DNA from: Phycisphaerae bacterium
Lineage (GTDB): Bacteria > Planctomycetota > Phycisphaerae > Tepidisphaerales > Tepidisphaeraceae
NCBI GenBank assembly: GCA_025924315.1
Contig: JAICIO010000005.1
Coordinates: forward strand, 62,001-126,000
DNA: 64,000 bases
Reading direction: 5' to 3'
Shown here: piece after piece, positions 1-64,000 of the stretch
Layout: every line of letters starts with the position of its first letter
Numbering within the stretch: the first letter of the stretch is position 1
Made by a program: the position numbers and the translations under genes
The notes under the pieces: generated by a model
Databases searched by the model: none
Told to the model about the DNA's origin: nothing
Seen by the model: only the letters and a program-made list of their open reading frames with translations

Positions 1-85
1 CAACGCCGACATAAACGATCGACACCCCACGTCGAGATGTTCTTCGCAACCGCGCGCGACGCGCATCAGAAATCGCTACCCACAT
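1..85 (-). CDS. TadG-like pilus assembly protein, N-terminal fragment cut by window edge
   Basis: Only the first 28 codons lie in the window. The ATG at 85 is preceded by a good Shine-Dalgarno, GAAGGAG, about 7 nt upstream. The translated start is basic (arginine-rich) and then turns hydrophobic with RRGVSIVYVGV. TadE/TadG minor pseudopilin-like proteins begin this way, with a basic patch, RRG and a transmembrane helix. It follows the Tad operon on the same strand, beyond a terminator, so a TadG-like role is the best inference. The diagnostic C-terminal part is not visible, and another single-pass exported protein cannot be excluded. Confidence 0.5.
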   Translation of the reverse strand, partial: MWVAISDARRARLRRTSRRGVSIVYVGV

Positions 86-277
86 GGCCCGCTCCTTCTC
101 TTATCACGAGCCTAAAACAACGCTCGGAAGTGAAGGACGAATTGTAACATCTTGCGAGGCAAATTCCGAAAATTCTCAAATTATTCGGCAGATTTCGCTC
201 CCCTCCGACGTGAATTGGGGCGCTTTCCGTTCTGAACCAACGCCGACCGGGCGGGCTGGGGACCGAGGACCGCTCGC

Positions 278-314
278 AAGAACAAAGGAAGCGGCCCTTT
301 GTGCGGCCGCTTCC
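278..314 (-). terminator. Intrinsic terminator at end of tad operon
   Basis: On the minus strand a perfect 10-bp GC-rich stem (GGAAGCGGCC at 305-314 with its complement at 287-296, loop of 8) is followed by TTTGTTCTT. It lies about 60 bp past the stop of the lipoprotein gene and separates it from the TadG-like gene starting at 85. The rest of 86-377 shows no gene or RNA that I recognise. Confidence 0.7.
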
Positions 315-377
315 GGTTCACCAGATTCTCCAAACCGCGCGCCCAACGTGCCGCGCGGTGTATTTGCAAACTGCTTG

Positions 378-917
378 CTACTTGTTCATCGGCGTCTCCG
401 TCGTCGAACCATTGGGCGTGATGCCCACGCCAATGATCCGTTCGTTGCGCTCGTCCTTCTCGCTGCTCTCGGTCTTCTGCATGCGCGAGAGACCCTCCGT
501 CGCGGCCATCGTCGCGTTCGGATTCGGACCGGCCGCGACTTTGATGTTCTGACCGGTCGCGCCCGCATCCTTGAGATACTTCGTGACGGCGTCGACGCGC
601 GCCGCGGCGCCGTCGTCGACGTTCACGTAAACGGTCGCGGGACCGTTGCTCTTCTGCACGATCGCGTTGAGTTTCGTGCGGCCGAGCTCGTTGAGCGAAT
701 TGCCCTCGAAGTGCGAGCTGTTGAGCGTCGCGTCCGCCGCGGCGCCGGCCATCGCTTGTCGCTCCATCACTTCATCGACCGACAGCGTGCTTTGCTGATC
801 GGTCGTGAATTCATCGTGCGTCTGTGCGGGCGTCATGCACCCCGACAACACCAACAGCGCGCCTACGCACGCGAATGCGCCAATCTTCCGGCCAACCAAG
901 CGAGTGGATGCGTTCAT
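378..917 (-). CDS. Small lipoprotein of the tad locus, function unknown
   Basis: This 179-residue protein begins at the ATG at 917, which has GAGGA 5 nt upstream; longer in-frame starts lack such a site. Residues 1-27 are a lipoprotein signal peptide with lipobox LSGC, so the mature protein is probably anchored in a membrane. The middle (about 90-140) resembles a compact periplasmic domain: an N-terminal helix, the stretch ATVYVNVDDG, and a segment on residue numbering and differences (VTKYLKDAGA). That pattern loosely recalls OmpA-like or CpaD-like lipoproteins, but no diagnostic motif is present. It is the last gene before the terminator in the tad operon, in the place where many tad loci carry a TadD or CpaD-type lipoprotein. 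A pilus-accessory role is inferred from position only. Confidence 0.75.
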   Translation of the reverse strand: MNASTRLVGRKIGAFACVGALLVLSGCMTPAQTHDEFTTDQQSTLSVDEVMERQAMAGAAADATLNSSHFEGNSLNELGRTKLNAIVQKSNGPATVYVNVDDGAAARVDAVTKYLKDAGATGQNIKVAAGPNPNATMAATEGLSRMQKTESSEKDERNERIIGVGITPNGSTTETPMNK

Positions 918-949
918 AGGGTTCCTCATCTTCCCATTTCCCATTCGAG

Positions 950-1912
950 CTAGCGGTTCGCAAAAAGCGGGCTCCGGTAGAACAGGATGAAGGCGGGCCC
1001 GCCCAGCACCACCAGCACCGTTGGAAAAATAAACAGCACGACTGGAAAGGCTAATTTTACCGTAGTTTTCGCGGCCTGTTCTTCAGCCATATATTGCCGC
1101 TTCGTGCGGAGGCTCTCGGCGAAGACGCGCAGCGCCGCGGCGATGCTCGTTCCAAAGCGCTCCGCCTGCACCAGCATCGCCGCGAGCGATTGCAGCGACG
1201 AGCATCCGGTGCGATGCCCGAGATTGCGCAGCGCTTCGATGCGCGACAGTCCGATGCGCGTTTCCATGTGCGTGATCCCCAGTTCCTGCGAGATCTCCGG
1301 ATGCGCCAGTGCAATCTCATGACCGACGCGTTGAATGGAAGCATCAAGCGTCAGGCCGGCCTCGACGCAAACGACCATCAAATCGAGCACGTCCGGCAGC
1401 GACGATTCAAGCTTGCGACGCCGCGCTTTGATGCGACCCGAGAGCCACAGCAGCGGGAGTGTAAAGCCCAGCAGTCCCACGAAGCATGCAGCGCCGATAC
1501 TCAGAACAGGTTGTTGAAGCGAGAGTGCGATCAGCCCGCCGGCGAGCAACCCGCCCAGCAGAAGGATTATCCGCGTGCCCATGAAGAGATGCGTCGCGGA
1601 ATTCGAATACATCCCCGCGAAGGCGAGTTTCTTTCGCAAGCGCGATTGCTCTTCGCGCTGCTTGGGCATGAGCGGCGCCGCGGCCGCGCGACTGATCCGA
1701 TTGATCAGCGGCGCGAAGACGCCTTCTTTCGGAATGTCGTCCACCTCAATGCTGCGCGTTGGAGACTTGAGTCGATTCTTCAGCGGGTTTTCATCGCGCC
1801 TCAGCAGCAGGCCGAGCAACACCCACGCCATCACGAACACCGCCAGAAAGAGCAGGATCGCGAAGAGCTGTTGCTGATTTAGAAAATCGATGTTCGGCAT
1901 AACAACATCCAT
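950..1912 (-). CDS. tadC: Tad pilus inner-membrane platform protein TadC (T2SF family)
   Basis: About 320 residues with the usual TadC layout: an N-terminal transmembrane helix (LFAILLFLAVFVMAWVLLG), a cytoplasmic segment, two close hydrophobic helices near residues 110-160, the GspF/T2SF core with its conserved helical bundle (SLPDVLDLMVVCVEAGLTL), and a C-terminal membrane helix. TadC works with TadB as the integral-membrane platform on which the TadA ATPase drives Flp pilus assembly. It lies 12 bp downstream of tadB. The start is uncertain: ATG at 1912 is used here, a second ATG at 1900 would also leave the first helix intact, and neither has a strong ribosome binding site. Confidence 0.9.
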   Translation of the reverse strand: MDVVMPNIDFLNQQQLFAILLFLAVFVMAWVLLGLLLRRDENPLKNRLKSPTRSIEVDDIPKEGVFAPLINRISRAAAAPLMPKQREEQSRLRKKLAFAGMYSNSATHLFMGTRIILLLGGLLAGGLIALSLQQPVLSIGAACFVGLLGFTLPLLWLSGRIKARRRKLESSLPDVLDLMVVCVEAGLTLDASIQRVGHEIALAHPEISQELGITHMETRIGLSRIEALRNLGHRTGCSSLQSLAAMLVQAERFGTSIAAALRVFAESLRTKRQYMAEEQAAKTTVKLAFPVVLFIFPTVLVVLGGPAFILFYRSPLFANR

Positions 1913-1924
1913 CAACGACTTGGG

Positions 1925-2881
1925 TTACATCTGGACGCGCACGATTCTCCGAATCGTGATCAGTCCCATGATCTGAAGGAAAATTCCGCCCAGCAGCAGA
2001 TACCTTCCTTCCGGCGTCGTGAAGAGCACGCCGGCATAACTGGGGTTGAGCACGTACAGAATCACGAGGAAGATAAACGGCAACACGAGCAGGATTCCGC
2101 CGACGAGCCGGCCTTCGGCGGTGATCGCTTTCACATGCTGCTGCAGACGGATTCGGCTGCGCACCATCCCGGCGATGTTCTTCAACACTTCCGCCAGATC
2201 GCCGCCGGTCTGTCTCTGGATCAGCACCGCCGTCACAAAGAACGCGACGTCGGTCACGTCGATCCGCAAGGCCATTTCCTTCATGACTTCTTCGAGCGGC
2301 TGGCCGAGGCTGTGCTTCGCATAGCAGAGCTGAAATTCGGCCGCGAGCGGTTCAGGAAGTTCATCGCCCGCCATCTGCATCGCCGTCGCCAGGCTGTGTC
2401 CCGCGCGAAGAATTCTCGCCAGGAAGTCGAGCGCTTCAGGGAGTTGATCTTCGATCATCCGTTTGCGCTTGCCGTGCCGGATGTTCAATTGAACCAGCGG
2501 CAATAGTGCGATCATCGCGGCGCAGACGACGCCGATTGCGATCGAGTCGGTGACGATCGCCATGCATCCGAACGCAGCCAGCGCAAGGATCATCGTGATC
2601 AGCAGAAAACGCGTAAGCCCGACATCCGGATACGCCTGTGCGAGCTTGCGCTTCAATCCGCGGAAAAGACTTCTGCTGGCGAGCGCCTTCGCGAGCTCAT
2701 CGTTCGCCTTTGGCAGGATGATTGAATGCGCCGCGCCTGAGCCATCATCGCGTCCGGCGCCGATGCGCTCCTGCAAGCGCTGCTTGTTGCGCGTTGCGAT
2801 CCACGAAATCAGCTGCGTGACGATCCACCCGGCCGTCGCGGCCGTCAGAGCAAGCAGCAGCAGCATTGCGTTGTTACTCAT
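1925..2881 (-). CDS. tadB: Tad pilus inner-membrane platform protein TadB (T2SF family)
   Basis: A 318-residue protein with an N-terminal helix (LLLLALTAATAGWIVTQL), two central helices near residues 90-140, the T2SF domain (EALDFLARILRAGHSLATAM; later VTDVAFFVTAVLIQRQTGGDLAEVL) and two C-terminal helices. The QLPEALDFLAR and QRQTGGDLAEVL segments are characteristic of TadB. It is the partner of TadC in the pilus platform. ATG 2881 is preferred over the GTG at 2896 because CAGGACG lies just upstream. A 27-bp inverted repeat separates it from tadA, so its expression may be uncoupled from the upstream genes. Confidence 0.9.
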   Translation of the reverse strand: MSNNAMLLLLALTAATAGWIVTQLISWIATRNKQRLQERIGAGRDDGSGAAHSIILPKANDELAKALASRSLFRGLKRKLAQAYPDVGLTRFLLITMILALAAFGCMAIVTDSIAIGVVCAAMIALLPLVQLNIRHGKRKRMIEDQLPEALDFLARILRAGHSLATAMQMAGDELPEPLAAEFQLCYAKHSLGQPLEEVMKEMALRIDVTDVAFFVTAVLIQRQTGGDLAEVLKNIAGMVRSRIRLQQHVKAITAEGRLVGGILLVLPFIFLVILYVLNPSYAGVLFTTPEGRYLLLGGIFLQIMGLITIRRIVRVQM

Positions 2882-2924
2882 AAAACGTCCTGGCACGAAC
2901 TACATCTCACATTGCTCACACACG

Positions 2925-3003
2925 GTCATCCTGAGCGAAGCGAAGGATCTCCATCTCGAATACGTCTTGCCATCCCGAGATCCTTCGCTTCGCTCAGGAT
3001 GAC
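2925..3003. repeat. Inverted repeat class A, copy 1 (inside tad operon)
   Basis: Two perfect 27-bp inverted arms (2925-2951 and 2977-3003) flank a 25-bp loop. The core of each arm reads CTGAGCGAAGCGAAGGATC or its complement. Related copies lie at 28839-28915 and 57516-57594. This copy fills the 143-bp gap between tadA and tadB, the widest spacer between the pilus biogenesis genes, and would form a very stable hairpin in the transcript. Confidence 0.95.
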
Positions 3004-3024
3004 AGAGCGCGCATGCCCTCACTG

Positions 3025-4455
3025 CTACGACAGCACCCTCCGCATGAACAATTCGGGACGCAGCTCGATTCCCGCGTGCGTGATGCGCTCGATCACGCGC
3101 GGGCGGATTCCGGTGCAGACGAATCGGCCAACCGCGTGTCCGCCTGTATCGACGCCCGTTTGCTCCCACGAAAAGATGTCGTGCATCTGGATCTGATCGC
3201 TTTCCATGCCCGTGATTTCGCTGACGCTCACGATACGTCGACGACCGCCGGCGAGACGCTGCGTTTGCACCACGATCTGCAAGGCGCTCGCGATCTGCTG
3301 GCGGAGCGCGCGGATCGGAATATCAAAGCCCGCCATCGCGACGGTGACTTCCAGGCGGCTCAGCGCATCGCGGGCGCTGTTCGCGTGGATCGTCGTCATC
3401 GAGCCTTCGTGGCCGGTGTTCATTGCCTGCAGCATGTCGACGGATTCGGCCGAGCGAACTTCGCCGATGATGATGCGATCGGGGCGCATGCGCAAGCTGT
3501 TGCGCACGAGATCGCGCTGCGTGACTTCGCCGGTGCCTTCGATATTCGGCGGACGCGTTTCCAGACGAATCACATGCGGCTGCTGCAGCTGCAGTTCCGC
3601 GGCGTCTTCAATCGTGATGACACGCTCGCCAGGCGGGATGTAGCTTGAGAGGCAATTGAGCAGCGTCGTTTTACCGGAACCGGTTCCGCCGGAGATGAGA
3701 ATGTTGCAGCGCGATTTCACTGCGGCGGAGAGAAACTCGAGCACCTCCGCGGGGAACGCGTCGTTGCGCATCAGGTCGTCGGCGCGCAGCGGGCTCGTGC
3801 CGAACCGGCGAATCGACATCGCCGGGCCATCGAGCGACAGCGGCGGAATGATCGCGTTCACGCGGCTGCCGTCACTGAGTCGCGCATCGACCATCGGGCT
3901 GATCTCGTCGATGCGCCGCCCGACCTGCGCGACGATGCGGTCGATGATCTGCCGCAAATGGGCCGTGTCGCGAAAGACGATATCGGTCAGTTCGATCCGC
4001 CCGCGGCGCTCGACGTACACGCGGTCGAACTTGTTCACCAGAATATCGGTGATCGCTGAATCTTTGAGCAGCGTTTCGAGCGGCCCGAGACCGAAGGTCT
4101 CGTCCATTACGTCGTCCATCAACTTTTCCTGCTCGACGCTGCTGAGCAGACCTTTTTCGGTCGCACACAGCTCGCGGATGAGCGCGCGCACTTCGTGTCG
4201 CACGATGTTGATGGGCGCGGTGCGGAGATTCTGCACGTCGAGGCGCTCGACCAGCTGCTGATGCAGTCGCAGCCGCATCTGCTGCAGGTAATTCAGGCGC
4301 TCGGCGCTGATGACCCCTGCGGCGGGTTTTTCGTCCGCGGGCCTTTCCGGCAGCTCGACGCGCACCGGATCGGCCAGCACCTTGTCCAGCTCTTTCGCCG
4401 GCGGCTTGATCAGCCGTGATTTCTCCGTCGAGCGGTTTCCAATGAAAAGTCCCAT
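3025..4455 (-). CDS. tadA: Tad pilus assembly ATPase TadA/CpaF
   Basis: A 476-residue secretion ATPase of the CpaF/TadA family. Residues about 100-240 form the N-terminal domain ([14 protein letters not shown] and [18 protein letters not shown] are typical of the family). The Walker A motif GGTGSGKTT lies near residue 255, the Asp box [11 protein letters not shown] follows, Walker B RIIIGEVR is near residue 322, and the His box [13 protein letters not shown] is intact. It is the hexameric motor that powers Flp pilin polymerisation through TadB/TadC. The start ATG has GAGGCAG upstream. All catalytic motifs are present, so it should be active. Confidence 0.97.
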
Positions 4456-4503
4456 GATACTGCCTCACCCTCTGGCGAAACGCACTTCCGTCCTACTTCT
4501 GTC

Positions 4504-5625
4504 CTAGTGCCGGCCGTTGAGCATCTGCACAAGCTTGCCGTAGCTGCTGCTGACTTCCGCGCGGGGCGAGCGCAACACGACCGGCTGCCCGAAATTGATC
4601 GCGTCGATCGCGCTGCGGAAGTCGTTCGGAATCATCCATGACACTTCCACGCCCAACGTCTTCGAGACATCTTCCGGCGAAATATCCGCGCCGCGTTTTT
4701 CGTAACGGTTGATGACGATCTTGAGGTTGTGCCGATCGATTCCCATCCGCCGCAGCGCGCCGATGAACCGCTCGGCGTTACGCACCGACGGCACCGAAAG
4801 TTGCAGCACCAGCACGTTCACGTCCGATTGCTGAATCGCGGCCATGTAGAGCGAATCGACGCTCATCAGCGAATCGAGAATGATGTAGTCGAACTGCCGC
4901 GAGAGGACATTGAGCAGGCGGTTGAATCCGACGCGGCTGATGCGAAGGCTGTCTTCGGGAACTTCTGGTCGTGAGAGAACGAACAGGCCACTGGGCGCAT
5001 GCACCGCCAGTGCGTTATCGACGAGATGCCGATCGAGCGTGTCACCCGAGCTCATCACGTCCGCGATGGTGTAGCGCGGGCTGAGATCGAACGACGTCGC
5101 GACGGCGCCGCGAACCAGGTCCAGATCGAGCAGAACCGTCTTGTGATTTCGCGCGAACGACGCGGCGACGTTGCAGGCGATCGATGTCGCGCCGCACCCG
5201 CCGATCGTGGGGATCATCTGAATGATCTTGGCGCGCTTTTCGGAACCCGCGGCGTGCGAGATGCGCTCGATACCCGCGAGCAGTTTTTCCGAGTCGGCCG
5301 GCAGGGGAATGAATTCCTTCACGCCGTAGTGCATGGCCTCCATGACCAGCTGCACGTCGACCGCCTGCTCGGACATCACGAAGAAGTTGATCGACTGAAA
5401 CTGGCGAATGAGCGGCCCGAGCGCGCGGAGCATGTCGTGCGCGTTCGGGTCAAGATTGACCATCACCAGCTGCGGCGGTTCATCCACGCGCAAGAGTGGA
5501 ACAAGCCGCTCGATCGAAGGAATCGCGGCAACAACGGTCGCGCCATGCTCGGTCAAGAAACCGACCATCTCTTCGCGGTTGTCGTCGCCGGAGTCGACAA
5601 CGATGCAATTCAGGTGGACGTACAC
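4504..5625 (-). CDS. tadZ: Pilus localisation ATPase TadZ/CpaE
   Basis: A 373-residue protein. An N-terminal receiver-like domain (residues 1-120, CIVVDSGDDNREEMVGFL ... VMSEQAVDVQLVMEAMHYG) is followed by a MinD/ParA-type ATPase domain with a deviant Walker A near residue 138 (IPTIGGCGATSIACN). The first lysine of the usual KGGxGxT is replaced, as is often the case in TadZ proteins. Further ATPase signatures are LLDLDLVRGA and DYIILDS. TadZ/CpaE marks the site of pilus assembly at the pole or membrane. It uses a GTG start with GGAAGG upstream, 27 bp after the secretin gene. Confidence 0.92.
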   Translation of the reverse strand: MYVHLNCIVVDSGDDNREEMVGFLTEHGATVVAAIPSIERLVPLLRVDEPPQLVMVNLDPNAHDMLRALGPLIRQFQSINFFVMSEQAVDVQLVMEAMHYGVKEFIPLPADSEKLLAGIERISHAAGSEKRAKIIQMIPTIGGCGATSIACNVAASFARNHKTVLLDLDLVRGAVATSFDLSPRYTIADVMSSGDTLDRHLVDNALAVHAPSGLFVLSRPEVPEDSLRISRVGFNRLLNVLSRQFDYIILDSLMSVDSLYMAAIQQSDVNVLVLQLSVPSVRNAERFIGALRRMGIDRHNLKIVINRYEKRGADISPEDVSKTLGVEVSWMIPNDFRSAIDAINFGQPVVLRSPRAEVSSSYGKLVQMLNGRH

Positions 5626-5652
5626 GATGTAAAACCTTCCAAACGCGTCGGT

Positions 5653-7212
5653 CTAATTCGCTGCGACCTTCGGCGGCGCCACGACCGCAACCGGCTGAGT
5701 CGCCGGCACATATCCGTAATGACCGAAGAACTTCCTGGGGGCGCCGGGTTTTCCGGCGGGCTGAGTGGTCGCCGTGCCGGATTTCATCGTTCCGCCGAGG
5801 TCCTGGTCGAGGAACAGCTCGGCTTCGGTCGGATGGCGCCAATATTCGCCCGGCAATGTCGGCACTTCTTCCGGCGACATCGGTGAAACCAGTCGCGGAG
5901 TCACCAGCACCACCAGTTCTGTTTCTTTGCGTTGATAGCGAACGGATCGGAACAGCGTGCCGAGCACCGGCAGATCACCGAGCAGCGGCGTGACCTGCTT
6001 GTTGGCGGCGAGTGATTGATTGAGCAGGCCGGCGAGCGCCAGACTCTGGCCGTCGCCGATCTCAACCGTCGAGCTCATGCGGCGCGTCGTCAAACCTGGA
6101 ATGACGAATCCGCTGAAGCGCACCGCGTTGGTGAAGTCGAGGTCGCTGACCTCCGGCGCGAGTTTCAATCGAATGCGACCGTCGCCGAGCACGACCGGCA
6201 CGAACGACAGCTTCACGCCGAATTCCTTGTATTCGATCGTGATCGTGTTGTTGTCGATTCCGCCGTTCTGTGGGATGGGAACCGGGAATTCACCACCGGC
6301 GAGAAAGGTCGCTTCCTGCCCGCTCATCGCGACGAGGTTCGGCTCGGCCAGCACGCGCAGCAGATTGTTTTGACGCAACGCGCTGATGAACGCGAAGACG
6401 GCGGTGTTACCGAACACGCCCTTGCCGAACAGCGTGACTTGATCCGCGACGCCGGGAACGCCCAGCCCAACCTGGTCCGCCACCCCGGTGAGCGGCACGA
6501 CGTTAAGGGGGTTGCCGACGCCGGTATTGCTTCCGCCGAAGCTCGTGCCGTCGGTGTAAGCGAGATTCACGCCTAGCTGCGAGAGCGCCGAGCGCGACAC
6601 TTCCGCGACGCGAACCTGCAGCATGACCTGCTGTCCGCCGGACACGTCGAGCAGGTTCACGACTTTCTTCCCATACGGCGCCGCAAGCGCTTCGGCTTTC
6701 TCCGCCTGCGAGAGGCTGCCGACGGTTCCGCTCAGAACGACGGTGTCTTCCCCGGCGCTGCTCACTTCGATTTTGCTGTTCGGGAAGATCTTCTTGTATT
6801 GATCGGTCAAGCCACCGAGATCGGCCGTGACCGTTACGTCGATCACCTGCGAGTGGTCCTGGTCGTCCCAGATGATCAGCTGCGTCGAGCCGGGCTTCTT
6901 GCCGGTGACGAGCAGGCGCGTGGGGCTGATCGCGTTGACGTCCGCGATCGAAGGCTCGCCGATCGCGAGGCTCTGCCGCGGGCGGCTCGTCGTCACGATC
7001 GTGCTCTTATTGGTGTTGAGGCGGATGGCGCCTTTGTCATCCAATCCGCCGGTGACAAAGCTTCCGCCCGCATTCGCATTCGCGTTGGCGGCGTCACCAG
7101 TTGCCCCCGCGGGCGTCGTCGCGCGCGGTTGCGCGAACAAAACCCCCGAGGTCAGAAGTGTTCCGATGCACAGCGCCGCCACGCCCATCACACAACGCGA
7201 TGACGTCTTCAT
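5653..7212 (-). CDS. rcpA: Tad pilus outer-membrane secretin RcpA/CpaC
   Basis: A 519-residue secretin. It has a signal peptide (CVMGVAALCIGTLLTSGVLFA), an N-terminal pilus-secretin domain (RPRQSLAIGEPSIADVNAIS ... KKPGSTQLIIWDDQ), a BON-like or second N-domain (IEVSSAGEDTVVLSGTVGSL) and the C-terminal secretin domain (EFGVKLSFVPVVLGDGRIRL; VEIGDGQSLALAGLL). It would form the gated outer-membrane ring for the Flp pilus. ATG 7212 places the signal peptide at the N-terminus; the reading frame extends another 25 codons upstream but that part is not signal-like. A C-terminal tail of about 60 residues ends with a proline-rich segment of no known role. Confidence 0.95.
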   Translation of the reverse strand: MKTSSRCVMGVAALCIGTLLTSGVLFAQPRATTPAGATGDAANANANAGGSFVTGGLDDKGAIRLNTNKSTIVTTSRPRQSLAIGEPSIADVNAISPTRLLVTGKKPGSTQLIIWDDQDHSQVIDVTVTADLGGLTDQYKKIFPNSKIEVSSAGEDTVVLSGTVGSLSQAEKAEALAAPYGKKVVNLLDVSGGQQVMLQVRVAEVSRSALSQLGVNLAYTDGTSFGGSNTGVGNPLNVVPLTGVADQVGLGVPGVADQVTLFGKGVFGNTAVFAFISALRQNNLLRVLAEPNLVAMSGQEATFLAGGEFPVPIPQNGGIDNNTITIEYKEFGVKLSFVPVVLGDGRIRLKLAPEVSDLDFTNAVRFSGFVIPGLTTRRMSSTVEIGDGQSLALAGLLNQSLAANKQVTPLLGDLPVLGTLFRSVRYQRKETELVVLVTPRLVSPMSPEEVPTLPGEYWRHPTEAELFLDQDLGGTMKSGTATTQPAGKPGAPRKFFGHYGYVPATQPVAVVAPPKVAAN

Positions 7213-7307
7213 CTGTTGCCCTCTATTTCCCAAAAATGGAACAGCCCGTTCTTTCCAAACAGCCCGAGAGACGTACAACAGAGGCATCCGTGCCTATCTA
7301 ACAGCGA

Positions 7308-8285
7308 CTACTTGAACAGTCCTTTTGAATCGTTCTTTTCTTCAACAACCGAGGTGACATTCCAGCCGTCTTCCGTGTCGTTGGCGCGGCGCTGGTAATA
7401 CACCGTGCCTTCGCTTCCGCCGCGGATGATGCGCTCGGCGCGACGGACGTAAACTTCCTGATCCGCGGGTGTCGTTGGCTGGGTCGTCGGCATCGCCGCC
7501 AGGGCCGCGAGCATGCTGAGGAACCCGCCGGCCGGCTTGGTCGTCGGCTGCGGCGCGCTATCAACCGGCCCGCCGGTCAGCTCGGCGAGGCGAACGCCAG
7601 GGCTCTGCGTCGGCTTGGTGTCATTCGCGCCGCGGAGGACCAGGCGAAGCTTGCCATTCGATGCGGCGACTTCGATCGCTTCGGCGTCTTTCGGCGTGAC
7701 GATGAGCGTCACGGTCTTCATCATCTCGCCGGTACCGCGCGAGCCGTCGCCACGATCCTTCGCCAGGCGCTGACCGACGGCTGTCACCTTCACGTTTTCG
7801 ACAATCGTTTTCGCCATCTCGGTGGCGTTCTCGCCCGGCCGCAGCGACGCGATCACGTCGACGTGGCACCCCGGCACGAGCATCCAACCCACGCCGCTCG
7901 ATTCGGTAATCTCAACGGCGACCGCGCGCATCCCGTCGGGCACCAGCGCGGTGAGCCCGCCTTCGGAGCCCGCGGCCGCGAGCAGGCCATCGAACATCGT
8001 CTGCCCTTTGACGATCGGCGTGAGCACCGCGCGGCCGATGACCGCTTTGTTGTCGGTAAACACCGTCTTCGTGACCGCATCGGAGGGCCATTTCATCGTC
8101 GAAACGTCTTCGGCAGCGATGAGATGGCCCGGCTCGAGGTCTTTGTTGGCGACGATGACCGAAACGAAATCGCCATCTTCTTTGGTGACGACCTGCTTCC
8201 CGAGGATGATGTTTCGGCCGATCCAAAGAGCGGCCAAGCCCATCACGATCGCGACGAGCAGCGAGACAAGATTCTTCCAATTCAT
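7308..8285 (-). CDS. cpaB: Flp pilus assembly protein CpaB/RcpC
   Basis: A 325-residue protein with an N-terminal membrane anchor (LVSLLVAIVMGLAALWIGRNI), an SAF domain (VIVANKDLEPGHLIAAEDVS) and the CpaB/RcpC C-terminal domain (MRAVAVEITESSGVGWMLVPGCHVDVI ... TVTLIVTPKDAEAIEVAASNG). CpaB binds peptidoglycan or the secretin and helps assemble the Tad apparatus in the periplasm. Extra C-terminal residues 235-325 are proline/threonine-rich and then charged, and are not part of the common family core. It precedes the secretin gene, the usual order. Confidence 0.93.
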   Translation of the reverse strand: MNWKNLVSLLVAIVMGLAALWIGRNIILGKQVVTKEDGDFVSVIVANKDLEPGHLIAAEDVSTMKWPSDAVTKTVFTDNKAVIGRAVLTPIVKGQTMFDGLLAAAGSEGGLTALVPDGMRAVAVEITESSGVGWMLVPGCHVDVIASLRPGENATEMAKTIVENVKVTAVGQRLAKDRGDGSRGTGEMMKTVTLIVTPKDAEAIEVAASNGKLRLVLRGANDTKPTQSPGVRLAELTGGPVDSAPQPTTKPAGGFLSMLAALAAMPTTQPTTPADQEVYVRRAERIIRGGSEGTVYYQRRANDTEDGWNVTSVVEEKNDSKGLFK

Positions 8286-8304
8286 AGTGCACCCCGTACG
8301 TCAG

Positions 8305-8326
8305 CCCGCGAAGAACTTCCGCGGGG
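8305..8326 (-). repeat. Small hairpin between tadE and cpaB
   Basis: CCCGCG and CGCGGG pair around a 9-10-nt loop that itself can extend the stem with one bulge. No T-run follows on the transcribed strand, so this is not a terminator. It could be a processing or pausing stem in the polycistronic transcript. Confidence 0.4.
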
Positions 8327-8357
8327 TTACAGCTTTCTTCCCGTTCATGCCCCCGTG

Positions 8358-8786
8358 CTAACCTTCTTTGCGCATGACGACCGAGCCTTTCACGAGCTTG
8401 TTCTTGTCGATCAATCCGAAGAGGCTCACGCCGACCTTGCTCCACGGCGCGCTGATGGTGACGGTGACATCCGTCCCCGCGGTGGCATCGAGCACGTCGC
8501 TCGGCGTGACGCTCACGTCAAAGTCGCCGGTCTTCAGTCCAACCGAGTTCATGACTTTGTCGATGGCAGTGTTCACATCCGTATTGCTCGCGCCGAACGG
8601 AATGCCCGCCCGCGCGCCTTCCCGCGCCGCGGACGTCAGGTTGTGCTGAAGGTGAAAGAAGTAGGCGAACTCGACCATCCCCGAGACGAGCAACAGCACA
8701 ATCGGCAGCACCAAAGCCGCTTCGAGAATCTCCGCGCCGCGACGGCGATGACGGCCAGGTTTTCGCTTTCGCCAGAGTGAGTTCAT
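8358..8786 (-). CDS. tadE: TadE-like minor pseudopilin
   Basis: A 142-residue protein with a very basic N-terminus (KRKPGRHRRRGAE), a hydrophobic helix (ILEAALVLPIVLLLVSGMVEF) and the TadE core AYFFHLQHNLTSAAREGARAG. The glutamates E19 and E22 after RRGA match the TadE processing/insertion segment. TadE-type proteins are minor pilins, processed by the prepilin peptidase and needed for Flp pilus assembly. GAGGTGA lies just upstream of the ATG. The peptidase gene ends 3 bp before the ATG, so the pair is probably translationally coupled. Confidence 0.9.
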   Translation of the reverse strand: MNSLWRKRKPGRHRRRGAEILEAALVLPIVLLLVSGMVEFAYFFHLQHNLTSAAREGARAGIPFGASNTDVNTAIDKVMNSVGLKTGDFDVSVTPSDVLDATAGTDVTVTISAPWSKVGVSLFGLIDKNKLVKGSVVMRKEG

Positions 8787-8789
8787 GGG

Positions 8790-9320
8790 TCACCTCACCG
8801 TCGCAAACGCCACCAGCGCAAACGTGGCGATGACCAGGGAAACGGCGAATGGAATTTGCCGCTTCGATCGCTCGGCGCGAACATCCGAGAGGACGCGCGG
8901 GTCGCGACCGAAAATCAGCTGGACACTCATCACCACACTGTGCCGCATGACGTGAATCAATCGGCCCTGCGCCAGGCTCATCGCAATCGAAGCGATCATG
9001 CTCACGATGCACGCGCCGGCGAGAACGCAGAGCATTGGAACCGGACCAATCCACGCGCCGATGCCGGCCGAGAGCTTCACGTCACCGGCGCCCATCCCGC
9101 CGAGCAGAAAGAGCACGACGGGAATCAATCCCACGCCAAATCCTTCGAGCGCACCCACAAGCGTCGCGCCTTGAAGATGCGCAACGCCGCGCGCCAGTCC
9201 CGTCAGCAGGAGCGTGAAGCTGATCCAGTTCGGCACGCGCCGGCTGCGCGCATCGACAACCGCCGCCCATACGAGCAGCACGATCAACGGCGCGTAAATG
9301 AGGCTCCGCCAAACGATCAT
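8790..9320 (-). CDS. cpaA: Prepilin peptidase TadV/CpaA (A24 family)
   Basis: A 176-residue integral-membrane aspartyl protease. The first catalytic aspartate lies in VVDARSRRVPNWI and the second in the GxGD motif GGMGAGDVKLSAG (about residue 93). Five or six transmembrane helices can be traced. It cleaves and methylates Flp prepilins and TadE/TadF pseudopilins. It is the short single-domain form typical of tad loci, without the N-terminal methylase domain of PilD. It follows directly on the three pilin genes that would be its substrates. Confidence 0.95.
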   Translation of the reverse strand: MIVWRSLIYAPLIVLLVWAAVVDARSRRVPNWISFTLLLTGLARGVAHLQGATLVGALEGFGVGLIPVVLFLLGGMGAGDVKLSAGIGAWIGPVPMLCVLAGACIVSMIASIAMSLAQGRLIHVMRHSVVMSVQLIFGRDPRVLSDVRAERSKRQIPFAVSLVIATFALVAFATVR

Positions 9321-9363
9321 GAACTTCCCGCGCGCGAGAGGGATCAGCCCACCAACCGCAAAA

Positions 9364-9534
9364 TCACGGAATCGCGGCGCTCGTGTCGTTCCACATCTTG
9401 GTCACTTTGGGTCCGATCACGCCGATGGCGACGATCGCACCGACAACAATCAATCCGCAAACGAGACCCCATTCGAGCGTTTCGGTGCCCTGCTCATCAC
9501 GAAGGAAACGACGCAAACTCTGGAGCAACGTCAT
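9364..9534 (-). CDS. flp: Flp-family type IVc pilin (third of three)
   Basis: A 56-residue prepilin with a short basic leader (MTLLQSLRRFLRDEQG), a glycine at the predicted cleavage site, then TETLEWGLVCGLIVVGAI and a short C-terminal tail ending SAAIP. Glu+5 after the cleavage site is present, but the usual following Tyr is Trp. GGAAGGAG lies 6 nt before the ATG. It ends 44 bp upstream of cpaA. Confidence 0.92.
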   Translation of the reverse strand: MTLLQSLRRFLRDEQGTETLEWGLVCGLIVVGAIVAIGVIGPKVTKMWNDTSAAIP

Positions 9535-9569
9535 AAGAAACTCCTTCCGATCAACGACGTGTGCGCCCG

Positions 9570-9740
9570 TTATTTCAGGGACGCGTTAATATGCCCCCAC
9601 ATGATTACAAGCTTGGGCTTGATCGCGAGAATCGCAGCGATTGAACCAATCACGATTAAGCCGCAGACCAAGCCCCATTCCAGCGCTTCACTGCCCTGCT
9701 CATCTTTGACTAGCCGGCGCAGAAGTTTGAGGACGGACAT
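9570..9740 (-). CDS. flp: Flp-family type IVc pilin (second of three)
   Basis: A 56-residue prepilin: leader MSVLKLLRRLVKDEQG, then SEALEWGLVCGLIVIGSIAA and a tail (KPKLVIMWGHINASLK) that diverges from the other two copies. The leader, cleavage glycine and EW motif are conserved. The ATG at 9740 has GAGGAA about 8 nt upstream. A longer reading frame reaches 9791, but the extra N-terminus is not leader-like. Confidence 0.9.
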   Translation of the reverse strand: MSVLKLLRRLVKDEQGSEALEWGLVCGLIVIGSIAAILAIKPKLVIMWGHINASLK

Positions 9741-9765
9741 TGCGATTCCTCGCCGCTGAAAACAA

Positions 9766-9939
9766 TCACGGAATCGCGGCGCTGGTGTCATCCCACATCT
9801 TTTTCACCTTAGGACCGATCGCGACGATGGCGACGATCGCCCCAACGACGATGAGGCCGGCGACCAAACCCCATTCGAGGCTTTCTGTTCCCTGCTCTTC
9901 GCGCATCAGGCGCGCCACAATCTTCCTAAGACTCTTCAT
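9766..9939 (-). CDS. flp: Flp-family type IVc pilin (first of three, promoter-proximal)
   Basis: A 57-residue prepilin: leader MKSLRKIVARLMREEQG, mature start TESLEWGLVAGLIVVGAIVA, tail ending TSAAIP like the third copy. The ATG at 9939 has GGAGATC upstream. As the first gene after the promoter at 10181-10209 it is probably the major, most abundant subunit. The open frame extends back to 10092, but the extra 51 residues are the translated leader region and look non-coding. Confidence 0.93.
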   Translation of the reverse strand: MKSLRKIVARLMREEQGTESLEWGLVAGLIVVGAIVAIVAIGPKVKKMWDDTSAAIP

Positions 9940-10180
9940 GGCTGATCTCCAACGGCGGACGTGTTTGACCCGACAGCAATGCGCTGTACTGACCAACATG
10001 ATCAGATGCGGATCCGCGCAGGGGCGACCTTTCGCCGCGATCTGCGTGTTAACTTTTAAACTCAGTGCATTCGCCCTTCGCGACATGCCCATTACTTCCG
10101 GTACTGCCGCGACTGTCTCCCTCAGTCACCGCAGACGCCATATTCCGGAGCAATGGCTCTACCACCCGTGTAGTGGACCA

Positions 10181-10209
10181 GTATTATCGGTCACGCAAGA
10201 ACAAGTCAA
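10181..10209 (-). promoter_or_regulatory. Sigma-70-like promoter for the flp/tad operon
   Basis: On the minus strand TTGACT (10204-10209) and TAATAC (10181-10186) are separated by exactly 17 bp, close to the bacterial consensus. Transcription would start near 10174, leaving an untranslated leader of about 235 nt before the first pilin. No known riboswitch was recognised in that leader. Confidence 0.7.
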
Positions 10210-10310
10210 GTTTTTTCCTTTTAATTGCTCTAAATGCAAATGCCGATGGACAAAGAGTTTGGTGATTGGTCGATGCGTCGATCTGTGACGATCTGTTTTA
10301 CTATTTTGCC

Positions 10311-11279
10311 ATGAGAGTACGGCGACTCACATTCCCGCTAATGCTGGCAATCCTTTCCGGTTGTTCCGGCAATAGTTTGACAAATGTTCAACGTGCCGCG
10401 CAGATCAGCCAGCAGCACGCACTGAGCTTCGCGGGAGAGTGGAGCGAACCCGTTCGCGGCGTGCGCTGCCGGATCCGTCTTTCCTCCGATCACGTGCGCG
10501 AGACAGAGGCGCTGCGATCCGCTTTGGAACTGTGGAATGATTCGCAAAGCGCAGTCGAATTGAACAACACCGCCGCATCAAAATTCGCGCGCTGCACCGT
10601 GTGGGCAATGGAAAGCGAGATGTTTTTTTCGGAATCGCTCGACCTGCAGGATGTGCCGGAAAAACCGGTGCGTTTAGCGCCCGGCGAGCACTTTCTGATC
10701 GGCCCGGCGCTCTTGCGCATTACACCCGCAGTCGCGCCTCGAATTGGATTGCAAAAGCTCACCGCATCGACGCTCTTTCGAACGGATCGGCTGGTTGCAC
10801 CGCCGGCGATGATTTCCGTTTCACCGGCGCAGTGGGGAGCGACAACGAATGGCCTGCGACTCTGCATCGGCGTCGACTCATCGGTGATCCACGTGTCCGA
10901 TTCATTTTCGCTTTATCTCTACATTCACAACACAACGAACAACCGCGTGACACTGCTGTCGCCGGATTGGTCGAAGCCGCAGATTCGGAGCGAAGACGAC
11001 CTGATCACACTGACGCTTACCGCTCGACGAGGCATGGGGGGTCTGGGCGTTTCGCCTCGGATGATTCAGAGACGCAAGTTGTTGCCGGGAAAGCTGTTCG
11101 ATCAAACCGGCTCATATCGATTGAGGGTGATTCTCGAGGCGCCGCCCTTTAGTGATCTGCCGGGGGGCGTCTGGACTGGGTCAGCCGTATCGAATGAGCT
11201 GACGCTTCAGGTCGAAAGCGGGGAAAAAACGCCTTTCTCGCCGGATTTGCCTTCAACACGGCCGATTGCCGCAAAGTAA
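10311..11279 (+). CDS. Hypothetical lipoprotein with two similar halves
   Basis: A 322-residue protein beginning at the ATG at 10311, giving a lipoprotein signal (LTFPLMLAILSGC). Two stretches resemble one another: GVRCRIRLSSDHVRETEALR followed by LELWNDSQSAVELNN in the first half, and GLRLCIGVDSSVIHVSDSF followed by LYLYIHNTTNNRVTLLSP in the second. This suggests a duplicated beta-sandwich, comparable in style to BsuPI-like or NEW3-type domains. The second half continues with LPGKLFDQTGSYRLRVILE, typical of such folds. It is divergent from the flp operon. Function is unknown. Confidence 0.75.
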   Translation: MRVRRLTFPLMLAILSGCSGNSLTNVQRAAQISQQHALSFAGEWSEPVRGVRCRIRLSSDHVRETEALRSALELWNDSQSAVELNNTAASKFARCTVWAMESEMFFSESLDLQDVPEKPVRLAPGEHFLIGPALLRITPAVAPRIGLQKLTASTLFRTDRLVAPPAMISVSPAQWGATTNGLRLCIGVDSSVIHVSDSFSLYLYIHNTTNNRVTLLSPDWSKPQIRSEDDLITLTLTARRGMGGLGVSPRMIQRRKLLPGKLFDQTGSYRLRVILEAPPFSDLPGGVWTGSAVSNELTLQVESGEKTPFSPDLPSTRPIAAK

Positions 11280-11401
11280 GGCGTGTATAGCGACCATCTT
11301 TTTAGTATGGTAGATGGAATTCATCTGTCGATTCTGCCTGCGCTTCGGCGATTCGTGATTGTCAGAACCGCAGGGGCCAAACCATCGAATAACTGCAACG
11401 C

Positions 11402-14400
11402 ATGACACACGCTGCCTGGTACATCCTGTCGTTCAATGAGGCTTGGCTGCAGACGTTGGGGCGACTCCACGTCGTGGTCGTGCACTTTCCGCTGACTCTT
11501 TTGCTGCTCGCCGGCGTCGTGGAAGGCTGGCGCGCGATTCGGCGCAAACCCACCGCATCCAAGTTCGCGGTCATCTGCCTGGTGCTCGGCGTGATCAGCG
11601 CCGCCGCCGCCGTTGCGATGGGCTGGATCCACAAAGGATTCGAGCACTACAGCGGCGAAGCGGAAACCGCATTGCTTTGGCACCAATGGATGGGCATCGC
11701 GACGCTTGTGGTGGCGATCCTCGCGATGCTCGCGATCGCGACGCGGAAAGTCACTGTCGATCGGTTGAACTTCTATCGCGCGGGCACCGTGCTCGTCGCG
11801 CTGATGATCGGCGTGACCGGTCACTTCGGCGGAACGCTCACGCACGGGCCGGGCTATCTCACCGAGCTGCTTCTCAACCCACAGCCGCGCCAACTCGCCA
11901 GCGCATCGACCACTCAACCTTCGGGTGGCAGCGCGCTGAGCATCCCCGTCATTCCGATCTCGCAGGTGAAATACCCCGCCGACGGAAAAATCGACTTCAT
12001 GCGCGACGTCCGCCCGATCCTCGTCGCCGAGTGCTATGACTGCCACGGCCCCGACGCGCACAAAGGCGGACTTCGTCTCGACGGCAAAGAAGCCGCGTTT
12101 CAGGGCGGTAACTCCGGCTCGCTTGTCGTGCCCGGACATCCCGAAGCCAGCCTGCTGATGAAGCGCGTCAACGGCCAGGGCGGAAAGCAAATGCCGCTGG
12201 GCATGAGTCCGCTCGCGCCCGAGCACGTGAAGATCTTGAGCCAATGGATTCAGCAAGGCGCCGTCTGGCCGGATGGCGCGAGCAATCCCGCGATCGTGAA
12301 TGCGCCGCACTGGGCGTATCTCAAGCCGATCCGCCCCAACATGCCGCAGGTGAAGGACACCAGCTGGCCGATCAACGCCATCGACTACTTCACCCTCGCG
12401 AAGATGGAAGCCGAGAACCTGAAGCCTTCGCCCGAAGCCGATCGCATTACGCTCATTCGCCGGCTTTCACTCGATCTGATCGGCCTTCCGCCGACGCCAG
12501 AAGAAGTCGATGCATTCGTGAACGACCAGGATGTGAACGCATACGAGAAAGTCGTCGATCGCCTCCTCGCGTCGCCTCACTACGGCGAGCGCTGGGGACG
12601 TCACTGGCTCGACATCGCGCGCTACGCCGACACCAACGGCTACGAAAAAGACCGCACGCGCTCGATCTGGGCCTATCGCGATTGGGTCATCAACGCGATG
12701 AACAAGGATCTGCCCTACGATCAGTTCATCATCGATCAGCTCGCCGGCGACATGCTGCCGAATGCGACGCCCGATCAGATCATCGCCACGGGCTTCCATC
12801 GCAACACGATGTTCAACGAGGAAGGCGGCATCGACGTTGAAGAGTTCCGCTTCAAGTCGATCGTCGATCGCGTGCAGACCACGAGCACGGCGTTCCTCGG
12901 CCTGACGATGCACTGCGCTCAGTGCCACAATCACAAGTACGACAAGATCAGCCAGAAGGAGTACTACCAGTTCTTCTCGATGCTGAACAACGCGGACGAG
13001 CCGGACTACGACGTGCCGGTTCCGAGCATCAAGAAGGCGCGCGACGAAGCACAGGCCAAGCTCGCGAAGCTGGTGGCGGACCTTCCGACCAAGTTCCCCG
13101 CGTACGATGAGACGCCGATCTACACGACGCTCGTTCCCGAGAACTTCCGCTCGCAAAACGGAACGGTGCTCGATCTTCAGGCGGATAAGTCGCTGCTCGC
13201 CAGCGGCGCCGTGCCGAAGACCGAAACGTATCGCCTCGATGCCGAAGCAGATCTGACCAATGCGTCGTCGATTCGCCTCGAAGTGCTGACCGATCCGTCG
13301 CTGCCGAAGACCGGTCCCGGCCGATTTGAGAACGGCAACTTCGTCCTCTCGGAAATCAAGGTGAAGTTCGTTCCCGCGGCGGGTGGTCCGGCAAAGCCGA
13401 TCGCCTTCAGCGGCGCGACCGCGGACTTCAACCAGGATGGTTTCCCCGTCACGAGCGCGATCGACGGCAAGGCCGACACCGGTTGGGGCATCTTCATTCC
13501 CGCCGGCGGATTCAACCTGAATCGCGAAGCGAACTTCATGTTGAAGGACGCGCCGGCCGGCAAAGGCACGCTGCACATTACGCTCGAGCAGAATCATCCG
13601 AGCCATTCGCTGGGCCACTTCCGCCTGTCGATCGGCCGCAAGCCCGCTCCGCCGAAGAGCGATCTTCCGATCGTGCAGCAGCGCGAGAAGTTCCTCGACC
13701 AGAAGCTCGCCGAGTGGGAAAAGGCGAACACGCCCAAGGCCGTGAAGTGGACCGTGCTCGATCCGAGCAAGTACACGCGCTACCACGATGCGACGATCAC
13801 TCGCCTGCCGGACAAGTCGCTCCTCTTCACCGGCGACAGCTTCTATCGCGAGCAGTATCAGCTCGAATACAACACCGACCTGAAGAACATCACCGCCGTG
13901 CGCGTTGAGGTTCTGCCGCATGAAGACCTGCCCAACAACGGCCCGGGTCGCAACTACGGCGGCGGGTTCCGCATCAGCGAGTTCACCGCCCTGCGCCTGC
14001 CGGAAGATGCCGACGGCCCGCCGGCGCCGCTCGCTCTGGTCAATCCGACCGCCAGCGTTTCCGGCGACAGCATCGCGCTCGCGATCGATGGCAAGAAGGA
14101 TTCGCACTGGACCGTCGGCGGCGGCGGAAACCCGGCCGTCGCGGTCTTCAAGTTCAAGAACAAGCTCGCTAACAACAACGGTTCACGGCTGCAGTTCCTG
14201 ATCGATTCGAACTTCTTCGATCCGGAAAGCCCCGGCCGCGTGCGCATAAGCGTGACCGACGACGCGCGCGAAGGTTTGGCCGCTTCGAGCATGCCCGCCG
14301 ATGTCGAAGAGGCGCTCCTCACGCCGGCTGCGCAACGCACCGACATGCAGAAGACCGCGTTGCGGAATCAGTTCCTCGCGACCTCGCCCCTCATGGCCGG

Positions 14401-15526
14401 GCCGAATGCAGAAATCGCGCAGGCTAAGGCCGCGATCCCGCAGTATCCGACGACGCTCGTGATGAAGGAACGCGCCGTTCCGCGCATCACGCACATTCAC
14501 AAGCGCGGCGAATATCTGCAGGAGCTCGAGCCCGTCACCGGTGGCGTCCCCGCCGTCCTTCCGCAACTGCCCAAGGACAAGCCCGCCAATCGCCTCACGC
14601 TCGCGCAGTGGATTACAGATCCGGAAAATCCGCTCCCGTCGCGCGTCATCATGAACCGCACGTGGAATTACTTCTTCGGCCGCGGAATCGTGAACACGAT
14701 CGACGACTTCGGCGTGATGGGCGAAAAGCCGTCGCACCCGGAACTGCTCGATTGGCTCGCGACCGAATTCATCCGTCAGCACTGGAGCATGAAGACCATG
14801 CACAAGCTGATCGTGATGAGCGCGACGTATCGCCAGAGCTCGAAGGTCGATCCGGAATTGCTCGAGAAGGATCCGGCCAACGTGCTCATGGCGCGCGGAC
14901 CGAGATTGCGCGTCGATTCCGAAATCGTTCGCGACGTCGCGCTCGCCAGCGCCGGCTTGCTCAGCAACAAGATCGGCGGACCGAGTGTCTTCCCGCCGCA
15001 ACCTCCGGGCGTTGAAGCGCTCTCGTACGGCCCGATCCAGTGGATCCCGAGCCAGGGCGAAGATCGCTATCGCCGCGGCATGTACACCTTCATGAAGCGC
15101 ACCGCGCTTTATCCGGGCCAGACCGTGTTCGACTCGCCCACGGCCGACGTCACCTGCACGCGGCGCATTCGTTCGAACACGCCTCTGCAGGCGCTCACGA
15201 CTTTGAACGACACGGTCTTCGTCGAAGCCGCACAGGCGATGGCGAACAAGCTCATGACGCAGGGCCCGAAAGATCCGATCGGCCGCGCCAAGCTCGCGTT
15301 CCGTCTCTGCACGGCGCGTCAGCCCGAGGCGAAAGAGCTCGGCTCGATCCTCGAATTTTACGACGCGCAGAAGAAACGATTCGAAGATAAAGAAGTTGAC
15401 GCCGCGCAAGTTGCGCTGCCCGACCCCAGCAAGCCTCCGAAAGACATGGATCTTCCGGAGCTAGCCGCGTGGACAACCGTGTCCCGCGTCATGCTGAATT
15501 TGGATGAAACCCTGACCAGGGAATGA
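11402..15526 (+). CDS. Membrane-anchored cytochrome c / DUF1549 / DUF1553 protein
   Basis: A 1374-residue planctomycete-type protein. Residues 15-160 hold four hydrophobic helices ([20 protein letters not shown]; later [12 protein letters not shown]), a DUF2231-like anchor with histidines. A PSCyt1 cytochrome domain follows, with the haem site CYDCHG near residue 210 and a candidate axial Met in KQMPLG. DUF1549 spans about 300-545 ([33 protein letters not shown]) and includes a second CxxCH ([10 protein letters not shown]) near 505. Two related discoidin-like inserts lie at about 605-745 and 820-955. DUF1553 closes the protein ([18 protein letters not shown] ... [12 protein letters not shown]). 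The family usually pairs with DUF1501 proteins, as here; its biochemical role is unproven, although redox or polysaccharide processing has been suggested. Confidence 0.95.
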
Positions 15527-15535
15527 GTGAAAAGC

Positions 15536-15661
15536 TGAACCACGAAGGCATAAAGACACGAAGAAGTTTTTGTGGCTCAAAATCAATGAGAAAGCAGGCA
15601 ACAAAGCCGAGAGACGAAGTATTAAAGAAATCGCTTCGTGTCTTCGCGTCTTAGTGGTTCA
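15536..15661. repeat. Inverted repeat class G between the DUF1553 and DUF1501 genes
   Basis: Imperfect 28-bp arms at 15536-15563 and 15634-15661, with cores AAGACACGAAG and CTTCGTGTCTTC, outer ends TGAACCACGAAG and its near complement. The loop (70 nt) is AT-richer than the flanks. The element fills the 181-bp gap within an otherwise operon-like pair. Confidence 0.85.
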
Positions 15662-15707
15662 ATTCAAGTCTGCTTGCTACGCTTCAGGCTGGCCGAAGGA
15701 GTTCGCT

Positions 15708-17198
<1,491 letters not shown>

Positions 17199-17224
17199 CG
17201 ACCGACATCGATCGCAGACTCGCA

Positions 17225-17256
17225 GGGGCGACGCTTGCGTCGCCCCTTTTTCTTTT
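17225..17256 (+). terminator. Intrinsic terminator after DUF1501 gene
   Basis: Perfect 10-bp stem GGGGCGACGC / GCGTCGCCCC with a 2-nt central loop, followed directly by TTTTTCTTTT, 26 bp past the stop codon. Confidence 0.9.
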
Positions 17257-17583
17257 CCAAAGCGCGCAACGGCTGAAAATAGAAAAATCCACCAATTCAA
17301 AAAATAAAGTTGAGGCCTGCTCACGATTTACGATTTCACCGTTGCGCAAAAGCGACTGAATTCGCGCAACACCGCCAGAGGATACGGGGGATGCTGCGCA
17401 CCGTGACCTCGTCGTGCGGCGCGCATCATGGCGCATCAGGGCGCAACATAAAAAAATGTGCGCCGTTCGGAAGGAGCGTGCAGACAAGTGGTTATGGATT
17501 CGAGAAGTCTCGCATGTTGCGCGCCCCATCGCCGAGCATGCGGCTGTTCAAACCATGATCGATTCCCTACCATCGTCCGCCTC
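17257..17583. other. Non-coding spacer upstream of the rhamnosidase
   Basis: No convincing gene. It contains an inverted pair GTTGCGC (17341-17347) / GCGCAAC (17364-17370) and the three tandem 10-mers listed separately. In-frame codons run up to the rhamnosidase from 17458, but that peptide (Cys/Arg-rich) looks non-coding. Confidence 0.5.
17421..17450. repeat. Three tandem 10-bp repeats upstream of rhamnosidase
   Basis: GCGCATCATG, GCGCATCAGG and GCGCAACATA follow one another without gaps, one helical turn apart. This spacing is what a cooperatively binding regulator could use. Whether it is an operator is speculative. Confidence 0.4.
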
Positions 17584-20500
17584 GTGCCATCATCCATTTT
17601 CTCTATCGTTTTTCTTACGCTCGCCATGCAGATCAGCGCCCAAATGAAGCCGATCAATCTCACCTGCGAATACCTGACAAACCCGATCGGCCTCGACACA
17701 CCGAAGCCGCGCTTGAGCTGGATGCTCGAATCCAATCGCCGCGGGGAAGTGCAGACCGCCTATCAAATCCTCGCGACGAGCGACGGCAACCCGCTCTGGG
17801 ACAGCGGCAAGGTCGCGTCGAACCAGTCGACGCAGATCGAATACGGCGGCAAGCCGCTCAGGTCAGGCCAGCGTGTCACATGGAACGTCCGCGTCTGGGA
17901 TCGCGACGGAAAGACGACCGAGAGCCAGCCCGCTTCCTGGGAAATGGCGCTGCTCGAACCATCCGATTGGAAAGCGAAATGGATCGGCGGCGAACGCGAT
18001 CCCCTACGCACGATGACGCTCGACGGCGCGAAGTGGATCTGGACGAACGAGCCCGGCGTCGATGCGACGAAAGACGCGCCGCAAGGCGAGCGTTTCTTTC
18101 GCCGAACGATCGACATCCCGACGGGAAAGATCACCAGCGCCCGCATGCGCGTCGGCGTCGATAACCACGCGACGATTTCCCTCAACGGCAAAGAAATCGG
18201 TCGTCGCGAGAACTCCTGGTGGCAGGCCGAGACGCTCGACCTGCTTCCGGCGCTGCGGCCCGGTAAAAACTCGATCGACATCACCGCGACGAACGACGAC
18301 AAAGGCCCCGCGGGCCTGATCGCGCGGATCGAGATCGTTCCTGAATCCGGCGAGAAGCTCGTCATCACGACCGACGACCATTGGCAGGCGGGCACGAGCG
18401 CGCAGCAGATCGACAAGAGCGCGAAGGTGATCGCGGATCTCCACGGCGGGCCGTGGGGACAGATCAAGACTTCTCCGCCAGGCGAACCCGCGCCGCTGTT
18501 GCGCAAGTCGTTCAATCTCAAATCGAACGTGAAGCGCGCCCGCGCGTATGTCTGCGGGCTCGGATACTACGAGCTGTTCCTCAACGGCAGCAAAGTCGGC
18601 GATCACATGCTCGATCCCGGCTACACCAATTACGACAAGCGCACGCTCTATGTCACCTACGACGTGACGAAGCAGCTTAAGAGCGGCGAGAATGCGATCG
18701 GCGCGATTCTCGGCAGCGGCTGGTACGACTGTCACACCCCCGCGGAGTGGCACTTCGATCGCGCGCCATGGCGCGGGATCCCAAAACTCCTCGCGCAGCT
18801 CGAAGTCGAATACGACGACGGCAGCCGTGAAGTCATCGCGACGGACAATTCGTGGAAGCGCTCGACCGGCGCGATCACCTACGACAGCATCTACGGCGGC
18901 GAGAACTACGACGCGCGGCTCGAGAAAAACGGCTGGGACACCGCCGGCTACGACGATTCGCAATGGCGGGCGGTCAATGTCATGGAAGCGCCGAAGGGGA
19001 TACTCGCCGCGCAGGAGATGCCGCCGATCCGCATCATGCAGACGATCAAGCCGGTGAAGTTGACCGAGCCGAAGCCCGGCGTGTTCGTCTTCGACCTGGG
19101 CCAGAACTTCGCGGGCGTGCCGGAGCTGAGCGTGAATGGCCCCGCCGGCACAACTGTGATTATGCGCTGTGGCGAGCGCCTGCATCCCGACGGCACTCTC
19201 GACGCCGACGACATCGGCACGTTTGTGAAACGCCACGGCACATGGCAGCAATTCCAGGAAGATCACTACACGCTCAAAGGCGGCGGAACGGAAACGTGGC
19301 ATCCGCGGTTTACATACCACGGGTTCCAGTACGTCGAGGTCACCGGTTTTCCGGGCCAGCCGACGCTCGACAATCTGCGCGGGCTCGTGATGCACACGGA
19401 CGTCCAGCCGGTCGGCAGTTTCGAGTGCTCGAACGATCTCCTAAACAAAATCGCGACGTGCGCGAAATGGTCGTACCTCAGCAATCTGATGAGCATCCCC
19501 ACCGACTGTCCGCATCGCGAAAAGAATGGCTGGACCGGCGACGCGCATCTCGCCTGCGAGCAAGCGCTCTACACCTTCAACAGCGCCTCCGTCTACAAGA
19601 AGTGGATCAACGACATGCAGGACGCGATGCACGACAACGGCGATCTCCCTGGCATCGTGCCGACCGGCGAATGGGGCTACACGCTCGGCCCCGCGTGGGA
19701 CAGCGCGCTGCTGCTCATCCCGACCTATCTGAACGAATACGACGGCGACACGCGCATCCTCACCTCGCATTATGCGGCGATGAAGAAGTACGTCGATTTC
19801 CTGTCGAGCCGCACGAACGATCACATCGTCCATGGCGCCCCGCTGGGCGATTGGGCGCCGTTTCACGACAAGACCAACACCGATTACGTCACGACCGCGT
19901 ATTACCTGCAGGATGCACAGATCGTTTCACGCATCGCGAAGATGCTTGGCAACGACGCCGATGCGAAGAAATACGCCGACCTGGCCGAGCAAATCTCGGC
20001 AGCGCTCAACAAGACCTTCTTCGATCCGAAGACGGGCAACTATGCCGAAGGGACGCAGACCGCTCAGGCCTGCGCACTCGTCTTCGGCTTTGCTCCGAAA
20101 TTAGAACGCGAGCACGTCTTTGACAATCTCGTAAAAGCCGTCGAAAAGCGGAACAAACATCTCGACACCGGCATTCTCGGCGCGAAGTGGGTCATGCAGG
20201 CGCTGCTCGATCACGGCCGGGCGGACATCGGCTACAAAATCGCGACGCAAACCGATCTGCCGAGTTGGGGCAACTGGATCAAGCAAGGCGCGACGACGCT
20301 GTGGGAAAACTGGGACGGCAGCGCCTCGCGGATTCACATCATGTACGGCGATGTCGTCGCGTGGTTTTATAAAGCGCTGGCCGGCATCCAGGCCGATCCC
20401 GCCTCGCCGGGGTTCGAACACTTCTTCCTTCGACCGAACGTCGTCGGCGATCTCACCGACGTCAAAGCGCATCACCAGACGATGCACGGCACGATTGCCG

Positions 20501-20721
20501 TTGAGTGGAAGCGCGACGGGGACAAACTGCGCCTCGAACTCGAAATTCCCGCAAACACTTCCGCGACGCTCACGTTGCCGACGACGGATCCGAAGTCGGT
20601 GACTGAAGGCGGCAAGTCCGTCGATCAGGTTGAAGGCGTGGAGGCGAAAGGGAGTACCGCAGGGCATCCGAATTTCGAGCTTCAGTCCGGCAGCTACAGT
20701 TTCGAATGCCGCTTAAAATGA
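17584..20721 (+). CDS. Secreted alpha-L-rhamnosidase, GH78
   Basis: About 1045 residues. The best signal peptide (SSIFSIVFLTLAMQISA) begins after GTG 17584; ATG 17494 or 17458 are alternatives, and none has a clear ribosome site. Domains in order: N-terminal Ig-like domain (LTCEYLTNPIGLDTPKPRLSW), rhamnosidase N-terminal beta-domain (VCGLGYYELFLNGSKVGDHM), the concanavalin-like domain, the alpha/alpha six-hairpin catalytic domain, and a C-terminal beta-sandwich. Catalytic-region signatures are TDCPHREKNGWTGDA near residue 640 (acidic general-acid/base region) and LWENWDG near 907 (second catalytic Glu). It would release terminal L-rhamnose from plant or microbial polysaccharides outside the cytoplasm. 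Confidence 0.93.
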   Translation: MPSSIFSIVFLTLAMQISAQMKPINLTCEYLTNPIGLDTPKPRLSWMLESNRRGEVQTAYQILATSDGNPLWDSGKVASNQSTQIEYGGKPLRSGQRVTWNVRVWDRDGKTTESQPASWEMALLEPSDWKAKWIGGERDPLRTMTLDGAKWIWTNEPGVDATKDAPQGERFFRRTIDIPTGKITSARMRVGVDNHATISLNGKEIGRRENSWWQAETLDLLPALRPGKNSIDITATNDDKGPAGLIARIEIVPESGEKLVITTDDHWQAGTSAQQIDKSAKVIADLHGGPWGQIKTSPPGEPAPLLRKSFNLKSNVKRARAYVCGLGYYELFLNGSKVGDHMLDPGYTNYDKRTLYVTYDVTKQLKSGENAIGAILGSGWYDCHTPAEWHFDRAPWRGIPKLLAQLEVEYDDGSREVIATDNSWKRSTGAITYDSIYGGENYDARLEKNGWDTAGYDDSQWRAVNVMEAPKGILAAQEMPPIRIMQTIKPVKLTEPKPGVFVFDLGQNFAGVPELSVNGPAGTTVIMRCGERLHPDGTLDADDIGTFVKRHGTWQQFQEDHYTLKGGGTETWHPRFTYHGFQYVEVTGFPGQPTLDNLRGLVMHTDVQPVGSFECSNDLLNKIATCAKWSYLSNLMSIPTDCPHREKNGWTGDAHLACEQALYTFNSASVYKKWINDMQDAMHDNGDLPGIVPTGEWGYTLGPAWDSALLLIPTYLNEYDGDTRILTSHYAAMKKYVDFLSSRTNDHIVHGAPLGDWAPFHDKTNTDYVTTAYYLQDAQIVSRIAKMLGNDADAKKYADLAEQISAALNKTFFDPKTGNYAEGTQTAQACALVFGFAPKLEREHVFDNLVKAVEKRNKHLDTGILGAKWVMQALLDHGRADIGYKIATQTDLPSWGNWIKQGATTLWENWDGSASRIHIMYGDVVAWFYKALAGIQADPASPGFEHFFLRPNVVGDLTDVKAHHQTMHGTIAVEWKRDGDKLRLELEIPANTSATLTLPTTDPKSVTEGGKSVDQVEGVEAKGSTAGHPNFELQSGSYSFECRLK

Positions 20722-21023
20722 AGAGTTTCGCGAGCCTTCGCGGCCGATAACTTCGTTACAACCCGCGCAGATTAACCCCGCTTATTGGCACCCGCCCCAA
20801 AAACAAGGGGTCTCGCCAAGCCCCGTCCTAAACACGTTGTATAGTCCACTCGATCAAAGGTTCTGACACCTGATTTCAGGCCGCCGCAGTGGGTTTCGTA
20901 CATATTTCGCGGCGTCTTCGAGGATTTGAACAACAGGCGTGTCTTCGCTCGCGTCCGCGTGCTGCGGGCTCGGTGCGCTCGTCTGACGTTGGGGCATCAC
21001 CCCGGGAAGTGGGCTGTAGGCGT
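20722..21023. other. Non-coding spacer upstream of exopolysaccharide cluster
   Basis: No gene recognised. A TATAGT hexamer at 20838-20843 could be a -10 box but has no good -35 at the right distance. The reading frame of the next gene runs back to 20889, but the added residues (Arg-rich) are unlike a protein start. A promoter for the polysaccharide genes is expected here but not resolved. Confidence 0.4.
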
Positions 21024-23687
21024 ATGTCCGTTGCAACGCTGTCATTTCAAGCGGTTGATCAGCCTGTCGTTCGCAAGCGCCGCCTCGGCCGCAGCGTCTG
21101 GGCCGGCGCCGACCAGATCCTCATCTCCGCGACCAACTTCGTCACGATGATGCTCGCCGGGCGCGCCCTCACCAAAGACGACTTCGGCGCGTTCACGCTG
21201 ATCTACTCCGCGTTGCTCTTCGCGAACATGATCCAGTCCGGTTTGGTGACGCAGCCCCATAATGTGCTGGGCACCTCGCGGCATGGTCGAAGCGACTACG
21301 CTCGCTACACCTCCGCGATCGGGGTCGGACAGCTTTACCTCGCGATCTTCGGCACGGTCATCAGCCTTTTGGTCTGGGTGATCGCGCTGATTGCCGGATG
21401 GGCAGCCGCGCCGCTTCTGCTGGCGCTGGCGGCGTCGATCTTCGCGTGGCAGATCCAAGAATTCTGCCGGCGCGTGCTCTACACCGAAGGCAAAGTCGAC
21501 GGCGCGTTCTGGAACGACATCATCAGCTACGGCGGTCAGACCGCGATCATCGCGCTGCTCTACTGGTACGGCCATCTCAGTGGCACGCTCGCGCTCTACG
21601 CCCTCGCCGTCACATCGATGCTCGCGGCGCTCGTTGGCGTGTGGCAACTGCGCCACAGCCTTACGTGGGATTTACTGCCCGGCGCGATGCGCGAGAACTG
21701 GACCTTCGGCAAATGGCTCGCCGGCGCAGAGCTGCTCGGATGGCTCACCTCCATCCACATGTACCTGTACATCGCCGCGCTGATCCTCGGGTTCGCCGCC
21801 GCGGGCGATCTTCGGGCGGCGCAGATTCTCTTCGGCCCGATGCGCGTGCTCTCGTTTGCGCTCGGCACGGTTCTGCCGATCTACTTCGCCAAGCAACTCG
21901 CCGGCGACATTCACAAGTCGATCAACAAAGAACTCTCGAAAGTCTTCGCCGTCGTAATCCCGGTCGCCGGCGGATACTGCATGCTGATGGCGCTCTTTGC
22001 GCTGCCGATCCTGCGCTTCGTCCTGCCCAAATACAGCAGTGACGCGTCGATCCTGATCCTCTACTCGATGTGCGCGTTCCTCAGCTACATGCAGATGGTG
22101 ATGTCGGCCGCGCTGACTGCAAAGCACAAGACCCGCGCCGTCTTCGTCGGCAATCTGATCGGCGGGGTGGTGGCGCTGACGATCAGCCTTCCGCTGATCA
22201 AGTTGGTCGGCCTGTCCGGCGCGGTGATGGCGATGATCACCGGCACGCTCATCCAAGTGCTCTACTCATTCGCGGTCTACGGAAAGCGCACGAGCGAAAC
22301 GCCTGCAACCGACGAGCACAACTCGCGCGAAGCCGATTCGCACGACGCGCCGCCGTCCGAAGCCGCAGGCCGATTGCTTAAGAACGTCTTCACCACGCTC
22401 GACGAAACGCAAACGCCCTTCTGCGTCATGCACGGCTACCAGGGTTATCCCGAAACCGTCAGCGGTGACGTCGATTGCATCATGCCGCGAAGCGTTTTGC
22501 CGAAACAACTCGCCAGCACGATTCACGAAAACCGCACGAAAGTCGGCGGCGAAATCGTCCAGTGGCTCAACGACGGCGCACAGCTCGTCGTCCTGCGGAC
22601 CAATGAAAGCGACGGCACGCCGGCGTTCCTGCAGATGCATGTCTCGTCCGACTACGAGATGAGCCCGCATCGCCGCTTCTATCGCGGGCAGCAGATTCTC
22701 GACGAGCGGAAACATCACGGCTCGTTCTGGATCCCAAAGGCTTCGACTGAATTTGGCTGCATCCTCGCCAATCGCATTTCAAAAGCGTCCTTCAAGGATC
22801 GGCATCTCCAGCAGCTCCAGGCGCTCTTCAAGCAAGACCCCGCCGGCTGCACGCAGGAGATCAGTCGCTTCTTCTCCGGTCCCAGCAGCTACGTGATTCG
22901 CAACGCCGCCGAGACGGGCAACTGGGTCGGCGTGATGGAGAACATCCGCTTCCTGCGCGATGAGTTGCTCCGCAGCTCCTTCAAGCAATCGCCCCTCGCG
23001 ACGGTTCGCCTCTTCGTCGGAAGCTGGACGCGCCGCGCGATGCGCTGGATCAAACCGCCGTGCGGGTTGCACGTCGTGTTCCTCGGTCCGGATGGCGTTG
23101 GGAAATCAACTGTGATCGACCTGGTGCGCGAGCGGCTTAAGGGCGCGTTCCTCCGCACCGACTACCATACGTTCGCGCCGTCGCTTCTTCCGCTGCACAT
23201 GCAGCAGAAGCCCTCGCCGCACGCGTTGCCGCCGCGCTCGTTCGCGGCGTCGATGCTCAAGGTCGGCTGGTGGTTCTGCTGCTATACCGTCGGTTATTTT
23301 GCGACGATTCACCCCGCCCGCGCGCGGTCGTCGCTCGTGCTCGGCCACCGCTACCTGCTCGACGCGATGGTCGACCCGAAGCGGTATCGCTATTCCGGTC
23401 CGATCTGGATGCTCAAGGCCATCTGGGCCGTCGCGCCTCGGCCGGATCTCGTCATCGCGCTCGATGCCGATCCACTCGTCATCTGGAATCGAAAGAAGGA
23501 AGTTTCGCTCGAAGAAACCACGCGGCAGCGCAATGGCTACGTGTCCCTCGTGCGCGAACTTGAGAACGGCTTGATCGTGGACTCATCACAGTCGATCGAC
23601 AAAACGGTGGCGGACGTCACCGAGGCAATCCTGGGGGTCATGAGGGCCCGCGCCGAGCAACAGCTCGGATTGGAGCGGCTGTCATGA
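21024..23687 (+). CDS. Flippase fused to nucleotidyltransferase-like and P-loop kinase domains
   Basis: An 887-residue multidomain protein. Residues about 20-425 are a 12-14-helix MATE/Wzx-type polysaccharide flippase (SVWAGADQILISATNFVTMM; later KYSSDASILILYSMCAF). After a Glu/Asp/His linker comes a soluble domain at about 445-650 with SGDVDCIMP near 480, similar to the GDxDxxV strand of nucleotidyltransferase-fold proteins. Residues about 680-887 are a thymidylate-kinase-like P-loop domain with Walker A GPDGVGKST near 686 and VIALDADPLVIWNRKKE. The flippase would move lipid-linked glycans across the inner membrane. The two cytoplasmic domains suggest coupled phosphorylation or nucleotide transfer. 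ATG 21024 starts just before the first helix. It overlaps the next gene by 4 bp. Confidence 0.87.
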   Translation: MSVATLSFQAVDQPVVRKRRLGRSVWAGADQILISATNFVTMMLAGRALTKDDFGAFTLIYSALLFANMIQSGLVTQPHNVLGTSRHGRSDYARYTSAIGVGQLYLAIFGTVISLLVWVIALIAGWAAAPLLLALAASIFAWQIQEFCRRVLYTEGKVDGAFWNDIISYGGQTAIIALLYWYGHLSGTLALYALAVTSMLAALVGVWQLRHSLTWDLLPGAMRENWTFGKWLAGAELLGWLTSIHMYLYIAALILGFAAAGDLRAAQILFGPMRVLSFALGTVLPIYFAKQLAGDIHKSINKELSKVFAVVIPVAGGYCMLMALFALPILRFVLPKYSSDASILILYSMCAFLSYMQMVMSAALTAKHKTRAVFVGNLIGGVVALTISLPLIKLVGLSGAVMAMITGTLIQVLYSFAVYGKRTSETPATDEHNSREADSHDAPPSEAAGRLLKNVFTTLDETQTPFCVMHGYQGYPETVSGDVDCIMPRSVLPKQLASTIHENRTKVGGEIVQWLNDGAQLVVLRTNESDGTPAFLQMHVSSDYEMSPHRRFYRGQQILDERKHHGSFWIPKASTEFGCILANRISKASFKDRHLQQLQALFKQDPAGCTQEISRFFSGPSSYVIRNAAETGNWVGVMENIRFLRDELLRSSFKQSPLATVRLFVGSWTRRAMRWIKPPCGLHVVFLGPDGVGKSTVIDLVRERLKGAFLRTDYHTFAPSLLPLHMQQKPSPHALPPRSFAASMLKVGWWFCCYTVGYFATIHPARARSSLVLGHRYLLDAMVDPKRYRYSGPIWMLKAIWAVAPRPDLVIALDADPLVIWNRKKEVSLEETTRQRNGYVSLVRELENGLIVDSSQSIDKTVADVTEAILGVMRARAEQQLGLERLS

Positions 23688-24976
23688 GCGTGCCCGCTCC
23701 GATGACGTGGACCGCGTTGTTGCCCGCAGACGCTCAGTTCATCGCTTCGCCGAACGTTCCCGAGTGGTTTGGAAAACTGCTCGCGCGAAAGACCGGCCAG
23801 CGACGGATCCCGGTCTACTCGTGCGAGAACATCGCGAGCGTGAAAGACGACGCGTTCGTCGCGATCAATTGTCGCGGCGGCGCGAAGCTCGATCCGCGCT
23901 ATCAATACGTGCGCCGCTTCGCCGTCCTTCCAAGCCTCGAGAACGCGCGCTGGTTCGTCCCGCTCGAATCGCCGGCGATCTCGACCGCGGCGTTTTCGCT
24001 CTATTCGCCCGCGAAGTTCAGCGCCCGATTGAAAGTCCGCGCGGCAAAGCTCATTGCCTACACGCGCATTCCCATCTGGTATCGCGACCAGATCCTCGTC
24101 GCCCAGACCGAGGCCCCGCCGCTTCAGCGGCAGGGAGAACTGCTCTTCCCGAACCACAAGATTCACCTTGCCCTCAGCGCCGGCGCGCCCGAACCCGCGC
24201 GAAACCGAAAGACCTCCGCCGCGATCCTATCCCAGCGCGGCGAAGTCCTCGGTTTCGCGAAAATAGCGGGCTCTCCACTTTCCGAGCGTCTCGTCCACCG
24301 CGAAGCAGCCCTCCTCGCGGAGCTCGAAAAGCTCCGCAGCCCCATCGCCCCGCGGATGGTTTTCGCGGGCGAGGTCGACGGCTCGTTTGTGCTCATCCAG
24401 GAAGTGCTGCCGGGCGAAGTCACGTCCGCGCGGTTCACCGATCTTCATCGCGAGCTGCTCGAAACGATGCAGCACGGGCGGCGTCAACACGCCAGCGATT
24501 GCGCGATGATCGTTCGGTTGCGCGAACAACTCCGCGCGCTGCCGGAACTTTGCGGGCGCCTCGAAGCGCTGCTGCCGATCCTCAGTGAAACGAGCGTTCC
24601 TTCAACCATCGTGCACGGCGATTTCGCGCCGTGGAACCTTCGCGAGCACGACGGCGCGCTCGCCGCATTTGACTGGGAATACGGCGAGCTCGACGGCCTT
24701 CCGCTCCTCGATGAGCTGCACTTCCATCTTCAGATCGGCCACGAGATGCAAGGCTGGTCGCCGCGATCGGCGAACGAATTCCTCAAGCATCACGCGCGGA
24801 CGAGACCGCTCGGCCTCTTGTCGCGGCAGACGAATGCGATCCAACAGGTCGCGATCATCGACCAGCTCGCGCGGCTTTACGGCGAAGGTTATGACCGCAG
24901 CAATTCAATGCTCGAGTGGTACGAAGATCTGCTCGGCCTGATGACCCAACACGCGAAAGAGGCGGCCCTCGCATGA
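23684..24976 (+). CDS. APH/choline-kinase-like phosphotransferase of the polysaccharide cluster
   Basis: A 430-residue protein. The C-terminal half is a protein-kinase-like fold of the aminoglycoside phosphotransferase type: an N-lobe lysine in VLGFAKIAGS, a helix with HREAALLAELEKL, a hinge (VLIQEVLPGE), Brenner's motif IVHGDFAPWNL near residue 308 and the metal-binding FDWEYGELDG. The first 190 residues form an extra domain I cannot assign. Its ATG overlaps the stop of the flippase-kinase gene (ATGA) and its own stop overlaps the next gene, so the three are translationally coupled. It probably phosphorylates a sugar or lipid carrier intermediate; antibiotic resistance is unlikely from context. 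Confidence 0.85.
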   Translation: MSVPAPMTWTALLPADAQFIASPNVPEWFGKLLARKTGQRRIPVYSCENIASVKDDAFVAINCRGGAKLDPRYQYVRRFAVLPSLENARWFVPLESPAISTAAFSLYSPAKFSARLKVRAAKLIAYTRIPIWYRDQILVAQTEAPPLQRQGELLFPNHKIHLALSAGAPEPARNRKTSAAILSQRGEVLGFAKIAGSPLSERLVHREAALLAELEKLRSPIAPRMVFAGEVDGSFVLIQEVLPGEVTSARFTDLHRELLETMQHGRRQHASDCAMIVRLREQLRALPELCGRLEALLPILSETSVPSTIVHGDFAPWNLREHDGALAAFDWEYGELDGLPLLDELHFHLQIGHEMQGWSPRSANEFLKHHARTRPLGLLSRQTNAIQQVAIIDQLARLYGEGYDRSNSMLEWYEDLLGLMTQHAKEAALA

Positions 24977-26211
24977 AAGCGGCGACATCCACCTTCATTC
25001 CGGGACTGAGTGCTCCGCAAGCGATCGCGCCGTCGCATTCCGCGGCGAAGTCCGCGCGCGTCGTCATCGCAACTGTCAACACGCCAAAAGGCGAAACCGG
25101 CGTGCACACGCATACCGACGCGCTGCACAGCGGACTTCTCGCGGCGGGAATCGATTGCTCGGTCGAAAGCCCTTTCTCTCGCGGGCCAATGTGGATTCCG
25201 GTCTTCGCGCTCAAGCGTCTCCTTGTCTCTCCGCTCAACAAAACCTGGGCGACGCGGTATTACCGCTTCTGGCATCTCGTCGCGCTCCGGCAAGTTCTCA
25301 CGCGCGAGCTGGCGCAGGAACCGGCCGACGTCGTCATCGCGCAATGTCCGCTCAGCGCCCGCGCCGCCCTCGACGCCCGCGACAAGCTGCGCGCCAGCTT
25401 CCGCGTCGCGATGGTGGTCCACTTTAATTACAGCGAAGCGACCGAATACCGCGATCGCGGGGAACTGAAAGACGAGAAAGCCTATCAAGGCGTGCTGGAC
25501 CTTGAGACGAACGCCGTGCAGCGCGTCGATCAGATGATCTATGTTTCCGGCTGGGCGAAGGACGTGATCGAGCGCGAGCGCTGCCTTCCGACGCGAAAGT
25601 CGGACGTGATCTGGAACGGCATCGCCAGCTCGGTGGATGTCGCGCCCGTGCGCCGCGCCACACTCGGGCTGAGCGGCGACGACATCGTGATGATCAGCGT
25701 CGGCACGCTCGAACCGCGAAAGAATCAGATCGCGATGCTCGATCTCTTCGCGAAAGTGGTTGGCGAATTTCCGAAGGCGAAGCTCGTACTGATCGGCGAC
25801 GGCACGCAGCGGGCTGAGATCGAACAGAAGATCGCGAAGCTCGGATTGCAGAACAACGTGCTGCTTCTCGGTCATCGTACAGATGTCGCGGCGTTGCTTC
25901 CGGTCGCGGATCTGTACATCCACTACGCGAAGAAAGAGAACTGCCCGGTCGCTCTCATCGAAGCCGCGCGGGCGGGCCTGCCCATCGCCGCCATCCCGAC
26001 CGGTGGGACGGGGGAATTGCTCGAACAGCTCGGGCCGACCGTCCGGCTTTCCGAAACGGACGTGAACGCGTCGCTGAACCTCCTGCGGCCGATTCTCTCG
26101 GACCCTGCGGTTCGTCGCGATGCAGGCACGAAGACGAAAGAGCGCTTTCAGCAGCGTTTTTCCCGCGAAGCGATGGTCGCGGCTTACGTCGAGGCTTTGG
26201 CGCTCCGATAA
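24973..26211 (+). CDS. Glycosyltransferase family 4
   Basis: A 412-residue GT-B glycosyltransferase. The N-terminal Rossmann domain contains THTDALHSGLLAAGI; the C-terminal one has the GT4 signature ISVGTLEPRKNQIAMLDLF, LVLIGDGTQRAEIEQK, NNVLLLGHRTDVAALLPVAD and the EX7E motif region ENCPVALIEAARAGLPIAA. It transfers a sugar from a nucleotide donor during exopolysaccharide repeat-unit synthesis in the cytoplasm. The ATG at 24973 overlaps the upstream stop codon, fixing the start. Confidence 0.93.
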   Translation: MKAATSTFIPGLSAPQAIAPSHSAAKSARVVIATVNTPKGETGVHTHTDALHSGLLAAGIDCSVESPFSRGPMWIPVFALKRLLVSPLNKTWATRYYRFWHLVALRQVLTRELAQEPADVVIAQCPLSARAALDARDKLRASFRVAMVVHFNYSEATEYRDRGELKDEKAYQGVLDLETNAVQRVDQMIYVSGWAKDVIERERCLPTRKSDVIWNGIASSVDVAPVRRATLGLSGDDIVMISVGTLEPRKNQIAMLDLFAKVVGEFPKAKLVLIGDGTQRAEIEQKIAKLGLQNNVLLLGHRTDVAALLPVADLYIHYAKKENCPVALIEAARAGLPIAAIPTGGTGELLEQLGPTVRLSETDVNASLNLLRPILSDPAVRRDAGTKTKERFQQRFSREAMVAAYVEALALR

Positions 26212-26217
26212 ATCACT

Positions 26218-27579
26218 ATGCGCGCCCACTCGCCCATGCAGATGCCCGCCTTGCCTCAGGTGAGCACGGCCGCGCGCCTCGACATCGATCTGCCGCGACG
26301 GTTTCTGATCTTCCTCGCGATCGTGCTCGCGGGATATGCGATCGACGGCCGCGGGTTCGCGTACCTCGGCGTTCCGCCCCTGTTTATCGGCGAGATCTCG
26401 CTGCTGCTGGGCGTGGTCACGTTTCTCTCGATCAACGGCTGGTGGCGCGTTCTCACGCTTCCGCAGGCGGTCGCGATTTATCCGCTCTTCATCTGCGGAC
26501 TGATTGCGACGATCCCGTACATTTCCGTCTACGGATTCGACACGTTTCGCGATGCCGTCACGTATGGTTATTCGATCTTCGCGTTCGTCATTGCCGCCGT
26601 GCTGATGTCCGAGCCCACGCGGCTGGTGAAACTCATCCAGTGGTATCGCAAGTTCTGGCGCGTCTTCCTGTGCGCGATTCCCTGCATCTACTTCATCACG
26701 CACTTTCTGCACGACGCCATTCCCAAATGGCCGTTCGCCGACCAGCACATCATCCAGCTGAAGGAAGGCGACGTGCTTGTGCACCTCGCGGGCATTATCT
26801 GTTTCTGGATCGCGGGCTATGAGAAGGATGCCAAGTGGCCGTGGGTCGCGCTCATGGCCGGATGCGTCGCGATCATGGGCGTGATTGACCGCGCAGGGCT
26901 GATTACGTTCCTCATTGTGCTCGGCCTGTGCATGGTCCTTCGGCCGAAGAGCATTCCGCCGTGGCGGCTTGGCACCATGATCGTCCTGTCGCTCTTTCTG
27001 CTCTGGGCGTCGGATCTGAAGATTCCGGTGCCCGGCGGAAAAGACCGGGAAGTTTCGTTCCAGCAGGTCGTGGACAACATCATGTCGATCACCGGCCAGA
27101 GCCACAAGGTCGGCCTGGAAGGCACGAAGGAGTGGCGGCTCGAGTGGTGGACAGACATCGTCAACTACACGATTCATGGGAAGTATTTCTGGAGCGGGAA
27201 AGGCTTCGGCGTGAACCTCGCCGACGACGATGGCTATCAGGTCGGCGACGGCACGCTGCGCAGCCCGCACAACGTGCACATGACGATTCTCGCGCGCACC
27301 GGCGTGCCGGGGATTCTCATCTGGGCGGCGCTGCATCTCTTCTACGGCTCGACGCTCCTGCTGAATTACCTCCGCGCGCGAATGGCCGGCGATGAGCGAT
27401 GGACGAAGTTCTTCATGTTCGTCTTCGCCTTCTGGCTCGCGTTCCTCATCAACGGCTCGTTCGACGTGTTCATCGAAGGACCGATGGGCGGAATCTGGTT
27501 CTGGACGATCGTCGGCACCGGCATGGCGTCGATTTGGATTTACAAGAATTACCCGGAAGCTCTGAATGAGTTGGAGTGA
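26218..27579 (+). CDS. O-antigen ligase / Wzy polymerase-like membrane protein
   Basis: A 453-residue integral-membrane protein with about 11 hydrophobic helices. The largest periplasmic loop (about residues 270-365) contains LEGTKEWRLEWWTDIV, YFWSGKGFGVNLAD and SPHNVHMTILARTGVPG. The R-W-R/H-N pattern followed by HN...ILARTG is typical of the Wzy_C/O-antigen ligase family. It would polymerise or ligate flipped glycan units on the outer face of the inner membrane. It starts 6 bp after the preceding glycosyltransferase. Confidence 0.88.
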   Translation: MRAHSPMQMPALPQVSTAARLDIDLPRRFLIFLAIVLAGYAIDGRGFAYLGVPPLFIGEISLLLGVVTFLSINGWWRVLTLPQAVAIYPLFICGLIATIPYISVYGFDTFRDAVTYGYSIFAFVIAAVLMSEPTRLVKLIQWYRKFWRVFLCAIPCIYFITHFLHDAIPKWPFADQHIIQLKEGDVLVHLAGIICFWIAGYEKDAKWPWVALMAGCVAIMGVIDRAGLITFLIVLGLCMVLRPKSIPPWRLGTMIVLSLFLLWASDLKIPVPGGKDREVSFQQVVDNIMSITGQSHKVGLEGTKEWRLEWWTDIVNYTIHGKYFWSGKGFGVNLADDDGYQVGDGTLRSPHNVHMTILARTGVPGILIWAALHLFYGSTLLLNYLRARMAGDERWTKFFMFVFAFWLAFLINGSFDVFIEGPMGGIWFWTIVGTGMASIWIYKNYPEALNELE

Positions 27580-27582
27580 GTT

Positions 27583-27641
27583 GTAGGGTGTGCTTCAGCA
27601 CACCATCTTCGGGAGAAACGGTGTGCTGAAGCACACCCTAC
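27583..27641. repeat. Inverted repeat class B, copy 1
   Basis: Arms 27583-27604 and 27620-27641 (22 bp, perfect). Each arm is itself a hairpin GGTGTGCT-TC-AGCACACC. It lies just after the stop of the polymerase gene and 7 bp before the ATG of the next glycosyltransferase. Related copies are at 32178, 36491 and 58156. Confidence 0.95.
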
Positions 27642-27648
27642 GAAAGCA

Positions 27649-28848
27649 ATGCGGATCATTGTCGCGCACAACTTCTATCAGCAGCCGGGCGGAGAGGACC
27701 AGGTCTTCGCCGCCGAGACTGAGCTGCTCGAATCGTACGGCCACAAGCCGGTGCGCTTCATCATGCACAACGACGAGATCGACGGCATGAGCCGGATCTC
27801 GCTGGCGGTGAAGACGACGTGGAATCGCGATAGCAAGGCAAAACTCGCCGACGTAATTCGCGAGGTGAAACCGGATGTCGTGCACTTTCACAACACGTTT
27901 CCGCTGATCTCGCCGGCCGCTTACGCCGCCGCGCGCGAAGGCGGCGCGGCCGTCGTGCAGACGTTGCACAACTTTCGTCTTTTGTGCCCCAACGCGGTCT
28001 TCTTCCGTGACGGCAAGGTGTGCGAAGACTGCCTGCACAAAAAGACCAAGCTGCCCGGCGTGATCAACCGGTGCTATCGCGGAAGTTTCGCCGCGAGCGC
28101 GATGTGCGCGACCTCGCTGACGATTCACAACCTCGCCGGCACGTGGCGAAACGCGGTAGACACGTACATCACGCCATCCGAATCCGCCAAGCGAAAGTTC
28201 GTGGAAGGCGGACTACCCGCGGATAAGATCGTCGTGAAGCCGCACTTCCTGCCGACGGATCCGGGTGTCGGTCCCGGCGATGGGGATTATACGGTGTTCG
28301 TCGGACGTCTGTCGTTCGAAAAAGGCGTCGAGACGCTGCTCGCCGCGTGGGACAAGCTCGCCGCGAACTGCCCGCTGAAGATCATCGGCGACGGTCCGCT
28401 CGCGCCGCAGGTGCAGTCCGCGCTGAAGGGCGACCCTCGGATCGAATGGCTCGGGCGTAAGTCGCTCAACGAGATCTACGAAATCGTCGGCCGCGCGAAG
28501 ATGCTGATCTTTCCGTCGCAGTGCTACGAAACCTTCGGTCGCGTCGCGATCGAAGCCTACGCGCGCGGCACGCCGGTCGTCGCGACGGATCACGGCGCGA
28601 TGGCGGACGTGGTGGATCAAGGCCGCACCGGATTGCGCTTCGCGCCCGGCAGCCCGCAGGATTTGGCCGATCGCGTGCAGCAGTTGCTCGATGAGCCGGA
28701 GCTGCTCGCGCAAATGCGCGTGCAGGCGCGACACGAGTTCGAAACGAAATACACGGCGCCGGCCAACTACGAGCGCCTGATGCGGATTTACGAGAACGCG
28801 ATCGCGCGGGCACATGGCTTAGAAGGAAATCTCGCGCTGTCATCCTGA
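27649..28848 (+). CDS. Glycosyltransferase family 4 (second)
   Basis: A 399-residue GT-B enzyme. The N-terminal domain has NFYQQPGGEDQVFAAETELL and a Cys-rich insert (LLCPNAVFFRDGKVCEDCLHK) seen in a subgroup of GT4 proteins of exopolysaccharide clusters. The C-terminal domain has FVGRLSFEKGVETLLAAW, LKIIGDGPLAPQ and the EX7E region CYETFGRVAIEAYARGTPVV. It probably adds a sugar to the lipid-linked intermediate. The final codons and the TGA stop lie inside a class A repeat, so the last residues LSS come from the repeat. Confidence 0.93.
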   Translation: MRIIVAHNFYQQPGGEDQVFAAETELLESYGHKPVRFIMHNDEIDGMSRISLAVKTTWNRDSKAKLADVIREVKPDVVHFHNTFPLISPAAYAAAREGGAAVVQTLHNFRLLCPNAVFFRDGKVCEDCLHKKTKLPGVINRCYRGSFAASAMCATSLTIHNLAGTWRNAVDTYITPSESAKRKFVEGGLPADKIVVKPHFLPTDPGVGPGDGDYTVFVGRLSFEKGVETLLAAWDKLAANCPLKIIGDGPLAPQVQSALKGDPRIEWLGRKSLNEIYEIVGRAKMLIFPSQCYETFGRVAIEAYARGTPVVATDHGAMADVVDQGRTGLRFAPGSPQDLADRVQQLLDEPELLAQMRVQARHEFETKYTAPANYERLMRIYENAIARAHGLEGNLALSS

Positions 28849-28915
28849 GCGAAGCGAAGGATCTCGGGATCGAGAGGTGCGCTCGAACGAGATCCTTCGC
28901 TCCGCTCAGGATGAC
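28839..28915. repeat. Inverted repeat class A, copy 2
   Basis: 27-bp arms 28839-28865 and 28889-28915 with one mismatch. The left arm contains the TGA stop (28846-28848) of the glycosyltransferase; the right arm ends 14 bp before the deacetylase start. Confidence 0.95.
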
Positions 28916-28929
28916 CCTAGTGACGACTC

Positions 28930-29703
28930 ATGGCAGCGACGAAGACGGCCATCTTCACCACCAGCTGGGACGACGGGAATCCGCTGGATTTCCGCATCGC
29001 GGAGATGCTCGCGCGCTACGGTCTGCGCGGCACGTTCTACATTCCGCGGCACATCGACAGTGGCGTGATGAGCGAAAACGAGATGGCGAAGCTCAGCGAG
29101 TCGTTCGAGATCGGCGCGCACACGCTCAATCATGTCTTTCTCACGACGACCGACGACACGAACGCGTCGATCGAGATCAAAGTCTCCAAGACCTGGGTGC
29201 AGGACGTGACGGGCAAGCCGTGCACGATGTTCTGCCCGCCGGCGGGGAAACACACGGCGCGGCATCTGCAATTCGCGCGCGATGCGGGATACCGCGGCGT
29301 GCGAACGGTCGAACTGATGTCGCTTGCCCGTCCTCGCTGCGTGAACGGCCTGTGCATCATGCCGACGACAATGCAGTCCCATCCGCACGGTGCCGCCACG
29401 TATCTTCGCAACGCGCTCAAGCGAACGAGCGTGAGCAACGCGTGGAATTACCTCACCCGCGGTTCCAGCGGCGATTGGACGAAGTCCGCCGAGTCGATGA
29501 TGCGCCGGGCGATCCAGGTCGGTGGCGTCTTTCACCTCTGGGGGCATTCGTGGGAGATCGAGCGCTTCGATCAGTGGAAAAACGTCGAGCACGTCCTGCG
29601 GCTGATGGGCGAGCTGAGCAGCGAGGCAACATCCCTCACGAACGGCGACGTCGTCGCACGTCACACCTCCGCTCGCAAGCGAGCGACCGCAAGCGTCGCG
29701 TAG
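28930..29703 (+). CDS. Polysaccharide deacetylase, NodB/CE4 family
   Basis: A 257-residue protein with the NodB homology domain. TSWDDGNPLDF near residue 11 holds the catalytic and metal-binding aspartates, and HTLNH near residue 64 is the H-x3-H metal site. CPPAGKHTARHL corresponds to motif 3 and HLWGHSWEIERF to the C-terminal His motif. No signal peptide is visible, so it may act in the cytoplasm or need another route. It most likely removes N-acetyl groups from the exopolysaccharide or its intermediate, as the last gene of the cluster. The ATG has weak upstream Shine-Dalgarno pairing; a repeat precedes it. Confidence 0.92.
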   Translation: MAATKTAIFTTSWDDGNPLDFRIAEMLARYGLRGTFYIPRHIDSGVMSENEMAKLSESFEIGAHTLNHVFLTTTDDTNASIEIKVSKTWVQDVTGKPCTMFCPPAGKHTARHLQFARDAGYRGVRTVELMSLARPRCVNGLCIMPTTMQSHPHGAATYLRNALKRTSVSNAWNYLTRGSSGDWTKSAESMMRRAIQVGGVFHLWGHSWEIERFDQWKNVEHVLRLMGELSSEATSLTNGDVVARHTSARKRATASVA

Positions 29704-29721
29704 TTGCGGCGGATCGTTCGC

Positions 29722-31941
29722 TTAATGCGTTGTCGCGGTCAACGCGAAATCAAAACTGATATCGCTGCTGGTCACGTCGGCCTGATGAATTTCCACCGCG
29801 ATGACGTTTGTGCCTGTGACGAAAAGGCTCGGGCTGATCGTCGTCGAATAATACGACGTGTCTTCGATCGCGACGTTCGCTTCCGTGCGATAACCGATCG
29901 TGCCCGTCGGCATGTTCGTTCGGAAGACTTCCGTGCCGTTGAGATACACGACGGCCCCATCGTCCCGCAGGATGCGCAGCGCCGCCGCGGAGATCTGAGC
30001 GGCATCCGCTACCGTGAAGCTCTTTCGAAAATAGGTCGTGACGTACTTGTTGTTTGGATCGCCGCCGTAGCCGACGACCGTCGCTTCATCGCCGTCGCCG
30101 TAACCCAGTTGCGCGGCGCCGGATTTCCATGCGCTATCATTGAAGGTCGTCGCCCGCCACGTCGTGCCCTTGTTGGTGCCGTTGTCGAGATACTTCCAGG
30201 TCGCGCCCACGGGAATGTAAGTGATGCTGGTGCTCGTCGTGCCCGTCTGCGTTGTGGCGCTGGCGACGTTGGAATATGCGGAGTTGCCCGCGGAGTTGTA
30301 GGCGCGCACGCGGTAGTAGTACTTCGTGCTCGCACTCAGTCCGCTGTCGATGAACGACGTCACGTTGCCGAGCGACTGCGCGATTTCAGCGAAGTTCACG
30401 TTGTCGGTTGATCGCTCGATGCGATAGCCCGCTTCGTTCGTTGCATTATCGGTCCAGCTGATCTGGATCTGCGAAGAGGATGTCGCGGCGGCGTTGAGGT
30501 TCGTCGGGGCGGCGGGGGCGGTTGTCGTGGTCGTTCCGCTTTGCGCGCCAATGAGCGAGAGATCGAAGCTGATGTCGCTGCTGGTCGGATCCGCCTGATG
30601 CACTTCGACGGCGAGCACATTCGTCCCCGCCACCAGCAACGACGGACTGATACTCGCCGTGTAGTAGGTGTTGTCTTCGATCGCTTCACTCGCGAGTGTG
30701 CTCGACGTAATCGTGCCGGTGGGCATGTTGGTGCGGAAGACTTCCGTGCCGTTAAGGTATGCGACGGCTCCGTCGTCGCGCAGCAGGTTCAGCGTCAGCG
30801 CAGAAAGTGACGATGGATCGGACACGTCGAACGATTTGCGGAAATAGGTCGTGATAAACTTGTTGCTCGCGTCGCCGCCGTACCCGACGACCGTCGCTTC
30901 GTCGCCGTCGCCATAGCCGAGTTGCGCGGCGCCGGATTTCCACGTGCTGTCGTCGAAGGTCGTTGCCCGCCAGGCGGTGCCCTGATTGCTGCCGTTGTCG
31001 AGGTATTTGTAGGTTGCTCCGGTCGGGATGATCGTCGTGTTGTTCTGGTTTGATGCCTGCGCGTCGATCGTGTACGTGTCGATCAGTTCTCCGGTGCGCG
31101 TGATGAACTGGCACGTGAGCGCGGTGTCGGTGGCGTCGAGCTTCATCGCGCCATAATCGCCCACGTAGCGCACCTGGCTTCCGGTCACAACATCTGGAAA
31201 ATCGCGGATGCTCTCCCCGCCGAGGCCATCGACGAAGTACGGGAAATTGTTGCGCACGATCCGCTCATAATCATGATCGTGGCCATTGAACACGGCCGTC
31301 GCGCCCCACGCCTGGAAAGGCCATTCCATGTTCGGCGTGCTTCCCTGCTCGCCGGACGAATACGCGGGATGATGAAAGAACACGAGCTTGAACGTCGCGG
31401 TCGAATTCGCGAGCGCGCTCTTCAGCCATTGTGCCTGCACTGAAGTCGAAGTGTTGCCATCGGGCTCATGATCATCGCTGTCGATGATGAAGAGGCCCAC
31501 GTTGTTGATCTGCTTCGCGTAATAGCGCTCATTGCCGGGAAGCGTGAAGTAATCGGTGTAGGGCTGGTCGGTGCCCGTGTTCCAATCATGATTGCCGAGT
31601 GACGGCCAGAAATGATTTTGCCCGTCGGCCGGTCCGGCGCCGTAGGTTCCTTTGTACGGCGCGATGAAGGAGTGATACCACTGGCCGATGTTCTGATCGA
31701 TCGTGTCGGCGGCGCCGTCGGGATAGTTGTTGTCGCCCACGGTGACGACATCGCCGGGTGCCCAGCTCTTCACGAGCGCCGCGACGTCGCGCGTCGGCGC
31801 GGTCTGCACGTCGGATGAGAAGTCTCCGATCACCGCGATGCGCGTCGAGGCGAGGAGCATCCGAGGTTCGAGAAACTCGATGAGGTCCCGTGTGCGTAGG
31901 AAATGCCTGCACACGCCGTCCTGGCGATTCGGCACTTTCAT
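29722..31941 (-). CDS. Secreted TRAP-like metallophosphoesterase with FN3 and two beta modules (paralog 1)
   Basis: A 739-residue protein. The N-terminus carries a LEPRxLL-type export motif (IEFLEPRMLLAS). Residues about 33-290 are a metallophosphoesterase domain like tartrate-resistant acid phosphatase: VIGDFSS, VTVGDNNYPDG, LGNHDWN, FFHHPAYSS and NGHDHDYER give the two-metal site. Then come a module of about 150 residues (WRATTFDDSTWKSGAAQLGYG; LRDDGAVAYLNGTEVFRTNM; TNVLAVEVHQ), a fibronectin type III domain, and a second copy of the module. The module resembles a galactose-binding-type beta-sandwich. Extracellular phosphomonoester or polyphosphate cleavage is plausible. It is a tandem paralog of the next gene upstream. 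Confidence 0.88.
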   Translation of the reverse strand: MKVPNRQDGVCRHFLRTRDLIEFLEPRMLLASTRIAVIGDFSSDVQTAPTRDVAALVKSWAPGDVVTVGDNNYPDGAADTIDQNIGQWYHSFIAPYKGTYGAGPADGQNHFWPSLGNHDWNTGTDQPYTDYFTLPGNERYYAKQINNVGLFIIDSDDHEPDGNTSTSVQAQWLKSALANSTATFKLVFFHHPAYSSGEQGSTPNMEWPFQAWGATAVFNGHDHDYERIVRNNFPYFVDGLGGESIRDFPDVVTGSQVRYVGDYGAMKLDATDTALTCQFITRTGELIDTYTIDAQASNQNNTTIIPTGATYKYLDNGSNQGTAWRATTFDDSTWKSGAAQLGYGDGDEATVVGYGGDASNKFITTYFRKSFDVSDPSSLSALTLNLLRDDGAVAYLNGTEVFRTNMPTGTITSSTLASEAIEDNTYYTASISPSLLVAGTNVLAVEVHQADPTSSDISFDLSLIGAQSGTTTTTAPAAPTNLNAAATSSSQIQISWTDNATNEAGYRIERSTDNVNFAEIAQSLGNVTSFIDSGLSASTKYYYRVRAYNSAGNSAYSNVASATTQTGTTSTSITYIPVGATWKYLDNGTNKGTTWRATTFNDSAWKSGAAQLGYGDGDEATVVGYGGDPNNKYVTTYFRKSFTVADAAQISAAALRILRDDGAVVYLNGTEVFRTNMPTGTIGYRTEANVAIEDTSYYSTTISPSLFVTGTNVIAVEIHQADVTSSDISFDFALTATTH

Positions 31942-32177
31942 TTTTTACGACCGGTAAACGACTATCGAACACCCACGAAAGACTTGAACGCGCGCACCCT
32001 AGCCCCGAACGAAACGAATCGACAATCCTTAAAATCGGTTGGAAATCGAAAAAGAATTGAAACTCGGCGCGCGACTTCCCAGCTTGCCAAAGTGCGGCGC
32101 GCTACTTACCGGCGGCGGAATGGTTGGATTTGCTTTGAATGCAAAGAGTTGAGCGCGAAACTGAAAGGCGAATAACC

Positions 32178-32200
32178 GGTCCGCTGAAGCGGACCCTACA
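32178..32200. repeat. Inverted repeat class B, single arm
   Basis: One arm only, GGTCCGCTGAAGCGGACC followed by CTACA, preceded by the class-B flank AATAACC. Read on the minus strand, TAG in GTAGGGT is the stop codon of the phosphoesterase gene ending at 32196. The remaining spacer 31942-32177 shows nothing else. Confidence 0.85.
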
Positions 32201-34550
32201 AAAGCACGCTCGCGATGATGGTGTCGTCGTTGAACAGATTCGACGGCGTTTGATCCGCCAGTGGTGCGGTTGTGGCGATCGTGCTGGTCGTGGAATGGAT
32301 GGATTGCGTCGTCGCGCTCTGCGACGCGGTAAGCTCGAAATCAAAGCTGATGTCGCTGCTGTAAGCATCCGATTGATGCACTTCAACCGCGATGACGTTG
32401 TTGCCGGCGACGAGCAGTGCGGGATTAACGCTCGCGGAGTGAAAGCTCGTGTCTTCCACCGCATCGACCGCGAGGGTGCTGTAATCGATCGTGCCGGCGG
32501 GCATATTGCTTCGGTAGATTTCGGTGCCGTTGAGATAAACGACCGCGCCGTCGTCGCGCAGGAGGGAAAGCGAAAGGGCTGTGATTTGCGACGGATTGGA
32601 AACCGTGAAGCTCTTGCGGAAATACGTCGTGATGTACTTCCACTTCGGATCGGGGCCGTAGCTGACGACGGTGGTTTCATCCCCGTCGCCGTAACCGAGC
32701 TGCGCGGGGCCGGATTTCCAGGTCGAATCGGAGAACGAAGCGGAATGCCATGCGGTGCTTTGGTCCGATCCGTCGTCCAGATATTTCCACACATCGCCGG
32801 TCGGGATAAGCACCGCGCCCGATGACGTCGAGCCACTCGTCGGCGTCGCGCTCGCGACATTAGAATAGCCGGAGTCGCCCGCGGCGTTGTACGCGCGCAC
32901 GCGATAATAGTACTTCACGCCGGCGCTCACGCCGCTGTCGAGATAGGACGTGACGTTGCCCAGCGATGGCGCGATCTCGACAAAATCGATGCCGTTCGTC
33001 GAGCGCTCGATCTTGTAACCGGTCTCATTGGTCGCGTTGTCGGTCCAGGTGAGCTGCACCGCCGAAGAAGAGACCGCGAGTGCATTGAGATTCGACGGCG
33101 CGGCCGGCAGCGTCGCCGTGGTCATCGTCGTCGTCACTGTCGCGCTGAGCGAGAAGTCGAAGCTTAGGTCGGGATCATCCGGCTTGGCCTGATGCACTTC
33201 GACCGCGATGACATTGTTGCCGGCGACGAGGAGCGAAGGATCGATGCTCGCCGTGTGGAAGCTGTTGTCTTCGACCGCCGTGCTGGCTCTTGTTGTGAAA
33301 CTGATGTTTCCGCCGGGCATATTGGTGCGATAGACCTCCGTGCCGTTGAGATAGACCACCGCTCCATCATCGCGCAGGAGGTTGAGCTCGAGGCTATCGA
33401 TCGCAGACGGATCCGCGATCGAAATGGTCTTGCGGAAGTACGTGGTGATGTATTTGTTCTTCGCTCTCGGCCCATAGCTCACCACGGTCGCTTCGTCACC
33501 ATCGCCGTAACCGAGCTGCGCATTTCCGCTCTGCCACGATGAATCGTTGAACGAGATCGCGCGCCAGGCGGTGCCCTGGTCGGCGCCGTCATCGAGGTAT
33601 TTCCATGCCGAGCCGGTGGGAATCAGCGTGCTGGTGGTCGTCGTGGTCGTCGTGCCGCCAGAACCTGCGCCCGAGCCTGAGCCACTGACTCCGCCTGATG
33701 GAGCGGCAATGGTGTAGGTATCGATCACCTGTCCCGTGCGCGTGATGAACTGCAGCGTGAGCGCCGTATCCGTCGCGTCGAGCTTCATCGCGCCGTAGTC
33801 GCCGGCGTAGCGCACCTGGCTGCCGGAGACCGTCGAGCCAAAACCGACGATGCTCTCTCCGCCGAGGCCATCGACGAAGTAGGGGAAGTTGTTCTTCAGG
33901 ATGCGTTCGTAGTCGTGATCGTGTCCGTTGAAGACCGCGGTCGCGCCCCACTGCTGGAACGGCCACTGCATGTACGTATTGCTTCCCATCCCACCCGACG
34001 AGTACGCCGGATGGTGGAAGAAAACGAGCTTGTACGTCGCGCTCGAATTCGCCAGCGCGCTCTTGAGCCATTGTCCCTGCACCGAGCTCGCACTCGTGCC
34101 GTCCGGTTCCTGCGATTCACTGTCGACGATGAAGAGGCCGACGTTGCCGACTTGCGTCGTGTAATAACGCTCGTTGCCGGGAAGCGTGAAATAGTCGGTG
34201 TAAGGTTTGTCTGTGCCGGTATTCCAGTCGTGGTTGCCGAGCGCCGGCCAGAAATGGTTCACTCCGTCGCTCGCGCCCGATCCGTACGAGCCGTGATACG
34301 GATAGATGTACTGGCCGTACCACTGGCCGATGTTGGCATCGATGGTGCTGGCGGCGCCATCGGGATAATTGTTGTCACCCACGGTCACGACCGCATCGGG
34401 CGACCAGCTCTTCACAAGGTTCGCCACGTCGCGCGTCGGCGCGGTTTGCTCGTCCGACGAGAAATCACCAATGACCGCCACGCGCGTCGCGGCCATCAGC
34501 ATTCGCGGTTCAAGAGAATCAACAATAAAAGCAGTCGTGAACTTCGGCAT
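32196..34550 (-). CDS. Secreted TRAP-like metallophosphoesterase with FN3 and two beta modules (paralog 2)
   Basis: A 784-residue protein with the same order as paralog 1: export motif DSLEPRMLMAA, phosphoesterase domain (VIGDFSSDEQ, VTVGDNNYPDG, LGNHDWN, FFHHPAYSSG, NGHDHDYERI), beta module, FN3, beta module. It has a Gly/Ser/Thr linker after the enzyme domain and a C-terminal tail of about 45 residues that paralog 1 lacks, ending IIASVLL. The tail is Ser/Thr-rich and may be a surface spacer. The active-site residues are the same in both paralogs, so both may be active. Its stop codon is part of a class B repeat. Confidence 0.88.
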   Translation of the reverse strand: MPKFTTAFIVDSLEPRMLMAATRVAVIGDFSSDEQTAPTRDVANLVKSWSPDAVVTVGDNNYPDGAASTIDANIGQWYGQYIYPYHGSYGSGASDGVNHFWPALGNHDWNTGTDKPYTDYFTLPGNERYYTTQVGNVGLFIVDSESQEPDGTSASSVQGQWLKSALANSSATYKLVFFHHPAYSSGGMGSNTYMQWPFQQWGATAVFNGHDHDYERILKNNFPYFVDGLGGESIVGFGSTVSGSQVRYAGDYGAMKLDATDTALTLQFITRTGQVIDTYTIAAPSGGVSGSGSGAGSGGTTTTTTTSTLIPTGSAWKYLDDGADQGTAWRAISFNDSSWQSGNAQLGYGDGDEATVVSYGPRAKNKYITTYFRKTISIADPSAIDSLELNLLRDDGAVVYLNGTEVYRTNMPGGNISFTTRASTAVEDNSFHTASIDPSLLVAGNNVIAVEVHQAKPDDPDLSFDFSLSATVTTTMTTATLPAAPSNLNALAVSSSAVQLTWTDNATNETGYKIERSTNGIDFVEIAPSLGNVTSYLDSGVSAGVKYYYRVRAYNAAGDSGYSNVASATPTSGSTSSGAVLIPTGDVWKYLDDGSDQSTAWHSASFSDSTWKSGPAQLGYGDGDETTVVSYGPDPKWKYITTYFRKSFTVSNPSQITALSLSLLRDDGAVVYLNGTEIYRSNMPAGTIDYSTLAVDAVEDTSFHSASVNPALLVAGNNVIAVEVHQSDAYSSDISFDFELTASQSATTQSIHSTTSTIATTAPLADQTPSNLFNDDTIIASVLL

Positions 34551-34704
34551 GAAAACAACTCGTGAAAGCGGTCGAAAGACCGATCACTCATATCAAGTCG
34601 TTCAACGCAGCCGCAAGGCCAAAGCGACGCTGCATCGGCACCAGCGGCGAATCGCGATATCGGACCTGACAAGGTGGGAAAGGGGTGCCGTTTACTCTCG
34701 GAAA

Positions 34705-35550
34705 TCAGCCATCGCACACGATCCGGAAGCCCACGAACCACGCATCCGACAGCCACCAGCGGCTCTTCGGATTCTGCGGATCCGTGATGTTCCAATTGGG
34801 CTTTTGCGTCTTCACTTTGTCGCATGCGACGTCTTCGGCCTCATCGACGTACGACCCGCCGATGACGACGGAGTTGCCATCGGGATTGATCACCCACTCG
34901 CCGACGTTTCCGAGCATGTCGTAAAGGCCCCACGTATTTGGCTTCTTCGTCGCGACGGGATGGGTTTTCTCATCGGCGTTGTCGACGTACCAGGCGCGAT
35001 CGGCGAGCGGCGTGCGCTGGTCTTTGTCGTCGATGCCCGCGCGGCAGGCGTACATCCACTCGGCCTGCGTCGGCAGTCGATAGTGCTTGCCGGTCTTTTT
35101 CGACAGCCATTCGCAGAAGTTCTTCGCGGAGCGATCGGTCACCGCCAGCGCCGGATAACCTTGGTGTCCAAACCCGCGATCGGGCGCGCCGTACGGTTTG
35201 CTCGGCCGCGATTTGGCATCGACGCCCGCGGCCTTTTGTTCCTCGGTCAGATCGAATTGAAAAGCCCACACATCGTACATGTCCCACGTGACTTCGGTCT
35301 TGCTCATCCAGATCGGCTTGACCTGCTGCTCGATGTCTTTGCTCTGCTGCGTCGAAGGCGCGCTGGCTTTGCCGGCAGGAATCGGAACCATGTCGAAGCG
35401 CACGAGCGTGCCGGGGATGCGCTCTTCGAACTTCTCACCCATTTTCGGTAGCGGAGTCGGTTCAGACGCGGGCTTGCTCGCGGGCTTACCGGCGGCGAGG
35501 ATCGTGCCGGCACAGAAGAGTCCCAACCCCACGGCGATCTGTCGAATCAT
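34705..35550 (-). CDS. SUMF1/FGE-fold exported protein, probably not a formylglycine enzyme
   Basis: A 281-residue protein. ATG 35550 gives a signal peptide (IAVGLGLFCAGTILAAG) with AGAGGA about 10 nt upstream. The SUMF1/FGE-sulfatase fold is clear: MVPIPAG, MSKTEVTWDMYDVW, YPALAVTDRSAKNFCEWLSK, RLPTQAEWMYACRAG, WGLYDMLGNVGEWV, GGSYVDE and GFRIVCDG. The paired active-site cysteines of formylglycine-generating enzymes, expected between GGSY and the C-terminal FR motif, are not present in that arrangement. A structural or ligand-binding role is therefore more likely. It is divergent from apbE and their start codons overlap. Confidence 0.9.
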   Translation of the reverse strand: MIRQIAVGLGLFCAGTILAAGKPASKPASEPTPLPKMGEKFEERIPGTLVRFDMVPIPAGKASAPSTQQSKDIEQQVKPIWMSKTEVTWDMYDVWAFQFDLTEEQKAAGVDAKSRPSKPYGAPDRGFGHQGYPALAVTDRSAKNFCEWLSKKTGKHYRLPTQAEWMYACRAGIDDKDQRTPLADRAWYVDNADEKTHPVATKKPNTWGLYDMLGNVGEWVINPDGNSVVIGGSYVDEAEDVACDKVKTQKPNWNITDPQNPKSRWWLSDAWFVGFRIVCDG

Positions 35551-36493
35551 GTTGCGCATTCCTCTCGTCACACTCTTGTACCTGTCGCTCGCGCCCGCGT
35601 TGCTCGCGCAGTCGCCGCAGCGCTACGAATATGCCGAACTGCACATGGGCGTACAAGTGCGGCTGACGGTGTATGCGGATTCGCAGGAGAAAGCGGAGGA
35701 TGGATGCACCAAAGCGTTCGCCCGCATCGCGCAGCTCGAAGATGTGATGAGCGACTATCGCCCGACGAGCGAAGTGATGCGCCTCTGCGATCAACCGGTC
35801 GGGAAGCCAGTGAAGGTGAGCAACGATTTGTTCAACGTGATAAAGGCCTCGCAGGAACTGGCGGAGAAAACCGGCGGCGCGTTTGACATCACGGTCGGAC
35901 CCGTCGTGAAGCTGTGGCGCGCGGCGCGGAAATCGAAACAGATGCCCGCATCGAACGATCTTTCAAAAGCGCTTCAGTCTGTCGGCTGGCAGAAGCTCAA
36001 ACTCGACGAGAAGAATCACACCGCCACACTCCTCGTCGCGAACATGAAGCTCGACCTCGGCGGGATCGGCAAAGGCTTCGCGGGCGATGAGGCGATTAGA
36101 ACACTGAAGAACAACGGCCTGCCCATCGCAATGTTCGAAGCCGGCGGCGACATCGTCCTCGGCGACGCCCCGCCCGATACCAAAGGCTGGACCATTGAGA
36201 TCGAGCAAAAGATTCCGCGCGGGCCCAGTCGCCTCACGCTCGCCAATTGCGCAATCTCAACCTCAGGCGACACCGAACAATTCATCGAGATCGCCGGCAA
36301 GCGCTATTCGCACGTCGTCGATCCGCACACCGGCCTCGGCCTGACGAATCACTTCGCCGCTACAATCGTCGCGCCCGATGGCATGACGAGCGACAGCCTC
36401 TCGACCGCTCTTACAGTTCTTGGCGAGAAAGAAGCGGCGAGACTGCTTCGGTCAAATCCGAAAGTCCAAGCGTGGGTGAGAGAAGCAAAGTAG
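35549..36493 (+). CDS. apbE: FAD:protein FMN transferase ApbE
   Basis: A 314-residue ApbE-family flavin transferase. ATG 35549 starts a good signal peptide (RIPLVTLLYLSLAPALLAQS), so it works in the periplasm. Motifs: FARIAQLEDVMSDYRPTSEV, SQELAEKTGGAFDITVGPVV, LDLGGIGKGFAGDEAI, EAGGDIVLGD, SGDTEQFIEIAGKRYSHVVD with PHTG. ApbE attaches FMN to Thr residues of membrane flavoproteins such as Nqr/Rnf subunits. No target gene is nearby. Its stop codon TAG is the first three bases of a class B repeat. Confidence 0.95.
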   Translation: MLRIPLVTLLYLSLAPALLAQSPQRYEYAELHMGVQVRLTVYADSQEKAEDGCTKAFARIAQLEDVMSDYRPTSEVMRLCDQPVGKPVKVSNDLFNVIKASQELAEKTGGAFDITVGPVVKLWRAARKSKQMPASNDLSKALQSVGWQKLKLDEKNHTATLLVANMKLDLGGIGKGFAGDEAIRTLKNNGLPIAMFEAGGDIVLGDAPPDTKGWTIEIEQKIPRGPSRLTLANCAISTSGDTEQFIEIAGKRYSHVVDPHTGLGLTNHFAATIVAPDGMTSDSLSTALTVLGEKEAARLLRSNPKVQAWVREAK

Positions 36494-36562
36494 GGTCCGC
36501 TTCAGCGGACCAGTTATTCATTCGTCGAGAGAAATAACCGGTGCGCTGAAGCGCACCCTACA
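36491..36562. repeat. Inverted repeat class B, copy 3 (mixed arms)
   Basis: Left arm 36491-36511 contains GGTCCGCTTCAGCGGACC; right arm 36540-36562 contains GGTGCGCTGAAGCGCACC. Each arm is a perfect self-hairpin, but the two arms differ from each other at the covarying positions. It includes the apbE stop codon and lies 22 bp beyond the end of the convergent DUF3500 gene. Confidence 0.95.
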
Positions 36563-36584
36563 AGATTGACACAGCCGCTGAACT

Positions 36585-37553
36585 TTACTTCGCCGGATTC
36601 TCCGTCGCGAGCTTACCCTTCATCGACATGTGGATGTGCCCGCGCGTGTTTTCATAATCGCACAGAAAGCTCTGGCCGTTGCCGAGCTTGAAATCCCATC
36701 GCCCGCCGTCGGCGCAGCGCTTGGTCGCGTTGCCCCAGAATGCGACACGCAGGGTATCGATGCCGCCTTCTTGCTTGAGGATCGTTTCGATGCGCGAGCG
36801 GATTTGCGGGGAGAAGAAGGAGAGGCGGTTTTCGAGGATATCGCGCGCTTTGGCTTTCGCGGCGTCGGACAGCTCGCTCACCTTCAGGCCGAGATCCTTC
36901 ATCGGCTCGCTGCTGATCGCCTTGCCCTTCATGACGCACTTTTCCTTCTCTTCAGGCGAGAGTGCGGCGAAGAGCGCCATCATCTTGTCTTCTTCGTCGT
37001 TCCACAGCGTCGGCGGATTCGCGCCGAGGAGGATCGGGCCAAACGACTTCGGCTCGCCCTTCTCCACTTCCATGTGCACGATCGTGAGGTGATGCTCCGC
37101 CAACCGCCACGCGTAGGTTTTGCCCGGTCCCGGTTCGCCGAAGAACACGAGGTAATAGCGGCCGAGGCCTTTGGGGTTGTCCTGTTGCGAGACTTCTTCG
37201 ATCTTCTTCTTGCCGTAGTCGGAGGTGAAGGCGGTGAGCATCGCGATCGCCTTCGCCCGCTGGGGCTCGGCGAGATCGCTCAATGGAATGCCGGGACGCA
37301 CGCCGCCGGGGAATACTTCCGAATCCTTCTCCGGCGAATTGAACGGCAGCGTCGCGCGGGGCTTCTGTTCCGGCGTGAGCGAAGCGTATAACTCCTCCGC
37401 CATCGTCTGAAGCGAAACCGCCTTCGTCGTCGCAGGGGCAGCAGGTGCGGGAGCAGCGGCAGGCGCGCCTGCTGGAGCCGCGGGCTTATCTTCCGCGTAA
37501 GCCCCAACCGACAGCGACACACTCAGGAGAACAACAGCCGTTCGCGTTCGCAT
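36585..37553 (-). CDS. DUF3500 family secreted protein
   Basis: A 322-residue protein with a signal peptide (TAVVLLSVSLSVGAYA) and an Ala/Pro-rich linker, then a DUF3500 domain: RYYLVFFGEPGPGKTYAWRL, EHHLTIVHMEVE, SFGPILLGANPPTLWNDEE. The C-terminus has RVAFWGNATKRCADGGRWDF and HIHMSMKG, possibly a metal site with the His cluster. Function of the family is not known. It follows the isomerase gene on the same strand with a repeat in between. Confidence 0.9.
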   Translation of the reverse strand: MRTRTAVVLLSVSLSVGAYAEDKPAAPAGAPAAAPAPAAPATTKAVSLQTMAEELYASLTPEQKPRATLPFNSPEKDSEVFPGGVRPGIPLSDLAEPQRAKAIAMLTAFTSDYGKKKIEEVSQQDNPKGLGRYYLVFFGEPGPGKTYAWRLAEHHLTIVHMEVEKGEPKSFGPILLGANPPTLWNDEEDKMMALFAALSPEEKEKCVMKGKAISSEPMKDLGLKVSELSDAAKAKARDILENRLSFFSPQIRSRIETILKQEGGIDTLRVAFWGNATKRCADGGRWDFKLGNGQSFLCDYENTRGHIHMSMKGKLATENPAK

Positions 37554-37571
37554 GCTTCCTCCGTCAAATCA

Positions 37572-37647
37572 TTTGCCACCGATGGACACCGATAAAGGCA
37601 AAGCCAGATTCTTGATCGGTGTAAATCGGTGCCCCATCGGTGGCAAA
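37572..37647. repeat. Inverted repeat class D
   Basis: Arms 37572-37593 and 37625-37647 (22-23 bp, one indel), cores CCACCGATGGACACCGAT and its complement. It fills the spacer between the isomerase and DUF3500 genes. Confidence 0.85.
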
Positions 37648-37655
37648 GAAGTTTT

Positions 37656-38531
37656 TCAAACATCGCAAATCTTGACCGCCTGCGCCAGGCTCGTCATCGG
37701 ATCGCGCTTCGGGATGAACTCCTGCGCGACGACGCCCTTGTAGCCCGTATCGACGATCGCCTGCATAATCGCGGGGTAATACAACTCCTGTGTCTCGTCG
37801 ATCTCGTTTCGACCCGGCACGCCCCCGGTGTGGTAGTGGCCGAAGTACTGGTGGTTCTCACGAATCGTGGCGATGACGTCGCCTTCGTCGATCTGCATGT
37901 GATAGATGTCATAGAGCAGCTTGAAGTTCTCGCTGCCGACCATCTTGCACAGCTCGACGCCCCACTTTGATTTATCGCACATGTAGTCGTGGTGATTGCG
38001 CTTGCTGTTGAGCAGCTCCATGCAGAGCGTGACTTTCTTCTTCTCGAAATCGCCGACGACCTGCTTGAGCGCTTCGGCGCAGTTCTTCATGCCTTCGCCG
38101 TCGTCCATGCCGGCGCGGTTGCCGGAGAAGCAGATGACCTGATCCCAACCCTCGGCGGCGGTGGCGTCAAGACTTTTGCGGATCAGGCCAAGGCATTCAT
38201 CCCAGTTCTCTTTGCGGTTGATCCCCTTCTGAATACTGTAGCTCATGGTCATCGTGCACTTGAGCCCATACTTCTTCACCGTCGCGAATTCTTCTGGTTG
38301 AAGAAGATCGACGCCCACGAGCCCCATCGCTTTTGCGTTCTTCGCGAGCTCGTCGAGCGAACACTTGTAGCACCACTTGCAAACCGAGTGGTTGATCCGC
38401 CCTTTAAGCGCGACCGGACTTGGGGTGTCACCTTGCGCCATAGCCTGGGTTCCGATCATCATAGTCGCCGCACCCGCCGCCGCGTACTTCATTACATCGC
38501 GCCGGGTTGGGCTGTGTTGGTTCTCGTGCAT
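37656..38531 (-). CDS. Tat-exported TIM-barrel sugar isomerase (hydroxypyruvate isomerase-like)
   Basis: A 291-residue protein. ATG 38531 has GGAGGACTT upstream and begins with a Tat signal (TRRDVMKYAAAGAATMMIG). The xylose-isomerase-like TIM barrel carries the usual metal-site segments: TLCMELLNSKRNHHDY, LLYDIYHMQIDEGDV, FGHYHTGGVPGRNEIDE and GVVAQEFIPKRD. Hydroxypyruvate isomerase or sugar 3-epimerase activity is typical; planctomycete homologues are often exported. It is 107 bp downstream of an oxidoreductase gene of the same strand, which together suggest periplasmic sugar oxidation/isomerisation. Confidence 0.9.
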   Translation of the reverse strand: MHENQHSPTRRDVMKYAAAGAATMMIGTQAMAQGDTPSPVALKGRINHSVCKWCYKCSLDELAKNAKAMGLVGVDLLQPEEFATVKKYGLKCTMTMSYSIQKGINRKENWDECLGLIRKSLDATAAEGWDQVICFSGNRAGMDDGEGMKNCAEALKQVVGDFEKKKVTLCMELLNSKRNHHDYMCDKSKWGVELCKMVGSENFKLLYDIYHMQIDEGDVIATIRENHQYFGHYHTGGVPGRNEIDETQELYYPAIMQAIVDTGYKGVVAQEFIPKRDPMTSLAQAVKICDV

Positions 38532-38556
38532 AAGTCCTCCGCTCACAAATCTTCTT

Positions 38557-38626
38557 GGGAGGGCGAGGCTCCGGCCGAGCCGTTGCCGTCCGCCAACAAC
38601 CGGCTCGGCGGGAGCCTCGCCCTCCC
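38557..38626. repeat. Inverted repeat class F
   Basis: Arms 38557-38582 and 38601-38626 (26 bp, one mismatch), core GGGCGAGGCTCC and complement with GCCGAGCCG ends. It lies between the oxidoreductase and the isomerase genes. The motif is familiar as a dispersed repeat in planctomycete genomes (recalled, not searched). Confidence 0.9.
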
Positions 38627-38638
38627 GAGAAAAAAGGG

Positions 38639-39955
38639 TTAAGCCACCTTCGGTTGCTGACCGGGCATTGCCACAGGCCCGACCGGCAGCGGTCCAAGTT
38701 CGAGCTTCTCCGGCATCATGCTCAAGTCCGACTTCATCGCCTCGTCCCAAGTCACCTTTTTGCCCGTGTAGGCGGACGTGCGGGCCATGATCCCCGCCAA
38801 ACACACCTCCGCGATGCGCTTGGCTTCGTTGATCTGATTGCCGGTCCGGATCGCAGTGATCAAATCGGCGTGTTCCTGCTGGTAGGGCCCCAGGATGCCG
38901 TCGGGACGCTTGTAGCGAAACGTCGTCTCGCCCTTGATCCACGCCGCCGGATCGCTCGTGCCTTTCGCGCCAACGAAACGCTCGGCGACGCGGGCGTCCG
39001 TGAAATCCTGCTGGCGGCACTGGCTGGAGATGACCGCGCCGTTCTTAAAGCTGAACTCCGTCGCGAAGTGGTCGAAGACGTTGCCGTATTGCGGCGCAGT
39101 GCGCACCTGGCGTCCGCCCATCGCGTACGCTTCGGTCGGGTTGTCCTGCATCACCCAGTTCATCACGTCGATCTGGTGGATGTGCTGCTCGACGATATGG
39201 TCGCCGCCAATCCAGGTGTAGTAGATCCAGTTGCGGATCTGGTTTTCCATGTCGGACCATTCCGTCTGCCGCGGACGGAGCCACAGACTCCCCTGGTTCC
39301 AGTAAATATTGCCCGAAACAATTTCGCCGATCGCGCCGTCGTGCACGCGCTTGATCACTTCGTTGTAGCCCGCGTCGTGCCGCCGCTGGGTGCCCGTGAC
39401 GAAGCAGAGTTTCTTGTCGTTGATCTTGCCGTACGAATCGAGCACCGATCGCACGGCGACGGGATCTACCGCGACGGGTTTCTCGGCGAAGATGTGCTTG
39501 CCGGCTTCAACCGCGGCGGCGATGTGCGTCGCGCGGAAGGCCGGTGGCGTCGCGAGGATCACCAGGTTCACATCCTTCAGCGCCATGATCTTCTGATAGG
39601 CGTCGAAGCCGAGGAAGCAGCGATCGTCGGGCACCTCGAACCATTCCTCGGTTCCCTTCTGCGACGCGTCCTTCTTCGATTCGCCCGCGAGATTCTTTCG
39701 CGATTCATCGAGGCGATCTTTGAACATGTCGGCCATCGCGACAAGCTTCACGTTGGGCGATGATCCACAGCAGTCGGTCGCCGCGCCCGTGCCGCGTCCG
39801 CCGCAGCCGATCAGCGCGACGCGAATCTGGTCGCTGCCCTGCGCATACGCGAAGTTCGTCTTCATCGCGCTCGCCAGCGCAAACGCCGACACCGCCGCCG
39901 TCGCCTTCATGAACCCGCGCCGCGAAAGCCCGTCATTCTTCTCCGTGTCCGCCAT
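38639..39955 (-). CDS. Tat-exported Gfo/Idh/MocA family oxidoreductase
   Basis: A 438-residue protein. The start at 39955 gives a Tat signal (LSRRGFMKATAAVSAFALASA). The NAD(P)-binding Rossmann fold follows: IRVALIGCGGRGTGAA, then VILATPPAFRATHIAAAVEA, and the family signature AGKHIFAEKPVAVDP with the catalytic Lys. The GFO_IDH_MocA C-terminal domain includes WIYYTWIGGDHIVEQHIHQID, a histidine pair often near the active site. It likely oxidises a sugar or inositol derivative in the periplasm, with the neighbouring isomerase. The N-terminal RR signal implies export of the protein with its cofactor bound. Confidence 0.92.
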   Translation of the reverse strand: MADTEKNDGLSRRGFMKATAAVSAFALASAMKTNFAYAQGSDQIRVALIGCGGRGTGAATDCCGSSPNVKLVAMADMFKDRLDESRKNLAGESKKDASQKGTEEWFEVPDDRCFLGFDAYQKIMALKDVNLVILATPPAFRATHIAAAVEAGKHIFAEKPVAVDPVAVRSVLDSYGKINDKKLCFVTGTQRRHDAGYNEVIKRVHDGAIGEIVSGNIYWNQGSLWLRPRQTEWSDMENQIRNWIYYTWIGGDHIVEQHIHQIDVMNWVMQDNPTEAYAMGGRQVRTAPQYGNVFDHFATEFSFKNGAVISSQCRQQDFTDARVAERFVGAKGTSDPAAWIKGETTFRYKRPDGILGPYQQEHADLITAIRTGNQINEAKRIAEVCLAGIMARTSAYTGKKVTWDEAMKSDLSMMPEKLELGPLPVGPVAMPGQQPKVA

Positions 39956-40050
39956 GAGAAATGCCTTTCGATGAAAAGGGTGACGTCGTGAGCCCGTAAT
40001 GTAATGTCGCGCCTCGGTGATTGATACACCGTTCGCGGCGCTTTGTGACA

Positions 40051-40132
40051 AGGGTTCAGGGTTCAGGGTTCAGGGTTCGGGGTTCAGTAGCAGATGCATT
40101 CACTGAACCCTGAACCCCGAACCCTGAACCCT
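40051..40132. repeat. Tandem GGGTTCA repeats in inverted arrangement (class H)
   Basis: About five copies of a 7-bp unit (GGGTTCA or GGGTTCG) at 40051-40087 face four complementary units (TGAACCC, CGAACCC) at 40103-40132, across a 15-nt loop. It sits between the oxidoreductase start and the helicase gene. Confidence 0.9.
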
Positions 40133-40230
40133 CGTCCGCACACTTCTGTAAGGAACCCACATATTGTGCGGAAGCGTTTCGTCGAGTACGGTGCGGGGTC
40201 CGATGCGCGCGGTGGCGGGCTTCGGCTGTT

Positions 40231-43362
<3,132 letters not shown>

Positions 43363-43364
43363 TC

Positions 43365-43595
43365 ATGACCAACAGCGATGCGAAACCAGTGGACGTTCCC
43401 CTCTCGCTCGAAGGCGACGCGTTCTACCGCGCCGGCCCCGAGATCGATCTCCTGGACACACCGACGTCGGAGATGAAGCCGATCTTAGAGCGCCTCGGCC
43501 CTGCGCCGTTTAAGAAGCCGGGCTTCCCGGTGCTCGGTTTTCTCACCACCGTCTACGAACACGTGCAGGCGCACTTTTCAGGACAAGCAAGATAA
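43365..43595 (+). CDS. Small hypothetical protein coupled to the helicase gene
   Basis: A 76-residue protein. The ATG at 43365 is 2 bp past the helicase stop, so translation is probably coupled. It is acidic at the N-terminus and has conserved-looking FYRAGPEIDLLDTP and LGPAPFKKPGFPVLGFLTTVYEHV. No domain recognised. It could be a helicase partner. Confidence 0.65.
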   Translation: MTNSDAKPVDVPLSLEGDAFYRAGPEIDLLDTPTSEMKPILERLGPAPFKKPGFPVLGFLTTVYEHVQAHFSGQAR

Positions 43596-43605
43596 ATCAA
43601 GGAAA

Positions 43606-43676
43606 TTGCCCACGAATCTCACGAATCGACACGAATGCTGAGCTGATTCGTGAAGATTCGTGAAATTCGTGGGCAA
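43606..43676. repeat. Inverted repeat class E
   Basis: Arms 43606-43636 and 43646-43676 (31 bp, a few mismatches), made of CACGAAT units and complements (CCCACGAATCTCACGAAT). It lies between two convergent genes. Confidence 0.9.
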
Positions 43677-43686
43677 GAAGTTCTTC

Positions 43687-44598
43687 TTAAACCGTCTTCG
43701 AAGCGAGACGGGCCGCGCCTAGCGCCGCATGAAAGTCGTGGTCGCCTGCTGCAAACGTCCAGTCTTTGCGCGCGACGCTTGTGAGGTTGGTGTCGACGGC
43801 TCTCTTGATCTCCGGGACGAGATGGTTCAGCCGCGTGCCGAGCCCGCCGACGATGATCACATGATGCGGGCGGTAAATGCCGTGGCAGATGCGGATGGCG
43901 CGGACGAGGGCTTTGATGGCGGCGTGATCGACTGTAGCTTCCTTCAGGAATTTCTCGGTGCTGCCGTATTTCTTAATGAGCGCGGGAACGCCGATGTAGC
44001 CCTCGAGTGAGCCCGCCCCACCGTCCGGACCGGTCACGGGTTCGCCTTCGATCGAGACATCGACCTGTCCGATGTGTCCCGGCGAAGCGCCTTCGATGAA
44101 GAGCGGCACGCCGTCGTCGATCACGCCCATCCCCACGCCCGTGCCGAGTGCGATTGACACGACGCGGCCTTTCAGATTTCGCGAGACGATGACATCCGTC
44201 GCGGTCGAGACGGCGTCGTTCAGGATTTCGATGCGCTTGATGCCGCTGCCCAATGCGCGCGATATGATGTCGTCCAGCTTGATGCCCATCAGGCCCGGGA
44301 CGTTAACTGAGAGCGTGATCATGCGCTTCTCGCGGTCGAGCAGGCCGGGGACGCAGAGCCCGGCGACATCGATCTGCTGCACACGTCCGGCGGCGGTCGT
44401 CCGAAGCGCTTCGATGAGCTGCTCGGTGTCAGGTCGGCTGTAGAAGGCGCTCTGGCTGGTCCAGAGGGTCTTGCCATCCTGAATCGCGGCGAGTTTGACG
44501 CTCGTTCCGCCGATGTCGATGCCCAGAAAGCTCATCGTTCGGGTTTGTAGCGTGTGGGGCGTGGAATCGGCAACGACTGGATCAGCGAAAGCGGTCAT
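43687..44598 (-). CDS. ROK-family sugar kinase
   Basis: A 303-residue protein. The start at 44598 has AGGAGG 8 nt upstream. The N-terminal ATP-binding motif FLGIDIGGTSVKLAAI, central ALGTGVGMGVIDDG and EGASPGHIGQVDVS (ROK signature region, with His-Ile-Gly) are clear. The Cys-rich zinc site of classic ROK repressors/kinases is not seen, so it is probably a kinase rather than a regulator. A glucokinase or N-acetylglucosamine/mannosamine kinase is plausible, since it is divergent from a NagB-type gene. Confidence 0.9.
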   Translation of the reverse strand: MTAFADPVVADSTPHTLQTRTMSFLGIDIGGTSVKLAAIQDGKTLWTSQSAFYSRPDTEQLIEALRTTAAGRVQQIDVAGLCVPGLLDREKRMITLSVNVPGLMGIKLDDIISRALGSGIKRIEILNDAVSTATDVIVSRNLKGRVVSIALGTGVGMGVIDDGVPLFIEGASPGHIGQVDVSIEGEPVTGPDGGAGSLEGYIGVPALIKKYGSTEKFLKEATVDHAAIKALVRAIRICHGIYRPHHVIIVGGLGTRLNHLVPEIKRAVDTNLTSVARKDWTFAAGDHDFHAALGAARLASKTV

Positions 44599-44782
44599 GA
44601 CGAGCCTCCTGAGCGACCAAAAAAGTGGTATCTGCGCGATCGAACCATTAAGATGAGGCTGCTCACGAAGCCGCGCTGGCAGATCACTGGATCCGCTGGT
44701 ATTATATAAGCAATCGGCTCCCGCCGCACGCGCGTAATTTTCTGATTTAAATGATTTCTCTGCAGCGACTTAGGAGATTTCG

Positions 44783-46771
44783 ATGTCAACCGCCCCTGTA
44801 AAGACTTCTTCCGTGAGCGAGGTTTTGCCCGCGCTTCCGCCGGGCGCGAGCGGCGTCGAAAAGATCCCTTCCACTGCGTACACCTCGAGCAGCATTGCCT
44901 CCAAAGCCGTCGCTGCGGAAATCGCGGAACTCATCTGCTCGAAAGGCGCCGTTGGAAAGATGGCGGTGCTCGGCCTCGCGACCGGTTCGACGCCCACCGG
45001 CGTCTACGCCGAACTCGTCCGCTTGCACAAACTAGAGGGCCTCTCGTTCAAGAACGTGGTCACGTTCAACCTCGACGAGTACTACCCGATGCAGCCGGAT
45101 GAGCTGCAAAGCTACAACCGCTTCATGCGCGAGCATCTGTTCGACCACATCGACATCGACAGGAAAAACTGGCACGTGCCCGATGGCCTCATCGCGCGCG
45201 AGAAGGTGTGGGAGTACTGCCAGCAATATGAAAAGATGATCGAAGACGCCGGCGGAATTGACCTGCAGATTCTCGGCATCGGCCGGACCGGCCACGTCGG
45301 TTTCAACGAACCCGGCTCGCCGCGCGATTCGCGCACGCGTCTCATCACGCTCGACCGCGTGACGCGCCTGGATGCCGCGAGCGATTTCTATGGCGAATGG
45401 AACGTGCCGCGCAAGGCGATCACGATGGGCGTCGGATCGATCATGGCCGCGCGCCGCATCATCCTGATGGCGTGGGGTGAAGGCAAAGCGCCGGTCATCA
45501 AGAAGGCGGTCGAAGGCGAGATCACCACACAAGTGGCCGCGTCGTTCCTTCAGCAGCACAGTAATGCGCGCATCGTACTCGACAGCGCCGCAGCCGCTGA
45601 GCTCACGCGTTTCAAGACGCCGTGGCAGGTCGGGTCGATGGAAGATTTCGGCCTGAAGTGGGACGCGCATCAGACGCGCCGAGCCACGATCTGGCTGGCG
45701 CAGGAGCTCAAGAAACCTCTGCTCAAGCTCACGGACGAAGACTACAACGAGCACGGCCTGCAGGAGCTGATCGCCTCCCGCGGCGGCGCGTACGACATCA
45801 ACATCGAAGTCTTCAAGGCGATGCAGAGCACGATCACTGGCTGGCCGGGCGGAAAGCCGAAGGATCAGTCGGACCATCAGCCGATCCAGCATTCGTCCAA
45901 CGAGTTCCCCAAGCGCGTGATCGTCTTCAGTCCGCATCCGGATGACGACGTGATCAGCATGGGCGGAACATTCATCCGGCTCGCGGCGCAGAAGCACGAG
46001 GTGCACGTCGCGTATCAAACCAGCGGAAACATCGCTGTGTTCGACGAAGCGGCGATTCGTCACGCGGATTTCGTCGCGGAGTATGCTCGCGCGTTCAAGC
46101 TGCTCGGCGGCGATCAGGCGCATAAGATCGAAGAACACGTCGAGCACTTCATCAAGATCAAACAGCCCGGCGATGTTGATTCACCCGAGCTGCAGAAGAT
46201 CAAAGGCCTGATCCGCCGCACCGAAGCCCGCGCCGCGGCGCGTTTTAGCGGTGTGAGGGATGAGCACATCCATTTCCTCGACATGCCGTTCTACGAAACG
46301 GGCCGCGTACGGAAGAATCCGCTCGGGGAGCAGGACATCAATCTGATCGTCGACCTGCTTCGCACCGTCAAGCCGCACCAGGTCTACGCCGCCGGCGATC
46401 TGTCCGATCCGCACGGGACACACCGCGTCTGCCTCAGCGCCATCTTCGCCGCGATGGAACGTCTCAAGGACGAAAAGTGGATGAATGATTGCGACCTTTG
46501 GCTCTACCGCGGAGCGTGGCAGGAATGGGGCGTGGAAGAAATCGAGATGGCGGTGCCCCTTTCACCCGACGAGCTGATGAAGAAGCGCCTCGCCATCTTC
46601 AAGCACGAAAGCCAGAAGGACAAAGCCGTCTTCCCCGGCACCGACAACCGCGAATTCTGGCAGCGCGCCGAAGACCGCAACCGCGCCACCGCGAAGACGT
46701 ACGACATGCTCGGCCTGCCGGAATATGAAGCGATCGAAGGGTTTGTGAAGTGGAAGCCGACCTGGAGGTAA
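44783..46771 (+). CDS. Glucosamine-6-phosphate deaminase-like domain fused to LmbE/PIG-L deacetylase
   Basis: A 662-residue bifunctional protein. Residues about 30-300 are NagB-like: GLATGSTPTGVYAEL (sugar-phosphate site), TFNLDEYYPM near 95 (catalytic Asp) and GIGRTGHVGFNEPGS near 165, where classic NagB has GNDGHIAFNEP, so one Asp is Thr. Residues about 375-650 are LmbE/PIG-L: FSPHPDDDVISMGG near 383 and DPHGTHRVCLS near 542 hold the zinc site. GlcNAc deacetylation and glucosamine-6-phosphate deamination could be linked. AGGAG lies 8 nt before the ATG. The TATAAT on the minus strand at 44701-44706 may serve the divergent kinase. Confidence 0.92.
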   Translation: MSTAPVKTSSVSEVLPALPPGASGVEKIPSTAYTSSSIASKAVAAEIAELICSKGAVGKMAVLGLATGSTPTGVYAELVRLHKLEGLSFKNVVTFNLDEYYPMQPDELQSYNRFMREHLFDHIDIDRKNWHVPDGLIAREKVWEYCQQYEKMIEDAGGIDLQILGIGRTGHVGFNEPGSPRDSRTRLITLDRVTRLDAASDFYGEWNVPRKAITMGVGSIMAARRIILMAWGEGKAPVIKKAVEGEITTQVAASFLQQHSNARIVLDSAAAAELTRFKTPWQVGSMEDFGLKWDAHQTRRATIWLAQELKKPLLKLTDEDYNEHGLQELIASRGGAYDINIEVFKAMQSTITGWPGGKPKDQSDHQPIQHSSNEFPKRVIVFSPHPDDDVISMGGTFIRLAAQKHEVHVAYQTSGNIAVFDEAAIRHADFVAEYARAFKLLGGDQAHKIEEHVEHFIKIKQPGDVDSPELQKIKGLIRRTEARAAARFSGVRDEHIHFLDMPFYETGRVRKNPLGEQDINLIVDLLRTVKPHQVYAAGDLSDPHGTHRVCLSAIFAAMERLKDEKWMNDCDLWLYRGAWQEWGVEEIEMAVPLSPDELMKKRLAIFKHESQKDKAVFPGTDNREFWQRAEDRNRATAKTYDMLGLPEYEAIEGFVKWKPTWR

Positions 46772-46834
46772 TGTCTAGTATTTCATTGACGGTTTTTCGT
46801 TGACCACCGTCGATGCCGGAACGAAGCTGAGATC

Positions 46835-47074
46835 ATGACGATAGCGAATGACCTGCTTTCGAAGGTGCTTCAACTGCCCGCGGATCAACGTGCCGAGCTC
46901 GCACAACGACTGATCTCGAGCCTCGATCCTGAGAGGCCCGACCCGAGCGCGAAAGAAGCTTGGGATGCGGAGATCCGTCGTCGGCTCGCATCCGCCGATG
47001 ATTCGAAACTCATCGACTGGAGGGAGTCGGTTCGCCGAGCACATGAAGCATTGTCGAAGCTGGACGAGAAATGA
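46835..47074 (+). CDS. Addiction-module antitoxin (PF09720-like)
   Basis: A 79-residue protein with the short helical addiction-module component pattern: LLSKVLQLPADQRAELAQRL near the start and KEAWDAEIRRRLA in the middle, then a C-terminal toxin-binding helix (SVRRAHEALSKL). Its stop overlaps the toxin ATG by 4 bp. It would neutralise the toxin and possibly autoregulate. Confidence 0.85.
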   Translation: MTIANDLLSKVLQLPADQRAELAQRLISSLDPERPDPSAKEAWDAEIRRRLASADDSKLIDWRESVRRAHEALSKLDEK

Positions 47075-47376
47075 AGCTTCATGTCATCCCCGAAGCAGAC
47101 ACCGAACTGACCGACATTGCCCGCTGGTATGAGCAAAAACAACGGGGATTGGGCCGCGATTTCCTTGCTCAGGTCCTCGATGCGTATGCTGCAATCGAGC
47201 AAACGCCGACGCGATTTCCTCGCTTGGACACCGACATCGCGCTCCACCTGCGCCGGTACAGACTTCATCGGTTCCCTCATGGAATCATTTACGAAGTTCG
47301 TCAGGACGACATACGCGTCCTTGCGATCGCACACCCGAGTCGTGACCCAAACTATTGGATTTCGAGACTCGATTGA
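47071..47376 (+). CDS. ParE/RelE-superfamily toxin
   Basis: A 101-residue toxin: VIPEADTELTDIARWYEQKQ, LDAYAAIEQTPTRFPRL, RRYRLHRFPHGIIYEVRQDD and VLAIAHPSRDPNYW are the family's helices and central beta-sheet. ParE types poison DNA gyrase, RelE types cleave mRNA; the sequence leans towards ParE/YoeB-type by the RFPYxI/V-like segment. It overlaps its antitoxin (ATGA). Confidence 0.85.
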   Translation: MKLHVIPEADTELTDIARWYEQKQRGLGRDFLAQVLDAYAAIEQTPTRFPRLDTDIALHLRRYRLHRFPHGIIYEVRQDDIRVLAIAHPSRDPNYWISRLD

Positions 47377-47433
47377 TTGATTGCTCGGCTCTCCGCAAAA
47401 TGCTTTAATCCCGCGACGCGGAGGGCTGTATTC

Positions 47434-47778
47434 ATGATCGGCAACCGGGTTTCGCGGCGGCTGCTCTTCGCTCTTATTCTGCTCCTTCCAATCGCATCGC
47501 GCGGGCAGACGATCACGGTCGACGGCACAGCAACCGGCACCGGGTTCAACAAGATCGCGCTGAAGAACATCAGCACGCGGAAGGTGACGCTGATGACGCT
47601 CGGAGCGATCAGCGGGACGACGTTGCTCAACAGCGCAAACCTTTCGCCGAGCATGACCGGCGGACCGACCAACCAAGTCGATTGGAAATCGACAGACATG
47701 ACTGGCAAGCTGAACTTCAAAGGATTCAACTACACCCTGCCCAACGCGACGATCTCGATCCTGATCATCAAGCCCTAA
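47434..47778 (+). CDS. Small exported hypothetical protein
   Basis: A 114-residue protein. The ATG at 47434 has GGAGGGC upstream. A signal peptide (RLLFALILLLPIASRGQ) is followed by a beta-rich, Thr/Ser-rich segment with repeated TGTG and TLTT-like residues. No family recognised. It is not obviously linked to the toxin-antitoxin pair upstream. Confidence 0.7.
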   Translation: MIGNRVSRRLLFALILLLPIASRGQTITVDGTATGTGFNKIALKNISTRKVTLMTLGAISGTTLLNSANLSPSMTGGPTNQVDWKSTDMTGKLNFKGFNYTLPNATISILIIKP

Positions 47779-47828
47779 GCTGGTGATTGGTGATTGATTT
47801 GTCATGCATCAATCAACAATCACCAGCT
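47778..47828. repeat. Inverted repeat class I
   Basis: Arms 47778-47798 and 47808-47828 (21 bp, one mismatch), AGCTGGTGATTG and complement. It begins at the last base of the preceding TAA stop. Confidence 0.85.
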
Positions 47829-47865
47829 CGTTCTCGGATCGACCCAACTCGTGTAAAACATCGCC

Positions 47866-48927
47866 ATGGCGAACGAAACGAAACCGGTGCGCGTGGGTGT
47901 CGCGGGGCTGGGGTTCATGGGGGCGACGCACATCGCGGCGTATCAGGCCGCGGCGAAAGCGGGATTTCCGTGCAAGCTCGTCGCGGTCGCGGATCGCAAG
48001 GCTTCGCGCCGCCGCGGAGAGTTGTGGGATGTTGGTGGAAATGCCGTCAGTGACGTCTCCGCTCAACAACTCGCGTTCGATGCGTCGCAGGTGCGCGGGC
48101 ACGAAACCGCCGACGCGCTCATCAACGATCCCGACATCGACCTGATCAGCATCTGCACGCGAACCGATACGCACGTCGATCTCGCCGTTCGCGCGATGCA
48201 GGCAGGGAAACACGTGCTCGTTGAAAAGCCGATCGCGCTCAAGCCACAAGACGTGCGCAAAGTGATCGACGCATCAACAGCGACCGGCAAGCTCGCGATG
48301 CCCGCGATGTGCATGCGGTTCTGGCCGGGGTGGAATTGGCTGAAGGATCGGATCGCAGACGGCAAATATGGCAAGTGCCACAGCGCCACGTTCCAACGTC
48401 TCGCATCGCAGCCAAACTGGTCGCCATTCTACAGCGACGGCGCGCGCAGTGGTGGCGCACTCTTCGATCTGCACATCCACGACGCCGATTTCGTTCAGTG
48501 GTGCTTCGGCAAACCCGCGAGCGTGACCAGCGCCGGCCGTGCGGGCTCAACCGGCGCGATCGATCACGTCACGACGCTCTATCACTACGAGAATGGCCCC
48601 GCTCACGTCGTCGCGGAGGGTGGCTGGGATCACGCGCAGGGCTTCGCGTTTCGCATGCGGTATGTTGCGGTGTTCGAACACGCGACCGCGGATTTTGATC
48701 TGACGCGCTCGCCTCAGCTGCTGCTGTGTCAGAATGGCGAGTCCAAACCGGTCGAACTGGAAAACCTCTCCGGCTACGACGGCGAGATTCGCCACATGGT
48801 CTCGGCGATCGCAAAAGGCGAGAAAAAACTTCTCGCCACGATGGAGGATGCGGAGGCCGTCACGCAACTATTGACCGCAGAGCAGGAGAGCGTGCGCGGC
48901 GGCGCACGATCAGTGGCACTGCGATGA
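47866..48927 (+). CDS. Gfo/Idh/MocA family oxidoreductase (cytoplasmic)
   Basis: A 353-residue protein without signal peptide. Rossmann motif VGVAGLGFMGATHIAAYQ, family signature AGKHVLVEKPIALKPQDV with the catalytic Lys, and a C-terminal domain with GGALFDLHIHDADFVQWCFG (a His-Asp metal-like cluster) typical of the family. It probably oxidises a sugar or sugar alcohol with NAD(P). Same strand and 43 bp before the next oxidoreductase, so they may form an operon. Confidence 0.93.
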   Translation: MANETKPVRVGVAGLGFMGATHIAAYQAAAKAGFPCKLVAVADRKASRRRGELWDVGGNAVSDVSAQQLAFDASQVRGHETADALINDPDIDLISICTRTDTHVDLAVRAMQAGKHVLVEKPIALKPQDVRKVIDASTATGKLAMPAMCMRFWPGWNWLKDRIADGKYGKCHSATFQRLASQPNWSPFYSDGARSGGALFDLHIHDADFVQWCFGKPASVTSAGRAGSTGAIDHVTTLYHYENGPAHVVAEGGWDHAQGFAFRMRYVAVFEHATADFDLTRSPQLLLCQNGESKPVELENLSGYDGEIRHMVSAIAKGEKKLLATMEDAEAVTQLLTAEQESVRGGARSVALR

Positions 48928-48970
48928 GGCGCACGTTACCATTCTCCCTCTCCTCTTTCGGAAGCATTTC

Positions 48971-49867
48971 ATGGATAACGTTTTTCGACTGGGCGTAATC
49001 GGTGTGGACAACAGCCACGCGATCGCTTTCACGCAGCGCATCAACGCCGCCAACGACGCTAAGGAAACCAAGTGCCGTGTCACCGCGATCTGGCACGATG
49101 ACAAACCGGACACCGCCCCCGAGCGGGCGAAGAAACATCTGGACGAAGCGATCAAGCTCGGCGCGAAAGAAATCGACACGCTCGAGCACATGCTCGACCA
49201 GGTCGACGGCGTGATCATGGTGCAGGTGAACGGCAATAAGCACTATGACCTCGCCCGCCCCGTGCTTGAGCACAATCTGCCGCTGTTCATCGACAAGCCG
49301 ATGACGTGCAATCTCGACCAGGCGAAAAAGTTGCTCGACGAAACCCGCCGCGGGCACGCGCGGATTTATTCATCGTCGAGCCTTCGCTGGGTACCGGAGA
49401 TCGCGACGCTGGATCGCGATGCGCTCGGTAAGCTCGTCGCGATCGACGCGTTTGGGCCGAGTGGGCACAACCCAACGATGGAAGGATTGTTCTTCTATGG
49501 CGTGCACGTCTTCGAGATGATCGATCAGATCTGGGGCCCGGGCGTGAAGCGCATCAGTGCGGTCGCGATGCCGGATCGTGAGCTGTTCGATCTGGAATAC
49601 AAGGATGGCCGCTACGCGCGAGGGCGGCTCGATCGCAAGGCGAAGTATGCGTTCGGCGCGACGGTGCAGGGCGACAAGGGTGTCAAGCAGTTCGTCGTGG
49701 AAGGCGATTTGTACGTGCCGATGGTCAAAGGGATGACCAAGTTCTTCGAAGGCGCTGATCCGCCCGTGAAGCTCCGCGACATCGTCGAAAACATTGCGGC
49801 GATGCAGGCGGGGAATGCGTCGATCAAAAAAGATGGTGCATGGGTCGACATCGAAGAGATCGCATAG
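48971..49867 (+). CDS. Gfo/Idh/MocA-like oxidoreductase, short form
   Basis: A 298-residue protein. LGVIGVDNSHAIAFTQRI is a modified nucleotide-binding loop (Asp-Asn-Ser-His instead of GxGxxG) and LPLFIDKPMTCNLDQAK gives the catalytic DKP signature, with a Lys kept. The C-terminal domain is shorter than usual. The atypical dinucleotide loop suggests altered cofactor use; homologues with this DNSH loop are known among planctomycete-like sequences (recalled). Confidence 0.85.
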   Translation: MDNVFRLGVIGVDNSHAIAFTQRINAANDAKETKCRVTAIWHDDKPDTAPERAKKHLDEAIKLGAKEIDTLEHMLDQVDGVIMVQVNGNKHYDLARPVLEHNLPLFIDKPMTCNLDQAKKLLDETRRGHARIYSSSSLRWVPEIATLDRDALGKLVAIDAFGPSGHNPTMEGLFFYGVHVFEMIDQIWGPGVKRISAVAMPDRELFDLEYKDGRYARGRLDRKAKYAFGATVQGDKGVKQFVVEGDLYVPMVKGMTKFFEGADPPVKLRDIVENIAAMQAGNASIKKDGAWVDIEEIA

Positions 49868-49870
49868 TCC

Positions 49871-49946
49871 TTTGTAGCACGGGCAACTTGCCCGTGCATT
49901 CGCGGCTATAGCCGCATGGGCACGGGCGGGGCGCCCGTGCTACAAA
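49871..49946. repeat. Nested inverted repeat class C (three-hairpin element)
   Basis: Outer arms TTTGTAGCAC (49871-49880) and GTGCTACAAA (49937-49946) enclose three hairpins: GCACGGGC-AACTT-GCCCGTGC, GCGGCTATAGCCGC and a CACGGGCG/CGCCCGTG pair. The amidase ATG follows 1 bp later. Confidence 0.9.
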
Positions 49947-49947
49947 A

Positions 49948-51204
49948 ATGAAATCACCTCTCTCTTTGTTTCTCTGCGTTTTGCTTTTGCTCGCGACCGG
50001 CTGCATGCACAAAAAGCATCCGCCGACGACACAGGAAATCGCGAAGCAATTCGCCCCGCCGTCGCTCGACGATGCGATGGCGGTGATCGATCATCGCGAT
50101 GATTGGACGACCCTGCCGGAGCTGCATGTCCCACGTAATCCCGCGGAGAAGTTTCTCAAGGACATGACGATTGTCCTCGACCCCGGTCACGGCGGAAGCG
50201 AGAACGGCGCGACATCCACGATGAAAGACGAAAGCGGCAAAACCGTCACGCTGCGCGAAGCGGATGCCAACTTCCGCGTCGCGAAGCTGCTCGAGCGATT
50301 GCTCAAAGATGCCGGCGCGAACGTTATCCTGACCCGCCACGGCGACGATCAGATGAACCTCGTTGATCGAGCGGAAGTCGCCAATAACGCCAAGCGCGTC
50401 GACGGCGGAACGGGCGCGGATCTGTTCATCAGCATCCACCACAATTCCAACACGAAAAATCCCAGCTCGAACTACACGACGATCTGGTATCACGGCGACG
50501 CGGACAACGCGGAAGTTTCAATCGATGCCGCGAATTGCGTCGCGCAGGAGCTGGCGAACCAGATTCACACGACGGTGGCGGTCACCGCGCCGCTGATGAG
50601 CGACCTCTTGATGTACGACAGCGGCTTCGGCGTCCTGCGCGCCGCGAAAATGCCGTGCTTTTTGTGCGAGTGCTCGTTCGTGACGGGCGCGACCGAACGC
50701 CAGCGCCTTCGCGATGCGACGTACAACCTGCGCGAGGCGTATGGTATTTATCTTGGCCTATGTGAGTACGCGTACTGCGGCCGCCCGACGCAAACGCTCC
50801 CGGAAGTAACGTTCGGCAGCGAGCATGTGACGATCAGCACGACCTTGAGCGAAGGATTGCCCGAGTGGTGGGGAAAGGAAAGATCGAGAATTCTTGCATC
50901 GACCGTGCAAGTACGGTTTGATGGCAAGCCGGTGCCGAGCGATTTCGATCCGAAGTCGAAGAAATTGACGGCGATTCTGCCCATTTCTTCCGTCGATGCG
51001 CGTTTGAAGAATAAGCCGCTCGTGTTTGAACTTCACTTCGAGAACATGTTCAAACACCACAATTATCCGCAGCGATTTGAGATAACGGCGGATCCTTCGG
51101 GACCGAAGGCGACGGTCGCAGCACTCGGTCCGGCGCCGCTCAGTTCGACTCGACCGGCGACCGCTGGCACGCGGGGCGCGGCAACAACACAGTCGGCGCG
51201 GTAA
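49948..51204 (+). CDS. N-acetylmuramoyl-L-alanine amidase lipoprotein (Amidase_3)
   Basis: A 418-residue protein with lipobox LATGC, so it is membrane-anchored in the periplasm. Residues about 70-270 form the zinc amidase domain: TIVLDPGHGGSENG near 75 (zinc His), READANFRVAKLLE (zinc Glu), DLFISIHHNSN (zinc His) and PCFLCECSFVTGATERQRL (catalytic-region Glu). It would cleave the amide bond between MurNAc and the peptide stem. The C-terminal 150 residues are beta-rich and of unknown role. A repeat abuts its start. Confidence 0.92.
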   Translation: MKSPLSLFLCVLLLLATGCMHKKHPPTTQEIAKQFAPPSLDDAMAVIDHRDDWTTLPELHVPRNPAEKFLKDMTIVLDPGHGGSENGATSTMKDESGKTVTLREADANFRVAKLLERLLKDAGANVILTRHGDDQMNLVDRAEVANNAKRVDGGTGADLFISIHHNSNTKNPSSNYTTIWYHGDADNAEVSIDAANCVAQELANQIHTTVAVTAPLMSDLLMYDSGFGVLRAAKMPCFLCECSFVTGATERQRLRDATYNLREAYGIYLGLCEYAYCGRPTQTLPEVTFGSEHVTISTTLSEGLPEWWGKERSRILASTVQVRFDGKPVPSDFDPKSKKLTAILPISSVDARLKNKPLVFELHFENMFKHHNYPQRFEITADPSGPKATVAALGPAPLSSTRPATAGTRGAATTQSAR

Positions 51205-51233
51205 AGTATCTGAGAGTAGAATGCCATTCGACG

Positions 51234-51247
51234 CGGAAAAGTTTCCG
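51234..51247. promoter_or_regulatory. Possible operator upstream of the GntR/LacI regulator
   Basis: Perfect palindrome CGGAAA-AG-TTTCCG, immediately followed by TACAAT (51250-51255), a plausible -10 box. It lies 43 bp before the regulator's ATG, a position suited to autoregulation. No matching second site was found by eye. Confidence 0.35.
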
Positions 51248-51290
51248 GATACAATGCCCACGATGAACCGCTCGGGAGCGAGGGAACGGC

Positions 51291-52391
51291 ATGGGTGAAG
51301 CTTCGCCGCCGATCAGGCCGGTCACCGCACAGCAAGGGCGATCCCTCTATCTCATCGTGCGCGATGCCATCCGCGAAGCCGTTGACGCCGGACGCTTCAA
51401 GCCCGGCGAGCGCCTCCCTTCCACCAAGGAACTTTCCCAGCAGCTCGAAGTCTCGCTCGTCACCGCGCACCGCGCGCTGCAGGAACTCGTGACCATCGGC
51501 GTGCTCCAGCGCGCCCAGGGCCGCGGAACGTTCGTCCATCCGCGTTACTTTGATCGCAAGCTGCCTTCGATCGAAGCTCGCGTCGGACTCTTCTTCCACC
51601 CCGAAGCCTCGCTTGCAGACTTTTACCACAGCCAGGTGATGGAAGGCGTTCGGCAGGGCGCCATGCACCTTTCGCTCGATCTGGTGCTGTTACGCTTCGG
51701 CGAGGACATCCGCAACGAATGTAACGGATACCTTTACGTCAACCCGTGGGAAGACCAGGTTGAAACCCTTCGCGCGCACCTTCCGCGCAAGCAGCCGGTG
51801 GTGGCAGTCGGTGTGATGACCGACTGCGACCGCGCAAGCTGTCTCGATATCGATAACTTGGAGCTCGGCCGTAAGGCGGTCGATCATTTGTTCCGCCTGG
51901 GGCATCGTCGCATTGGTTATCTCGGTTCCGGCGAGCAATTAAGCAACTCGATGCAGCGATGGGAAGGTTTCCGCCAAGGCTGCGAGCAGCACGGCGTGAC
52001 AATCGATGAAAGCCGGATCGTCAAAGGCTCGAGCTGGCAGCTCAACGACACCGAGATGAACGATCTCCTGACGACGCTGGCGAGCAATTCGCGTCCGACC
52101 GCGATGTTCTGCGGCGGGTTTTTCTTCGCGCTCGATGCGTATGGAGCAGCTGCCCGATTGGGCCTTCGCATTCCGCAGGACTTGTCGATCATCGCGGTCG
52201 ACGATCCACCGAGCGCGGCGCATTTGTCTCCCCCGCTCACAACCCTGCGCCAGCCGCTCAATAAGCTCGGCCAGGACGCGATCACGCTGCTCTACGACAA
52301 GATCCGCAAGAACGACAGCACGATCACCAAACGCATTCTCAACGGCGAATTGATCATCCGCGCCAGCACCGCCGCGCCGAGTAAGACGTAA
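51291..52391 (+). CDS. GntR-type winged-helix regulator with LacI-like sugar-binding domain
   Basis: A 366-residue regulator. Residues about 15-85 are a GntR winged helix (REAVDAGRFKPGERLPSTKE, VSLVTAHRALQELVTIGVLQ, GRGTFV). Residues about 95-360 are a periplasmic-binding-protein type I fold like LacI effectors: LFFHPEASLADFYHSQVMEG, DHLFRLGHRRIGYLG, FCGGFFFALDAYGAAARLG and DLSIIAVDDPPSAAHLSPPL followed by TTLRQP. This is the AraR-type hybrid architecture. It probably represses carbohydrate genes until a sugar binds; adjacent targets are not evident. Confidence 0.93.
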   Translation: MGEASPPIRPVTAQQGRSLYLIVRDAIREAVDAGRFKPGERLPSTKELSQQLEVSLVTAHRALQELVTIGVLQRAQGRGTFVHPRYFDRKLPSIEARVGLFFHPEASLADFYHSQVMEGVRQGAMHLSLDLVLLRFGEDIRNECNGYLYVNPWEDQVETLRAHLPRKQPVVAVGVMTDCDRASCLDIDNLELGRKAVDHLFRLGHRRIGYLGSGEQLSNSMQRWEGFRQGCEQHGVTIDESRIVKGSSWQLNDTEMNDLLTTLASNSRPTAMFCGGFFFALDAYGAAARLGLRIPQDLSIIAVDDPPSAAHLSPPLTTLRQPLNKLGQDAITLLYDKIRKNDSTITKRILNGELIIRASTAAPSKT

Positions 52392-52416
52392 GTTTCCCTT
52401 AGAAACTGATTTGCCC

Positions 52417-52513
52417 TCACGGCCGTCCCAGAGCGAAGCGCCGGGCGGCATCGCAACGCGCGAGCGAAGACCGAAAAGATGCCGCCTGGCGCTAAAGCTC
52501 TGGGCGGCCGTGA
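52417..52513. repeat. Inverted repeat class J
   Basis: Arms 52417-52452 and 52478-52513 (36 bp, several mismatches), ends TCACGGCCGTCC and GGGCGGCCGTGA, with AGAGC and GGCGGCATC inner parts. It lies between the regulator and moeA. Confidence 0.9.
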
Positions 52514-52537
52514 ACGTAATTGACTATCATTTCACAA

Positions 52538-53752
52538 ATGTCCGATCCCGATGTTTCCGATCTGATCAGCGTCGAGCGCGCAATCCAGATCATCGACTCG
52601 ACGCCGATCACCCTCCAATCCTCCCAAACCGCGATGGAGGGCAGCTACGGTTGCCGGCTTGCGCGCGATCTGCGCTCCGATCGCGATTATCCGCCGTTCG
52701 ATAAGAGCCAGATGGATGGGTTCGCTATCCGTGCCGCGGATGCGTCGTCTCGATTGAAGGTCGTGGGTGAAATTGCGGCGGGCGGATTAAGCGATCGCGC
52801 CATCGGCACGGGCGAAGCAATTGCGATTATGACTGGCGCGCCTGTGCCAGCTGGCGCGGATGCCATCGTGCCCGTCGAGCACACGCGACGCGAGGGCGAA
52901 TTCGTTCGGATCGAAAAGCCGGTGAAGCCCGGCCAATCGATCGCGAAGCGCGGAAACGATTGCGTCGCGGGCGAAGTCGTATTGAAAGCCGGCATTCGGA
53001 TGGCCGGCGCGCAGATCGCCGTCGCGGCGAGCATCGGCGCGACGGAAGTTTCGATTTATCCCCCATCGCGGGTGGCAGTGCTTTCGACGGGCGACGAAAT
53101 CGTTCCAATCGATCAAACGCCGGGACCGACGCAGATCCGCAACTCCAACGCGATCATGCTGCAATCGCTTCTGCGCCGTGGGTATGGATGTTTCGTCGAT
53201 TCGGTCGCGACCGCGCGCGACGAGCCGAGCGTCATCCGTCGCGAAATTGAAAAAGCATTCGAATCGTGCACCGTGCTCTTCATCTCCGGCGGAATGAGCA
53301 TGGGCGAATACGATTTCGTCCCGCGGGTGCTGCAGGAGCTCGGGTTTGAATTCAAAATTACGAAGCTGCGCATTAAGCCGGGAAAGCCGTTTGTTTTCGG
53401 CGGAAAAGGCGATGGCGCGGCGGCAAAATATGTCTTCGGCCTGCCGGGGAATCCCGTGAGCAGCTTTGTTTGCACGGTTCGACTCGCCTCGCGATTGCTC
53501 ACGAGGTTAAGCGGGGGAATGCCGGATGACCGCGTAATTCGGGCGAAAATCGAGGGTTCGCTCCCCGCCAACGGTCCGCGCGAGTTCTATCTGCCCGGAA
53601 TTTGGAACGGTGAAACGGTTCGCCCGCTACAATGGAAGGGTTCCGCCGATATCTACGCGCTGGCGCAGGCCAACGTGCTGATCGTCCGGCCGGAAAACGA
53701 CGGCGCGGTCGCGTCGGGCGGCGTCGTCCGGGCCTTGGAGATCCCCACATGA
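52538..53752 (+). CDS. moeA: Molybdopterin molybdotransferase MoeA
   Basis: A 404-residue MoeA. Family motifs: FDKSQMDGFAIRAAD, AIAIMTGAPVPAGADAIVPV, VAVLSTGDEIVP, FISGGMSMGEYDFV, IKPGKPFVFGG and GLPGNPVSSFVC. It inserts molybdate into adenylylated molybdopterin. ATG 52538 matches usual MoeA length; an in-frame TTG at 52520 would add six residues. No other molybdenum-cofactor gene is adjacent. It overlaps the next small gene by 4 bp (ATGA). Confidence 0.95.
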   Translation: MSDPDVSDLISVERAIQIIDSTPITLQSSQTAMEGSYGCRLARDLRSDRDYPPFDKSQMDGFAIRAADASSRLKVVGEIAAGGLSDRAIGTGEAIAIMTGAPVPAGADAIVPVEHTRREGEFVRIEKPVKPGQSIAKRGNDCVAGEVVLKAGIRMAGAQIAVAASIGATEVSIYPPSRVAVLSTGDEIVPIDQTPGPTQIRNSNAIMLQSLLRRGYGCFVDSVATARDEPSVIRREIEKAFESCTVLFISGGMSMGEYDFVPRVLQELGFEFKITKLRIKPGKPFVFGGKGDGAAAKYVFGLPGNPVSSFVCTVRLASRLLTRLSGGMPDDRVIRAKIEGSLPANGPREFYLPGIWNGETVRPLQWKGSADIYALAQANVLIVRPENDGAVASGGVVRALEIPT

Positions 53753-53868
53753 AATGGCGAACCTTTCTGCTCGTGCTGATCTGCGCGATCCTCAGCTTCG
53801 GCGGTTCGTTCACGTGCAGCACGAGCACGCACGATCACGTGGATCATCACGATAGCGCTCATCCTTGA
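53749..53868 (+). CDS. Exported His-rich micropeptide coupled to moeA
   Basis: A 39-residue peptide. The ATG overlaps the moeA stop (ATGA), suggesting translational coupling. The first 22 residues look like a signal peptide (RTFLLVLICAILSFGG), and the remainder, CSTSTHDHVDHHDSAHP, has six histidines and four aspartates around one Cys, the pattern of a metal-binding segment. If the Cys follows a lipobox-like position, it could be lipidated, but SFTC is a weak match. Function not known. Confidence 0.6.
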   Translation: MKWRTFLLVLICAILSFGGSFTCSTSTHDHVDHHDSAHP

Positions 53869-53956
53869 AAATGCGACCTGTGGTGGCACACAGGCATTTT
53901 TGCCTATGACGGGGCGAAGTACTCCCCGACCCGATTCGGGTAGTGGTACACTCTGC

Positions 53957-54454
53957 TCAGGAAAACAACCTTCTTCGCACCGCAAGCACCACGACAGCGA
54001 TCACTATTACGGCCACCTGATTCGATATTAAATACTTGATTCTGCGTCGCAACTCTCCGCCTTGATTAGTCCACCGATACAAAAACATGATTTCTGGGAT
54101 AAGCATGATGGGAGCGAAGAAGACTATCGCGGTTGAGAGGGGTATGCGCGGTGGCGCTCCGGCTATGCTCCCGCCAACTGCCGACGCAATTGCTACAACC
54201 AAGACGGCGGGATCCCAGTAGGTTAGAAAGCCGATGAGTCCCTTGTTCATTGCTTGTTCTTTGAGTCGGGCTTGTTCTTCCTCATGCTGGATTCTATCAG
54301 GCGGACGAGATTCGGGCTTGGTCAGAGTATTCCAATACCCTTGGACGATGATGGACTTGTTCAGATGATAGAGAACGAAGAAAAGAGGCTGGGCGGGCGC
54401 TGACGCACGACAAGCCCGCGAAGAAGCGGCGGTGATTAAATGCGTTCGTTGCAC
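53957..54454 (-). CDS. Hypothetical membrane protein
   Basis: The full open frame has 165 codons; the start is uncertain. ATG 54250 would give 97 residues starting before the first helix. Three hydrophobic segments (PAVLVVAIASAVGGSIAG; STAIVFFAPIMLIPEIMFLY; VAVIVIAVVVLAVRRR) indicate an inner-membrane protein. A charged HEEEQARLKEQ segment upstream would be a cytoplasmic helix if the longer form is used. Base composition and codon use are less GC-rich than in the neighbours. No family recognised. Confidence 0.55.
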   Translation of the reverse strand: MQRTHLITAASSRACRASAPAQPLFFVLYHLNKSIIVQGYWNTLTKPESRPPDRIQHEEEQARLKEQAMNKGLIGFLTYWDPAVLVVAIASAVGGSIAGAPPRIPLSTAIVFFAPIMLIPEIMFLYRWTNQGGELRRRIKYLISNQVAVIVIAVVVLAVRRRLFS

Positions 54455-54649
54455 GGTCTGCTGACAAAGGCTCTAGAGATTTGCGCTCCACCAACCGGCG
54501 GGGTGTTCGTATCATTCGCTGCCTGTGTCTTTGTTTGTGTGATTCACCGACAGTGGCGACTCTTGTCTTGGATGACCATCGCCTACGTGGTTTTGATCGC
54601 TGTCTTGTTCGGACTCCAAGAACTAGCTTACCGGTCAATGCGGCGATAG
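54440..54649 (+). CDS. Small membrane protein (two helices)
   Basis: A 69-residue protein with two hydrophobic segments (GGVFVSFAACVFVCVI and WMTIAYVVLIAVLFGLQEL). No clear ribosome binding site. It overlaps the far 5' end of the opposite open frame, which argues that the latter starts internally. Its composition is similar to that neighbour. Low confidence that it is expressed. The spacer 54650-54751 shows nothing. Confidence 0.4.
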   Translation: MRSLHGLLTKALEICAPPTGGVFVSFAACVFVCVIHRQWRLLSWMTIAYVVLIAVLFGLQELAYRSMRR

Positions 54650-54751
54650 GGCCTCGATCCGCTCAGAGTATACACCACCCCCATTCGCACGGAGTGCCGT
54701 GGCCGATCACCGCCAAGAATGTCAGTGCCACGATTTGGTGGTGAAGCGGCT

Positions 54752-55948
54752 CTACTTAAGCGCAACGTCTTGTGTGTGCGGACGAATCACGTACCCGACG
54801 CCCCCGCTATTGTCGAACCATGCCTTGGCGAGCTCGTCTGCTTTGTAGATCACACCGTTGCCTTTCGCGCGGCTGGCGGGGTCGTTCACGATCACATCGC
54901 CGTCCTTTGTAAATCCGCGGAGCACGATGAGATGGCCGGCGGTTTTGGGTTGGACGTTGCTGGGGAATTCGCCCGGCTCGAAGCGAATATTCGCGATGAC
55001 GGGCTGGCCGTTGGCAATGCACGCTTTGAGCTTGTCGAAGTTCCGGAAGCGATCGATCCACGCGTCCATGCCGAGCTCGCCGGCGCGGGCGATGTTGCGC
55101 CCCCAGTTGCCGAACATGTCGTGCTCGGGATCGTAGATCGCGAGCGCATTCTCATCGGTCGGCAGGTTTACGCCGAAGTATTGCAGCACCATCGAGGTGC
55201 TCGTCGGCGAGCAGATCACGCCGGCGAACGATTTGTAGCCGTCGCCTTGTGGACGATATGGAACGCCCAGATCACGATGCCAATCGCCGGTGATTTCGAT
55301 CGGTGGAGTGAGGGCGTCGTACAGAGTCTTGTCGTTGACTTGCCCTGAGCAAACGACGGCGACGCGACGGATCGATGGGTTCACGCCTTTATCAAGCGAG
55401 AAACTCTGGAGCTTGGCGCGGATCTTCACCGCGCTGGCGGGTCGATCGAGCACGAGGTTGTCGATATCGACCGCGCCGTACTTGAAGTCCACCGGCCGCG
55501 GCTCGTCGAAGAGCGTGCGTCCCCACTGGCCGATGTAAAGCCACGGCGACCACTCGCCGCTGCGCGCGTCGCGCGTGCTGATCGTGAACCACACGCCCGT
55601 GTCCGGCGGCGTCGTCACGTTCCACGATGGGATGAACTCCGTCGCGCCAAAACCCAGCTCGATCACCGGCGAAGTCCAGGTGCCATAGCGCGGAAAGGTC
55701 TTGGGCCGATCGTCGTTCAGGACGACCGTCGCGCCCGAAGAAACATGATCGCTCTGCGCCTGCGTAAATCGTGCGGCGGTGTCGAACATCACCAGCCGAT
55801 CGACCATGTTCGGCCGACCGTGCAGCGGATTGTTCACACCAAACGCATGCCGATGAACACCACCTTCGGAGAGCAGCGCGATGACCAGCGCCGCCGCCAC
55901 CAGTACCGTCGTCAGGATCGAAACCCACAAAAGCTTTCGTTCACTCAC
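54752..55948 (-). CDS. Exported C39-like (C39_2) cysteine peptidase
   Basis: About 398 residues from GTG 55948, which places a signal-anchor (LLWVSILTTVLVAAALVIAL) near the N-terminus; the frame runs upstream but overlaps the divergent gene's control region. Residues about 100-215 are a beta-rich domain (FPRYGTWTSPVIELGFGA; WSPWLYIGQWGR). The C-terminal part is a papain-like C39_2 domain: VICSPTSTSMVLQYFG with the catalytic Cys, KTAGHLIVLRGFTKDGD with the catalytic His and VIVNDPASR with the Asp. It probably cleaves peptides outside the cytoplasm; whether bacteriocin leader processing is involved is unknown, since no transporter is fused. Confidence 0.88.
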   Translation of the reverse strand: MSERKLLWVSILTTVLVAAALVIALLSEGGVHRHAFGVNNPLHGRPNMVDRLVMFDTAARFTQAQSDHVSSGATVVLNDDRPKTFPRYGTWTSPVIELGFGATEFIPSWNVTTPPDTGVWFTISTRDARSGEWSPWLYIGQWGRTLFDEPRPVDFKYGAVDIDNLVLDRPASAVKIRAKLQSFSLDKGVNPSIRRVAVVCSGQVNDKTLYDALTPPIEITGDWHRDLGVPYRPQGDGYKSFAGVICSPTSTSMVLQYFGVNLPTDENALAIYDPEHDMFGNWGRNIARAGELGMDAWIDRFRNFDKLKACIANGQPVIANIRFEPGEFPSNVQPKTAGHLIVLRGFTKDGDVIVNDPASRAKGNGVIYKADELAKAWFDNSGGVGYVIRPHTQDVALK

Positions 55949-56040
55949 ACCCGCATTGTATCGAGTTCCCGCGACGTGTCGCACGCGTGTCAAAAGTTTG
56001 CAAACCGCTGCGTCCGCACGCACTATGCGACGCTGGAAGG

Positions 56041-57492
56041 ATGATCCGCAAACTCCTAACAAGCACAGGCGTTGCGACGGCTCTCGGTCTTGCTGCCCTG
56101 CCCACATTGGGGCAGCAGCAGCAGGATCTGGCGCGCTTTCAACGCTCGCTCGAACAGATCCAGCGCGACACGATCCTGACGATCAACCCGAATGTCCCGG
56201 CGAATCAGCGCGTTTACTTCGATTACGGCGCATATATCACCGCCGGGTATCTGTCGCTCGACGACAACGTGAACGACAACCACGTGCTGCGGCAGTACCA
56301 GTTTCTGCCGTACATGCGACTGAACCTCGACAACGTGCACGAGGTCTTCATCCGCGGGATCATTGGTTATCGCGACTTTAATGAAGGCGACAGCTTCGAT
56401 GGGCTCGGCGATGAGCCGATCGACGGTGATCTCGACGTCGGCTACTACAAGTTCGATCTCGCGCGTTACATGTCCGCGTACAAGGGACACAAACCCGATT
56501 ACACGCTCACGATCAAAGGCGGCCGCGATCTGGTGTATTGGGCGAACGGGCTGGTGCTGAGCGACCGGCTCGACGGCATCATGATCGACGGGAGTGCCGG
56601 TAACTTTGGCCTGTCGTTCGTCGCGGGCGTCACGCCCACGCGCACGGTCGATTTCGACGCCACGCGCCCCGAATTCGATCACGACACCCGCCGCGGATTC
56701 TACGGGCTGATGCTCAATACCAACATCGCGGGACATCAGCCGTACGTCTATGCGATGTTGCAGCGCGATTACAACGACGCGGACGAATCGACCAGCGGCA
56801 ACATCACCACGAAGTTCGATTACAACAGCTACTACCTCGGCATTGGCTCGAGCGGTCCTCTGAGCGATCGCCTGCTCTATAGCACCGAGTTTGCTTATGA
56901 AGGCGGGAATTCGCTGTCGAACAGCTTCACGATCGGCGGGCCGTTCATTTCGCCGGTCCAGCAGCAGCGCGACGAGATCCAAGCCTTCGCCGGCGATGCA
57001 CGGCTCGATTATCTCTTTGGCGATCATCACAACACGCGCGCGAGTGGTGAACTGATCTTCGCCTCGGGCGATGACGATCGTCTGAACACGTCCGATACCT
57101 TCGGCGGAAACAAACCCGGTACGAAGGACCGCGCGTTCAACGCCTTCGGCCTGCTCAACACCGGCCTGTCGTTCGCGCCGCAGGTTTCGAATCTTCTCGC
57201 CCTGCGCCTGGGCATCACCACGATGCCGCTTCCCGATCTCGGACCGTTTCGACGCATGCAGGTCGGCGGCGACTTCTTCATCTTCGACAAACTCGAAGCC
57301 GACGCGCCGATCAACGAGCCCAGCGCGAGCGGCCGTTATCTCGGTTGCGAGCCGGATCTGTATCTGAACTGGCAGTTGACGAGCGACCTGACGCTGGCGG
57401 TACGGTACGGTGTTTTCATTCCGAACGGCGACGTGCTCCCGAGCGATGACGCGCGACAGTTTATCTTCGTGGGATTGACGTATGCGTTCTAG
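56041..57492 (+). CDS. Outer-membrane beta-barrel protein, porin-like
   Basis: A 483-residue protein with a signal peptide (LLTSTGVATALGLAALPTLG) starting at the ATG at 56041. The rest shows alternating short amphipathic strands and turns (FDYGAYITAGYLSL; YTLTIKGGRDLVYWANGLVL; FDYNSYYLGIGSSG), ending with an aromatic terminal strand DARQFIFVGLTYAF, the classic last beta-strand of barrels with C-terminal Phe. It resembles alginate-export-type or planctomycete porin families but I cannot name one. GGAAGG lies immediately before the ATG. Confidence 0.82.
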   Translation: MIRKLLTSTGVATALGLAALPTLGQQQQDLARFQRSLEQIQRDTILTINPNVPANQRVYFDYGAYITAGYLSLDDNVNDNHVLRQYQFLPYMRLNLDNVHEVFIRGIIGYRDFNEGDSFDGLGDEPIDGDLDVGYYKFDLARYMSAYKGHKPDYTLTIKGGRDLVYWANGLVLSDRLDGIMIDGSAGNFGLSFVAGVTPTRTVDFDATRPEFDHDTRRGFYGLMLNTNIAGHQPYVYAMLQRDYNDADESTSGNITTKFDYNSYYLGIGSSGPLSDRLLYSTEFAYEGGNSLSNSFTIGGPFISPVQQQRDEIQAFAGDARLDYLFGDHHNTRASGELIFASGDDDRLNTSDTFGGNKPGTKDRAFNAFGLLNTGLSFAPQVSNLLALRLGITTMPLPDLGPFRRMQVGGDFFIFDKLEADAPINEPSASGRYLGCEPDLYLNWQLTSDLTLAVRYGVFIPNGDVLPSDDARQFIFVGLTYAF

Positions 57493-57515
57493 AAAAGACC
57501 AAATGCCGCCGCGCT

Positions 57516-57594
57516 GTCATCCAGAGCGCAGCGAAGGATCTCGGGATCGAACACCGTTCTCGACTTCGAGATCCTTCGCTGCGCTCAGGATGAC
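57516..57594. repeat. Inverted repeat class A, copy 3
   Basis: 27-bp arms 57516-57542 and 57568-57594, one mismatch. A base differs from the other copies in both arms in complementary fashion (GCGCAGCG against CGCTGCGC). The right arm contains the ATG (57590-57592) of the following lipoprotein gene. Confidence 0.95.
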
Positions 57595-58138
57595 AGCTTT
57601 CGCGGGGTTCTTGAGTGTGCTGATGGGTTGTCATCCCCTGCACAATGCCCAGGCCCTCAAACCCGACCTCGCGAAGAATGATGAGGATTCGCAGCTGCAG
57701 TTCTGGCACACGCTGGCCGACGCGCCAGTCACGAGCAACGACGAGGCCTTTCACGGCCTGTTGCTCTACCTCCACGACAAGGACAACGCCGCCGATTACC
57801 CCGCTCGCGTGCAGCTTTTGAAAAACGAAGGGCTGCTGCCGAATTCGTTCAATGAGCCGGCCGACGCGCCCGCCTCGCGCGGAACGATCGCCGTGGCGCT
57901 GGTTCATGCGCTTCACGTAAAGGGTGGGATCAACCTGCACTTGCTGCCAATGTCGGAGCGGTACGCAACGCGTGAATTGCAATTCATCAATGTGTATCCG
58001 CCGAGCAGCGCCAACCAGACGTTCTCCGGCAACGAGTTCGTGGGTATAATTGGCCGAGTTGAAGACTATCAGCGCGGCGATCCCACCACAGCAGCACCCG
58101 CCGCGCCGACAGGGGACGCAAACGTGCCGGCGAAGTAA
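57590..58138 (+). CDS. Lipoprotein whose start codon lies in a repeat
   Basis: A 182-residue protein from ATG 57590, giving signal sequence TAFAGFLSVLMGC with lipobox LMGC. The reading frame is open back to 57482, but the additional residues contain HPERSEGS, the known translation of the repeat, and are not signal-like. The mature part contains WHTLADAPVTSNDEAFHGLL, LLKNEGLLPNSFNEPAD and a SMSER...YPPSSANQTFSG segment, without known domain. It probably works with the upstream barrel or downstream FecR-like protein at the envelope. Confidence 0.75.
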   Translation: MTAFAGFLSVLMGCHPLHNAQALKPDLAKNDEDSQLQFWHTLADAPVTSNDEAFHGLLLYLHDKDNAADYPARVQLLKNEGLLPNSFNEPADAPASRGTIAVALVHALHVKGGINLHLLPMSERYATRELQFINVYPPSSANQTFSGNEFVGIIGRVEDYQRGDPTTAAPAAPTGDANVPAK

Positions 58139-58155
58139 CGGGCAGAACCTACGTT

Positions 58156-58232
58156 GTAGGGTGCGCTTCAGCGCACCGGGTATTTTCGTTTTTTTCGCAT
58201 TCGAATAACCGGTGCGCTGAAGCGCACCCTAC
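58156..58232. repeat. Inverted repeat class B, copy 4
   Basis: Arms 58156-58177 and 58211-58232 (22 bp, perfect) around GGTGCGCTTCAGCGCACC. Outer flank of the right arm is AATAACC, as in copies 2 and 3. It lies between the lipoprotein and the FecR-domain gene. Confidence 0.95.
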
Positions 58233-58261
58233 GACGATCGCTCCCGAAGGAGGAGCGCACT

Positions 58262-59533
58262 ATGAAATCGCTCGTAACGTTCGCCGTTGTTGCTTCTATC
58301 GCGTTCGCAGTAAATACATTCGCTCAGAACACGCAGCCCTCGACCGCCGCCGCCACCACCGGTCCCGGCGTGCAGGAACTCAAAGTCACCGTCACCGGCG
58401 TGGAAGGCCACGTCCGCGTGCGCGAATCGGAAGATGCGCCCTTCAAGCCCGCCCAGGTCGGCATGGTGCTCGGACAGAACGCGGAATTTCAGACCGGCCC
58501 GCGCAGCGCCGTGCGGTTTGTCATCCCGCCGGATCAGACCATCACGCTGGATCGGCTCGGCACCGTGAAAGTGCTGACGGCGATCAATGACAATGGCAAG
58601 ATAAAAACGAATATCGGCATGAAGTACGGCCGAACACAGTACGACATCGAAGCGGCCGGTCGCGAGCACGAAGCGACGATCTCCAGCCCCAGCAGTACGC
58701 TCGCGGTGCGCGGCACGCATTTCATGGACTACGACCAGCGTCCGTTCCCCGCCGTCGCGACGAGCTTTGAAGGCCGCGTCGAAGTGCGCGGATTCAAGCA
58801 TCGCATGTTCATCGGCAATAAAGGCGGAAAGACGGTGCGCGTCGATTCACAGAGCAGCAGCGCCGCCGAGTATTCCAAGGGCAACGCGGTCGTCGATCCG
58901 TCGATCGCCCTCGCGCGCACCGATGCCGAATCCGACCTCATCGCCGCCCTCGTCTACGGCGGAGCAACCGTCTCCTACGACTACGAAAAAGGCATCCGCG
59001 TGATTCGCGGCGGGCGCCCGCTTACCGATAAGGAACTCATCCCGGTGCTTCCCGGCACGCTCAATTTCGTCCTGCGCTGGAACGGCAACGCCGACCTGAA
59101 CCTCGGCGTGATCAGCCCGGAAACGGTCGCCGGCGATACCAATAACCGCACCGTTTATCCCATCGGCGGAGTCAACGTCACCAAGAACGGCGGCGAGACG
59201 AGCTTCGATCACCGCGGCGGACCGAACGGCGGAATGGAAGTCGCCTTCTGGGGATCCAACTTCCCGCTCGGCATCTATCGCATCGGCGTGGTCTACATCT
59301 CTGGCGTGCAACCCATGCCCGCGACGGTGGATGCGTTCCTCGACGGCAAGCGCGTCGATATCTTTACGTCGCAAGGTCCGGTGCAAACGGCTCAGGTCGA
59401 TGCCGAACCCATCAACCCCGCGTTCGGCGCCGGCATCGCGGTGGGCACCGTTCGCCTGCTGGACGCGCCACAAGCCTCAGCCGCTGCCAAAGTTAAGGCG
59501 ACGGCAGTCCAATCTGTGGGACGCCGGAAGTAG
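58262..59533 (+). CDS. FecR-domain exported protein
   Basis: A 423-residue protein with a signal peptide ([18 protein letters not shown]) and GGAGGAG upstream of the ATG. Residues about 40-190 are a FecR-like domain ([56 protein letters not shown]). The following 230 residues include a beta-sandwich with [20 protein letters not shown], similar to a YfaP/pre-peptidase C-terminal type domain. It probably stands in the periplasm or outer membrane. Not linked to a TonB receptor, so not a classic iron regulator. Confidence 0.85.
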
Positions 59534-59551
59534 GCTTACAAGGGCAAGTCA

Positions 59552-59577
59552 GGCAGTGGCACTTAAGTGCCACTGCC
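59552..59577. repeat. 26-bp perfect palindrome after FecR-domain gene
   Basis: GGCAGTGGCACTT and its exact complement, with no loop, 18 bp past the stop codon. No T-run follows; it could act as a weak terminator or RNA stabilising stem. Confidence 0.8.
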
Positions 59578-59718
59578 AGCGCGGAGATATCCACACGCGT
59601 CGAAATCAGGGCTCCCCCGGCAAAATCCAGACATATTTTCTTGCAATCGGTTCATCAGGCTTTAATCTGCCAAGTTCGGGGCTTCACGACCATTGCTCAC
59701 GATCGGAAGGGATTCACA

Positions 59719-62679
59719 ATGCCGCGAAAACAGCGACTTTGCGCCAATATCTTCGAATTGCAGGCGCTCGAAATCCGTCGGCTGCTCACCACCGCGACGA
59801 TCAACAACACCACGCATACGCTCGTCGTCACCGGCACCAGCAGTGCCGACACGATCACCCTGAACCAATCCGCCTCGACCGGCAAAGTCAGCGTTACGGG
59901 CGTTTCCACGACCTTCACACCCGGCACCGGAACCAACCAGTTCAACAAGATCAGCGTCGACGCCGGCGGCGGGAACGACACGATTCAGATTAACGGCAAC
60001 GTCGCGTACACCGCCGCGACGCTGGGTGGCGGAGGCGGCAACGACACGATGATCGGCGGAAGCAAAGCCGATCAACTCGCCGGCGGAAGCGGCTTCGACA
60101 CCGCGAACTATTCGCTGCGCACGACAGGGATTACCGTCACGATCAACAACGTCGCGGACGATGGCCAATCGGGCGAAGGCGATAACGTCACCAGCGACAC
60201 CGAAGAAGTGCTCGGCGGATCGGGCAACGACAAGTTCACCGGCAGCGGAAACGACGATTTCTTCGCCGGCGGCGCAGGCAACGACACCGCCTTCGGTGGC
60301 AACGGCAACGACGATCTCGTCGGCTCGACTGGTCAGGACTCGCTGGAAGGCCAGAACGGCGACGACTTCCTACAGGCCAAGAACAGTGACGTCGACACGG
60401 TGAAGGGCGGAACCAACACCGACGGCACGAGCGATCTCGACCTGGCCGAAGTCGACGGCATCGACGTCGGCACGCTTGGCCCCGTGCAGCAGCAACTCGC
60501 GTCACAAACCACGACCGTCGATCGAACCCAGCTCGACACGACGTACAACGGGACTGGAACGAATACCGGGCCGAGCCTCGGTTGGAATTCCGTCAGCGCC
60601 GCCACGATGGACTCGCAAGGCCGCGAGATCATCGTCGGGACGGCCACTCGAACCAATACTTTCCAGAACTCAAGCGAAGATATGGTCGCCGTGCGCTACA
60701 ACGCGGATGGCTCCTTTGACACCGGCTTCGGCTACAACGGAGAAGTTGATATCGATTTCACCGTCGTCGGAAATGGCTATTCGAGCAGCGACGTCGCCTA
60801 CGGCGTAACCACCGATGCGAACGACAACATCTACATCGTCGGCTCGAGTTCCATCTTTGACGGCTTCGGTATCCAGAACAGCGATTTCGCCCTCGCGAAA
60901 CTCAACAGCGGCGGGCAGCGCGATTCGCTCTTCGGCAGCAATGGAACGGTCACTGCAGATGTAAACGTGAACCCATCTGTCGGCGGCGGCTACAGCGATG
61001 AAGCCCATGATGTCGCGATCGATGCGAACAACAACATCGTCGTCGTCGGAACGCAGTTCAACAACAGCGGCTCTGACGCGATTGTCATGCGCTTCACGAG
61101 CAGCGGCAGCCCGGATTCGAACTTCAACGGGATTGGACAGAATTTCATCCATACGAGCAGTGAATTCTCGCAGGACGAATTCAACGCCCTGACCTTCCAA
61201 CCCGACGGCAGCAACCCCGCAAAGATCGTGGCGGTCGGTGGCGACGGCAACGGAAACATCCTCGTCGCGCGGTTTAACGACGATGGTTCGGCCGACTCGA
61301 CCTTTGGAAATGGCTACGGTTACACCACCGCGAATGTCTCTGACGGCAACTTCGATGTCGCCAACGCGGTAACGGTCGATCCCAGCAACAATATTTTCGT
61401 CGCTGGCGACTCGCAGATCGCCGGTCGCGGAATCGTCAACTCGAATCCGTTTTCGAACGAATCCGCACTCGTGGCGGAGTTCGGCCCAATCGGGCAATTC
61501 ACCGCCGGAACCATCTTCACCGACGCCCCCGGCGTGTTCACATCGATCGTGTACGACACGGCCGCGAACAATCTCATCGTCGCGGGCGCGAACGCAACCA
61601 ACTTCGTCTGGGGCACGGTCGACCCTTCCGATTTCAGCTCGCAGACGTTCGAAACCGATTTCACACCGGCGGGCAGCGGCGAGTATTACGATGTCGCGCA
61701 GGATGTCGCGATCACGAGCGACGGCAAGATCCAGCTCGGTGGATTCAGCGACACCGACGGCGACGGCGCTTACCAAACGTCTGTCGCGCGCTATGGGTTG
61801 GAATCCACCGGCACGCACGACAATACCGATGGCATCACCGATTTCGTCGACGACACCGAATTGCATTCAAATCCGCCGCCGTACCCGCTGAATCTGCGCC
61901 TGCAGAATCTTTCCACCAGCGCCCTGCTCTACGTGCTGGCACAGCCGGATTCCAACGGCGTCGCGACGTTCGATCTCACCAATGCAAACGACATTGTCAA
62001 CATTTACAACGGCGTTGACGGAAACGGCAACCCGCAGGTCTTCGTCAACGTGAACAACGTGGTGATCCCGTACGATCCGGGCAGCACGACGCTTTTCCGC
62101 TTCAACCTGAAGGGCGGAAACGACGTGCTCACGACCGGTGCGGGCGTGAACATTCCAATGATCGTACACGCAGGGGATGGAAACGACTTCGTCGTCACTG
62201 GAGACGGCAACGATTTGATCGACGGCGGAAACGGCGTCGATTTTCTCTCCGGCGGAAAGGGCAACGACGTGCTGCTCGGCGGAGATAACGTCGATGTGCT
62301 CGATGGCGACGACGGCAATGACCTGCTCATTGGCGGGGCCAAAAACGACGGACTTTTCGGAGGCGCCGGCGAGGACATCCTCATCGGCGGAACGACGTCC
62401 TACGACAACAACGAGACGGCGCTTCTGGCGATCATCAGCGAATGGGGGTCGAGCAACAGCAATGCCGACCGCATCGCCCACATCAAGGGAACGCTCTCCG
62501 GCGGCGCGAACGGCACGTACTTCCTCAAGGTCGGCACCGGCGCGACCGTCTTCAACGACAATTACACCGACGGCTTGACCGGTGGCACCGGACGCGACTG
62601 GTTCTTCCGCAGAAATACCAACCCGCAGCGCGACAGCATTCTCGACAATTCCACCGGCGAGGAAGTCACGAACATTTGA
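59719..62679 (+). CDS. Large surface protein with RTX-type calcium repeats and delta-60 repeats
   Basis: A 986-residue protein. ATG 59719 has GGAAGGGA upstream and is followed by an LE-x-R-x-LL export motif ([13 protein letters not shown]), a variant of LEPRxLL. Residues about 80-240 hold RTX-like nonapeptides ([40 protein letters not shown]), which bind calcium. Residues about 270-700 hold delta-60-type repeats ([37 protein letters not shown]). A further RTX block lies near 810-900 ([20 protein letters not shown]). The last 80 residues have a [20 protein letters not shown] pattern. It is a secreted or cell-surface protein of unknown function. Confidence 0.9.
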
Positions 62680-62708
62680 TCGCCTCGAAGATCCGAACAC
62701 TCACCCGG

Positions 62709-62739
62709 CGGGGTCACTTCAGTGACCCCGTCTTTTTTT
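62709..62739 (+). terminator. Intrinsic terminator after RTX protein gene
   Basis: Perfect 10-bp stem CGGGGTCACT / AGTGACCCCG, loop TC, followed by TCTTTTTTT, 29 bp after the stop codon. Confidence 0.92.
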
Positions 62740-62758
62740 GCTATAGAATCGACCCCAC

Positions 62759-63511
62759 ATGCCACGCGTGTCGCTTCTCATGTCCATGCACAATCGCGAC
62801 TCGTTCGTCGCGCAGGCGATCAAGAGTGTGCTCGCTCAAACGTTCCGCGATTTCGAATTGCTCGTTCGCGACGACGCTTCCACCGATCGCACGCTCGCCG
62901 TCGCGCGCGAAGCCGCGGGCGCCGACCCGCGCGTGCAGATCTTCGCGGGCGAGCACGTCGGCGTGATACGCGCTCTGAACGAGTTCGCATCCAAAGCCCA
63001 AGGCGAATACATCGGCTGGCTCGACAGCGACGACGCCCTCGCACCGCTTGCGTTGGCCGAGACCGTCCCCGTCCTCGACGCCTCGCCCGACGTTGGCATG
63101 GTTTACACCAACTACATCACGATGGACGAACTCGGACGCCAGGGCACTCTCGGCAAGCGCTGCTCGATCGCCTACTCAAAGGATCGCCTGCTCATCGACT
63201 TCATGACGTTCCACTTTCGATTGCTGCGAAAAAGCCTGTGGGACAGCCTCGGCGGGCTCGATCCGGTGGCGGAAGTTGCTGAAGATTACGACTTTTGTCT
63301 GCGCGCTTCGGAAGTGGCCGAGATCCGCCACGTGCCCAAAGCCCTCTACATTTACCGCGTGCACACGAACTCGATCTCCACGCAACGGCGCGTCGAACAA
63401 ATCCAGGCGTCGCAACGCGCGATCGAGCGCGCGCTCGTGCGCCGCGGGATGGACAAGAGCCACGAACTGCATGTCGAAATCGTCGGGCGATTTCAATTGC
63501 GTAAGAAATGA
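62759..63511 (+). CDS. Glycosyltransferase family 2
   Basis: A 250-residue GT-A enzyme: VSLLMSMHNRDSFVAQAIKS, FELLVRDDASTDRT (nucleotide site), GEYIGWLDSDDAL with DxD near residue 88, and AEVAEDYDFCLRASEVAEI (the ED of the catalytic region). Length is normal for GT2. ATG 62759 lies only 28 bp past the T-run of the previous terminator and shows no Shine-Dalgarno, but TATAGA 10 bp before it could permit a leaderless transcript. It is isolated from the main exopolysaccharide cluster. Confidence 0.92.
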   Translation: MPRVSLLMSMHNRDSFVAQAIKSVLAQTFRDFELLVRDDASTDRTLAVAREAAGADPRVQIFAGEHVGVIRALNEFASKAQGEYIGWLDSDDALAPLALAETVPVLDASPDVGMVYTNYITMDELGRQGTLGKRCSIAYSKDRLLIDFMTFHFRLLRKSLWDSLGGLDPVAEVAEDYDFCLRASEVAEIRHVPKALYIYRVHTNSISTQRRVEQIQASQRAIERALVRRGMDKSHELHVEIVGRFQLRKK

Positions 63512-63526
63512 TGGCGCGGGCTCGCG

Positions 63527-64000
63527 TTATTTATCTTTGATCTCTTCGAGAAGCTTCTTCGCCTCCTCGGCCGCTTTCGTATCGGGATAGTCGTCGATGA
63601 TTTTCTGAAGCTTCGTCCGCGCAAGCGAATAGCTCCCAGACGATACATAACTCTTTGCGAGGGACAGCGCGCGATTCGCCTGGTCGTCCTTGCTCACGGC
63701 GGCGGAGGGTCGCGATGTCGCGACGGTGGCGGGACGCGTTGCGGCGGCGACAGCGCCGCGCGACGGACCTTCATCGAGGTACTGAATTCCCTCATCAAAC
63801 CAGTCGCCGGTGTACGTGCTCCACAGATTGCACTTCGGTCCTTCAACCGGAAGAACCTTCACATATTTGAATCGCGCCGCGAGATAACCATCGCGGATGA
63901 CCAAGTCGTGCAGACGCTGGATCGTTTCCTCCTGACCGGTATCTTTCACGAGAAAGTAGCGAAGGTTCTTCGCCTGCGCGAATGATTCATCCCGCGGACG
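63527..64000 (-). CDS. C-terminal part of TPR-like protein, cut by window edge
   Basis: The frame is open from the edge (64000) to the stop at 63527, 157 codons, so the N-terminus is outside. It has RRDESFAQAKNL-like helical upstream sequence, then a segment with YTGDWFDEGIQYL, a Thr/Pro/Ala-rich linker, and a C-terminal helical hairpin NRALSLAKSYVSSGSYSLAR and IIDDYPDTKAAEEAKKLL that matches a TPR/YbgF-type repeat. It is convergent with the GT2 gene. Function unknown. Confidence 0.7.
   Translation of the reverse strand, partial: RPRDESFAQAKNLRYFLVKDTGQEETIQRLHDLVIRDGYLAARFKYVKVLPVEGPKCNLWSTYTGDWFDEGIQYLDEGPSRGAVAAATRPATVATSRPSAAVSKDDQANRALSLAKSYVSSGSYSLARTKLQKIIDDYPDTKAAEEAKKLLEEIKDK

Follow-up and report, generated by a model that had tools for sequence, protein, structure and literature searches.

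In Wzx/Wzy-dependent polysaccharide loci, a single operon encodes a flippase, GT4 enzymes and a Wzy-type polymerase, and the Wzx proteins known so far are, to our knowledge, stand-alone proteins. In the pneumococcal lic system, a kinase of the APH/choline kinase fold, a transferase of the polymerase β superfamily and a flippase act on a phospho-decorated repeat unit. Components of that system are the LicA kinase, LicC, LicD and the TacF flippase (PMC4364537). For a flippase that ends in a kinase-like domain, the closest precedent is mycobacterial MviN, a MurJ-type flippase whose C-terminal pseudokinase domain, of the protein kinase fold, does not bind ATP and brings in an inhibitor of cell-wall biosynthesis (PMC12599244).

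We analyzed a 64,000-nucleotide stretch of DNA (the window) from a member of the Tepidisphaeraceae, which holds a locus with the same flippase, polymerase and GT4 content in one operon. The window flippase differs from those of known Wzx/Wzy-dependent loci in being joined to two cytosolic enzyme domains; its locus further contains a kinase/nucleotidyltransferase module. Like MviN, the protein is a MOP-superfamily flippase, presumably for lipid-linked saccharides, with a C-terminal cytosolic kinase-like domain; unlike MviN, it has a P-loop NMP-kinase fold with an intact Walker A motif, a nucleotidyltransferase-like (NT) domain and a place in a polysaccharide locus. It does not show the hallmark of an MviN-type regulated flippase, a protein-kinase-fold pseudokinase that lacks the ATP-binding residues. 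The lic system represents a functional analogue that shares the APH-fold kinase (LicA), whereas the window locus has an NT resembling NTP_transf_5 rather than LicD, an extra enzyme of the thymidylate kinase (TMPK) fold, and fused genes. LicD is absent from the operon and its family (PF04991) from the whole genome, which rules out a Lic-type phosphocholine system; no operon protein had a Pfam match of the LicC cytidylyltransferase type. A defence system was likewise rejected, as PADLOC returned weak P-loop matches only. Our literature searches, which combined flippase, thymidylate kinase and nucleotidyltransferase, or exopolysaccharide, found no description of the module, in agreement with an earlier note on this DNA whose author knew of no described system of this composition. 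The locus table for Akkermansia cps1 lists no such protein by name (PMC13343947), and we found nothing tied to the module genes in the literature on Leisingera biofilm plasmids.

The earlier note had proposed a three-part fusion of flippase, NT-like and TMPK-like domains, and this was borne out. Positions 21024-23687 (+ strand) form a single uninterrupted frame free of frameshifts, from the ATG at 21024 to the TGA at 23687, encoding 887 residues; an upstream in-frame GTG at 20889 is an alternative start that would give 932. The frame comprises a Wzx-type flippase domain (21024..22283, residues 1-420), a hydrophilic linker (22284..22355, residues 421-444), a polymerase β-like NT domain (22356..23003, residues 445-660) and a P-loop kinase domain of the TMPK fold (23064..23648, residues 681-875). 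The same triple fusion, at 906 and 907 residues, was found in independent assemblies from another genus of Tepidisphaeraceae (G007 and G023), while near relatives such as G020 possess a separate flippase gene; both fused and unfused homologues thus exist in the planctomycetes, as the note had suggested looking for. Comparing G007 with G023, dN/dS was 0.13 for the flippase, 0.30 for the linker, 0.09 for the NT and 0.04 for the TMPK domain, and all domains of the fusion are under purifying selection. The recurrence of the fusion in two further genomes together with this selection rules out a frameshift or an error of sequencing or assembly.

The flippase part of the window protein has no Pfam match of its own. 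It is 45-47% identical to the stand-alone flippase of a sister genome (L012), and among 17 aligned relatives 5 match PF13440 (Polysacc_synt_3) and 4 match PF01943 (Polysacc_synt). Family-averaged hydropathy, a simple measure applied in place of a dedicated predictor, gave approximately 12 transmembrane segments against the 12-14 expected for Wzx, such that both termini should be cytosolic. Flipping of a lipid-PP-saccharide would fit the gene context, in which Wzy and glycosyltransferases are encoded alongside.

We assigned the kinase domain to the TMPK fold from both profiles and structure. Pfam Thymidylate_kin (PF02223) matched the full protein at E=1.1e-5 and 25.6 bits, slightly below the 27-bit cut-off, and the NT-TMPK part searched alone at 28.5 bits. 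An AlphaFold model of NT-TMPK, built from an alignment of 42 sequences, had a mean pLDDT of 92, and its residues 245-441 superposed on thymidylate kinases with a Z of 19.9 (2.6 Å over 177 residues). The domain shares with thymidylate kinase the fold, the Walker A motif and the arginine and glutamate of the Lid; the motifs HxRP, PHxxPP, DYxLGY and RYR, conserved on the substrate side, are in contrast this family's own. The match to the curated dTMP-kinase equivalog TIGR00041 reached only 26 bits against a cut-off of 83. A canonical tmk is present elsewhere in the window genome (G000:C1), so the domain is not the cell's thymidylate kinase and 'thymidylate-kinase-like' describes its fold only. 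Given the distinct substrate-side motifs and this normal enzyme, thymidylate is not a likely substrate.

The active site of the kinase is largely retained across 46 sequences. Within Walker A (GPDGVGKST, residues 688-696, 23085..23111), D690, G691, G693 and K694 are invariant, and in the Lid region (RKxE...E...Q, residues 823-835, 23490..23528) R823, K824 and E826 occur in 45/46. The counterpart of the TMPK DR(Y/F/H) motif reads HRY in the window (residues 775-777, 23346..23354), which departs from the canonical form: R776 and Y777 are invariant and D780 is conserved as well, while the first position is Asp in 40/46 sequences and His in 6/46, all six from the planctomycete clade to which the window belongs. 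Since the P-loop core, R776, Y777, D780 and Lid residues are kept, the fused kinase appears not to be catalytically dead. The complete P-loop kinase read in the earlier note is hence intact in Walker A and Lid but not fully canonical, and degeneracy of the kinase in all homologues, which that note held would refute it, was not observed. In one genome (G003, L017:3748-5743), the TMPK domain is interrupted by a frame change and runs on in frame into another type of kinase-like segment (YGDFTLSNIL...LVDPG), and the NT domain was not found; the module at this locus is possibly decaying or being replaced.

Identification of the NT domain rests on its motif and on weak profile matches. NTP_transf_5 (PF14907), whose members likewise combine a DxD pair with a further Asp located on a later strand, was the sole Pfam family matched by more than one NT member (7/41, best 2.7e-4), and the window domain itself fell below significance for it. 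A structure search with the NT-TMPK model listed only thymidylate kinases, the kinase domain having filled the list. Sequence conservation and the predicted structure were also used in delineating the NT domain. The GDVDC motif on which the note had based the NT fold contains the metal-binding pair D482 and D484 (DVD, 22467..22475), which are Asp in 44/46 and 46/46 sequences, respectively. The third carboxylate, Asp in 42/46 sequences, is not preserved: its position is occupied by H539 (22638..22640) in the window and by His in L012, L013 and L022, these four lying in the same planctomycete clade. With His at this position as well as in place of the DRY Asp, NT activity in the window clade may be lost or altered. 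At two clostridial loci (L060:8869-9720 and L065:8612-9550), a second, stand-alone NT gene directly follows NT-TMPK.

Directly downstream of the fusion lies an APH-fold kinase gene (23684..24976, + strand; PF01636, E=1.6e-7) whose start codon at 23684 overlaps the fusion stop as ATGA, upholding the translational coupling to an APH-like kinase noted earlier. Its model (pLDDT 93) has the choline kinase/APH fold (Z ~15), with an extra N-terminal α/β domain of ~140 residues (window 23684-24110). Its catalytic residues are intact (HGDFAPWN and DWE), and the H, D, N, D and E of HxDxxxxN and DxE/D are invariant. These observations bear on the view that NT, TMPK and APH act as a regulatory gate, sensing nucleotides or modifying the flippase by phosphorylation or nucleotidylylation and so switching flipping, much as the pseudokinase tail of MviN does. 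MviN shows that a flippase can carry a kinase-like domain at its C terminus (PMC12599244), and His occurs at two acidic active-site positions in the very clade that contains the flippase fusions. We nevertheless consider such a gate unlikely, because residues of the P-loop, the Lid and the APH site are strictly conserved, unlike those of a pseudokinase, because dN/dS falls as low as 0.04, and because NT-TMPK/APH modules lacking a fused flippase are far commoner than those that have one.

The remainder of the operon, all on the + strand, encodes a GT4 glycosyltransferase (24916..26211, PF00534), a polymerase of the Wzy/O-antigen ligase type (26218..27579, PF04932), a second GT4 glycosyltransferase of the GGED type (27649..28848, PF00534) and, as the last gene of the conserved operon, a polysaccharide deacetylase (28930..29703, PF01522); the gene order is the same in relatives. 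The GGED-type enzyme is a frequent companion of the module, its GT4b profile matching 41/52 module loci, many at >200 bits. A gene for a GH78-type α-L-rhamnosidase is situated directly upstream of the glycan operon (window 17458-20721); taken with the dTDP-glucose dehydratase-like cluster of other module loci described below, this means that the glycan may contain rhamnose. Elsewhere in the window, one frame (44783-46771) joins a glucosamine-6-phosphate isomerase domain to a PIG-L deacetylase domain, and two adjoining similar large proteins with repeats, apparently phosphoesterase-like, are encoded on the minus strand (29722-31941 and 32196-34550), likely as a tandem duplication.

Across 84,980 species genomes scanned, 50 loci with relatives were detected, spread over Planctomycetota, Cyanobacteria/Melainabacteria, Nitrospirota, Nitrospinota, Acidobacteriota, Thermomicrobiota, Pseudomonadota, Thermodesulfobacteriota, Myxococcota, Rhodothermota, Bacteroidota, Bacillota, Verrucomicrobiota, Omnitrophota, WOR-3 and one archaeal MAG; the source genomes are mostly MAGs, so individual entries may reflect contamination. 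Among the 34 loci flanked by 5 kb or more on each side, a GT4 gene was nearby in 30 and an APH gene in 26, leaving about a quarter in which APH was undetected. These APH counts rely on a profile trained partly on the same loci, and its scores are not independent; the first-pass version was made from six planctomycete sequences only. Across all loci, APH and NT-TMPK mostly overlap or touch. In a control set of 29 genomes, APH matches >250 bits occurred in 8/10 genomes with NT-TMPK compared to 0/19 without (Fisher p ~1e-5). Such strong matches were always on the NT-TMPK contig and solely beside NT-TMPK, and the 16 other flippase loci of these genomes had none. Related plasmid loci in Leisingera and Agrobacterium carry NT-TMPK, annotated as 'hypothetical protein', near phosphotransferase and glycosyltransferase genes; in the Leisingera locus the module genes are unfused. 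Clustering of 668 neighboring ORFs yielded only generic polysaccharide genes, among them a dTDP-glucose dehydratase-like cluster in 17/53 loci, and a common extra partner gene was accordingly rejected. The conserved unit is thus NT-TMPK plus APH, present in polysaccharide loci of more than 10 phyla, rather than the flippase fusion on which the earlier note had centered; that fusion is real but is a lineage-specific variant. The interpretation offered in the note is supported in part.

Members of this unit are joined in differing combinations. In addition to flippase-NT-TMPK (window, G007 and G023), we found NT-TMPK-APH fusions in G019 and G119 and a TMPK-APH fusion in L048; conversely, NT and TMPK are encoded apart in L061, G613 and G648, and on different contigs in G430. 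This Rosetta-stone pattern of recurrent joining suggests a single working complex of flippase, NT-TMPK and APH. It also bears on the alternative that the enzymes synthesize a donor: APH would phosphorylate a free sugar or alcohol, NT and TMPK would convert it to an activated nucleotide donor for a glycosyltransferase of the locus, and fusion to the flippase would merely anchor the pathway at the membrane. A kinase and a nucleotidyltransferase form a classical activation pair, as in FKP, HldE and AmgK/MurU. Consistent with donor synthesis, solved structures among the profile relatives of APH include the choline kinase LicA, and one GT4 subfamily accompanies the module. The fusion partners are, however, flippase and APH, the sole frame uniting the module with a glycosyltransferase being APH-GT4 in L025; the usual pyrophosphorylase is of the GT-A type rather than a polymerase β-type NT; and the third NT carboxylate is missing in the window clade. 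On balance, donor synthesis appears somewhat unlikely.

We also considered how the fusion arose. In G020, flippase, NT-TMPK and APH are three genes, the first two overlapping as ATGA with an AAGGAG inside the flippase 3' end. In G007 and G023, the joining is in frame and the linker retains an AAGGAG followed by an ATG (L014:9743-9756, and L015 ~11230-11245 on the minus strand), so that one gene may yield both the fusion and free NT-TMPK; shuffled sequences contained 0.81 sites of this type per 20 kb, counting both strands. The window linker, by comparison, lacks an internal ATG or Shine-Dalgarno sequence, and a pattern scan of it found no AGGAG-N4-12-ATG; lacking an internal start, the window fusion would be obligate unless the protein is cleaved. 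In a protein tree with well-supported branches, the window grouped with G020 and G019, apart from G007 and G023, and the triple fusion requires at least two changes; either two fusions or a single fusion that was later split would fit. Screening by frame length found no further triple fusion among 397 genomes of the class and 392 of the phylum, leaving three known cases, all in Tepidisphaeraceae. Overlapping genes such as those of G020 might simply have merged when a stop codon was lost, without functional coupling beyond co-expression, and the AAGGAG-ATG kept in G007 and G023 for a free NT-TMPK agrees with this. Even so, we regard an incidental fusion as quite improbable: the same neighbors are joined differently across lineages, the window frame has no internal start, and purifying selection extends along the whole chain.

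The best explanation, which we put forward tentatively, is that the repeat unit is phospho-modified while lipid-linked, immediately before flipping. The flippase part, in its Wzx/Wzy-type locus, would carry the lipid-linked repeat unit outward, and the NT and TMPK domains with the coupled APH kinase would form a three-enzyme module acting at the cytosolic face to modify that unit, most likely with a phosphate or phosphate-linked group, such that modification and flipping take place within one complex. Action on a lipid-linked glycan, phosphate in the product and modification ahead of flipping are all three inferred. Besides the pattern of fusions, this explanation draws support from the linkage of APH to NT-TMPK across loci and in the control genomes, the conserved TMPK and APH sites, the GT4-Wzy-GT4-deacetylase operon and the cytosolic placement of the domains predicted by transmembrane segment count. 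Counting against it are the replacement by His of two acidic residues (the DRY Asp and the third NT carboxylate), the absence of PF04991 from the genome, and the loci in which APH was undetected. A bolder and doubtful extension is that NT, the TMPK-like enzyme and APH constitute a new, widespread complex at the mouth of the flippase that adds a phosphate-linked modification and lets only modified units be flipped, the Tepidisphaeraceae fusion being its covalent form.

The wider NT-TMPK and APH module is of greater interest than the fusion itself. It links three enzymes of the kinds that abound in polysaccharide loci under the names 'hypothetical protein', 'phosphotransferase' or 'thymidylate kinase' into one conserved module beside the flippase, carried on plasmids of marine biofilm Leisingera and by relatives of Akkermansia, by clostridia and by members of many further phyla. 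The natural fusion offers a ready construct for testing how assembly is coupled to flipping. Should the module modify or license repeat units prior to export, it would account for that coupling, and phosphate would be expected in many surface glycans.

Follow-up and report, generated by a model that had tools for sequence, protein, structure and literature searches.

A dispersed palindromic repeat, designated class A, is located in frame in a lipoprotein gene, most likely within the signal peptide, where it separates the charged n-region from the hydrophobic core. The gene has probably retained its start upstream of the insertion, with the repeat being read through. The gene lies in a stretch of 64,000 nucleotides, here called the window. 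Of the class A copies inspected in the genome, 13 out of 89 are in frame inside genes; all 13 precede a hydrophobic helix, and in 11 cases the helix belongs to a signal peptide. In-frame REPs and the palindromic elements of Rickettsia are already known, but the concentration in signal peptides is new.

Class A is built of two 26-nt arms, GTCATCCTGAGCGNAGCGAAGGATCT, in inverted orientation to each other. Six arm matches forming three copies are present in the window, compared to none in 100 shuffled sequences, and the repeat pair seen in an earlier note on this DNA, at the lipoprotein and at a glycosyltransferase gene, is therefore real. In the genome to which the window belongs (G000; 6.57 Mb, 262 contigs), 148 arms were detected in forward and 146 in reverse orientation, with no hit for the reversed control. 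Among 61 genomes searched, 12 contain any class A arm, and many arms are found only in G000 and in genome G025, the latter with 68/63. The element measures 79 nt in 71 of 89 copies, and the spacer between the arms 27 nt in 49 of 67 paired copies. A pyrimidine precedes GTC in 72 and a purine follows GAC in 75 of the 89 copies; the canonical unit with its tag base on both sides comprises 81 nt, which is exactly 27 codons. Most copies fall outside coding-like ORFs. Rfam searches at gathering thresholds gave no match in the window.

Positions 6 and 22 of the arm covary (C-G 104, T-A 23, T-G 7, C-C 2 among 136 arms), and the T variant was never present in both arms of one element (68 elements). Judging from this covariation, which is the basis of the assignment, each arm appears to behave as a hairpin of its own. 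The arm core, GAGCGNAGCGA, is nearly invariant and has a free loop base; GCGNAGC is an unusually stable DNA mini-hairpin. Calculated as DNA, the whole element folds far below shuffled sequences (z -9.3), and for single arms the fold energies do not fall below those of shuffled sequences (z -0.47 to +0.64). In 68 class A pairs, matching flanks of 1-9 nt, as expected for target-site duplications, were not in excess over shuffles.

Class A is best described as a TGTC-tagged REP dimer close to the CGTC-tagged REPs (Di Nocera et al. 2013, PMC3733652), a superfamily reported in Planctomycetes, without belonging to any of the four families characterized there. Common to both are a YGTC outer tag, of which TGTC is a listed variant, a stem beginning with AT, head-to-head dimers with a spacer of 20-100 nt, the lack of an adjoining transposase gene, and the presence of some copies in ORFs. 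Set against the 8-9 bp stem of these REPs, that of class A has AT first and the covarying pair 6/22, with G-A mismatches at two inner positions. The class A loop is formed by three nucleotides, GNA, instead of 4-5 nt, and the tail is CTC instead of CCA. Due to these differences in loop and tail, class A was not assigned to CGTC-1 to CGTC-4. As an inverted REP doublet able to form a hairpin and spread through one genome, it also resembles the REPINs (Bertels and Rainey 2011, PMC3116915). It differs from them in that their REPs are described as mostly extragenic and that no RAYT gene flanked by class A was detected in G000. With MITEs it shares terminal inverted repeats but not target-site duplications. 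None of ten Y1_Tnp genes is flanked by a class A arm (up to six mismatches; about 1.5 kb to the left and right, or as far as the contig reaches). Eight of these ten genes were scanned against NCBIfam, and all eight match the REP-associated transposase model below its cut-off (best score 78.6 of 80). On contig C16 of G000, a REP-transposase-like gene (L031) is situated between long inverted repeats of the AAAGGGTCCTGTCCCCTTTAAT type, which are unrelated to class A.

The features of the window are listed in Table 1. The reading frame starting at 57482 specifies 218 aa including CHPERSEGSRD...RSFAALRMT, so that the HPERSEGS-type peptide is a translation of the repeat, as had been proposed. The leader is arranged in the order ATGCGTTCTAGAAAAGAC (MRSRKDQMPPR), repeat, and AFAGFLSVLMGC; neither the charged n-region nor the core has been lost, but the repeat lies between them. 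The designation as lipoprotein is derived from LMGC (57620-57631) and from lipobox-like leader ends in relatives; Pfam yielded only a sub-threshold match to TPR_20. Homologous matches were obtained in 26 of 60 relatives.

Table 1. Genes and class A repeat features in the window
Feature	Position	Strand	Remarks
Third class A copy	2925-3003		not in frame in any coding-like ORF
Glycosyltransferase gene	27649-28848	+	family 1/4 (PF00534, PF13439); repeat touches stop and the three codons before it
Class A copy at glycosyltransferase	28839-28915		arms 28839-28864, 28890-28915
Upstream gene	55987-57492	+	outer-membrane beta-barrel-like; Alginate_exp (PF13372), Pfam E 3.9e-7; ends ...GLTYAF*
Lipoprotein gene, 218-codon form through repeat	57482-58138	+	11-nt overlap with stop of upstream gene
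Putative native start and charged n-region	57482-57514	+	MRSRKDQMPPR, net charge +3
Class A element including both tag bases	57515-57595		81 nt = 27 codons; TGTC...GACA
Class A copy at lipoprotein (core match)	57516-57594		arms 57516-57541 (+) and 57569-57594 (-); REP-like hairpin units
ATG proposed earlier as start	57590-57592	+	inside right arm; here read as internal Met codon
Hydrophobic core and lipobox	57596-57631	+	AFAGFLSVLMGC; sequence read directly

Leaders of the lipoprotein were read in ten relatives without class A (L010-L019). In two of them, the gene starts at an ATG overlapping the stop codon of the upstream gene: L014 (G020) begins with ATGCGTTCTAGC (MRSSALLAILSILLAGC) and L017 (G022) with ATGCCTTCTAAG (MPSKPLRRKTC...GTGC). 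The overlap reads ATGCGTTCTAG in L014 and ATGCGTTCTAG at 57482-57492 in the window. The earlier note had supposed that the original ribosome site was replaced by repeat sequence and had suggested orthologues lacking the repeat as a check. Since these two orthologues start at the same position, and since n-region and core are both present around the repeat, the start of the lipoprotein gene was most likely not replaced. It counts against this interpretation that only two of the ten relatives have the overlapping ATG; it is missing from the remaining eight, of which L015 and L018 have a TTG at this place. The AT-rich, repeat-like leaders of L015 (G004) and L016 (G013) are not claimed as repeats, for each pattern gave only a single match in the four genomes in which it was sought. 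The only one of these relatives' leaders with a confirmed repeat is that of L025 from G030, where this lipoprotein has one copy of a different palindromic repeat in its signal peptide, MEMQKSKRWIPAFAGMTLWIVVSLVVGLGGC. This repeat, GATTCCCGCNTTCGCGGGAATGAC, with the translation WIPAFAGMT and nine copies in G030, is presumably of the dRS3/CGTC-1 type, a family name assigned by us. It is an independent signal-peptide case, from another repeat family than class A and in a genome from a different family of the class.

For the genome-wide analysis, 76 stretches around the first-listed arm sites (contigs C1-C63) were retrieved, yielding 69 paired copies, and 18 further stretches from contigs beyond C63 provided 20 more, 89 in total of about 148; lone arms without partner, encountered in ten of the 76 stretches, were not counted. 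All outward exits were examined with a hexamer-based coding score, for which 29 long ORFs of the window served as training set, and the choice among exits was made by coding score and then by eye. The 13 in-frame cases do not include L065, L094, L063, L098, L099, L207, L208, and other genes in which a start codon follows the element, nor L046 with a possible TTG behind it. The 11 signal-peptide cases are the window gene (L056), L060, L068, L082 (TTG start), L104 (glutaminase, PF16335), L105 (GH2), L111 (S41 peptidase), L052, L058 (in a composite that includes another repeat), L198 (Reg_prop), and L209. The remaining two copies are located in the N-terminal tail of an ABC permease (L200, PF00528) and in a loop of a PMT mannosyltransferase (L074, PF02366); loop length varies at this site among PMT relatives, so that the exact insertion there is putative. 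Assuming that n-regions account for at most 4% of coding positions, a figure of our own, 11 of 13 corresponds to a binomial p of 3e-14. In a biased sample of six extra stretches, selected by match to the L104 leader, two (L216, L219) are signal-peptide cases. The glutaminase offers a second comparison: its repeat-free relative L193 has MKQI followed by LSLLALMLVAFQSFA (MKQILSLLALMLVAFQSFA), and L104 has MKRAI, the repeat, and VIALVFVTTLIARG. Relatives of L068 are too distant for leader alignment.

Rickettsia palindromic elements, the best-known palindromes of this kind, are also inserted in frame in protein genes, and proteins with RPE-1 at the N-terminus were reported to be expressed (PMC3733652, PMC10969869). 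They reside in varied genes, in contrast to the 13 class A insertions before hydrophobic helices. The term 'signal peptide' does not occur in the text of PMC3733652. Literature searches returned no paper with HPERSEG, PERSEGS, HPERSEGS, SFAALRMT, WIPAFAGMT, or DRLRGNDG, and titles and abstract beginnings contained nothing on signal peptides with palindromic elements or REPs. In G025, where the same arms mostly form an element of about 190 nt, no signal-peptide insertion was detected in 74 outward arms, on short contigs and with the coding model from G000. This longer element dominates the G025 loci, for example L160, L182, and L184, which suggests that class A arms were reused in separate bursts.

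Passages through the element are open in 152 of 178 cases in the HPERSEGS phase, in 39 in the VILSEAKD phase, and in one in the third phase. Since HPERSEGS...RMT is the only phase normally open in the 27-codon element, the recurrent peptide appears to be the phase that is able to survive, and no moved start is needed to account for it. The alternative put forward earlier is that the ATG at 57590 starts a lipoprotein of 182 aa and that the upstream frame is accidental. The ATG is indeed in frame, opens 182 codons, and lies in the right arm, which had been given as 57568-57594, one base longer than the 26-nt core; moreover, the element's own MT or MS codons run straight into the hydrophobic part of the leader in nine of the 11 signal-peptide cases. 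Intragenic REPs are reported in PMC3733652, where many N-terminal ones in other species were judged to be untranslated. As a start codon, the ATG nevertheless appears unlikely. No Shine-Dalgarno match was detected 3-12 nt before the element ATG in any of ten tabulated genes, ATG 57590 is buried in the stem of a predicted mRNA structure (-92.6 kcal/mol, z -7.6 for the element with flanks), and the short form would have no K or R before the hydrophobic core. Among the first 69 copies, eight exits in the RMT frame, from seven signal peptides and L074, lead into coding DNA that has no start of its own behind the repeat. In all eight, the frame continues uninterrupted from a start codon before the element, compared to 57 of 128 other RMT exits (Fisher p 0.002). 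L052 exits in the AQDD frame with the element ATG out of frame, yet its anatomy is the same. Shine-Dalgarno support for the upstream starts of the ten tabulated genes is uneven and weak evidence, with 5-nt matches in two, 4-nt in two, 3-nt in four, and none in two; for 57482, GGA is the only match.

Two further interpretations concern the function of the insert. Within the 5' coding region, it could form a hairpin with a regulatory role, attenuating translation or protecting the mRNA, with the peptide being incidental. The fold energies far below shuffles, as DNA and as RNA with flanks, would agree with this, but any inverted pair folds in this way and most copies are outside coding-like ORFs; such a role, which is compatible with an upstream start and could be added to it, seems rather improbable. 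Much less probable still is selection for the extension itself, in analogy to long signal peptides that slow export or determine its route. In nine of the ten tabulated genes, the insert has a net charge of +2 to +5, and it recurs in unrelated secreted enzymes. On the other hand, canonical copies have one normally open phase, so that a recurrent peptide requires no selection; the insert of L052 has a net charge of -2, and G025 is without the pattern.

According to the preferred interpretation, insertion with retention of the upstream start, the 79-nt palindrome of two head-to-head REP-like hairpins presumably moved in trans as single-stranded DNA and was inserted in frame into the n-region of the lipoprotein signal peptide. 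Ribosomes would initiate upstream of the repeat, at ATG 57482 or ATG 57503, and read its 27 codons as an n-region extension ahead of the unchanged core and lipobox. Cleavage before the lipobox cysteine would take off the extension and, therefore, leave the mature lipoprotein unaltered. Because n-regions tolerate charged extensions, in-frame insertions may survive there and be purged elsewhere in genes. Where the element arrives at a gene end in the wrong phase, its TGA would close the gene. Such a case is the glycosyltransferase, which ends at TGA 28846-28848 in the left arm, as recognized in the earlier note. With 399 aa, compared to 391-408 aa in seven relatives, the protein is not noticeably shortened, and the donated stop changed its length little. 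Of the earlier interpretation, the supply of a stop codon by the repeat is supported, and the replacement of the lipoprotein start is not. A coding-like ORF is terminated by the TGA of an arm in three of the first 69 copies, namely in the glycosyltransferase of the window, in an M19 dipeptidase (L050), and in L088; no such case appeared when the 20 additional copies were scanned in the same way. Published GTAG REPs likewise often donate a TAG stop (PMC3733652).

The HPERSEGS and SFAALRMT leaders, supposed to be annotation artefacts, may thus be real translated n-region extensions, a claim that can be tested and that affects start-site annotation of class A genes and of similar database entries. 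A simple rule also follows on the sites in genes at which palindromic insertions can persist in frame. Tentatively, and with considerable doubt, n-regions as well as tails and loops before membrane helices could be a general safe harbour for palindromic elements of whole-codon tagged length, with class A as a recurrent source of n-region extensions in secreted proteins that are not related to each other, where export or translation might be tuned in this way.

Other repeats were noticed next to class A. A hybrid terminus recurs in L058, L064, L070, L081, and L083, where CGCAAAAAATCACAGACTCTGAGCG or a closely similar sequence takes the place of one end of the element. In L060 (2420-2643), the class A copy, inspected by eye, seems to be nested in another inverted repeat of the AGAAGCCAGGAGCC type; from this apparent nesting, part of the hydrophobic core of the gene product (LLAPGFWLLASF) may be repeat-derived. 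A second REP family, tagged GTAG (GTAGGGTGCGCTTCAGCGCACC), has seven arms in the window with none expected, at 58152-58236, 27583-27641, 36490-36561, and 32178-32199. One GTAG dimer precedes the start of the glycosyltransferase gene (27649) by 7 nt, and another is situated just after the lipoprotein gene.
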